A stretch of DNA of 40,828 bases, taken from NCBI GenBank assembly GCA_019308925.1, contig JAFDHG010000012.1, positions 1-40,828 on the forward strand, in the 5' to 3' direction. Below are positions 1 to 40,828 of this stretch, piece by piece (the stretch's first letter is position 1; each line of letters starts with the position of its first letter). The DNA is from Deltaproteobacteria bacterium (GTDB lineage: Bacteria > Desulfobacterota > B13-G15 > RBG-16-54-18). The position numbers and the translations under genes are program-made. The notes under the pieces were generated by a model. That model made no database searches and was not told the DNA's origin. It worked only from the letters and a program-made list of their open reading frames with translations.

Positions 1-2214
<2,214 letters not shown>

Positions 2215-2229
2215 CCTTAAAAATCCTCC

Positions 2230-2700
2230 TTACCAGCGGTAATGGGCGAAGGCCTTATTGGCCTCGGCCATCCTATGGGTATCCTCCTTCTTTTTGATGG
2301 CCGCTCCCCTGTTATTGGCGGCGTCCAAGAGCTCCGCAGCCAACTTCTCGTGCATCGTCTTTTCTGGGCGGGCCCTGGCAAATTGGATTATCCACCGGAT
2401 GGCCAAACTCGTCCTGCGATCATGCCTCACCTCTACGGGTACTTGATAGGTTGCCCCTCCTACCCGCCGCGGCTTGACCTCCAGCACGGGCTTCACATTG
2501 TCCACAGCCTGCTTGAAGACATTAAGGGGGTCATCCTTTACCTTTTTCCTCATGATCTCCAGAGAGGTGTAGAATAACCTTTCGGCCAGACTCTTTTTCC
2601 CCTTCCTCATGAAGCAGGTGATGAACTTGGCCACCAATATGTCTTTGTACTTAGGATCTGGCTGGATCCGCCTCTTTTTTACTACCCTTCTTCTTGGCAT
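2230..2700 (-). CDS. rpsG: 30S ribosomal protein S7
   Basis: S7 nucleates assembly of the 3' domain of 16S rRNA (30S head). The 156 residues match the bacterial family length. The start [10 protein letters not shown], the motif [12 protein letters not shown] and the helix ending in KAFAHYRW are all typical. It lies between rpsL (15 bases upstream) and fusA (15 bases downstream). In E. coli S7 represses its own operon by binding the rpsL-rpsG junction. The junction here is very short, so that control, if present, would need the flanking coding sequence. Confidence 0.98.
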
Positions 2701-2715
2701 CCCAACCTTCCCGGT

Positions 2716-3087
2716 CTATTTAGGTTTTTTCGTTCCATATTTAGAGCGAGATTTCCTCCTATCCTGGACCCCCATGGCGTCCAAGGCCCCCCTGATGATA
2801 TGATAACGGACACCCGGGAGGTCCTTTACCCTCCCCCCCCTAACCAGCACCACCGAGTGCTCCTGAAGGTTGTGTCCGATACCAGGAATATAGGTGCTTA
2901 CCTCCATTCCATTGGTCAAACGGACCCTGGCCACCTTTCTCAAGGCCGAATTCGGTTTCTTAGGGGTGGTGGTGTAGACCCTTATGCATACCCCTCGTTT
3001 TTGAGGGCACCCCCTGAGGGCCGGAGAAGAGGTCTTCCTCTTGATGGCCTCCCGTCCCTTTCTTACCAGTTGATTGATGGTAGGCAT
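2716..3087 (-). CDS. rpsL: 30S ribosomal protein S12
   Basis: S12 lies at the decoding centre of the 30S subunit. The 123 residues are colinear with E. coli S12, including CPQKRGVC and [13 protein letters not shown]. Both lysines of the PKKPNSA loop (residues 43 and 44) are wild type, so the sequence predicts streptomycin sensitivity. The loop [15 protein letters not shown], which carries the Asp that RimO methylthiolates in other bacteria, is intact. The start follows a good GGGAGGT site. It is the first gene of the str operon. rpoC, a common upstream neighbour, is absent and a membrane-protein remnant lies there instead. Confidence 0.98.
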
Positions 3088-3105
3088 CTGTAACCTCCCA
3101 ATCTA

Positions 3106-3131
3106 ATAAAAGAAAACCCTTTTTAAAAGGG
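3106..3131 (-). terminator. Hairpin with U-rich tail in the rpsL leader (possible attenuator or terminator)
   Basis: On the minus strand the palindrome CCCTTTTAAAAAGGG (3117-3131) is followed by a tract with eight T in the next ten bases (TTTTCTTTTATT). It sits between the predicted str promoter and the rpsL ribosome binding site. It could terminate read-through from upstream or attenuate the str operon. The stem has only three G-C pairs and a very small loop, so it is a weak prediction. Confidence 0.4.
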
Positions 3132-3267
3132 CAAAAACACCTCACCTCTTGAAGCAGCCCGCGGAAATTATCTCAATCTATTGGTCTCTCTTCAGATTAA
3201 CTTCATACAGTCATAAAATTTCCTCGGGCCCTTCTATCCATATAGGGATTTTTTATAAAACTTTATA

Positions 3268-3296
3268 TAAATATCAGCTTTACTTTTTCTTGTCAA
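3268..3296 (-). promoter_or_regulatory. Sigma-70-type promoter of the str operon
   Basis: On the minus strand TTGACA (3296-3291) is separated by exactly 17 bases from TATTTA (3273-3268). The -35 box is a perfect consensus and the spacing is optimal. It lies about 180 bases upstream of rpsL in AT-rich non-coding DNA, directly after the stop of the upstream remnant. This leaves a leader of roughly 170 bases that contains the hairpin at 3117-3131. Confidence 0.75.
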
Positions 3297-3315
3297 GACC
3301 TCCGAGATAATTTTT

Positions 3316-3591
3316 TCAACCCTTTCCCGGTGCCGCCAATTTTGCCCAAACGGGGGCGAGATGGGTTAGGGAGAATGCGCCCAACAAGACCCCCAGATAT
3401 AGGGTGAAGAAGCGCCACAACAGGATAGATATCCCCAATATGGGGACAGGAATCAGGGGTGAGAAGAGGAGGAAGAACCCTCCCTCCGCTGCCCCACTAC
3501 TTCCAGGCGTGGGGATGAAATAGATCATAAGGGTTAAGACGGCCTGGATAAAAATGGACTTTATGCCAAAAATTGACCAAAAACAACAACT
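3316..3591 (-). pseudogene. C-terminal remnant of a flippase-like/lysylphosphatidylglycerol synthase TM-domain protein
   Basis: An open frame of 91 codons, entered right after a TAG at 3592-3594, reads as hydrophobic protein with the signature IPTPGSSGAAEGGF. That matches the conserved PTPGGxGAxE segment near the C-terminus of the UPF0104/LPG_synthase_TM family (about 300 residues, many membrane helices). Readable sequence begins before the first ATG (codon 22), so this is a 5'-truncated leftover, not a small gene. It starts within 20 bases of the stop of the acyltransferase gene, which suggests a deletion joined the two. The family match is from memory of the motif. Confidence 0.6.
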
Positions 3592-3606
3592 CTATCAGGG
3601 AACTTT

Positions 3607-4509
3607 TTATGACCAATAGGGGAAGAAGTTGTACCACTGATCGGGATATTCCCCAATATACCTCTCAAAGGTCCTCACCAACTCCTCCATCCCCTGCCTG
3701 ATCACACTTTCTCTCTCTTCTCGGGAAGAGCTCTGAAAGCAGATGGGACGTTCAATGATCCCCCAATACTTACCACCTTTTCTTAGTACGACAAAGACGG
3801 GCAAAACTGCTGCCCCCGTGGCCATGGCCAAGGTGGCCATCCCCATGGGAAAGCGGGTCTTGCGTCCGAAGAAGTCCAACTTGATGGTGTCGGCCTTTCC
3901 CGGGCGGTCTCCCAACATGGCCACCACCTTATTTTCCTTAAGGACCTTCACCACCTCTAGGATAGCAGCAGGGCTTGGGTTCTCGGGGTCTATATAGATG
4001 TTTTTGATCCCCTTTGCCGTCCTCATCCGCTCCCTGAAGGCCTTGATATTGGGATCGATCTCATCCAGGGTGAGGACATAGAGATCACAGCCCTTGAAGG
4101 CGAGCAACAACCCCCCCAGCTCCCAGTTGCCCAAATGAGGGCTGATACAGATGACCCCCTTTCCCCTCTCCAGTGCCTCAACCATGTGTTCTTGTCCTAA
4201 TTCCTTTTGAACCATCCTTCCTTTATTTTCAGCGGTGAGACGATGCATCACCATATAGTCGAGAAGATATTGTCCGTAGTTTTGAAAGGTCCGTCTGGCA
4301 AGGGCATCTATCTCCTTTTCCCCCCGCCTTTCCCCCTCGATCAGGCTCAAGTTTTTCTTCACCGCCCCCCTGGTCTTGGGCATGAGGAGGTAAAAGAGGC
4401 TCCCTATAGAGCTGGTGAATATCCTCTGTAGCGGACGGGGGATAATGGTGGCGAAGAAGTAGAACCAAAAGAGGAAGAAAAACCTGTTGAGCCACCCTCC
4501 TGCCCGCAT
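3607..4509 (-). CDS. Lipid A biosynthesis acyltransferase (LpxL/HtrB family)
   Basis: The enzyme would transfer a secondary acyl chain to lipid A precursors at the inner face of the cytoplasmic membrane. The 300-residue protein has an N-terminal hydrophobic anchor (about residues 8-25) and the family catalytic dyad HX4E in SPHLGNWELGG (His125, Glu130). It also has the GDRPGK motif and the ending WYNFFPYW typical of LpxL-like acyltransferases. It begins 3 bases after the radical SAM gene and is clearly in the same transcript. The donor acyl chain and acceptor position cannot be told from sequence, so no lpxL/lpxM/lpxP symbol is given. Its presence implies an LPS-bearing outer membrane. Confidence 0.88.
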   Translation of the reverse strand: MRAGGWLNRFFFLFWFYFFATIIPRPLQRIFTSSIGSLFYLLMPKTRGAVKKNLSLIEGERRGEKEIDALARRTFQNYGQYLLDYMVMHRLTAENKGRMVQKELGQEHMVEALERGKGVICISPHLGNWELGGLLLAFKGCDLYVLTLDEIDPNIKAFRERMRTAKGIKNIYIDPENPSPAAILEVVKVLKENKVVAMLGDRPGKADTIKLDFFGRKTRFPMGMATLAMATGAAVLPVFVVLRKGGKYWGIIERPICFQSSSREERESVIRQGMEELVRTFERYIGEYPDQWYNFFPYWS

Positions 4510-4512
4510 CGT

Positions 4513-5874
4513 TTATTTGCCCCAGAAGTAGTCTCGGATAAACTTTAACAGGGTTCCCCATCCCAGTTTATGCCTTTTGGCCAACCGCCAAACGTCCTTC
4601 ATCGCCTTCTTGGAACGTGTATAGTAGAGGAGGTTGGCCTTCAAGAGCAGCCATTCCATCCTGATAAAGGAGATATGTTCATGTTTATATACCAGGTGCT
4701 GGGAGTCATAGAAGGGCCAGTGTCGGGTCCAGATCCTCTCTTTTAATTCTTTATAGAGGGCGGTGCCAGGGTAGGGGGTGAGGATGGAAAACTGGGCTAC
4801 ATTGGTGTCCAACCTCTTGGCGAAGCGGATGGTCTCATGGATATCCTTTGCTTTGTCCCTGGGGCTTCCCAGGATATAGCTGGCGAATATCTCAAAGCCA
4901 TGTCTTTTCAACACCTCCACCGCCTTTATCACCGTATCCAGATCCATCTTTTTTCCAAGTTCGGCAAGGGTTTGGGAACTGGCGCTCTCCACTCCTATAT
5001 AGATGGTCTTGGCCCCCGCCCTCTTCATCACCTTTAACATTTCCTCGTTGTTCACGATGTTTTCTGCCCGCGAAAAGTTCCACCACCAGATATCAAGCCC
5101 TTTCCTGATGATCCCCTCCGAGATAGCAACAACCCTCTGTGGGGAGAGGGTAAAGTTGTCGTCAACGAAGGCCACCGCGCCAAGGTCATATTTATGATGG
5201 AGTTCCTCTAATTCCTCTACTACCGAGTCCGGGCTTCTGGCCCTCCACCTTGTGCCAAAAAAGCTGGAGGAGGAGCAGAACTTACAGTTTGTTGGGCAAC
5301 CCCTGCTGGTTACTACAGGGGTAATGACTCGGTCGCCGAATTTGGTCTTGCGATAGAGCTCTATATCTATCAGGTGGCGAGCGGGCAACGGCAAGGAGTC
5401 CAGGTCTTGGATGAAGGGACGAGGTGGGGTCCTGATCACCTCTCCATCCCTTTGAAAGCTAAGTCCCTTTACCCCTTCTAGTGTTTTTCTGTCTCCTTCT
5501 AAGGCCCTGACCAGCTCCAATAGGGTTACCTCCCCTTCTCCATGGACTATGAAGTCCACCCACCCAGTGGCGAGGATCTCCTCATCGATGTAACAGGGGT
5601 GGGGCCCTCCCATGACCACCATGCAACTCGCCTCTTTTGCTCGGCGAGCGATCTCCATGGCCTTGATGTGGCGGGTGGTGTCAGTGGAGATACCCACTAG
5701 ATCATAGTTGGAATAATTGGGTCTTTCCCCAGGAGTGCAGAAGTCCCTTATCTCTACGTGATACCCTCCCCTCTCTAGGTAGGACCCGAGATATAATGGC
5801 CCCATCGGGGGGAAATGGACCCCCACTGCCCTGAGGATCCCAGCGTTGGCCGGGTTTGTTAGTAAGATTCTCAT
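4513..5874 (-). CDS. B12-binding domain radical SAM protein
   Basis: The product is 453 residues from the ATG at 5874. An in-frame TTG 21 bases upstream would add seven residues but has no better ribosome site. Residues 1-125 look like a cobalamin-binding Rossmann domain (MRILLTNPAN, VGISTDTT, VMGGPHP, HGEGE). Then comes the radical SAM motif RGCPTNCKFC with Cys193, Cys197 and Cys200 (CxxxCxxC), and later VDDNFTLSP, IGVESASS and LTPYPGTALY. The family includes BchE-like cyclases, methyltransferases and lipid-modifying enzymes. The substrate is not predictable. Tight coupling to a lipid A acyltransferase hints at modification of a lipid or cell-envelope molecule, which is inference only. Confidence 0.85.
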   Translation of the reverse strand: MRILLTNPANAGILRAVGVHFPPMGPLYLGSYLERGGYHVEIRDFCTPGERPNYSNYDLVGISTDTTRHIKAMEIARRAKEASCMVVMGGPHPCYIDEEILATGWVDFIVHGEGEVTLLELVRALEGDRKTLEGVKGLSFQRDGEVIRTPPRPFIQDLDSLPLPARHLIDIELYRKTKFGDRVITPVVTSRGCPTNCKFCSSSSFFGTRWRARSPDSVVEELEELHHKYDLGAVAFVDDNFTLSPQRVVAISEGIIRKGLDIWWWNFSRAENIVNNEEMLKVMKRAGAKTIYIGVESASSQTLAELGKKMDLDTVIKAVEVLKRHGFEIFASYILGSPRDKAKDIHETIRFAKRLDTNVAQFSILTPYPGTALYKELKERIWTRHWPFYDSQHLVYKHEHISFIRMEWLLLKANLLYYTRSKKAMKDVWRLAKRHKLGWGTLLKFIRDYFWGK

Positions 5875-5937
5875 CGTTACTTGGTTATTCTCCAAAAAAA
5901 GTTGCTAAAAATGGTCCAAGGATTTATCTCATTGGGT

Positions 5938-6020
5938 CCAAGGGGTCAAGGGGCCTAGGGTTCTAGGATTCTAGTAAAACCACTTGAACCCTTGAAACCT
6001 TGATTCCTCGAACCCTAAGT
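5938..6020. repeat. Imperfect inverted repeat in the intergenic gap
   Basis: TAGGGTTCTAGGATTC (5956-5971) matches the reverse complement of 6002-6017 at 14 of 16 positions. The surrounding bases also carry repeated AAGGGGTCAAGG / CTTGAACCCTTGAAACC motifs. The whole 160-base gap between two minus-strand genes is made of such low-complexity, repeat-like sequence. It resembles a dispersed intergenic repeat or a decayed mobile-element end. No gene is seen in it. Confidence 0.45.
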
Positions 6021-6054
6021 GAAGGTTGACTTCAAATCCTCTCAACTCCACCAA

Positions 6055-7026
6055 CTAAATGGGAGAAGAGCCTCTTTTAGTACTAAAGGCCTCGCTGAAT
6101 TTGCCACATCTGTCCCCCCAACAGGCGATGGCCCTTCCTTCTACTATCAACTCTACCACCTCACAATTGTTCCCGCACCCGTCGCATTCTATGCTGCGGG
6201 TGAAGCACTCGCTGTGGGCTATCTCAAAACCCTTAAATTTGGTGGGAGATACGCCAGCTCGGCGTGTGAGCTTGGCGGCCCCTAGGGCCCCCATGACCTC
6301 AAACTGGGGGGGTACCACCAAAGGGTGGCCCAACTCCTCTTCAAAGGCCTTCCTTATGCCTGGATTGGCTGCCACCCCGCCCTGAAACACCAGCGGAGGG
6401 AAGAGGTCTTTTCCCCTGCCCACGTCATTGAGATAATTCTTGACCAGGGAGTTGCAGAGGCCGGCCACGATCTCTTCGGTTTGAAAACCCATCTGTTGTT
6501 TGTGGATCATATCGGTCTCGGCAAATACGGTGCACCTGCCCGCTATTCTTGCCTTTTTTGTCGCCCTTAATGCCATCTGGCCAAACTCCTCAACGGAGAT
6601 CCCCAGCCTGGTAGCCTGTTGGTCCAAAAAGGAGCCAGTCCCTGCTGCGCAGACGGTGTTCATGGCAAAGTCTACTACCACCCCCTCTTGTAAGATGATG
6701 ATCTTGGAGTCCTGCCCCCCGATCTCGATGATGGTTTTGACCTCGGGGAGGAGGTCGATGACGGCCACGGCGTGGGCAGTGATCTCGTTTTTCACTACAT
6801 CAGCCCCCAACAGATAGGCGGCCAGGTGGCGAGCGCTCCCCGTTGTGCCGAGCCCCTGGACCTTCAGGTTGTTCCCGAGTTGGTCCCTTATTTGACGAAG
6901 GCCTTCCTTGATGGCCTCCAGGGGTCTGCCCATATTACGCAGATAGACCTTGGCCAGAATCTGATCTGTTTCATCAATAGCCACCGCCTTGGTGGTGATG
7001 GACCCTACGTCTACTCCGAGATACAT
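6055..7026 (-). CDS. CoA-substrate-specific enzyme activase (BcrA/BadF/HgdC ATPase family)
   Basis: This family hydrolyses ATP to inject an electron into 2-hydroxyacyl-CoA dehydratases or benzoyl-CoA reductases. The 323-residue protein opens with the ASKHA phosphate motif GVDVGSITTKAVAID and has EIGGQDSK. It carries the two Cys that hold the 4Fe-4S cluster between subunits, NTVCAAGTGSF (Cys126) and AGRCTVFAETDM (Cys165), then FQGGVAANPG. The C-terminal 50 residues add a Cys-rich tail (CDGCGNNC and CWGDRCGKF). No dehydratase or reductase partner is nearby. It stands alone, divergent from the nuo operon, so its client enzyme is unknown. A start at the ATG at 7026 fits the family. Confidence 0.88.
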   Translation of the reverse strand: MYLGVDVGSITTKAVAIDETDQILAKVYLRNMGRPLEAIKEGLRQIRDQLGNNLKVQGLGTTGSARHLAAYLLGADVVKNEITAHAVAVIDLLPEVKTIIEIGGQDSKIIILQEGVVVDFAMNTVCAAGTGSFLDQQATRLGISVEEFGQMALRATKKARIAGRCTVFAETDMIHKQQMGFQTEEIVAGLCNSLVKNYLNDVGRGKDLFPPLVFQGGVAANPGIRKAFEEELGHPLVVPPQFEVMGALGAAKLTRRAGVSPTKFKGFEIAHSECFTRSIECDGCGNNCEVVELIVEGRAIACWGDRCGKFSEAFSTKRGSSPI

Positions 7027-7259
7027 GGTGTTCTACTTTTTTATGGAAAATCTTCTTGGGTTTATTCTATCTCAAAAAGGATCTTTAGTCTAATTTTAAT
7101 CATAAGCGTAAGGTATTTCACCATGAAGATACATGGTTATAATGTGACGCTCAAGGACGTTTCGGCCCTACTTCAGGGGAGTTCAGCCCCTGACCCCTAT
7201 GCTCATATTCAACCTGGTAAGTATCTCTATACCCATCCAGGAAACCTACGATTTTTCCC
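7027..7259. other. Intergenic region between divergent genes; one doubtful 46-codon frame
   Basis: This 233-base gap separates the activase (minus) from the nuo promoter (plus). The only open frame is ATG 7121 to TGA 7261-7263 on the plus strand, starting MKIHGYNVTLKDV. I do not recognise it. It has a weak ribosome site and its stop codon lies in the -35 box of the nuo promoter. It may be a small protein, a decayed gene end or chance. I see no other structure here. Confidence 0.3.
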
Positions 7260-7288
7260 TTGACAAATTTAGGGCGATATTGTTATAG
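7260..7288 (+). promoter_or_regulatory. Promoter of the nuo operon
   Basis: TTGACA (7260-7265, perfect -35) is followed after exactly 17 bases by TTATAG (7283-7288); read with 18-base spacing the -10 would be TATAGG. It lies about 50 bases upstream of the nuoA ATG and is the only good promoter found before the 14.6-kb nuo run. Confidence 0.75.
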
Positions 7289-7292
7289 GTCT

Positions 7293-7312
7293 AGGCGTCA
7301 AAATCCACGCCT
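7293..7312 (+). promoter_or_regulatory. Inverted repeat at the nuo transcription start (possible operator or 5' hairpin)
   Basis: AGGCGT (7293-7298) and ACGCCT (7307-7312) are perfect inverted arms around an 8-base spacer. They sit right where transcription from the predicted promoter should begin. This could be a repressor operator or a small 5' hairpin that stabilises the mRNA. Confidence 0.4.
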
Positions 7313-7336
7313 CAAATTTCATAGGGGGGAGGTTTG

Positions 7337-7693
7337 ATGCTCATCAACTATGTACCCGTCCTCTTTTTGATGGTGCTCGCCATATTTTTTGCCGCCTTTG
7401 CGGTATTTTTCTCCCACCTCTTAGGTCCCAAAAAGGTCCATCCGGTAAAGGCAGCCCCCTATGAGTGCGGGATGATCACCCTCGGCCCCACCCATCAGAC
7501 TATTCCTATAAAATACTACATCATCGCCATGCTCTTCCTCATCTTTGACCTGGAGGTGGTCTTCCTATACCCCTGGGCGGTGGTCTTTAGGGAGTTGGGG
7601 GTATTTGGCTTTGTGGAGATGATGATCTTTATCTTTATCCTACTGTTAGGTTTTGTCTATGTCTGGAAAAAAGGAGCCTTGGAATGGGAATAG
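7337..7693 (+). CDS. nuoA: NADH-quinone oxidoreductase subunit A
   Basis: NuoA is a small membrane subunit at the junction of the complex I peripheral and membrane arms. The 118 residues have three hydrophobic segments, the loop YECGMITLG with its conserved Glu and Cys, and the motif [18 protein letters not shown] 7337 is chosen over TTG 7334 because GGGGGGAGG (7324-7332) gives usable spacing only for the ATG. It is the first gene of the operon and overlaps nuoB by 10 bases. Confidence 0.95.
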
Positions 7694-8199
7694 AGGTCAA
7701 GTTAGGGGACAACATCATCACGGCCTCCCTCAGCAAATTGGTCAATTGGGCGCGAAAGAATTCCCTTTGGCCGGTGACCTTTGGCTTGGCTTGATGTGCC
7801 CTGGAGATGATGGTCACCAGTTCGGCGGCCTATGACATCGCCAGGTTTGGCGCTGAGGTATTTCGGCCCTCCCCCAGACAGGCAGACCTCATGATCGTGG
7901 CGGGGACGGTTACCAAAAAGATGGCCCCCATGGTCAAGAGGATCTACGACCAGATGCCCGAGCCCAAGTGGGTGATCGCCTATGGAAGTTGTGCCTCCTC
8001 AGGGGGGATCTTTCAGACCTATAATGTGGTGCAGGGGGTGGATCAGGTCATCCCTGTGGATGTCTATGTGCCAGGTTGCCCCCCAAGACCAGAGGCCCTC
8101 TTGACAGCCTTGATAAAACTACAGGAGAAGATCTCGGGGGAAAGCCTCTTGGACAGAAAGGATGAGATCCGTCCCCTCGAACTAGAGGAGATTCGATAA
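7684..8199 (+). CDS. nuoB: NADH-quinone oxidoreductase subunit B with in-frame TGA at an N2-cluster Cys (candidate selenoprotein)
   Basis: NuoB holds cluster N2, the 4Fe-4S centre that reduces the quinone. Read from ATG 7684, overlapping nuoA, the frame gives residues typical of NuoB, including [10 protein letters not shown], then TGA at codon 37, then CALEMM. In the family this site reads GLACCAIEMM, so the TGA replaces the first of two adjacent Cys that ligate N2. The other two ligands are present in GSCASSGG and VPGCPP. With the TGA decoded the product is 171 residues, normal for NuoB. The alternative start at ATG 7807 would lose both Cys, and its GGAG touches the ATG, so it is not credible. 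The organism demonstrably carries a Sec formate dehydrogenase. Either UGA is read as selenocysteine, or this is a sequencing error or nonsense mutation. Confidence 0.85.
7792..7794 (+). other. Candidate selenocysteine codon (UGA) in nuoB
   Basis: This TGA is codon 37 of nuoB, directly before the TGT of Cys38. It falls exactly on a metal-ligand Cys column, the usual place for Sec/Cys exchange. The flanking sequence on both sides is undamaged NuoB in one frame. The rest of the operon is intact, which argues against a decaying gene. A sequencing error of TGT or TGC cannot be ruled out. Confidence 0.5.
7798..7826 (+). promoter_or_regulatory. Weak SECIS-like hairpin downstream of the nuoB UGA
   Basis: GCC-CTGG (7798-7804) can pair with CCAG (7817-7820) and GGC (7824-7826), and TGA (7808-7810) with TCA (7814-7816), leaving a TGG loop. 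Bulges AGA and TTC break the stem. The loop starts 16 bases after the UGA and has G at position two, within the range described for bacterial SECIS elements. GGTC occurs at nearly the same spacing as in the fdhA element. It is clearly weaker than that one. Confidence 0.35.
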
Positions 8200-8211
8200 G
8201 AGAGGGATTCT

Positions 8212-9903
8212 ATGTGGGATGTGGAGCTTGCCCCTAAGAAGCTGAAGGAGCAATTCCCCAACTCTATCCTGGAGGCCTATCCCTTTCAGGGGGAGATGAC
8301 CGGTGTGGTCAAGAAGGATGATATCCTGCCTATCTGCAAGTTCCTCTATGGAGATCCCGAGCTCGCCTTCGACTTCCTCACCGATATCTGTGGTGTAGAC
8401 TATCCGGGGAGGGAGAAGAGGTTTGAGGTGGTCTACCACCTCTATTCCATGAAGCGGAATAAGAGGTTGAGGATCAAGACCTCGGTGGGTGAGGGAGAGG
8501 CGATCTCCACGGTGGAATCGATCTGGAAGGCAGCCAACTGGTTAGAGCGAGAGGTCTACGATATGATGGGGATCCCCTTTGAAGGACACAGTGACCTGCG
8601 CCGCATCTTGACCTGGGAGGGTTATCAGGGTCATCCCCTGAGGAAGGACTTTCCACTGCGAGGGGAGGATTTCGAGCGCTATGAGGTACCAGCAGAACCG
8701 CCCGACGCCGTTCCCACGTTTGCCGGTGAGGTTGAGGGGGAGAGGTATATGACCCTGAACATGGGCCCTCAGCACCCGGCCACCCACGGGGTGTTGCGCT
8801 TGGTGTTGAAGCTCGATGGAGAGGTGATCGTCGATGCCGTCCCATACATCGGTCACCTTCACCGGGGCGTGGAGAAGTTGGGGGAGAATATGACCTATAC
8901 CCAGGCCATCACCCTTACAGACCGTTTGGACTACACCGCCGGCATATCCAATAATCTGGCCTATATCCTGACCGTGGAAAAACTTTTGGGGATAGAGGTA
9001 CCCAAGAGGGCCCAGTACATCCGGGTGATGCTGGCAGAGCTCCAGAGGATCGCGGCACACCTGCTCTGGCTTGCCAGCCATGCCCTGGACATGGGGGCCA
9101 TGACCGTCCTTTTTTACACCTTTCGAGAGAGGGAGACGGTTCTCGACATCCTGGAGCATGTCACTGGGGCCAGGCTTACCCCCAGCTTCTTGCGCATAGG
9201 GGGGCTGGCCGCTGACCTTCCAGACGGTATCGAGGGGAAGATCAGGGCATTTCTGGAGGATTTTCCCCGCCGCATCCACGAATATGAGACGCTGCTGACC
9301 AAAAACATCATCTGGCTGAAGAGGACTAAAGACGTTGGGGTCATCACCGCGCAGCAGGCCATCAATTGGGGGCTCACCGGCCCTGTGTTGAGGGGGTCAG
9401 GGGTCAAGTGGGACATCCGCAAGGTATTCCCCTATTCTAGCTATGGGGAGTTCGACTTTGAGATCCCTATCGGGGAAAAGGGTGATGTATACGACCGATA
9501 TATGGTGAGGTTGGAGGAGATGAGGCAGTCCGCCAGGATCGTCCGTCAGACCTTGGATAGGCTTCCCGACGGGGACCTCAACTATTATGACCCCAAGGTG
9601 ACACCGCCGAATAAGGATTTGGTGGAAAAGGAGATCAACGCCCTGATCCGCCACTTCAAACTTATGTCCGAGGGGATATCACCATTTCCAGGTGAGGTCT
9701 ACGCCAGCACCGAAAACCCCAAGGGGGAGCTGGGTTGGTATCTGGTGAGCGATGGAAGCAATCACCCCTATCGCTATCGTATCCGTCCCCCCTGCTTTGT
9801 GAACCTGGCGGCCCTGCCGGAGATGGTCAAGGGGCACCTGGTGGCCGATGTGGTGGCCGTCATCGGGAGCATAGACATCGTCTTAGGGGAGATAGACCGT
9901 TAG
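8212..9903 (+). CDS. nuoCD: NADH-quinone oxidoreductase subunit C/D fusion
   Basis: This is one 563-residue protein carrying NuoC (about residues 1-170: DICGVDYPGREKRFEVVYHL, YDMMGIPFEGHSDLRRIL) and NuoD (about 180-563: GPQHPATHGVLRLVL near residue 185, IGHLHRGVEK, RIAAHLLWL, ending GSIDIVLGEIDR). NuoD forms much of the quinone-binding cavity beside cluster N2 in NuoB. It lies 12 bases after nuoB. C/D fusions are known in several bacterial lineages, including E. coli. Confidence 0.97.
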   Translation: MWDVELAPKKLKEQFPNSILEAYPFQGEMTGVVKKDDILPICKFLYGDPELAFDFLTDICGVDYPGREKRFEVVYHLYSMKRNKRLRIKTSVGEGEAISTVESIWKAANWLEREVYDMMGIPFEGHSDLRRILTWEGYQGHPLRKDFPLRGEDFERYEVPAEPPDAVPTFAGEVEGERYMTLNMGPQHPATHGVLRLVLKLDGEVIVDAVPYIGHLHRGVEKLGENMTYTQAITLTDRLDYTAGISNNLAYILTVEKLLGIEVPKRAQYIRVMLAELQRIAAHLLWLASHALDMGAMTVLFYTFRERETVLDILEHVTGARLTPSFLRIGGLAADLPDGIEGKIRAFLEDFPRRIHEYETLLTKNIIWLKRTKDVGVITAQQAINWGLTGPVLRGSGVKWDIRKVFPYSSYGEFDFEIPIGEKGDVYDRYMVRLEEMRQSARIVRQTLDRLPDGDLNYYDPKVTPPNKDLVEKEINALIRHFKLMSEGISPFPGEVYASTENPKGELGWYLVSDGSNHPYRYRIRPPCFVNLAALPEMVKGHLVADVVAVIGSIDIVLGEIDR

Positions 9904-9938
9904 CCCACAGTGATAGGCCTTTTGTCTATGAGGTGACG

Positions 9939-11897
9939 ATGGGAGAGGTAATTTTCAGCTATTGGGGAGGGAGGCTGACCGATAACAGGGGGAAGGCCCC
10001 GGAGGAGTTCGCCGAGCCGGAGAGGTTGAAATTGCCCCCTGAGTTCAAACCAGGGGTCCGGATAAAGGCCTTCATGGGGTGGGATGGCTTTGCCATCCAG
10101 GAGGCGGACGTCAGCATTGTCGATATGTGCCGGGCCTATATGGAGGCGGTGCAGAAGGAGTCCTGTGGGAAATGCTTCCCCTGCAGGGTCGGCACCAAGG
10201 TGATCGCCGAGACCCTGGAAAGGATCGCCCAAGGAAAGGGCAAGATGAGGGACTTGGACCTGATGGAGTCCCTGGGGCACTCCATCCAGGAGGGCTCAAA
10301 GTGCAATCTCGGCCAGACCGGCCCTATCCCCCTTCTGGTGGCCTTGGAGCATTTTCGCGACGAATTCGCGAAGGTGATCAAGAACAAGAAGAAGGTCCTC
10401 CGGGGAGATTATAAGGTTAAACTCACCGCCCCCTGTATGAATGCCTGCCCCACTCACGTGGACATCCCCAGCTATATAGAGCTCATCAAAGAGGGAGACT
10501 TCGCCGAGTCCCTTCGGGTCATCAGGGAGAGGACCTGCCTGCCAGGGGTCTTAGGGAGGGTCTGCATCCGCCCTTGCGAGTCCAATTGCCGCAGGCTCAA
10601 TGTAGATGAGGCCCTTGATATCAGGCATCTAAAGAGGTTTGTGGCCGACTATGAGGTAGAGAAGAAGAAGGCCCCCCTGCTTCCGACCCCTCAGGAGAGG
10701 AAGGGCAAAAAGGTGGCGGTCATTGGGGCGGGCCCGGCTGGTTTGACCTGCGCCTATTACCTGGCCCTCAAGGGATATCCGGTTATCATCTTTGAGAGGT
10801 TGGATGAACCAGGGGGGATGGCTGCAGTGGGTATCCCCGATTATCGACTGCCGCGTCCTATCCTGCGCCGGGAGGTGGATATCATCACCTCCTTGGGGGT
10901 GGAGATCAGGTATAACACCGAGGTGGGCAAGGATATCACCATCAGCGCAATGAAAAAGGAGTACGATGCCATCTTTATCGGGGTAGGGGCCCAAGGGTCT
11001 ACCCCCATGCGTGCAGAGGGAGAGGATGCGGGCTATAAGGGCTTTATCCCCGGTGTGCAATACCTTTTCAGCATCAACAAGGGTAAAGATCCCTATCCAG
11101 AGGGGGACCGGGTGGTAGTAGTAGGGGGTGGGAATGTCGCCATTGACTGTGTGCGCAGTTCCTTCCGGATAGGAAAGAAAGATGTCAACCTCCTCTACCG
11201 TCGTACCCGCCAGGAGATGCCTGCTGATGAGGAAGAGATCCATGGCGCCGATGAAGAAATGGTGAAGTTTGAGTACCTCTGCGCCCCCACCAAGGTCATC
11301 GCCAAGGGGGAAAAGGTGGTCGGGGTGGAGTGCATCAGGATGGAGCTAGGGGAACCGGACGAATCGGGCAGACGCAGACCGGTCCCCATCAAGGGATCGG
11401 AGTTCGTTGTCGATACGGATATCTTGATCCCTGCCATCGGTCAACGGGTTGATCTATCCTTTTTAGAAGAGAAGGACGGGGTACAGACCACCAAATGGTC
11501 TACGGTGGTGGCGAACGATGAGACCCTGGGCACCTCCCAAGCAGGGATCTTCTCCGCTGGAGACTGCGTCAGTGGCCCCGATGTGCTGGTGAGGGCGGCG
11601 GGCAACAGTAGATTGGCGGCGGAGATGATTGACCTCTACCTGAAGGGGGAGAAGGTAGAGGCCAGCGATGACGAGAGGCTGGAGAGGTTGATGAGCGAGA
11701 TCCGGGTATATGACTCTGAGGAGAATATCGGGATCATACCCGGGGGGAAGAGGGAGCAACTCGAGACCCTCCCCCCGGAGACCAGGAAGTGGACCTTTGA
11801 AGAGGTGGAGGAGGGATTTTCCACCGATGCGGCCATGCGGGAGGCTTCTCGCTGTTTGCGCTGTTATCGCATCGGCCTGGTGGCCATAGAGGAGTAA
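9939..11897 (+). CDS. Complex I electron-input subunit: NuoF-type 4Fe-4S domain fused to GltD-like FAD/NAD(P)H oxidoreductase
   Basis: The product is 652 residues from ATG 9939, which has GAGGTGA before it; open frame upstream is only a shadow inside nuoCD. Residues 60-125 are the NuoF C-terminal domain for cluster N3 (ESCGKCFPC with Cys76, Cys79 and Cys82, and KCNLGQTGP with Cys122). The NuoF FMN/NADH domain (GRGGAGFPTG) is missing. From about residue 164 it is a glutamate-synthase-small-subunit type protein: Cys-rich PCMNACPTHVDIPSY, VCIRPCESNCRR, FAD motif VAVIGAGPAG (about 259), NAD(P)H motif VVVVGGGN (about 394) and AGDCVSGPDVLV. It sits where nuoE and nuoF normally lie. It would pass electrons from NAD(P)H, or to and from a ferredoxin, through FAD and Fe-S clusters to NuoG. 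Confidence 0.88.
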   Translation: MGEVIFSYWGGRLTDNRGKAPEEFAEPERLKLPPEFKPGVRIKAFMGWDGFAIQEADVSIVDMCRAYMEAVQKESCGKCFPCRVGTKVIAETLERIAQGKGKMRDLDLMESLGHSIQEGSKCNLGQTGPIPLLVALEHFRDEFAKVIKNKKKVLRGDYKVKLTAPCMNACPTHVDIPSYIELIKEGDFAESLRVIRERTCLPGVLGRVCIRPCESNCRRLNVDEALDIRHLKRFVADYEVEKKKAPLLPTPQERKGKKVAVIGAGPAGLTCAYYLALKGYPVIIFERLDEPGGMAAVGIPDYRLPRPILRREVDIITSLGVEIRYNTEVGKDITISAMKKEYDAIFIGVGAQGSTPMRAEGEDAGYKGFIPGVQYLFSINKGKDPYPEGDRVVVVGGGNVAIDCVRSSFRIGKKDVNLLYRRTRQEMPADEEEIHGADEEMVKFEYLCAPTKVIAKGEKVVGVECIRMELGEPDESGRRRPVPIKGSEFVVDTDILIPAIGQRVDLSFLEEKDGVQTTKWSTVVANDETLGTSQAGIFSAGDCVSGPDVLVRAAGNSRLAAEMIDLYLKGEKVEASDDERLERLMSEIRVYDSEENIGIIPGGKREQLETLPPETRKWTFEEVEEGFSTDAAMREASRCLRCYRIGLVAIEE

Positions 11898-11898
11898 G

Positions 11899-14475
11899 AT
11901 GGGGGCAGCGATGGTCAAGTTAACCATTGATGGTAAGGAGATCATGGCGGAGGCTGACAGGACCATCTTGGAGGTGGCCCAGGAGAATGGGATCTATATC
12001 CCCACTCTCTGTTATCACCCCAGACTGACCCCCATTGGCTCGTGCCGCCTCTGCGTCGTGGAGATAGAGGGAGCGGACAGACCGATGACCGCCTGTACCA
12101 CCTATGTGCAGGATGGGATCGTGGTCCACACCCAGACGGAGAGGTTGAACCGCATCCGCCAAGATGCCCTCAAGCTTATTTTGCTCAACCACCCCCTAGA
12201 CTGCCCCCAATGTGATGCGGCCGGTGCGTGTGAGCTGCAAAATCTGGTCTTCGAGTTCGGCATAGATCAGCAGGACTATCAGGCCACCAAGGCCTCCAAA
12301 GGGATGAGGGAATTCGCCACCCCCCTGATCAGACAGTGGGTCGATCGTTGTGTCATGTGTATGCGCTGCATCAGGGCATGTCATGAGATTGTCAGGGTCC
12401 GGGCCATCGATTTGGCAGGGAAAGGGTACGATGCGGAGATAGAGATGAGGGACCCCGAGGCCTGTATCTCCTGTGGGGAGTGTCTGAGGGTCTGCCCAGT
12501 GGGGGCCCTGACCGAGAGGGTCAGCCGTATCAAGGCACGACCCTGGCAACAGCAGAAGGTCCTCACTACCTGTAATTACTGTTCCCTAGGCTGTCAACTG
12601 GAGCTGAACATCTTTGAGAACAAGGTGATAAGGGCGACAACCAAAGAGGATAAAGGGGCGAACAAAGGGAGCCTCTGCCAGAGGGGGAGCTTCGGATACG
12701 ACTTTCTCAATCACCCCCAAAGGGTCACCAGGCCCATGATAAAAGGGGCCGGTAAATGGAAGGAAGTCCCCTGGGAGGAAGCCCTCTCCTACGTTGCAGC
12801 AATGATCAATAAGGTCATCTTGAGTAGCGGCCCTGAGGCAGTAGGAGGCCTGATTTCCCCTCGCTGCACCAACGAGGAGGCCTACCTCTTCCAGAAATTC
12901 ATGAGAGAGGTAGTGGGGACTGACAATATAGATACCACCGGACGGTTCTGTCTGGAGCCATACCGTCTGGCCATAAGGGAGGTCATGGGGAAGGACTATC
13001 TTCCTTACAGCCTGGATGGAGTTGCCGAGGGCGATTGTATCATCATAGCAGGGGGGGATCTGGACAGGGACAACCTCATCGCCGCCAATCTGGTCAGGGA
13101 GGCCCTCTGGCGAAGGGGGGCACGCCTCATCGTGGTCCATCCCAGGCGGATTAGATTGGCCGAGGAGGCGGATTGTTGGTTTTGCCTGCGCCCTGGGGAT
13201 GAGTTGGTCTGGGTTAATGGTTTGATCCACCTCCTCTTGGAGAAAGGTAAAGGGGCCTGGGGACCGAGGGTGGAGGGGGTAAAGGGGTTGGATGCCCTCA
13301 AGGAGGCCGCCAAGAAATACACACCCGAGTACGTGGAGGGACTTATTGGCGTCCCCCAGGATCTCCTCAGGGAGGCGGCTGAATACCTGGCCCAGGCGAA
13401 AAAGCCTGCCATTATCTGTTCACCCCCTCTGGGGCAGCAGCCGCAAGGGGTGGATCAGATCAAGGGATTGGCCAACTTGGCACTCCTTTGCGGGGCCCTT
13501 TCCGAAGGTGGAGGGTTTCACTTTATTGGGCCTCAGAGCAACATGTTAGGGGTGGTAGAGATGGGGTCAGCACCCTCGCTCCATCCTGGATATCGCCCAG
13601 TGGATGGGAAGGGGCTTTCGGCGATGGAGATGTTTCAGGCGGCCTCCGAGGGGAGGCTTAAGGCATTATTCATCTTAGGGGAGAATCCCCTCATCACCCT
13701 CCCCAAATCCCTGGCAGAAGAGGGGTTGAAGGACCTGGACATTTTGGTAGTCCAGGATATGTTCCTTTCTGAGACGGCCGAGGAGGCCCATGTGGTCCTC
13801 CCTGCCCTCTCCTTTGCGGAGCTGGACGGCACCTATACCAACTGTGAGGGGAGAGTACAGAGGTTACGCAAGGCCTTAAAGCCCCCTGATGGTCTAAGGT
13901 GGGAGGGTGAGGTCTTATCGGATTTGGCTGCCTTCATGGGCAAGGAGATGAAGGCTGAATCTCCTGCAGGGGTCTTTGAAGAGATAAAAGGGACCAATCC
14001 CCTCTATAAGGGGATGGACTTTGAGGCATTGGACGCCCAGGTGCGGGATGACGGAGGAGGTGATCTTTTGGAAGAGGCGGCCTTTTGCCCTGTAGAGTCC
14101 AAACAGGAAAAGGAGCAGGAGGGCTATCCCTTTTCGCTTTCCGTGGAAGGCCTGTTTTATAACCACCTCATCGGCTCTGGCCCCCAGAGAAGGGCCCTGG
14201 GGTTGGCCAAGCTCTCTTCCAGTCCTTATCTGGAGATGAACGCTGAGGAGGCCAGAGGGATGGGTATCGGGGATGGCGACCGGGTTAAGGTTACTACCCC
14301 CTGGGGGGAGGTGGAGGTGGAGGCGAAAGGGTCAGAGGGGATGAGAAGGGATGTCCTTTCCCTCTATCTCTCCTTTTATGAGGTGGATGCCTCCGGGCTG
14401 GTGGGTCCACAATTAGACCCTGTTTCCAAGGTACCCCTTTACGGGAGGATCCCCGCCAGGGTAGAAAAGATTTAA
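11899..14475 (+). CDS. nuoG: NADH-quinone oxidoreductase subunit G (NuoG)
   Basis: NuoG carries the Fe-S wire of the peripheral arm. The 858 residues begin with a 2Fe-2S ferredoxin fold (CYHPRLTPIGSCRLC, MTACTT). Next come CPQCDAAGACELQ, two 4Fe-4S motifs (CVMCMRCIRAC, CISCGECLRVCPVGAL), the extra 4Fe-4S site CNYCSLGC...LCQRG, and a long molybdopterin-type domain with no catalytic Cys/Sec (TTGRFCLEPYR where the FDH has its Sec). Either ATG 11899 or ATG 11911 could be the start. 11899 follows GGAG at 4 bases and is used here. It begins one base after the GltD fusion gene ends, so the two are coupled. Confidence 0.95.
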   Translation: MGAAMVKLTIDGKEIMAEADRTILEVAQENGIYIPTLCYHPRLTPIGSCRLCVVEIEGADRPMTACTTYVQDGIVVHTQTERLNRIRQDALKLILLNHPLDCPQCDAAGACELQNLVFEFGIDQQDYQATKASKGMREFATPLIRQWVDRCVMCMRCIRACHEIVRVRAIDLAGKGYDAEIEMRDPEACISCGECLRVCPVGALTERVSRIKARPWQQQKVLTTCNYCSLGCQLELNIFENKVIRATTKEDKGANKGSLCQRGSFGYDFLNHPQRVTRPMIKGAGKWKEVPWEEALSYVAAMINKVILSSGPEAVGGLISPRCTNEEAYLFQKFMREVVGTDNIDTTGRFCLEPYRLAIREVMGKDYLPYSLDGVAEGDCIIIAGGDLDRDNLIAANLVREALWRRGARLIVVHPRRIRLAEEADCWFCLRPGDELVWVNGLIHLLLEKGKGAWGPRVEGVKGLDALKEAAKKYTPEYVEGLIGVPQDLLREAAEYLAQAKKPAIICSPPLGQQPQGVDQIKGLANLALLCGALSEGGGFHFIGPQSNMLGVVEMGSAPSLHPGYRPVDGKGLSAMEMFQAASEGRLKALFILGENPLITLPKSLAEEGLKDLDILVVQDMFLSETAEEAHVVLPALSFAELDGTYTNCEGRVQRLRKALKPPDGLRWEGEVLSDLAAFMGKEMKAESPAGVFEEIKGTNPLYKGMDFEALDAQVRDDGGGDLLEEAAFCPVESKQEKEQEGYPFSLSVEGLFYNHLIGSGPQRRALGLAKLSSSPYLEMNAEEARGMGIGDGDRVKVTTPWGEVEVEAKGSEGMRRDVLSLYLSFYEVDASGLVGPQLDPVSKVPLYGRIPARVEKI

Positions 14476-14485
14476 GGGGGAGAGG

Positions 14486-15481
14486 ATGGAGCTGGTCTAT
14501 TTCTTGATCGAGGCTGCAGTCAAGGTGGTGGTGGTCTTCTCCGTCCTGATGTTGGTGGTGGCCTATCTTACCCTTGTGGAGAGGAAGGTATTGGGACATA
14601 TCCAGGTGAGGTATGGGCCCAACCGGGTGGGACCCGTTGGGCTCTTTCAGCCCATTGCCGATGGGATCAAGGCCTTCTTCAAGGAGGAGGTGGTCCCGGC
14701 CAGGGCGGACAAATCACTCTTTATTATCGCCCCTATGATCAGTATTGTGGCGACGCTATCACTATTTGCCGTGATCCCCCTCAGCGATAAGATCGAGCTG
14801 TTTGGAAGGACCGTTTCCCTCACCATCACCGATCTCGATATCGGCCTCCTCTATGTCTTCGGTATAGCCTCCTTGGGGGAGTATGGGGTCGTCCTGGGTG
14901 GTTGGTCTGGTTATAACAAATATGGTATCATCGGTGCCCTGAGGGCGGCAGCCCAGATGATCAGCTATGAGGTGGCCCTGGGACTTTCGGTGATCGGGGT
15001 GTTGATGATCTCGGGGACCCTCAATTTGGTCGAGATCGTCCAAAGACAGGCCGGGGGGCACTGGAACGTCCTCTATCAGCCCTTTGCCTTTATCTTCTAC
15101 ATAATCTGTGCCATCGCAGAGATCAACCGGACCCCCTTCGATATGCCTGAGGCAGAGGCGGAGCTGGCATGCGGCTACAACATCGAGTACAGCAGCATGA
15201 AGTTCGCCCTCTTCTTCATGGCGGAGTACACACATCTGGTGGCGATATGTGCCATCGCTACGACCCTCTTTCTCGGAGGGTGGCATGGTCCATTCTTGCC
15301 CCCATCACTGTCTTGGATCTGGTTCGTGGTAAAGACAGGTATCCTGGTATACTTCTGTATCTGGGAGAGGGGGACCTTTCCACGGCTGAGGTACGATCAG
15401 ATCATGAAGCTCGGCTGGAAGGTCCTTTTGCCCTTGGCCTTGGCCAATATATTCTTCACTGGTTTGATTATGGTCCTTTAA
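14486..15481 (+). CDS. nuoH: NADH-quinone oxidoreductase subunit H
   Basis: NuoH is the membrane subunit that, with NuoB and NuoD, lines the quinone channel. The 331 residues form about eight hydrophobic helices. Conserved motifs are ERKVLGHIQVRYGPNRVGP, QPIADGIKAFFKEE, EINRTPFDMPEAEAEL and FPRLRYDQIMKLGWK. A GGGGGAGAGG site precedes ATG 14486, and the spacing to nuoG is 10 bases. Confidence 0.97.
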   Translation: MELVYFLIEAAVKVVVVFSVLMLVVAYLTLVERKVLGHIQVRYGPNRVGPVGLFQPIADGIKAFFKEEVVPARADKSLFIIAPMISIVATLSLFAVIPLSDKIELFGRTVSLTITDLDIGLLYVFGIASLGEYGVVLGGWSGYNKYGIIGALRAAAQMISYEVALGLSVIGVLMISGTLNLVEIVQRQAGGHWNVLYQPFAFIFYIICAIAEINRTPFDMPEAEAELACGYNIEYSSMKFALFFMAEYTHLVAICAIATTLFLGGWHGPFLPPSLSWIWFVVKTGILVYFCIWERGTFPRLRYDQIMKLGWKVLLPLALANIFFTGLIMVL

Positions 15482-15496
15482 AGGGAGTGTAGAGCG

Positions 15497-15910
15497 ATGA
15501 TCATCCCACTCTTGAAAGGATTGAGGCTTACCCTAAAGAGGTTCTTTTCCCGTCCGGTGACCATTCAGTACCCTGAGCATAAGCGGGAGGTGGCCCCCAG
15601 GTGGAGGGGAATCCATTACTTTGAGCGAAACGAGAAGGGTGATACCCGTTGTGTGGCCTGTGGGCTCTGCGTGACCGTCTGCCCCTCTAATGCCATCCGT
15701 CTGGTGGCCGTGGAGTTAGAGGGGGGAGAAAGATATCCCGAGGTCTATGAGATAAACGCCATCAGGTGTATCTATTGTGGTCTCTGCGCCGAGGCCTGCC
15801 CGGTGAACGCCATCAAGTTGGGGAGGAACTATGAGTTTGTGGATTACCAGCGGGAAGACTTCATCCTGGATAAGGGGAGGCTTCTGGCCTCTGCCCCGAA
15901 GGAGGTATAG
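15497..15910 (+). CDS. nuoI: NADH-quinone oxidoreductase subunit I
   Basis: NuoI carries clusters N6a and N6b, which hand electrons to N2. The 137-residue protein has the two ferredoxin motifs CVACGLCVTVCPSNAI and CIYCGLCAEACPVNAI, with all eight ligand Cys. The N-terminal amphipathic part and PEHKREVAPRWRG are typical. It lies 15 bases after nuoH. Confidence 0.96.
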   Translation: MIIPLLKGLRLTLKRFFSRPVTIQYPEHKREVAPRWRGIHYFERNEKGDTRCVACGLCVTVCPSNAIRLVAVELEGGERYPEVYEINAIRCIYCGLCAEACPVNAIKLGRNYEFVDYQREDFILDKGRLLASAPKEV

Positions 15911-15916
15911 ATAGTC

Positions 15917-16441
15917 ATGGGGACCTTCTTTTATTGGATCGCCTTTATCCTGACCGCCCTGATTGCCATCTTTGCTGCGGTGATGGTGATTACCCGCCGC
16001 AACCCCATCCACTCGGCCATGTTCTTGGTCCTCAACTTCCTCTGCATCGCTGTGCTCTATCTGCTCCTCAACTCCCAGTTTATCGCCATCGCCCAGGTGT
16101 TGATCTATGCCGGGGCCATCATGATGTTGGTCATCTTCGTCATCATGTTGCTGAGTGTGGAGGAAGAAGAGAGGACTTACAAGATCCGGCTCTCCCCCGC
16201 CACGGTGATAGGGATGGTCCTTGTCATCATCCTCTTTGCCCAGCTCATCTATGGGATTGCCCTCAAGGTATTGCCAGGGGAAAGTGGAGAGTTTACCCCG
16301 GAGAGGATCGCTCAACTGGGCGAGGTCAAGGCAGTGGGAGGATTGCTGTTTACCCGCTTTCTCTTCCCCTTTGAGGTGGCCTCCATCCTGCTGTTGGTGG
16401 GGATTATCGGGGCAGTAATCCTGAGCAAAAAGGAGAGGTAG
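15917..16441 (+). CDS. nuoJ: NADH-quinone oxidoreductase subunit J
   Basis: This is a membrane subunit of the proton-pumping arm. The 174 residues contain five hydrophobic segments and the motif [20 protein letters not shown], which includes the pi-bulge helix of TM3. GGAGGT sits 11 bases before ATG 15917, overlapping the end of nuoI. Confidence 0.95.
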
Positions 16442-16446
16442 AAGAT

Positions 16447-16758
16447 ATGCTTTCCAGCGTGCCACCCATCTGTTACTTGGTCGTGAGCGCCCTGATCTTT
16501 GCCATTGGGGCGGTGGGGGTCCTGATCAGGAGGAATGCCATCGTCATCTTTATGTGCATCGAGATGATGCTCAGCGCCGTCAACCTCAGCCTGATCACCG
16601 CCTCCCATTATCTGAACTCCCTGGATGGGGTCCTGATGGTCTTCTTTGTGATGACGGTGGCGGCGGCTGAGGCGGCCGTTGGTCTGGCCATCTTCGTACT
16701 TCTTTATCGGGGGCGGGGGACCATAAAGGTGGACGAGATAAACCTCTTGAAATGGTGA
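16447..16758 (+). CDS. nuoK: NADH-quinone oxidoreductase subunit K
   Basis: This small antiporter-related membrane subunit is 103 residues, the normal length. It has three hydrophobic helices and the conserved acidic residues in [12 protein letters not shown] and [13 protein letters not shown]. Its stop codon is the first part of the hairpin array that separates it from nuoL. Confidence 0.96.
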
Positions 16759-16873
16759 GACGGGCTTTGCCCGTCTCTCTGGGGGCCACAAGCCCCCAGA
16801 CCCCCAATAAGGAGAATACCTTTTGGGGTTTCAGGGGGGCGCAACCCCCCTGAAGAGACGACCTGAAGGTCGT
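16757..16873 (+). repeat. Array of five consecutive hairpins between nuoK and nuoL
   Basis: Five foldbacks fill 117 bases. They are GAGACGGGC/GCCCGTCTC (16757-16777, 3-base loop, overlapping the nuoK stop); TCTGGGGGC/GCCCCCAGA (16778-16800); CCCCAA-T-AAGG/CCTT-TTGGGG (16802-16828, one bulge); TTCAGGGGGG/CCCCCCTGAA (16830-16854); and ACGACC/GGTCGT (16858-16873, TGAA loop). The nuoL ribosome site AAGGAG follows at once. No T-tract follows any stem, so they are not simple terminators. They may set mRNA stability or the nuoL dosage, or be an inserted palindromic repeat element. Confidence 0.8.
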
Positions 16874-16886
16874 TAAGGAGCACCCT

Positions 16887-18862
16887 ATGATCGAATATGT
16901 ATGGTTGATACCTCTATTCCCTGCCATGGGATTTTTGTTCAACGGTCTGATAGGGAGGTGGTATAACCTTGACAAGAAGGTGGTCAGTTGGGTGGCGTGT
17001 TCTGTCCTGGGGCTATCTTTCCTCTTCTCCATCCTGGTCTTTTTCAGCCTCCTCAGGCTCCCCCCTGATGCCCGGGCTGCTGTGCCCGACAAGGTCCTCT
17101 TTGATTGGATAGTCTCCGGGGGGCTCAAGGCAGTAGTAGGTTATAAGATCGATCCCCTCTCCATCGTCATGGCCATGGTGGTCAGCGGGGTGAGCTTTTT
17201 CATCCATATCTACTCTGTGGGCTACATGCACGATGACACAGGGTTCACCAGGTATTTCGCCTTCCTCAACCTCTTTGTCTTTATGATGCTCACCCTGGTC
17301 CTGGCCAACAACTTCCTGCTGATGTTTGTCGGATGGGAGGGTGTAGGGCTTTGTTCTTATCTCCTGATCGGCTTTTGGTTTGAGAGGGATGCCCCCGCCA
17401 ATGCGGGCAAGAAGGCCTTTGTGGTCAATAGGGTGGGGGACTTTGGTTTCTTGTTAGGGATGTTCATGATCTTCACCCATTTGGGTACTCTGGAGTTCAA
17501 TCAGGTCTTTGCCAAGGCCCATATCCTCGATCCTGTCACCGTGACCCTGATTACCCTCCTGCTCTTCACAGGGGCCACCGGCAAATCTGCCCAGCTCCCC
17601 CTATATGTGTGGCTCCCCGATGCCATGGAGGGTCCCACACCTGTCAGCTCCCTGATCCATGCCGCCACCATGGTCACCTCGGGCGTCTACATGATAGCCC
17701 GCTGCCACGTCCTGTACAGCATGGCCCCTGTCTCCATGGCGGTGGTGGCCATCTTCGGCGCTGCCACAGCCATCTATGCCGCCTCCATGGGCCTTTTGCA
17801 GTTCGATATCAAGCGGGTGCTGGCCTATTCCACCATCAGCCAGCTCGGTTATATGTTTCTCGCCGTGGGGGTGGGGGCCTTTAGCGCGGGGATCTTTCAC
17901 CTCATGACCCATGCCTTCTTTAAGGGGCTCCTCTTTTTGGGGGCAGGGAGTGTGATGCACGCCCTGAGCGGGGAATTGGATATGAGGAACATGGGGGGGT
18001 TGTGGAAGAAGACCCCCATCACCTTTTGGACCTTCTTGATGGCTACGTTGGCCATTGCGGGGATTCCCGGGTTTTCGGGGTTTTTCAGCAAGGACGAGAT
18101 CCTCTGGCAGTCCTTCAGCAGCCCCCACGGTCATCTCTTTCTTTGGCTGGTGGGGGCCGTCGCAGCGGGGATGACCGCCTTCTATATGTTTCGGCTCACC
18201 TTTGTCACCTTTTTCGGGCAGTGCCGGGCCTCAGAAGAGGTAAAGAAGCACATCCATGAGTCCCCCCCCATTATGACCGTCCCCCTCATCATCCTGGCCA
18301 TCCTCTCGGTGATTGGCGGTTATGTGGGGATACCCTATATCCTAGGGGGGAGGAACTACTTCCATGAGTTTCTCGCCCCTGTATTGGGGGGACACCCAGA
18401 GGGAGTTGGGCATGCCTCCTTCTCCTTGGTCAAGTTCGCCTATGCCGCTGGTGTGACGGAGGGGGGAGGCAGCATCAACTTGGAGCTCATCCTGATGGTC
18501 GCCTCTGTAATCATCGCTTTGATCGGGATCAGTATCGCCTTTTATCTTTATATCCTGAAGCCCGATGTCCCAAAGAGATTGGCCCAGAGATTTAAGACGT
18601 TATACACCATCATCTTCAATAAGTATTATGTGGATGAGATATATGGGGCCTGTTTTGTCAATAGCTCCAAGAATATAGGCAACTTCTTCTGGCGGGAGTT
18701 CGACGACGGGGTGGTAGATCGAACCGTGAATCTGGTTGCTGGGCTTATGCTCTGGTGGGGGAGGATCCTGCGCAAGATCCAGACAGGCCGTGTGCAGGGT
18801 TACGCCCTTGGTATGATCTTTGGTGCGGTGGCGGTCGTCATATTATTGATAAGGAGTCTTTT

Positions 18863-18866
<4 letters not shown>
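16887..18866 (+). CDS. nuoL: NADH-quinone oxidoreductase subunit L
   Basis: NuoL is the distal proton-pumping subunit, related to Mrp antiporters, with a long lateral helix. The 659 residues include [48 protein letters not shown]-type [19 protein letters not shown], and a C-terminal extension for the lateral helix. AAGGAG lies 6 bases before ATG 16887, directly after the last intergenic hairpin. The end overlaps the nuoM start (ATGA). Confidence 0.97.
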
Positions 18867-20449
<1,583 letters not shown>

Positions 20450-20456
20450 GAGGGAG

Positions 20457-21923
20457 ATGGAGATCTTCAAGATCCAGTTTTCAGCAGCAGATCTAAAGGT
20501 GATCGCCCCGGAGTTGGTATTGATCATCTTCGCCCTGTTGATCTTGGGTTTGAGCGTCTTTGTTCGCGGTGAGAAGAGGGGCTTACTCGGTTATACCGCC
20601 CTGCTAGGGGTGGCCGCGGCCTTTCTCTCCCTGTTTTTGGGGATCGGCAAGGACTTAAGCGCCTTCAACGGCATGGTAAAGATCGATCCCTTCTCCTTCT
20701 TCTTCAAGGTCATGTTCTTGATCATCGCCTTTTTGACCGTCTTGGCCTCCCTGGAATACACCAGGAGGGAGGGGATAGATTTTGGTGAATATTATGTCCT
20801 GGTCTTGTTCGCCACCGCGGGGATGATGTTGATGGCCTCGGGGGTCAACCTCCTGATCATCTTTTTGGGGCTGGAGGTGATGTCCATCTCCATCTATGTC
20901 TTGGCCGGCATCATGCGGGAGGATACCAGATCGGTGGAGGCGGCCTTTAAGTACTTTTTATTGGGGGCCTTTGCCTCGGCCTTTCTCCTCTATGGTATCG
21001 CCCTTACCTATGCCTCCACAGGCACCCTCGATTTGGGCAGGATAGGCCATATCCTCACAGAGCGGGCTTGGGTCAGCAGCCTCCCCATTGTGATTATAGG
21101 GCTTGCCCTCCTGATCATAGGATTTGGCTTCAAGATCGCCTTGGTCCCCTTTCATATGTGGACCCCTGATGTATATGAGGGTGCTCCAACCTCCATCACT
21201 GCCTTTATGGCCACAGGGGTCAAGGCCGCAGGGTTCGCCGCCTTTGTAAGGGTCTTCTTTTACGCCCTGCCCAACCTGCAGGCCTACTGGACGGAGATTA
21301 TGTGGCTTTTGGCGGTGGCCACTATGATAGTGGGGAACATCATCGCCCTTTCCCAAACCAATATCAAGAGGATGCTCGCCTACTCCAGTATCGCCCATGC
21401 AGGCTACATCATGGTGGCCTTTGTGGCTGGAAACGAGCTGGGCAAATCGAGCATCCTCTTTTACCTCCTGGCCTATATCTTTATGAACATAGGGGCCTTT
21501 ACGGTAATAATCCTGCTGGGGAAGAAGGGGGAGGAGAACACCCTTATAACAGATTATGCGGGGATCGGCTTTAAACATCCCCTGTTGGCAGCCTCTATGT
21601 CCATCTTCATGCTCTCGTTGGCAGGGGTACCCCCCATGGCCGGTTTTATGGCCAAATTCTATGTGTTCAGCGCCGCAGTGAAGGCCAAATACTATTGGCT
21701 GGCAGTCATCGGGGTCTTAAATAGCGCTGTCGCTGCCTATTACTACCTCAGAGTGCTGATATATATGTACTTCCGAGAGCCGGAGAAGGACGTGGCGATA
21801 GAGGCCTTTTCACCAGCTGCTGTCTTAGCCGTAATTATATCGGTATGGGGTGTGTTGCAGATCGGGATCTTACCCTCTACCTTTCTGGCCCTGGCCCAAC
21901 GGTCCATCCAGTTCTTATTATGA
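20457..21923 (+). CDS. nuoN: NADH-quinone oxidoreductase subunit N
   Basis: This is the third antiporter-like subunit and the last gene of the nuo operon. The 488 residues are almost entirely hydrophobic, with LEVMSISIYVLAG, FKIALVPFHMWTPDVYEGAPT, MLAYSSIAHAGYIMV and LAGVPPMAGFMAKFYVF. The ribosome site is in AGAGGGAG just before ATG 20457. No clear terminator follows, so read-through into the next cassette is possible. Confidence 0.96.
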   Translation: MEIFKIQFSAADLKVIAPELVLIIFALLILGLSVFVRGEKRGLLGYTALLGVAAAFLSLFLGIGKDLSAFNGMVKIDPFSFFFKVMFLIIAFLTVLASLEYTRREGIDFGEYYVLVLFATAGMMLMASGVNLLIIFLGLEVMSISIYVLAGIMREDTRSVEAAFKYFLLGAFASAFLLYGIALTYASTGTLDLGRIGHILTERAWVSSLPIVIIGLALLIIGFGFKIALVPFHMWTPDVYEGAPTSITAFMATGVKAAGFAAFVRVFFYALPNLQAYWTEIMWLLAVATMIVGNIIALSQTNIKRMLAYSSIAHAGYIMVAFVAGNELGKSSILFYLLAYIFMNIGAFTVIILLGKKGEENTLITDYAGIGFKHPLLAASMSIFMLSLAGVPPMAGFMAKFYVFSAAVKAKYYWLAVIGVLNSAVAAYYYLRVLIYMYFREPEKDVAIEAFSPAAVLAVIISVWGVLQIGILPSTFLALAQRSIQFLL

Positions 21924-21994
21924 AAGGATGTCCAGTACTCCTGTATTTATCCTGAGAATAGCTCCATCCTCAACATCATTCCGTTTTCTCCCCG

Positions 21995-22024
21995 TTGACA
22001 GACTTGAGATATTTGGGGTAGTCT
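21995..22024 (+). promoter_or_regulatory. Possible promoter before the DRTGG/ATPase cassette
   Basis: TTGACA (21995-22000) is followed after 18 bases by TAGTCT (22019-22024), a poor -10. It lies in the 107-base gap after nuoN. If real, transcription would start almost at the ATG at 22031, giving a very short leader. Confidence 0.35.
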
Positions 22025-22030
22025 AATCTC

Positions 22031-22387
22031 ATGCAACTTTGGGAGGTCAAGGGGATCTTAGAGGCAGAGCTTCTTTGGGAGCCTGTTGATCTCCAGCTAG
22101 AGATCGAGATGGTGGAGGCCGCTGATCTGATGAGTGATGTCCTGACCCAAAGCCTTGGTGGGGAACTGTTGATTACGGGTTTGATCAACTCCCAGGTGAT
22201 CTGGACGGCGGAGATGGCAGACATCAAGGCCATCGCCTTTGTCCATGGAAAGAGTCCTGACCGTGAGACTATAGAATTGGCCAAGAACAAAGGCATTCCT
22301 TTATTGGCCACAAAACTCTTTATGTATGAGGCATGCGCCAGGCTGGCGATGCGGGGATTGACTGGTAGCTCAGGGACCATCTGGTGA
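22031..22387 (+). CDS. DRTGG-domain protein (first copy)
   Basis: This 118-residue protein looks like a DRTGG domain, a small fold often found near phosphotransacetylase, HprK and hydrogenase-associated gene sets, with no proven activity. Features are GGELLITGLINSQVIWTAEM, IKAIAFVHGKSPD and GIPLLATKLFMYEACARL. A paralogue lies at 24187. In Firmicutes and Thermotogae I recall such genes beside [FeFe]-hydrogenase clusters with ATPase and PHP genes, which matches this context. It is probably a ligand-sensing or regulatory module. Confidence 0.7.
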   Translation: MQLWEVKGILEAELLWEPVDLQLEIEMVEAADLMSDVLTQSLGGELLITGLINSQVIWTAEMADIKAIAFVHGKSPDRETIELAKNKGIPLLATKLFMYEACARLAMRGLTGSSGTIW

Positions 22388-22397
22388 GTATGCATCG

Positions 22398-22847
22398 ATG
22401 CAAGAGCGTGTGCTGGAGCGGGATTATGAGATCGAGGGGAGGGACTTCAGGAATGCGGGGAAGGTCTCGAGCAAGGTCAAGGGGATCTTGAAGGAACTGG
22501 GTTTCGATCCGAACTTTATAAGAAGGGTGGCCATTGCCTCCTATGAGGCGGAGATGAATGTAGTTTGTCATGCGGAGAAAGGGACTCTATACTTTACCAT
22601 CAGCCCTGAAAAGCTGAAGATTGTGGTGGAGGACAAAGGACCTGGCATAGAGGATATCGAGCTGGCGATGCAGGAGGGTTATTCCACCGCCTCCCCGGAG
22701 ATCAGGGAGATGGGCTTTGGGGCGGGGATGGGGCTCTCCAACATCAAGAAGAACGTAGATGCGTTGAACATTGTTTCTACAGCGGGAGAGGGGACCATAG
22801 TGGAGATGATCACTAAATCCCCTACATCCGATAAAGGATTAGAATGA
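22398..22847 (+). CDS. RsbW-like serine kinase/anti-sigma-type ATPase
   Basis: This 149-residue protein is a lone GHKL/HATPase domain. The N box is EAEMNVVCHA, G1 is VEDKGPGIEDIELAM, and G2 is GFGAGMGLSNIKKNVD. That pattern fits RsbW/SpoIIAB-type kinases. No sigma factor or STAS antagonist is nearby, so its partner is unknown. Its stop overlaps the next ATG (ATGA), so it is coupled to the hydrogenase-like Fe-S protein. Confidence 0.82.
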   Translation: MQERVLERDYEIEGRDFRNAGKVSSKVKGILKELGFDPNFIRRVAIASYEAEMNVVCHAEKGTLYFTISPEKLKIVVEDKGPGIEDIELAMQEGYSTASPEIREMGFGAGMGLSNIKKNVDALNIVSTAGEGTIVEMITKSPTSDKGLE

Positions 22848-24184
22848 AAAAATCTTATGGGATCATCACCATCGATGAGGACAAATGTCAGGGCTGCGTA
22901 AATTGTATGATGTCCTGCCGTACCGAGGCCATCAGGATCTATGAGGGCAAGGCCAGGATCCTCACCAATAAGTGCATCTACTGCGGAAAGTGTTTTCGTG
23001 ATTGCCCTGAAAATGCCATCACCGCCAGTACCCACGGCCTGGAAGACCTTAAGCGTTATAAATATACCATCGTCATTCCTACTTCCTCACTATATGCCCA
23101 GTTCCCTGGAGAGGGAGTGCCTAACAAGGTCCTCTGCGCCCTAAAGGCCCTCGGTTTTGACGATGTCTGTGAGGAGGCGGTGGGGGCGGAGATAGCGAGT
23201 ATAGCTACCCAAGAATATCTCAAGGAATATCGTGGTCCTTACCCCATCATCTCCTCCTACTGCCCAGCCATCATCAGGTTGATCCAGATACAGTTTCCCA
23301 ATTTCGTCGACAATATTAACCCCATTGAGCTCCCCGCAGAGATTACGGCCAAATATGCAAGGGAGGAAAAGGTGAAGGAGCTGGGGTTGAGGGAGGAGGA
23401 GATAGGGATCTTTTATATTGCACCTTGTCCGGCAAAGATAGTGGCCATTGCCAAAACGGAAACAAAGGAGAGGTCTTATATAAATGGGACCATATCCATC
23501 TCCGCCATCTACGGACAATTGTTGGCAGTCCTAAGGGAGGTGAGGGAAGAGGAGGATCTCCAGAAGGCCACCGGGGTAGGGATAGGATGGGCGATGAAAG
23601 GAGGGGAGATCAGGGAGCTGGAGCGCCAAAGGTGCCTGCGGGATGACAAGGAGAGCATTGTGGTGGACGGGATCAAGAACGTGATAAAAGTCCTGGATGG
23701 GATAGAAAACGGCAAGTTGCGCAACATCGAGTTTATTGAGGCGAGGTCTTGTCCAGAGGGTTGTATAGGTGGTGCCTTGACCGTGGCCGATCGCTATGTG
23801 GCCAGGGGGAGGATAAGGAAGCTGATGCTCGGCAACGAGAAGGAGTCGGAGATAAAAAGGGAAGAGGTGGTGAGGCGTTTCAGGGAAGGGTATTACTTTT
23901 TCGAGAAGAGGTTGAAACCAAAGCCCTTTGCCAGCCGCTTGGACCCTGACCCCATCAAGGCCGTGGAGAAGATGAAGCTGCGGGATGAGATCCACTCCTC
24001 TTTGCCCGGTTTGGACTGCGGGGCCTGTGGTGCCCCCAATTGCCGAGCTTTAGCCGATGACGTCGTGCAGGGGAGGGCGGAGGTAACCGATTGTATCTTC
24101 AAGTGGAGGGAGAGGGCCAAAGATCTGGCCGAAGAGGTGATGGAGTGGGCGGGAAAGAAGCCCCATTCCATACCCAAGAGGTAG
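22844..24184 (+). CDS. [FeFe]-hydrogenase-like Fe-S protein with altered active site
   Basis: The 446-residue protein has two 4Fe-4S motifs (CQGCVNCMMSC, CIYCGKCFRDCP; residues 15-54). A hydrogenase large-subunit-like domain follows, then a C-terminal Fe-S domain CGACGAPNC...C (about 390-420). The H-cluster motifs are changed. TSCCP is SSYCP (Tyr139-Cys140), MPCxAKxxE is APCPAKIVA (Cys195, Lys198, Ala201), and the L3 motif is RSCPEGCIGG (Cys303, Cys307). All four cluster-ligand Cys are kept. The proton-relay Cys (CpI Cys299) and Glu (CpI Glu361) are lost. A sensor or electron-transfer role is more likely than rapid hydrogen turnover. No hydE, hydF or hydG lies in the window. Confidence 0.8.
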   Translation: MKKSYGIITIDEDKCQGCVNCMMSCRTEAIRIYEGKARILTNKCIYCGKCFRDCPENAITASTHGLEDLKRYKYTIVIPTSSLYAQFPGEGVPNKVLCALKALGFDDVCEEAVGAEIASIATQEYLKEYRGPYPIISSYCPAIIRLIQIQFPNFVDNINPIELPAEITAKYAREEKVKELGLREEEIGIFYIAPCPAKIVAIAKTETKERSYINGTISISAIYGQLLAVLREVREEEDLQKATGVGIGWAMKGGEIRELERQRCLRDDKESIVVDGIKNVIKVLDGIENGKLRNIEFIEARSCPEGCIGGALTVADRYVARGRIRKLMLGNEKESEIKREEVVRRFREGYYFFEKRLKPKPFASRLDPDPIKAVEKMKLRDEIHSSLPGLDCGACGAPNCRALADDVVQGRAEVTDCIFKWRERAKDLAEEVMEWAGKKPHSIPKR

Positions 24185-24186
24185 AT

Positions 24187-24531
24187 ATGAAGCTTGCAGA
24201 TTTAGTAAATGATCTCCAGTTGGTTGCAAAGGCCGCCCAAGGGGGGCTCGACAGAGAAGTGAAGGGGGGATATGCCAGCGACCTGCTCAGTGATGTCATG
24301 GCCAACAGCAGGGAGGGGGATATCTGGGTGACCATCCAGGGTCATCCTAACATCGTGGCAGTGGCCACCCTGCGGGACCTGGCGGGGATCATCATGGCCA
24401 ATGGCCGACAGCCCGATGCGGAGACCGTGCAGCGGGCCGAAGAGGAAGGTGTCCCTATCCTGTGTACTCCCATGCCGACCTTTGAGGTCGTGGGCAGACT
24501 CTATCGCTTGGGTATATATGGCCAACGTTGA
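24187..24531 (+). CDS. DRTGG-domain protein (second copy)
   Basis: This 114-residue paralogue of the gene at 22031 has KLADLVNDLQLVAKA, GGYASDLLSDVMANSREGDIWVT and GVPILCTPMPTFEVVGRLYRLG. The Asp-Leu-Leu-Ser-Asp-Val core is shared with many DRTGG proteins beside hydrogenase-like genes. It starts 2 bases after the Fe-S gene and its TGA overlaps the PHP gene ATG. Function is unknown; it probably works with the ATPase and PHP proteins of this cassette. Confidence 0.72.
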   Translation: MKLADLVNDLQLVAKAAQGGLDREVKGGYASDLLSDVMANSREGDIWVTIQGHPNIVAVATLRDLAGIIMANGRQPDAETVQRAEEEGVPILCTPMPTFEVVGRLYRLGIYGQR

Positions 24532-25265
24532 TGTTGAGGGTTTATACCTCAGATCTCCATATCCATAGCTGTCTTTCCCCCTGCGCAGATCTGGAGATGG
24601 CCCCCAAGGATATCGTGAGACGGGCTGCGGAGGAGGGATTAGACATAATAAGCATCACCGATCATAATTCGGGTAAGAATGTCGAGGCCGTCATACAGGC
24701 GGCAGAAGGATCCCCAGTATCGATCTTTCCGGGAATGGAGGTGCAGACCATTGAGGAGGTGCATATATTGACCTTTTTCAAGGACCTCAACGCCCTGAGG
24801 GAGTGGGATGAAATTGTCTATGAGGGCTTGCCCGATGTACCGAACAACCCCGATTACTTTGGGGACCAACCCATCGTCAACATGGAGGGGGAGATACTGG
24901 GATTTGAGGAGAAATTATTGCTTAATTCCGTTCAGATGACCGTTGATCAGGTCTTCAAGGAGGTGGAGAGATGGGGGGGGTATTGCCTCCCCGCCCATGT
25001 CGATAGGGGTTCCTTTGGCCTTATTGGACAATTGGGGTTTATTCCCTCCAACCTCAATATCGTTGCTGTTGAGGTACACGACCTCCATAGGGCAGACCAG
25101 CTCACTGAGCTGAAGGGCCTGCGTTTTATCACCTCCTCCGATGCACACTTCCTGTCCGAGGTGGGGGGGAGAAGGTCCGATCTCCTCATGGAGGGGGTCT
25201 CTTTTTCAGAACTCAAGATGGCCCTTGAAGGCAGAAAAGGGAGGGAGATTGTCTCCCTTCGATAG
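24531..25265 (+). CDS. PHP-domain metal-dependent hydrolase/phosphatase
   Basis: The product is 244 residues from ATG 24531; TTG one codon earlier is not needed. PHP metal motifs are in place: DLHIHSCLSPC (HxH), ITDHNSGKN (Asp-His), GMEVQTIEEVHIL (Glu, His), LPAHVDRGSFG (His) and SSDAHFL (Asp-x-His). The family hydrolyses phosphoesters such as histidinol phosphate or nucleotides. The substrate here is unknown. Its fixed place between DRTGG and ATPase genes suggests a signalling nucleotide or phosphoprotein, which is inference. Confidence 0.82.
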   Translation: MLRVYTSDLHIHSCLSPCADLEMAPKDIVRRAAEEGLDIISITDHNSGKNVEAVIQAAEGSPVSIFPGMEVQTIEEVHILTFFKDLNALREWDEIVYEGLPDVPNNPDYFGDQPIVNMEGEILGFEEKLLLNSVQMTVDQVFKEVERWGGYCLPAHVDRGSFGLIGQLGFIPSNLNIVAVEVHDLHRADQLTELKGLRFITSSDAHFLSEVGGRRSDLLMEGVSFSELKMALEGRKGREIVSLR

Positions 25266-25268
25266 GAT

Positions 25269-25838
25269 ATGTTGGAGTTGTCCCTTCATATCTTGGACAT
25301 AGTTCAGAACTCTATTGTGGCTGGGGCAGACCTAATAGAGATAGAGATCGAAGAGGATAGAGGGAGGGACTATCTTCTGATCTCCATAAGGGATAACGGC
25401 CGGGGTATTCCGAAGGAAGATTTACTCAGGGTTACCGACCCGTTTTATACTTCCCGTGAGACCAGGAGGGTGGGATTAGGCCTGTCTTTGCTGCAACAGG
25501 CAGCTCTTCAGTGTGACGGTGATCTGGAGGTCAAATCTGGTCAGGACCGAGGGACTGAGGTGAAGGCCTATTTCAAACACAGTCATATAGACAGGATGCC
25601 CCTGGGGGATATGGCGAAGACGATGAGTATTTTGATAGGCGCTAATCCACAGATAGATTTCTGTTATCACCATAGGTTAGAAGGGGATGAGTTTAAATTG
25701 GATGCCCGGTTATTGAGGGAGAACCTGGATGGGGTCCCCTTGAATGACCATAATGTCATCGCCTTTATCCTCCAGGAGGTCGGTGAATGGATGGAGAGGA
25801 GGAACTGTAGGTTGAGGGAGGACAGAGATGAAGCTTGA
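25269..25838 (+). CDS. Histidine-kinase-like ATPase (HATPase domain, no sensor domain)
   Basis: This 189-residue GHKL ATPase has the N box HILDIVQNSIVAGAD, G1 RDNGRGIP, F box DPFYTSRETRRVGLG, and G2 GLGLSLLQQAA. It lacks a phospho-acceptor His domain or membrane sensor. The C-terminal third (about residues 115-189) has no motif I recognise. It overlaps the next gene by 11 bases, which ties the signalling cassette to the electron-transfer genes downstream. Confidence 0.8.
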   Translation: MLELSLHILDIVQNSIVAGADLIEIEIEEDRGRDYLLISIRDNGRGIPKEDLLRVTDPFYTSRETRRVGLGLSLLQQAALQCDGDLEVKSGQDRGTEVKAYFKHSHIDRMPLGDMAKTMSILIGANPQIDFCYHHRLEGDEFKLDARLLRENLDGVPLNDHNVIAFILQEVGEWMERRNCRLREDRDEA

Positions 25839-26187
25839 GGAGTTGAGGGAGATAAAGGAGAGGGCCAAGAGGGAGATGGAGCTCAGGCAGAAGGGGAAGG
25901 GGATCAAGAGGGTAGTAGTGGGAATGGGGACCTGTGGCATCGGAGCTGGGGCCAGAGAGGTGATGGCAGCCATTCTAGATGAGATATCTAAGAGGGGAAT
26001 TGTTGATGTAGAGGTGACTCAGACAGGTTGTGCTGGCTACTGTGAACATGAACCCATGGTGACGGTGATCGATGAAGGAGGGAGGGTCATCTATGGAAAG
26101 GTGACCCCAGATGATGCTAGGGAGATAGTGGAAAAGCACCTCTTGGGGGGTACAGTCTTAGGGCACCTGGTCTTTGAGCCTAGCTAG
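25828..26187 (+). CDS. Thioredoxin-like (2Fe-2S) ferredoxin-domain protein
   Basis: This 119-residue protein has a basic coiled N-terminal helix (residues 1-25), then a thioredoxin-like ferredoxin domain with Cys in MGTCGIGAGAREV and QTGCAGYCEHEP. This is the COG3411-type partner often encoded beside HydABC/HylABC complexes. Three Cys are seen, so cluster binding probably needs a further ligand or partner. A Cys-less paralogue lies at 26756. Confidence 0.82.
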   Translation: MKLEELREIKERAKREMELRQKGKGIKRVVVGMGTCGIGAGAREVMAAILDEISKRGIVDVEVTQTGCAGYCEHEPMVTVIDEGGRVIYGKVTPDDAREIVEKHLLGGTVLGHLVFEPS

Positions 26188-26247
26188 TCCCATGACGAAG
26201 AGACACGCTGTGATGAAAAGATATTAAAGCAATGGAGGAAGGGGGAT

Positions 26248-26727
26248 ATGGGAAATAAGGAGGGATTTTCTAAGCAGGATCTGAAGGTCTTTCACCGTAT
26301 TATAGATAAGTACAAAGGGCAGAAGGGCGCCTTAATCCCCGTCTTACAGGATATCCAAGACTATTACGGTTATCTCCCCTTGAAGCTCCAGGAGATCATT
26401 GCTGAAGGCCTGGGGGTCCCTGCCAGTGAGGTATTTGGTGTGGTGACCTTTTACAACTTTTTTACCATGGTCCCCAGGGGGAGACATACCATCAAGGTAT
26501 GCCTGGGTACGGCCTGTTATGTGAGAGGTGGCAAAAAGATTCTGGAGCGATTGCAGAAAGACCTGGATGTGGAGGTGGGAGGGACCACAGAAGACCTGAG
26601 GTTTTCCTTGGAAGTGGTTCGCTGCCTGGGTGCCTGTGGCCTTGCACCTACAATGATGATAGACAAAGAGGTCCATCAGAGGTTGAATCCGACGAAATTA
26701 AAGGAGGTCTGGGAAGGATATAAATAA
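26248..26727 (+). CDS. NuoE/HylC-like 2Fe-2S subunit (first copy)
   Basis: The 159-residue protein is colinear with NuoE/24-kDa subunits: a helical N-terminal half (YGYLPLKLQEIIAEGLGVP, VFGVVTFYNFF), then a thioredoxin-like 2Fe-2S fold with four ligand Cys in CLGTAC and CLGAC. It pairs with the NuoF-like flavoprotein encoded two genes on. In bifurcating hydrogenases and formate dehydrogenases this subunit (HydA/HylC type) transfers electrons beside the FMN subunit. Confidence 0.9.
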   Translation: MGNKEGFSKQDLKVFHRIIDKYKGQKGALIPVLQDIQDYYGYLPLKLQEIIAEGLGVPASEVFGVVTFYNFFTMVPRGRHTIKVCLGTACYVRGGKKILERLQKDLDVEVGGTTEDLRFSLEVVRCLGACGLAPTMMIDKEVHQRLNPTKLKEVWEGYK

Positions 26728-26755
26728 AGTTTCCCTTTGTGATTAAGGAGGATAC

Positions 26756-27133
26756 ATGGCCAAGAAGATGACGCTGGAGGATCTCAAGAAGATCCGAGAA
26801 GATGCTCAGAGGGCGGCCAAGCTCAGGGAGGGTGAGGGGTCTATTAAGGTCATCGTCCATATGGGAACCACAGGGATTGCCGCTGGTGCTCGGGAGGTGA
26901 TAGCCGCCTTTACCCTGGAATTGTCCAAACGGAACATCACCGGTGTGACCGTTGTGCAAAGCGGTGATTTCATCCTGGAGAGTGAAGAGCCAGCCGTTAC
27001 CGTTGTAAAACCCAATGAGCCCAAGGTCACCTATGGGAGGATGACCCCTGAAAAGGTAAGCCGCATCTTGGTAGAACATATCTTGGGGGAAAGGATCATT
27101 GAAGAATGGGTTGTGGCTAAGGAGGAAGAATAA
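26756..27133 (+). CDS. Cys-less paralogue of the (2Fe-2S) ferredoxin-domain protein
   Basis: The 125-residue protein is similar end to end to the one at 25828 (LEDLKKIREDAQ, MGTTGIAAGAREV). Every cluster Cys is replaced: GTCG is GTTG and TGCAGYC is SGDFILE. It has no Cys at all, so it cannot bind the cluster. Family-like residues outside the cluster are preserved, so it is probably a structural or regulatory subunit and not a pseudogene. It lies between the NuoE and NuoF genes with a good AAGGAGG site. Confidence 0.78.
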   Translation: MAKKMTLEDLKKIREDAQRAAKLREGEGSIKVIVHMGTTGIAAGAREVIAAFTLELSKRNITGVTVVQSGDFILESEEPAVTVVKPNEPKVTYGRMTPEKVSRILVEHILGERIIEEWVVAKEEE

Positions 27134-27157
27134 TATATCGATGAGGAGGGGTTTACC

Positions 27158-30100
27158 ATGGAGTTATATCGTGCGCATGTACTGATATGTGCGGGGGGTG
27201 CATGCCTTTCTTCAGGGGCGAAGGAGGTAGAGGAGGCCTTGATAAAAGAGATCTCCAAGTGTGGATTGGAAAAGGAGATCAAGGTTGTTGAAACAGGTTG
27301 TGTTGGTTCATGCGAGTTGGGACCGCTCATCATCGTCTATCCTGAGGGGGTCTTCTATCAAAAGCTTACTTCTCAAGATATCCCAGAGATCGTGGAACAA
27401 CATCTTCTTAAGGGGAGAGTGGTAAAACGGCATCTGTTTATCCATCCAGAGACGAGGGAGATGATTCCCTCCTTCCGTCAGATAGATTTCTTCCGGCGTC
27501 AGCAAAAAAATGTGCTGAGGAATTGTGGGGCAATCAACCCCACGGTGATTGAGGAGTATATCGGAAGGGAGGGTTATGGCGCCTTGGCCAAGGTCATCAC
27601 TTCCATGTCTCCAGAGGAGGTGATAGAGGAAATTTTGAACTCAGGTCTCAGGGGTAGGGGAGGGGCAGGGTTTCCCACCGGGTTAAAGTGGAAATTTACC
27701 CGCCAAGGCCCGGGCGAAGAGAAATTCGTCGTCTGCAACGCCGATGAGGGAGACCCTGGGGCCTTTATGGATAGGAGCCTCCTCGAGGGGGACCCCCATT
27801 CTGTCCTAGAGGGGATGGCCATTGCCAGTTACAGCATCGGGGCAAGGCAGGGGTACATCTATGTGCGGGCCGAATACCCCCTGGCCATTGAGAGGCTGGG
27901 TATAGCCATAGGGCAGGCCAGGGAGAGGGGGCTCCTAGGGGAGGGGATCTTGGGGACCGATTTCTCCTTTGATATCGAATTGAGGAAGGGATCCGGTGCC
28001 TTTGTCTGTGGTGAAGAGACGGCCCTAATGATATCCATTGAGGGTAAGAGGGGGATACCCAGGCCGAGACCCCCCTTCCCCGCCCAGCAGGGGCTTTGGG
28101 CAAAACCTACCCTTTTGAACAACGTGGAGACTTACGCCAATATACCCCTCATCATCTTGAAGGGGGCCCAGTGGTATAGCTCTATCGGGACAGAGAGGAG
28201 CAAGGGGACCAAGATCTTCGCCTTGGCCGGTGACATCAACAACACCGGACTGGTAGAAGTGCCCATGGGGATCACCCTTGGTGAGATCGTCTATGATATA
28301 GGGGGTGGTATCCCCAAGGGGAAGAGGTTCAAGGCGGCCCAATCCGGTGGCCCTTCTGGTGGCTGCATCCCCAAAGAGCACCTCAACGTTCCCATGGACT
28401 ATGAATCCCTCCAGGAGCTAGGTGCCATTATGGGCTCTGGGGGGCTTGTCGTCATGGACGAGGATACCTGTATGGTGGATGTGGCGCGTTTCTTCATGGA
28501 ATTTGTCCAGGATGAATCGTGTGGCAAGTGCGTCCCCTGTCGAGAGGGCACAAAGAGGATGTTGCAGATCCTGACGGATATCACCCAGGGTAAGGGGAGG
28601 GAGGGGGATATAGAGCTATTGGAGGAATTGGGCATGCGGATCAAGGACTCGGCCCTCTGTGGGCTGGGGCAGACCGCCCCCAACCCCGTATTGAGCACTA
28701 TCCGCTACTTCAGGGATGAATATGAGGCCCACATTAAGCACAAAAAGTGCCCGGCGGTGGTCTGCAGCGCCCTCTTCAAGGCCCCATGCCAGCATGCCTG
28801 TCCCATTGAACAAGATGTCCCCGGCTATTTAGCCCTGATCGCCGCAGGCAGATTTGATGACGCCCTCGCCCTCATCCGCCAGAAGAACCCCTTCCCCGGG
28901 GTATGTGGCAGGGTGTGCACCCATTACTGTGAATCTAAGTGCCGTAGAGGGCAGTTGGATGAGCCGATTGCCATATCTCAGCTAAAGAGGTTCCCTGCGG
29001 ACTTTCAGCGCAAGAGGAGGATTCAGACAGTCACCTTGATATCCGAGTCTCGGGAGGAGAAGGTGGCGGTCATTGGTTCTGGGCCGGGGGGGTTGACTGC
29101 CGCGCATGATCTGGCAAAAAGAGGGTATAACGTGGCGGTCTTTGAAGAACTCCCGGTGGCCGGGGGTATGATGGCTGTGGGAATACCCGATTACCGGCTC
29201 CCCAAGGATGTGCTGGCTGCAGAGATAAACATGATTGAGAGACTTGGGGTGACGATAAGGACGAATACCCGTGTGGGGAGGGATATCTCCTTTGATGATT
29301 TGAGAAAAAACTACGATGCTATCTTCATCGCTGTCGGTTGCCATGTGAGCCTAGGCTTAGGGGTGGAAGGTGAGGATCTGCACGGGGTATATGGAGGTGC
29401 GGAGTTTCTCCGGGGTATCAATCTTGGGGAGAGGTTGCCGGTGGGTGGGAGGGTCGTTGTGGTAGGTGGCGGTAATGCTGCCATTGACGCTGCCAGGACA
29501 TCGGTGCGTCTTGGTGCTGAGGATGTAGTTATCCTTTATAGGAGGCAGCGGGAGGATATGCCCGCTTCAGACGAAGAAATCGAGGAGGCCCTCGAGGAAG
29601 GGGTGCAGGTCCGCTTTCTGGTGGTCCCCAAGAGGATAGTGGGCCGAGATGGAAAGGTGGCAGCAATGGAGTGTCAAAATATGGGATTGGGGGAGTTTGA
29701 CCGAAGCGGCAGGAGACGTCCTGTTCCGATAGAGGGGTCGGGGTTCACCGTGGATGCGGATACGGTGATTGCTGCCATCGGCCAGGTGGCGAATCTCTCC
29801 TTTTTAGATGGGATTCGTGAACAAATTGCCCCGGGAGGGAGAATAGATATTGACTCTGAGAGCTATCAGACTTCCCTGGAAGGGGTCTTCGCCGGTGGCG
29901 ATGTGGTTACAGGCCCTTGGGATGTGGTCAACGCCATCGCAGCTGGGCACAGGGCCGCGGAGGAGATCGACAGATATCTCAGGTTAAAGAAGGGGGAGCC
30001 TCCATGGAGGGAGGAGATGGCCAAATTCGAGATACCCATTGAGATCGAGGAAGAGGTGGTGGAGCGGCCAAGGGTGAAGATGCCTATGCTCTCACCGGAA

Positions 30101-30202
30101 GAGAGGAAGGTGAACTTCCAAGAAGTGGAATTGGGATATGCTGAGAGGATGGCGATGGAGGAGGCCAGGCGCTGTCTTCGCTGTGATCTGGAGATCGATT
30201 AA
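27158..30202 (+). CDS. NuoF/HylB-like flavoprotein fused to a GltD/NfnB-like oxidoreductase
   Basis: This 1014-residue fusion contains several modules. Residues 1-95 are a thioredoxin-like 2Fe-2S domain (ICAGGACLSSG, TGCVGSCELGP). From about 100 to 520 it is NuoF: FMN/NADH site GRGGAGFPTG (about 165), NADEGDPGAFMDR, and the 4Fe-4S motif ESCGKCVPC (about 453) with CGLGQTAP. From about 540 to 1014 it is GltD-like: APCQHACPIEQD, VCTHYCESKCRR, FAD motif VAVIGSGPGG (about 635), NAD(P)H motif VVVVGGGN (about 766) and AGGDVVTGP. Having both FMN/NADH and FAD/NAD(P)H sites in one chain suits flavin-based bifurcation or transhydrogenation beside FdhA; this is inference from architecture. Confidence 0.9.
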   Translation: MELYRAHVLICAGGACLSSGAKEVEEALIKEISKCGLEKEIKVVETGCVGSCELGPLIIVYPEGVFYQKLTSQDIPEIVEQHLLKGRVVKRHLFIHPETREMIPSFRQIDFFRRQQKNVLRNCGAINPTVIEEYIGREGYGALAKVITSMSPEEVIEEILNSGLRGRGGAGFPTGLKWKFTRQGPGEEKFVVCNADEGDPGAFMDRSLLEGDPHSVLEGMAIASYSIGARQGYIYVRAEYPLAIERLGIAIGQARERGLLGEGILGTDFSFDIELRKGSGAFVCGEETALMISIEGKRGIPRPRPPFPAQQGLWAKPTLLNNVETYANIPLIILKGAQWYSSIGTERSKGTKIFALAGDINNTGLVEVPMGITLGEIVYDIGGGIPKGKRFKAAQSGGPSGGCIPKEHLNVPMDYESLQELGAIMGSGGLVVMDEDTCMVDVARFFMEFVQDESCGKCVPCREGTKRMLQILTDITQGKGREGDIELLEELGMRIKDSALCGLGQTAPNPVLSTIRYFRDEYEAHIKHKKCPAVVCSALFKAPCQHACPIEQDVPGYLALIAAGRFDDALALIRQKNPFPGVCGRVCTHYCESKCRRGQLDEPIAISQLKRFPADFQRKRRIQTVTLISESREEKVAVIGSGPGGLTAAHDLAKRGYNVAVFEELPVAGGMMAVGIPDYRLPKDVLAAEINMIERLGVTIRTNTRVGRDISFDDLRKNYDAIFIAVGCHVSLGLGVEGEDLHGVYGGAEFLRGINLGERLPVGGRVVVVGGGNAAIDAARTSVRLGAEDVVILYRRQREDMPASDEEIEEALEEGVQVRFLVVPKRIVGRDGKVAAMECQNMGLGEFDRSGRRRPVPIEGSGFTVDADTVIAAIGQVANLSFLDGIREQIAPGGRIDIDSESYQTSLEGVFAGGDVVTGPWDVVNAIAAGHRAAEEIDRYLRLKKGEPPWREEMAKFEIPIEIEEEVVERPRVKMPMLSPEERKVNFQEVELGYAERMAMEEARRCLRCDLEID

Positions 30203-30217
30203 AAGGAGGGCCAAAGG

Positions 30218-32917
30218 ATGAGTCAGGTAACAATTACCATAGACGGTAAGGAAATTAAAACGGACAAGGGGAAAACCATTCTTGAGGTCTGCCAGGACAA
30301 CGGCATCCATATCCCTACGCTTTGTTATCACCCCCGGCTTCCAGTGGTAGGGGCATGCCGAATATGTGTGGTAGAGGTGGAGGGGGCACGGACACTTATG
30401 ACTGCCTGCACCACCCCTGTTGATAGGGATGGAATGGTAATCCACACGAACAGTGAGAGGGTCCTGGCAGCCAGGAAAATGGTGGTAGAGCTCCTTTTGG
30501 CCAGTGGTAAACACGACTGTCTCACCTGCGAGTCTAACGGGAGGTGTGAGCTCCAAGACCTTGCCTATGAGCTAGAGGTAGAGAGTCCCCGCTTTCCCGT
30601 TGATCCTCCAGAGTACCCAATTGATGATTCTAACCCTATGATCTTGAGGGATCTCAATAAGTGTGTCCTCTGTGGGCGTTGTGTACGGGCGTGCAATGAG
30701 GTGCAGGTGAACCGGGTGATCGACTTTGGCTACAGGGGGGCAAGGACGAAGATCGTCACCGCTTATGATAGAGACTATGCGGAGTCCAACTGCGTGTTTT
30801 GCGGTGAGTGCGTGCAGGTCTGCCCTGTAGGGGCACTGACCGAACGAAAGGCCAGATTTGCCGGCAGGCCCTGGGATATTAAACGTGTTCCCACCACCTG
30901 CGCCTATTGCGGGACAGGTTGCACCTTAGACCTCAATATCGTCGATGGAAGGGTGGTCAAGATCACGGGCAACGAGGAGGGGGTGGTGAACAAGGGGAGC
31001 CTCTGTGTAAAGGGGAGGTTTGGCCACGACTTCATACACCACGAAGATCGTTTGGCCAAACCCCTGATCAAGGAAGATGGCAGCTTCCGGGAGGCCTCCT
31101 GGGATAAGGCCTTAGGTCTGGTGGCCGATAGGTTTGCCCAGATTAGGACCAAGCATGGTCCGGATAGCATTGCTGCCCTCAGCTCAGCCCGCTGCACCAA
31201 TGAGGAAAACTACCTGATGCAGAAGTTTATGAGGGCGGTGATCGGGACCAATAACGTCGACCACTGCGCACGGCTTTGACACTCGGTTACGGTGGCAGGT
31301 CTTGCCGCCGCCTTTGGCAGTGGTGCTATGACCAATTCTCTAGTGGACATCTACAAGAGCGATGTATTGTTCCTTATCGGGAGCAACACCACGGAGAACC
31401 ACCCTGTGGTAGCCATCAAGATGAAACAGGCGATCACCAAGCTGGGGGCCAAGTTGATTGTGGCTGATCCACGTGCGATTGAGATGGCCCGCTTTGCCCA
31501 CATCTGGCTCCGCCATACCCCTGGTACAGACGTCGCCTTGCTCAATGGAATGATGCACATCATCATCGAGGAGGCACTCTACGGTGAGGAATATGTGGCG
31601 AATAGGACTGAGGGCTTCGAGGAGATGAGGGAAGTGTTGCGGCGCTATACCCCGGAGTTTGTGGAGGGGATTACGGGAGTACCCCAAGATGATCTGCGCC
31701 GAGCTGCTTGCCTCTATGCGCAGGCCCAGCGGGCCTCCATCTTTTACGCCATGGGGATCACCCAGCACATCACCGGCACTGACAACGTCAAGTCCCTGGC
31801 CAATCTGGCCATGCTGTGCGGCAATGTGGGGATTGAGGGAGGGGGTGTGAACCCCCTCAGAGGGCAGAGCAATGTGCAGGGGGCCTGTGACTTGGGGGCC
31901 TTGCCTAATGTTTTTCCCGCTTATCAGGCCGTGACCGTTGAGGAGGCCCGCAGGAGATTTGAGGAGGCCTGGGGGGTCAAGGGACTTCCCTCTGAGCCAG
32001 GCCTCACCCTGGTGGAGATGACGACTGCGGCTGCCAAAGGGGAACTTAAGGGCCTCTACATAATGGGTGAGAACCCCATGGTGAGCGACCCCGATCTGAG
32101 ACACGTAGAGGAGGGATTGAGAGGCCTCGATTTTCTGGTAGTCCAAGACATCTTTCTGACGGAGACGGCTCAATTGGCCGATGTGGTGCTGCCTGCCGCC
32201 TCCTTTGCTGAGAAAGATGGTACCTTTACCAACACCGAGCGCAGGGTCCAGCGGGTTTGCAAGGGGGTTCAGCCTCCAGGGGAGGCACGGGCCGACTGGG
32301 AGATAATCGCCGATCTCGCTACCCGTATGGGCTATGAGATGAGGTATCGTTCGGCCGAGGAGATCTTTGCTGAGATCGCCCAGGTAACCCCCAGCTACGC
32401 CGGCATAAGCTATAAGAGGTTGAAAAAAGAAGGGGGGATCCAATGGCCATGTCCCACCCCTGATCACCCTGGGACCCCTTATCTCCATAAGGACAAGTTC
32501 GTCAGGGGTAAGGGGCTCTTTCATTCCATTGAATTTATCCCGCCGGCGGAACTGCCGGATAAGGAGTATCCTTTACTCCTTACCACAGGACGGGTCCTCT
32601 ATCACTTTCATACCGGGACCATGACACGCAGGGATGAGGGTCTGAACTTCCGGTATCCCAAAGGTTATATGGAGGTCCATCCAGTAGATGCCTATGAGTT
32701 GGGAATTGAGGATGGAGAGATAGTGCAGGTTGCCTCCCGCAGGGGACAGATCGAGATTCCGGTGATGGTGACCCCCAAATCTCCCCAGGGGACGGTCTTT
32801 ATCCCCTTTCACTTCTTTGAGGCAGCGGCCAACCGACTCACCAATCCAGCGTTTGATCCCATCGGCAAGATCCCCGAGTACAAGGTGTGTGCCGTAAAGG
32901 TGGAAAAACTGGGCTAG
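30218..32917 (+). CDS. fdhA: NAD-type formate dehydrogenase alpha subunit, selenocysteine-containing
   Basis: FdhA oxidises formate (or reduces CO2) at a Mo/W-bis-molybdopterin site. It is 899 residues with one in-frame TGA (codon 354) read as Sec in VDHCARL-U-HSVTVAGL, the classic FDH motif. Before it come NuoG-like Fe-S domains: 2Fe-2S CYHPRLPVVGACRIC, CLTCESNGRCELQ, 4Fe-4S CVLCGRCVRAC and CVFCGECVQVCPVGAL, and the proximal 4Fe-4S TTCAYCGTGC...LCVKG. After it come the molybdopterin domains, ending FDPIGKIPEYK. The NuoG-like arm shows that it docks to NuoE/NuoF partners, which are encoded on both sides. It is cytoplasmic: no Tat signal. Confidence 0.96.
31277..31279 (+). other. Selenocysteine codon (UGA) of fdhA
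   Basis: TGA sits at the active-site position between CARL and HS, where FDH has Sec or Cys. The frame continues as FDH without a break. It is followed at the canonical distance by a strong SECIS. Confidence 0.95.
31291..31309 (+). promoter_or_regulatory. Bacterial SECIS hairpin in fdhA
   Basis: GGTGGCA (31291-31297) pairs with TGCCGCC (31303-31309) around the loop GGTCT. The loop begins 18 bases after the UGA. Loop sequence and spacing equal those I recall for the E. coli fdhF SECIS bound by SelB. This implies selA, selB, selC and selD elsewhere in the genome. Confidence 0.92.
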
Positions 32918-32929
32918 GAGGGTGAAGGG

Positions 32930-33385
32930 ATGTGGGAAGAGGACATAGAAGAGATCATCCAAAGGTATAGGGGGGTCTCAGGCGGGCTGATGCCAGCCCT
33001 GCATGAGCTCCAAGGGCTATGTGGAAATTATCTCCCTGAGGAAGCGGTCAAGAGGTTGGCCGAGGGTTTGAACGTCTCCTTTAGTCAGGCCTATGGGGTG
33101 GCCACCTTTTACACCATGTTCTCGGTGGCACCCAGAGGCAAAAACATCATCAGGGTCTGTGAAAGTCCCCCTTGTCATCTGATGGGTGCCGAGAGCATCA
33201 TCGAGATAGTGGAGGATGAATTGGGGGTAAGAGTCGGTGAGACCACCCCCGATGGGCGGTTTACCTTAGAGTTGACGAGTTGTATTGGGGTCTGCGGGGT
33301 GGCCCCCGCTATAATGATAAATGAAGAGGTCTACGGGAACCTCACCAGAGATAAGATTCCGGAGATATTGAAAAAGTATAGGTGA
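32930..33385 (+). CDS. NuoE/HylC-like 2Fe-2S subunit (second copy)
   Basis: This 151-residue NuoE-like protein has an N-terminal helical domain (FSQAYGVATFYTMFS) and four ligand Cys in CESPPC and CIGVC. It lies 12 bases after fdhA and one base before the open frame of the next NuoF. It forms a second NuoE/NuoF pair, distinct from the first, so the complex may have two flavoprotein branches, or two alternative complexes may share FdhA. Confidence 0.9.
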   Translation: MWEEDIEEIIQRYRGVSGGLMPALHELQGLCGNYLPEEAVKRLAEGLNVSFSQAYGVATFYTMFSVAPRGKNIIRVCESPPCHLMGAESIIEIVEDELGVRVGETTPDGRFTLELTSCIGVCGVAPAIMINEEVYGNLTRDKIPEILKKYR

Positions 33386-33401
33386 GATGAAGGAGGCGAA
33401 G

Positions 33402-35012
33402 ATGGCCTTTTACCGAGCCCATGTCCTTATTACCATGGATTCCCAGAGTGTCCTCATGGGGGCCCATACAGTAAAGGGGAAGCTACAGAGGCGGATAGAG
33501 GAACTGGGATTACAGGATGAGGTCAAGGTGATAGATACCGGGAACCTGGGCCTCACAGGGATGGGTGTCGTCTTGGTGGTATATCCAGAGGGGGTCTATT
33601 ATGTAAACGTCACCCCCAAGGACGCCGAGCTGATCGCAGAAGAGCACCTCCTCAAGGGGAGGGTGGTAAAAGGCCTCCTCTATGAGGCCAAGGTACCACC
33701 AGAGGTGGCGACCCTATGGAGGAGAAAGGCAGCGGAGAGGGTAGTCCTGAAGAACTGCGGCGTTATTAACCCTGATTCCGTTGAAGAGTACATCGCCCAA
33801 GATGGATATGAGGCCTTGGGGAGGGCCCTTACGGAGATGACCCCGGAGGAAGTGGTGGAGGTGGTAAAGGGATCTGGTTTGAGGGGCAGAGGTGGGGCGG
33901 GCTTCCCCACCGGCCTGAAATGGAGTTTCACCCTGCCGATAAAAGAAGAAGAGAAATACATGATCTGCAATGCCGATGAAGGGGAACCGGGCACATTTAA
34001 AGACCGCCTCATCCTGGAAGGGGATCCCCATCGTATCATTGAGGGGATGACCATTGCCGCCTATGCCATAGGGGCGCACAAAGGCTACATTTACATCAGG
34101 GGTGAATATACCCTTTCCATCCGACGCCTCATGCAGTCCCTTGAACAGGCCAGAGAGATGGGTTTTCTGGGTAGGGATGTCTTCGATTCAGGTTTCGATT
34201 TCGACATCGAGATTCGCACTGGCGCTGGGGCCTATATCTGTGGCGAGGAGACGGCCCTCATCGAATCCATAGAAGGGCATCGGGGTTATCCCAGGTTTAG
34301 GCCCCCTTTTCCTGGTGTAGTAGGGCTCTGGGGCAAGCCTACGGTGGTCAACAATGTGGAGACCCTGGCCAATGTCCCTCCCATCATCCTCAAAGGGCCA
34401 GAATGGTTTAAGTCCTTGGGGAATGAGCGCTGTTCAGGTACCAAGGTCTACACCATGTTGGGGCATATCAACAACGCTGGCCTCATAGAGGTCCCCATGG
34501 GGATCACCTTGAGGGAGGTGATCGCCGACTATGGCGGCGGGATGCGGGAAGGGAAGGGCTTCAAACTGGCCCAGACAGGGGGGACAGCAGGGGGTTGTGT
34601 ATCCCAAGAGCTCCTCGATGTCCCCATGGACTATGATTCTATGGCAGAGGCAGGGACCTCGCTAGGGTCCGGTGCCCTCCTGATCATGGACGAGACCACC
34701 TGTGTGGTGGATATGGTCAAGTCCTTTGTCAAATTCTTCAGGCATGAATCGTGCGGACAGTGTACCCCCTGCCGAGAGGGGACCCACCGCCTCTATGAGT
34801 TGATGGATAAGATATCTCAGGGCAAGGGCGGCCAGGAGGCCATCGACCTTCTCGAGGAAACAGCCCAAGTGATGGCCGAGACCTCGCTGTGCGCCTTGGG
34901 CCAGTCACCCATGGTGTCTATCAGCACCTCCTTGCGCTTTTTTCGCGATGAATACCTCGCCCATGCAATAGAAGGGAGGTGCCCCACCGGGGTGTGTCGG
35001 ATGGGGGAATAG
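33402..35012 (+). CDS. NuoF/HylB-like flavoprotein (second copy) with Cys-less N-terminal domain
   Basis: The product is 536 residues from ATG 33402, preferred because AAGGAGG lies just before it; an ATG 15 bases upstream precedes that site. The NuoF core is intact: GRGGAGFPTG (about 165), NADEGEPGTFKDR, ICGEETALIESIEG, 4Fe-4S ESCGQCTPC (about 449) and CALGQSP. The N-terminal thioredoxin-like domain, similar to that of the first NuoF, has lost all four cluster Cys (Thr11 and Ser16, then TGNLGLTG in place of TGCVGSC). There is no GltD domain and no extra C-terminal ferredoxin domain. It is the last gene of the cluster. Confidence 0.9.
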   Translation: MAFYRAHVLITMDSQSVLMGAHTVKGKLQRRIEELGLQDEVKVIDTGNLGLTGMGVVLVVYPEGVYYVNVTPKDAELIAEEHLLKGRVVKGLLYEAKVPPEVATLWRRKAAERVVLKNCGVINPDSVEEYIAQDGYEALGRALTEMTPEEVVEVVKGSGLRGRGGAGFPTGLKWSFTLPIKEEEKYMICNADEGEPGTFKDRLILEGDPHRIIEGMTIAAYAIGAHKGYIYIRGEYTLSIRRLMQSLEQAREMGFLGRDVFDSGFDFDIEIRTGAGAYICGEETALIESIEGHRGYPRFRPPFPGVVGLWGKPTVVNNVETLANVPPIILKGPEWFKSLGNERCSGTKVYTMLGHINNAGLIEVPMGITLREVIADYGGGMREGKGFKLAQTGGTAGGCVSQELLDVPMDYDSMAEAGTSLGSGALLIMDETTCVVDMVKSFVKFFRHESCGQCTPCREGTHRLYELMDKISQGKGGQEAIDLLEETAQVMAETSLCALGQSPMVSISTSLRFFRDEYLAHAIEGRCPTGVCRMGE

Positions 35013-35034
35013 GCTATGCTCTTTAGGGGAAAAA

Positions 35035-35055
35035 GAGGGACGTCCATTTGTAAAT
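35035..35055 (+). repeat. Left terminal inverted repeat of the RAYT-like element
   Basis: 21 bases, perfect inverted match to 36110-36130. It lies 23 bases after the stop of the second NuoF gene. Confidence 0.85.
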
Positions 35056-35058
35056 TAG

Positions 35059-35087
35059 TTGACAGTTTACTATATTGATAATATTAT
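35059..35087 (+). promoter_or_regulatory. Promoter of the transposase gene
   Basis: TTGACA (35059-35064) and TATTAT (35082-35087) are separated by exactly 17 bases, near consensus. The predicted start point falls at about 35094, right at the ATG 35095, so the transcript would be leaderless or nearly so. Confidence 0.6.
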
Positions 35088-35094
35088 ATGTCTT

Positions 35095-36102
35095 ATGCCA
35101 CGATCAGCCAGATTGGATGCACCAGGTGTATTGCACCACGTCATTATACGGGGAATAGAACGTAAGAAGATATTCAGAGATAATAAGGACCGCGACAATC
35201 TTCTTGAGCGGCTCAGCGAACTGGTGTCTAAGACCAGTACTAGCTGTTATGCATGGGCACTCATGTCCAATCACGCTCATTTTCTCCTTCGGACAGGAGA
35301 GGTGGGATTATCGACTCTCATGAGGAGACTGCTTACAGGATATGCAGTGAGTTTTAACCGAAGGTACAAGAGGCACGGTCAGCTTTTCCAAAACCGATAC
35401 AAATCCATTATCTGCCAAGAAGATATCTATCTCAAGGAATTGGTTCGTTATATCCATCTAAATCCCTTAAGGGCGAAGGTCGTCTCTGATATCTCTGGGC
35501 TTAACAGATATCCTTACTGTGGTCACAGTGTGCTGCTGGGTAATAGAGAACAGGGGTGGCAGGATACAGAATATGTGTTATCTTATTTTGGCAGTAAGAG
35601 AGGTGAAGCGAGGAAGCGGTATATTGGTTATATGGAACAAGGGATAGCGCAAGGCAGGAGGCCGGAGTTGGTCGGAGGTGGTTTGATTCGGAGCCTTGGT
35701 GGGTGGGACGAAGTCAAAAAGGTGCGCTTGAGGGGGCATAATCGACTCAAAAGTGATTAGCGGATACTGGGTGAGAGCGATTTTGTTACGCAAGTTCTGG
35801 CTCAGGCCGATGAAAAGTACACTCGTCAGTATGAATTAAGGCGCTTGGGATATGATCTTGAATGGGTTGAGCAGAGAGTTGCTGCGATATACGGGATTGA
35901 TAAGGAAGAACTTTACTTAAAGGGGCGTCAGAAGAAGCGAGCAGAGGCGAGGAGTCTGCTCCTTTACTGGGCGGTTCGAGAATTAGGGATCAGTGGGACT
36001 TCTTTGGCGAAGCGGTTCGAGATGAGCCAGCCAGGGATTGTCTATGCAGTAAACAGAGGGGAAAAAATAGTCAGAGAGAGAAACTACCGATTGTTAGAAT
36101 GA
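35095..36102 (+). pseudogene. REP-associated tyrosine transposase (Y1, HUH) interrupted by TAG
   Basis: From ATG 35095 the frame reads as a Y1 transposase: MPRSARLDAPGVLHHVIIRG, the HUH motif SNHAHFLL (His60, His62), FNRRYKRHGQLFQNRYKS and YIHLNPLRAKVV. It meets TAG at 35758-35760 (codon 222) and continues in the same frame for 114 codons as the usual C-terminal part, ending in a DnaA-domain-IV-like helix-turn-helix (GRQKKRAEARSLL, AVRELGISGTSLAKRF, MSQPGIVYAV). So one nonsense change separates catalytic and DNA-binding domains. The enzyme is probably inactive, unless the TAG is suppressed or two separate chains are made. Confidence 0.82.
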
Positions 36103-36109
36103 ATTACCT

Positions 36110-36130
36110 ATTTACAAATGGACGTCCCTC
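36110..36130 (-). repeat. Right terminal inverted repeat of the RAYT-like element
   Basis: Exact reverse complement of 35035-35055. Just after it a 14-base unit CCTCCTTTTGTTCC is repeated twice in tandem (36127-36154). Confidence 0.85.
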
Positions 36131-36155
36131 CTTTTGTTCCCCTCCTTTTGTTCCC

Positions 36156-36332
36156 CGAAATGGAAAACCAGTTGCTGTGTTGGTTTCGCTTGAGGATGAA
36201 GGTGAGATAGAACGTATGGTTTTGGCCTATTCCCCCAAATTCCAAAGCATTCTGCAAGCTGCCAAGCGACAAATTCGAGAGGAGGGTGGCATCAAGCACG
36301 AAGACTTCTGGCAAGAGATGGAGGAGCTTTAA
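36156..36332 (+). pseudogene. 5'-truncated Phd/YefM-type antitoxin remnant
   Basis: The frame ending at TAA 36330-36332 contains RNGKPVAVLVSLEDEGEIER, which resembles the core of Phd/YefM antitoxins (NGKPVAVLVS-D). A polar C-terminal helix of the toxin-binding type follows (IREEGGIKHEDFWQEMEEL). The normal N-terminal DNA-binding start (a Met about 25 residues before this core) is missing. The frame instead runs back into the tandem repeat and inverted repeat of the mobile element. Insertion of that element probably removed the N-terminus. No full toxin gene is seen after it. Confidence 0.5.
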
Positions 36333-36342
36333 GGGGACATCC
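36331..36342 (+). repeat. Left arm of a second inverted-repeat pair
   Basis: AAGGGGACATCC is the exact reverse complement of 36964-36975. It shares GGGAC(A/G)TCC with the 21-bp repeats of the adjacent element. Confidence 0.55.
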
Positions 36343-36503
36343 CTTCTCCCCTCCCCTGAATTTGCCAAAAATTAACAATTTGGCGATTTAGCTTTTAAAA
36401 GACTTCGGGAAAGATTAAAGGATCTTGGAATAAAGGAAGTGATAGAAAAATCTATAAAGACGTCATAAGTCTTCAAATTTAAAAGAAGAAAGGGAGGTTT
36501 ATC

Positions 36504-36839
36504 ATGGACGATAGCATTGACGAGGAGCAGTGGAAAAAAGTAGAAATCATCGGATATTGTCCCTTAATGTCGCAAGGGGCAGATATGGTTGATTGTAAAA
36601 GAGAAAAGTGTACATGGTGGAGGCAGGCTCGATCGGGTCGCCCGAAAGGAAAGGCAGCGTGTGCAGTCAACGATCTTGTCTCCCAATTGGGCACAATTAA
36701 TAGTAGGTTTCCAATTGCAATTAAAGATCTTGTCTCCCAGTTAATTATACTTAATGGTAGGTTACAAACCTTAATAACGGAAGTTGCTAAAAGGGATGAA
36801 TTCAGGGATCAAAGAGAGGAAGAGAGGCCAAAATCCTGA
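36504..36839 (+). CDS. Hypothetical small Cys-rich protein
   Basis: I do not recognise this 111-residue gene. The N-terminal half has Cys and Trp in GYCPLMSQGADMVDC, REKCTWW and AACAV, spaced as in a small zinc- or iron-binding site. The C-terminal half repeats NDLVSQLGTINSR / KDLVSQLIILNGR, a short amphipathic duplication that may form a coiled coil. The ribosome site AGGGAGG lies 6 bases before ATG 36504, which supports expression. It lies between the arms of the AAGGGGACATCC inverted repeat, so it may be cargo of a mobile segment. Confidence 0.6.
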   Translation: MDDSIDEEQWKKVEIIGYCPLMSQGADMVDCKREKCTWWRQARSGRPKGKAACAVNDLVSQLGTINSRFPIAIKDLVSQLIILNGRLQTLITEVAKRDEFRDQREEERPKS

Positions 36840-36963
36840 GTATAGAGGAAAGGTAATCAGGGTGGATAAAGTATTTCAAACCCATCCTATAAGGGAGCTT
36901 TAAGGAACGTTCATAAAAATATAATATTTCTTAAATTCAAAAATTAGGATTGCATAATTTCAT

Positions 36964-36975
36964 GGATGTCCCCTT
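36964..36975 (-). repeat. Right arm of the second inverted-repeat pair
   Basis: GGATGTCCCCTT, exact reverse complement of 36331-36342; the two arms bound a 645-base AT-rich segment. Confidence 0.55.
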
Positions 36976-37062
36976 TCTTAAGCCCTTTCTTAGGAGCTAT
37001 CCTGATATAAAGGTTCTTGCCGATTTCCTATTTTGTCTATTTATGTATGAAATAATCAGAAA

Positions 37063-38496
37063 CTATAGCCCCTTGTTTTTAACAAACTGCAGGGCCTTTT
37101 GGGCGGTTAGTTCGGCTTGATGGACGCAGTCGCTAATCCCGATACCCCTATAAGCGCTCCCGGTCAGAAAGAGGCCCGGATGTCTCGATAGACCTCTCTG
37201 GATGAGGGAGAGCCTTTCCTCATGTCCCAGGGTGTACTGGGGCATTGCCCTTGCCCAGCGAAAGATTCGCACAAGGAAAGGAGCGCCCTCTATCTTTAGG
37301 ATCTCGTCGATGTCATTTCTCACCGCTGCGAGCAACTCTTCATCCCCCCAAGATACCAATTCTTCGTTCTTCGCCCCACCCACAAAACAGCGCAGCAGGA
37401 CCATCCCCTTTGGGGCCCTCTGGGGGAACTTTACGGAGCTAAATGTTGCGGCCATGATCTTGAGCCCCTCTAAGCGGGGTACTACGAACCCATATCCGTC
37501 GAGGGGATGGCCTATCTGCGGGCGCCGATAGGCAAGATTGATGGTGGCCGTGGAGCAATAGGGGATGGTGAGGAGTTGATTTACTATATCGTCGTTGACC
37601 CCTTGCAGGAGCCCCGCCGTTACAAAGGCCGGTGCCGCCAGGACTAAGGCGTCCACCTCCAGACCCCTTTCCTCCCCCCTTATCCGCAGATGGTATCGCG
37701 GTCTGCCCGCTGGTTCCCCAATAACTTTTTCCACCTCCACCACCTCCCGCTCCAAGAAGATGGACCTTGGGGGGAGGGCCTTCCCCAAGGCCGAGACCAT
37801 CTGTTCCATTCCCTCTTTTAGAGTAACGAACATGGTATAGGAGGAATTAAAATGCGAGAGAAATCTCTTCTTTCTCCGATACATCCCCCAGATGAGGCTG
37901 CGATGCTCCCTTTCAAGGTCAATAAAGCGGGGAAAGGTGCTCTGCAGGTTCATGGCCTCTGGATCTCCGGCGTGGATGCCTGCAACCAGGGGTTCAGCGA
38001 TCCGCTCCATGGCCTCCCTTCCCAGCCGGCGGCGGACAAAGGCGGCCAGGCTTTCTTCCTCATCCGTTCTTTTCCGAGGGAGGATCAGATCCAGGCCCAT
38101 GCGCAGCTTACCTGGTAGACTGAAGAGAGGACTCTTTACAAAGGGCCAAAGACTGGTGGGGACCAGCAACATGAAGCCCTCGGGCAGCTCATGTAGTCTT
38201 CCTTGCCAGAGGATGAAGGTCCGGCTGGCCTCCTGGTTGGTGCCGACCAGCTCCCCCTCCAGGCCTAATTCTCGACATAGTTGCAGGGCCCATGGTTTTT
38301 CCGAGAGGAAGCAGTCAGGTCCTCCCTCCATGAGGAAACCTTCTGCTCTCTCGGTAAGGATGGAGCCACCCAGCCGCCCCTCTTTTTCGAGGAGGATAAT
38401 TTCCAACGGCCTCCCCCCTTGGCGGGAGAGCTTGTAAAGATAATAGGCCGTGCTGAGGCCGGCGATGCCGGCACCGATGATAGCGACCCGCTTCAT
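37063..38496 (-). CDS. hemY: Protoporphyrinogen oxidase, HemY/PPOX type
   Basis: The enzyme converts protoporphyrinogen IX (or coproporphyrinogen III in some lineages) to the porphyrin with FAD. The 477 residues start with the dinucleotide fold VAIIGAGIAGLSTAYYL, have EGGPDCFLSEKPWALQL, and end with LFLTGSAYRGIGISDCVHQA, all typical of the flavin PPOX family. The start ATG overlaps the hemH stop. HemY-type enzymes usually use oxygen; in an apparent anaerobe another acceptor is likely. Ferrochelatase next door favours the protoporphyrin-dependent route. Confidence 0.92.
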   Translation of the reverse strand: MKRVAIIGAGIAGLSTAYYLYKLSRQGGRPLEIILLEKEGRLGGSILTERAEGFLMEGGPDCFLSEKPWALQLCRELGLEGELVGTNQEASRTFILWQGRLHELPEGFMLLVPTSLWPFVKSPLFSLPGKLRMGLDLILPRKRTDEEESLAAFVRRRLGREAMERIAEPLVAGIHAGDPEAMNLQSTFPRFIDLEREHRSLIWGMYRRKKRFLSHFNSSYTMFVTLKEGMEQMVSALGKALPPRSIFLEREVVEVEKVIGEPAGRPRYHLRIRGEERGLEVDALVLAAPAFVTAGLLQGVNDDIVNQLLTIPYCSTATINLAYRRPQIGHPLDGYGFVVPRLEGLKIMAATFSSVKFPQRAPKGMVLLRCFVGGAKNEELVSWGDEELLAAVRNDIDEILKIEGAPFLVRIFRWARAMPQYTLGHEERLSLIQRGLSRHPGLFLTGSAYRGIGISDCVHQAELTAQKALQFVKNKGL

Positions 38497-39422
38497 CCCC
38501 TTTCCAGTGCCCCTTTCACCAGATGTGCGAGGGTCTCGATCAACTCCGGCGAGTCGTTCAGGCAGGGGACCCTGATAATCTCTAAACCCCGTTCATTCGC
38601 CCATGCTTTCAGGTAGATGTCCAGATCGTAGAGGGTCTCCAGGTGGTCGCAGATAAATCCCACGGGGACGATCAAGGCCTTCTTATATCCCTTTTGGGAG
38701 AGTTCTTCCAGGATGGTTTCCGGCTCAGGTCCCAACCATTCCCCTCCTCTTGCCCGGCTCTGAAAGGCCAGCTGCCAACGCAGGGGGCCGGTGGTCTCGA
38801 TAATCCCTTTTATCGTTTCCTCTAATTGTCCTACATAGGGTGTGCAGGAAGCGGCATCCAGGGGTAGGCTGTGGGCGGTGAAGATTACGGGTACCTCTTT
38901 TCCCCTCTCGGATATCTCCTTTAAGGTCTTGTCAATCCTCTTGGCCCAGGCCGCGCAAAGGCAGGGGTGGGCATACCAGTCATCGACCTGAATAAAATTC
39001 ATCCTTTCCTTCCAAAGGGCGACAACCTTCTTCACCTCTTCATAATAACCCTCTGAGGTGAAGGGGGAACAATAGGGGGAGAGGCTCAAGAGGATGATCC
39101 GAGAGGCCTTTTCTTTGTTGATCTCCTCCAGGGTCTCAGCGATCAGTGGGTGCCCGTAGCGCATCCCCACGTAGACGCGCAGGGGTTGCCCCCCTTTTTT
39201 TAATCTCTCTTTCAAGGTCCTGGCTTGGCGAAGGGTCATCTCGGGCAGGGGTGAGGCATTGCCAATGGATCGGTAGCGTCTTTTAAGCCCTTCGATTTGT
39301 GCCGGCGAAGGTCTCTTCCCCAAGAGCCTCTCCAAAAACCACCCCACTTCATCCAATGAGCGGGGACCACCAAAGGCCAGCAGCAAGACTGCTGTGCGGG
39401 AAAGGGCGCCCTCTTCTTTCAT
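38493..39422 (-). CDS. hemH: Ferrochelatase
   Basis: It inserts ferrous iron into the porphyrin ring as the last step of the classical heme pathway. The 309 residues contain LLLAFGGPRSLDEV, RYRSIGNASPL, VYVGMRYGHP, the catalytic His in VIFTAHSLP, and the conserved Glu in GFICDHLETLYDLD. It begins right after the hemE stop and overlaps hemY by four bases, so the three genes are one transcript. Confidence 0.94.
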   Translation of the reverse strand: MKEEGALSRTAVLLLAFGGPRSLDEVGWFLERLLGKRPSPAQIEGLKRRYRSIGNASPLPEMTLRQARTLKERLKKGGQPLRVYVGMRYGHPLIAETLEEINKEKASRIILLSLSPYCSPFTSEGYYEEVKKVVALWKERMNFIQVDDWYAHPCLCAAWAKRIDKTLKEISERGKEVPVIFTAHSLPLDAASCTPYVGQLEETIKGIIETTGPLRWQLAFQSRARGGEWLGPEPETILEELSQKGYKKALIVPVGFICDHLETLYDLDIYLKAWANERGLEIIRVPCLNDSPELIETLAHLVKGALERG

Positions 39423-40454
39423 CTATCTCCTGCTGAGGCGGTGTACCGCCTCCACCATGGCTATCACATTCTTCTGCGGTGTCTGGGGTAAGACCCCATG
39501 CCCCAGGTTGAAGATGTGTCCAGGCCTTTCTCCGGCCGCATCCAAGATCTCCTTTACGCATATCTCGATCCTCTCCGAAGGACCAAGAAGGGCCGCTGGA
39601 TCCAAGTTTCCCTGTATCCCCACCTTGTAGCCCAGTCTCCTCCAGGCCTCGTCTAGGTCGATGCGCCAGTCGATGCCGATGACATCTCCTCCAGCCTCCT
39701 TCACCAACTCGAGAATGCCCGATGCCCCGGTGGCGAAGTGGATGGTTGGGACCTCAGGGGTCAATCCCTGAAAGACCCTTCGGTTGTGGGGGAGGACGAA
39801 CTCCTCATAGTCCCTGGGGGATAGGGCTCCAGCCCAGCTATCGAAGAGCTGCACCGCCTGTACCCCTGCATGGGCCTGGGCGTTGAGGTAGGAGATGACC
39901 ACCTCGCTGAGCTTTCCCATCAGGAGGTGCCAGCAAGGAGGGTCCTGATACATCATGGACTTGGTCCGGACGAAGTCCCGGGTGCCTCCTCCCTCTATGA
40001 TGTAGCTAGCTAGGGTGAAGGGGCCCCCGGAGAAACCGATCAAGGGGATTTCCCCTTTGAGCTCTTGGCAGACCATTCTTATCGCCTCTACAACAAAGAG
40101 GAGTTCCTCCTCGGCCTCGATGACCCTGAGTCCCTCCACCTCAGGGCGACTGCGGGGGGGGTTATGGATCACTGGCCCCTCTCCTCTGGTGAATTCAAGA
40201 TCGATCCCCATCGGCTCCAAAGGCAGGAGGATATCGGCGAAGATGATGGCGGCATCCACCTTTAGTTGCTCTACAGGTAGGAGGGTTACCTGAGCTGCCA
40301 GCTCGGGTGTCTTGCACAGGGTGAGAAAGGGGAAACGCCGTCGCAGAGACCGGTATTCCTTCAGGAAACGGCCTGCCTGGCGCATCAGCCATACCGGGGT
40401 GTATTCTGTTTGCTCCCTGCGGCAGGCCCTAAGAAAGACAGAGGTATCCTTCAC
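39423..40454 (-). CDS. hemE: Uroporphyrinogen decarboxylase
   Basis: It decarboxylates uroporphyrinogen III to coproporphyrinogen III. The 343 residues are of usual length. Motifs are the substrate loop WLMRQAGRFLKEYR, FADILLPLEPMG, GFSGGPFTLASYIIEGG, FDSWAGALSP, GIQGNLDPAALLG and FNLGHGVLPQTP. The start is a GTG at 40454-40452 with GAGGGT about 8 bases upstream. It is the first gene of the hemE-hemH-hemY operon. Confidence 0.95.
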   Translation of the reverse strand: MKDTSVFLRACRREQTEYTPVWLMRQAGRFLKEYRSLRRRFPFLTLCKTPELAAQVTLLPVEQLKVDAAIIFADILLPLEPMGIDLEFTRGEGPVIHNPPRSRPEVEGLRVIEAEEELLFVVEAIRMVCQELKGEIPLIGFSGGPFTLASYIIEGGGTRDFVRTKSMMYQDPPCWHLLMGKLSEVVISYLNAQAHAGVQAVQLFDSWAGALSPRDYEEFVLPHNRRVFQGLTPEVPTIHFATGASGILELVKEAGGDVIGIDWRIDLDEAWRRLGYKVGIQGNLDPAALLGPSERIEICVKEILDAAGERPGHIFNLGHGVLPQTPQKNVIAMVEAVHRLSRR

Positions 40455-40480
40455 AGTCTTACCCTCGATTTTCGATCATC

Positions 40481-40509
40481 ATAATGTTGTTTTTTGCCAT
40501 CCCTGTCAA
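40481..40509 (-). promoter_or_regulatory. Promoter of the hemE-hemH-hemY operon
   Basis: On the minus strand TTGACA (40509-40504) is followed after exactly 17 bases by CATTAT (40486-40481). The GTG of hemE lies 27 bases further on, so the leader would be about 20 bases. Confidence 0.65.
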
Positions 40510-40795
40510 GGAGAACTTCCTCTCCAGAAGAGATGGTTCAGGAAGCCCAATCTGAGAGGTCTCTTTTTTAAATTCTTGTGATAGCCTTGGACCTTTTGGT
40601 TTTGATGATTGACATCTGCATGTTTTAAATTATAAATGGTTTTGTGGCGAGAAAGATCAAGGGGTCAGGTCTTGCTTTTTGCCACCCTTGAGGCTAACCT
40701 GCTTACCCTGGGGAGAATTTGGAGTCAACCCATGACATTGGACAAATAATTTTAGAGAAATCAGGATTAAACCTACAAAATCCATTTGCTAAACT
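40510..40795. other. Intergenic region upstream of the hem operon
   Basis: No convincing gene is seen here. It contains AAGGGGTCAGGTCTTGCTTT at about 40659-40678, a motif I associate, from memory only, with dispersed repeats near Y1 transposases in related genomes. The rest is AT-rich non-coding sequence. Confidence 0.4.
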
Positions 40796-40796
40796 A

Positions 40797-40820
40797 CCCC
40801 ATAAAAGGGGCCTTTTTATT
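40797..40820 (+). terminator. Possible rho-independent terminator (plus strand)
   Basis: CCCC (40797-40800), a six-base loop and GGGG (40807-40810) are followed by CCTTTTTATT. The stem is short. It would end a plus-strand transcript, yet no plus-strand gene is seen in the preceding 3.9 kb, so its role is unclear. Confidence 0.3.
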
Positions 40821-40828
40821 GCCCGAAA

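Follow-up and report, generated by a model that had tools for sequence, protein, structure and literature searches.

Complex I is usually regarded as the entry point for NADH, and the question raised by the locus described here is which donor would feed a complex I whose operon carries neither nuoE nor nuoF. The window, i.e., the whole stretch of 40,828 nucleotides analysed from a deltaproteobacterium of the phylum Desulfobacterota (contig JAFDHG010000012.1), contains a nuo operon with the order nuoA, nuoB, nuoCD, a gene joining an N3-type cluster domain to a GltD-like module (N3-GltD), nuoG, nuoH, nuoI, nuoJ, nuoK, nuoL, nuoM and nuoN (Table 1). No nuoE was found between its ends at 7334 and 21923, as an earlier note made from the sequence had observed, and no nuoF either. 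The Q and P modules are complete (NuoB, CD, I, H, A, J, K, L, M and N), NuoB only with readthrough of an in-frame TGA. The genome possesses one NuoH gene, and therefore this operon encodes its sole complex I. As argued below, an SfrAB-like NADPH dehydrogenase module has probably taken the place of the N-module of this complex (NuoE and NuoF).

Table 1. Position of the nuo genes, domains and RNA element in the window.
Feature	Position	Strand	Remarks
nuoA	7334..7693	+	Pfam
nuoB	7684..8199	+	in-frame TGA at codon 37, read as selenocysteine
nuoB TGA codon	7792..7794	+	first Cys of the tandem CC binding cluster N2
SECIS-like hairpin GGTCACC-AGTTC-GGCGGCC	7812..7830	+	17 bases past the TGA, 7 bp
nuoCD fusion	8212..9903	+	Pfam
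N3-GltD fusion subunit (SfrB-like)	9939..11897	+	652 aa, flanked by nuoCD and nuoG
NuoF-type N3 [4Fe-4S] domain	10122..10370	+	PF10589 NADH_4Fe-4S, residues 62-144, E 4.7e-28 (Pfam)
GltD cluster domain	10428..10667	+	PF14691 Fer4_20, residues 164-243, E 3.3e-26 (Pfam)
FAD and NAD(P)H double Rossmann module	10707..11600	+	PF07992 Pyr_redox_2, residues 257-554, E 4.5e-27 (Pfam)
C-terminal segment LETLPPETRKWTFEEVEEGFSTDAAMREASRCLRC with C639 and C642	11760..11867	+	N-terminal in NfnB; aligned to NfnL residues 8-42
nuoG / SfrA-like subunit	11899..14475	+	FeS domains and FDH-like domain; Pfam
nuoH	14486..15481	+	Pfam
nuoI	15497..15910	+	two [4Fe-4S]; Pfam
nuoJ and nuoK	15917..16758	+	Pfam
nuoL, nuoM and nuoN	16887..21923	+	nuoL: Pfam; nuoM/nuoN: ORF translation, order conserved in relatives

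The N3-GltD reading frame is intact, starting with ATG and having GAGGTG ahead of the start. Its N3 domain bears the cysteines C76, C79, C82 and C122, in accordance with the earlier note, followed by C166, C170, C209, C213 and C217 in the GltD cluster domain, where K232 takes the position of K170 of StnC, and then by the motifs GGGNVAID and YRRTRQEMPA in the double Rossmann module. Meanwhile, the Complex1_51K FMN/NADH domain was absent from the protein in the Pfam search. The earlier note had claimed that the N3-type site of NuoF is kept and that the FMN/NADH domain has given way to a GltD-like FAD/NAD(P)H module, and both claims are borne out by the Pfam domain content, the first also by conservation: among 29 orthologues, C76, C79, C122, C166, C170, C209, C213, C217, C639, C642 and K232 are invariant and C82 nearly so, and the YRR and GGGN motifs are kept in all (29/29).

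Regarding the fold, the predicted structure (mean pLDDT 93.3, pTM 0.91) has its top matches in the PDB with NfnABC/StnC, of the GltD-NuoG type, and the next with NfnL and GltD. The nearest solved relatives of the N3 domain are HydB/StnB, at approximately 104 bits, compared to 58 bits or less for the NuoF of complex I. Relative to NfnB, the GltD module shows a circular permutation, with the N-terminal EAxRCLxC segment of NfnL aligned to the C-terminus of the N3-GltD protein. A phylogeny of the GltD part against NfnB, proposed along with the earlier note, placed the N3-GltD-type modules in a single supported clade separate from NfnB (99/96).

The earlier note treated this subunit as a single case; it belongs instead to a widespread family, including free-standing members. 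The stand-alone fusion, delimited at 759 bits or more and with an ORF mostly of 630-745 aa (shorter at contig ends), is present in about 80 of the 297 Desulfobacterota genomes sampled, and is kept apart from NuoF-GltD fusions, which are longer (about 1000 aa) and score 755 bits or less. Many genomes carry the same fusion in the same operon position at 44-87% identity, and this recurrence excludes a chance origin. In the operons read, the gene lies between nuoCD and nuoG or nuoH, and NuoE or NuoF had no match inside any of those bearing N3-GltD. In other genomes, it is paired with a NuoG/FdhA-like gene away from nuo (two-gene pairs with a NuoG-like gene occur, for example, at loci L159-L162 and L165) and, consequently, complex I is not required for the pair to act, a point that weighs against the replacement proposed above. 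At least four switches between the location in nuo and the rest are needed on the tree of 46 sequences, two of them forced by well-supported branches. The phylum also has nuo operons of 11 subunits that are devoid of an N-module (L088, L098-L100). Two nuo operons, L091 (genome G032) and L051, possess N3-GltD and lack NuoG; in G032 the sole strong NuoG-like match is a distant Sec-FdhA (C3:152151). Furthermore, the permuted GltD module appears to be a general NAD(P)H plug-in. In this phylum, it likewise occurs in fusions with proteins labelled, by sequence reading, as RnfB-like, HdrA-like and IorA-like (L120, L121, L122, L127; L119, L128, L130; L116).

The free pair of N3-GltD and a NuoG/FdhA-like protein has what we take to be the layout of SfrAB, the NADPH dehydrogenase of Geobacter. 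In Geobacter sulfurreducens, SfrAB is an NADPH:Fe(III) oxidoreductase specific for NADPH. The likeness is one of architecture and of published descriptions: an N3-GltD protein of about 650 aa stands beside a NuoG-like partner, and the subunits of this NADPH oxidoreductase are described as GltD-like (SfrB) and NuoG-like (SfrA) (PMC7483475, PMC3543383, PMC9888536). However, SfrAB is a soluble enzyme of two subunits, whereas the N3-GltD/NuoG pair forms part of a complete nuo operon.

StnABC, the Sporomusa-type transhydrogenase (PDB 8oh5), shares with the N3-GltD protein the permuted GltD, the FAD-proximal lysine and the C-terminal RCLxC. There, the electrons of NADPH take a linear path that leads from FAD over both GltD clusters and the NuoG-type clusters to the N3-type cluster, and the FAD-proximal cluster of StnC has the lysine ligand K170, where the bifurcating NfnB has a glutamate (PMC10482914). 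The path proposed for N3-GltD likewise has NADPH feeding a chain of NuoG-type clusters that connects with an N3-type cluster. The arrangement is different, because in StnABC GltD is fused to NuoG (StnC) and N3 lies inside the full, FMN-bearing StnB, together with StnA; moreover, StnABC is soluble, bifurcating and without a membrane arm. NfnB has in common with the N3-GltD protein a GltD fold with FAD and NADPH, but it is not permuted, is bifurcating and has NfnA as partner, and its cluster ligand is Glu instead of Lys; in the N3-GltD protein this residue is K232, where NfnL has the E of the aligned LERF. The full NuoF-GltD fusions, one of which is found in the window (27158-30202), have the same order of N3 and permuted GltD, with 45% identity over residues 2-642, but keep the FMN/NADH domain, and the window copy adds an N-terminal TrxFd and sits in a formate dehydrogenase cluster. 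The 11-subunit complex I-like enzymes and the epsilonproteobacterial Nuo are also without the canonical NuoE/F NADH module; however, no GltD-type subunit appears in their descriptions, and their donor is thought to be ferredoxin or flavodoxin (PMC11238625). In the passages searched of open-access papers on Desulfobacterota Nuo, 11-subunit Nuo and selenoproteomes, an N3-GltD subunit of complex I is not described. The subunit is a known type of protein part (SfrB-like, a GltD plug-in) in an unusual place, which makes the assembly a complex I variant and not a system of a new kind.

Since the operon lacks nuoE and nuoF, the FMN/NADH site is gone and a GltD-type site is joined to N3, the best reading is that NADPH would enter through the FAD of the N3-GltD subunit, which supports the suggestion of the earlier note that a different donor uses a GltD-type FAD. 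The relatives and the conserved YRR motif point indirectly to NADPH rather than NADH. By its StnC-type lysine, in place of the glutamate of NfnB, the flavin looks non-bifurcating. NADPH would then be oxidised at this FAD, and single electrons would travel by way of both GltD [4Fe-4S] clusters to the N3-type cluster that the subunit has kept, from there to NuoG (N1b, N4 and N5), NuoI (N6a and N6b), N2 in NuoB and quinone, driving ion pumping. In the structure of complex I, N3 hands the electrons first to N1b of NuoG and only after to N4, so the direct transfer from N3 to N4 assumed in the earlier note has to be amended. Equally allowed would be reverse electron transport, with the complex making NADPH for anabolism. 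The domain content, the operon position, the loss of the FMN site, the conserved ligands, the TGA, the hairpin and the Sec machinery are seen in the sequence itself; from it, we infer the assembly of the complex, its NADPH specificity, the path and direction of the electrons and the incorporation of selenocysteine discussed below.

The genome has four FMN-type NuoF and four full-length NuoE genes, every one outside the nuo operon. Two of each are located on the same strand, 4-13 kb downstream, in a formate dehydrogenase cluster (25828-35012) with a Sec-FdhA, a 1014-aa TrxFd-NuoF-GltD fusion, two NuoE and a second NuoF, which looks like a bifurcating formate dehydrogenase; the dehydrogenase gene itself (30218-32917) has a classic Sec site, with the TGA at 31277-31279. 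The remaining copies are on contigs C10 and C46, adjoining NuoG-like genes. A block of regulatory look separates the nuo operon from this cluster (22398-25838), with two histidine-kinase-type ATPases, an [FeFe]-hydrogenase-like sensor protein and a PHP-domain protein, and a transposase-like ORF (35059-35760), by eye of the REP-associated type, lies at the end of the cluster.

These copies bear on the possibility, raised in the earlier note, of a separate nuoEF joining the complex. Such genes do exist, in the downstream cluster and in two others, but they adjoin NuoG/FdhA-like subunits of their own. That NuoE and NuoF from the formate dehydrogenase cluster (genes at 26248-35012), or from the clusters of the other contigs, dock onto complex I is the least probable of the explanations weighed here. 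The proximity and common strand of the downstream copies would fit such docking, as would the NuoF-GltD fusions that G004 and G002 also carry about 18 kb from their N3-GltD gene; however, the copies come with FdhA (Sec) or NuoG/HydA-like subunits of their own, the N3-GltD protein already fills the N3 slot, and the N3-GltD nuo operons of many other genomes read without NuoE/F. Hardly more probable is a bifurcating module, where NADPH would reduce both ferredoxin and the complex I chain in an Nfn-like manner, or where reduced ferredoxin would enter via the GltD clusters. A link of this kind between ferredoxin and NAD(P)H had been considered possible in the earlier note, and the N3-GltD protein does have the GltD fold in common with NfnB, but a lysine is found at the FAD-proximal cluster instead of the glutamate, as in the non-bifurcating StnC, the operon has no NfnA-like partner, and the GltD module groups apart from NfnB in the tree.

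A soluble enzyme is somewhat more plausible than either of these, though still unlikely: N3-GltD and NuoG would form an SfrAB-like NADPH dehydrogenase that is merely co-transcribed, while an 11-subunit Nuo would be fed by ferredoxin. The existence of free SfrB and NuoG pairs and of 11-subunit nuo operons lacking the N-module in the same phylum is in agreement with it, as is the ferredoxin donor proposed for the 11-subunit complex of Desulfitobacterium (PMC11238625). On the other hand, in many lineages the gene occupies the former nuoEF position inside the nuo operon, between nuoCD and nuoG, NuoG is itself a member of the pair, and the subunit retains N3, which in complex I is the cluster facing NuoG.

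Besides its N-module, the operon is unusual in nuoB, where selenocysteine as a ligand of N2 is the natural reading of the in-frame TGA, a codon that the earlier note leaves unmentioned; the first cysteine ligand of this cluster would then be encoded as selenocysteine in the window genome and in several relatives. A search with an exact degenerate pattern found the TGA in 33 of the 395 genomes of the phylum, from 16 genera and nine families, and the Cys form in 215 of the 395; the reversed pattern, used as control, gave 0 matches. Several carriers of the TGA form, including the window genome, have no Cys copy by this pattern, and in the relatives the flanking sequence is intact. The 11-subunit operons without N-module mentioned above (L088, L098-L100) also possess it. 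A sequencing error or pseudogene was discarded, as the codon recurs in nine families and the frame is open beyond it where read, and so was a code change of TGA to Trp, because other sequences have Cys at this site and the remaining nuo genes have uninterrupted frames in translation table 11. A truncated NuoB starting at the ATG at 7807 is unlikely, since it would be without the CC motif of N2 and no other NuoB was found in the genome.

The hairpin downstream of the TGA was compared in eight distinct sequences: 91% of the cells are paired and three of the seven pairs changed on both sides, with a covariation score reached by none of 500 shuffles, and one column pair (25/35, an A/C mismatch) is unpaired in five of the eight. 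The TGA carriers examined have SECIS-like hairpins, which in other Sec-nuoB lineages differ in sequence but lie at a comparable position. On average, the hairpins are more stable in Sec than in Cys nuoB, some Cys relatives keeping one, and this comparison of related sequences is supportive only. No SECIS-type family of Rfam matched over the hairpin. Regarding the machinery, SelB (399.7 bits) and tRNA-Sec (79.4 bits) are present in the window genome; three other carriers (G171, G118 and G207) have SelB and no strong match to tRNA-Sec. NuoB is not among the selenoproteins listed in the open-access reviews of prokaryotic selenoproteins that were searched, and Sec-NuoB is not described in the passages searched of the papers on selenoproteomes, Desulfobacterota Nuo and 11-subunit Nuo.

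The NuoG of the window scores slightly higher as a formate dehydrogenase alpha subunit than as NuoG, both scores being under the cut-offs. Its active site is lost, with TTGRFCLEP replacing HCARLUH, and lacks the dehydrogenase arrangement of a Sec/Cys directly followed by His. Meanwhile, an intact HCARL-TGA-H is found in the gene that fills the NuoG slot of the N3-GltD operons L093, L094, L095 and L170, and in five genomes of one genus (G016, G053, G238, G145 and G217; loci L134 and L179-L182) this slot is empty and a Sec-FdhA is directly upstream of nuoA, on the same strand. By their sequence, those operons are read as complex I variants where a live formate dehydrogenase may take the role of NuoG. 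According to an old proposal, NuoG descended from formate dehydrogenase.

The Sec-NuoB and FdhA-NuoG findings add to the interest of the complex I variant. A complex I lineage of anaerobic Desulfobacterota that combines an NADPH-dehydrogenase N-module, an FDH-type NuoG (live with Sec in some members, dead here) and a Sec-ligated N2 can be proposed tentatively, with chances slightly short of even. If true, this lineage would bring formate, NADPH and quinone together at a proton pump and would provide a living intermediate for the proposed descent of NuoG, whose origin from formate dehydrogenase becomes directly testable with a live enzyme in the NuoG slot. A selenolate on N2, the donor cluster to quinone, would lend itself naturally to probing the coupling step, and Sec-NuoB would add a core respiratory subunit to the known selenoproteins. 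For a widespread group of anaerobes, an NADPH input module in the operon would alter the coupling between NADPH, quinone and the ion gradient and open a pmf-driven route to the reduction of NADP+.
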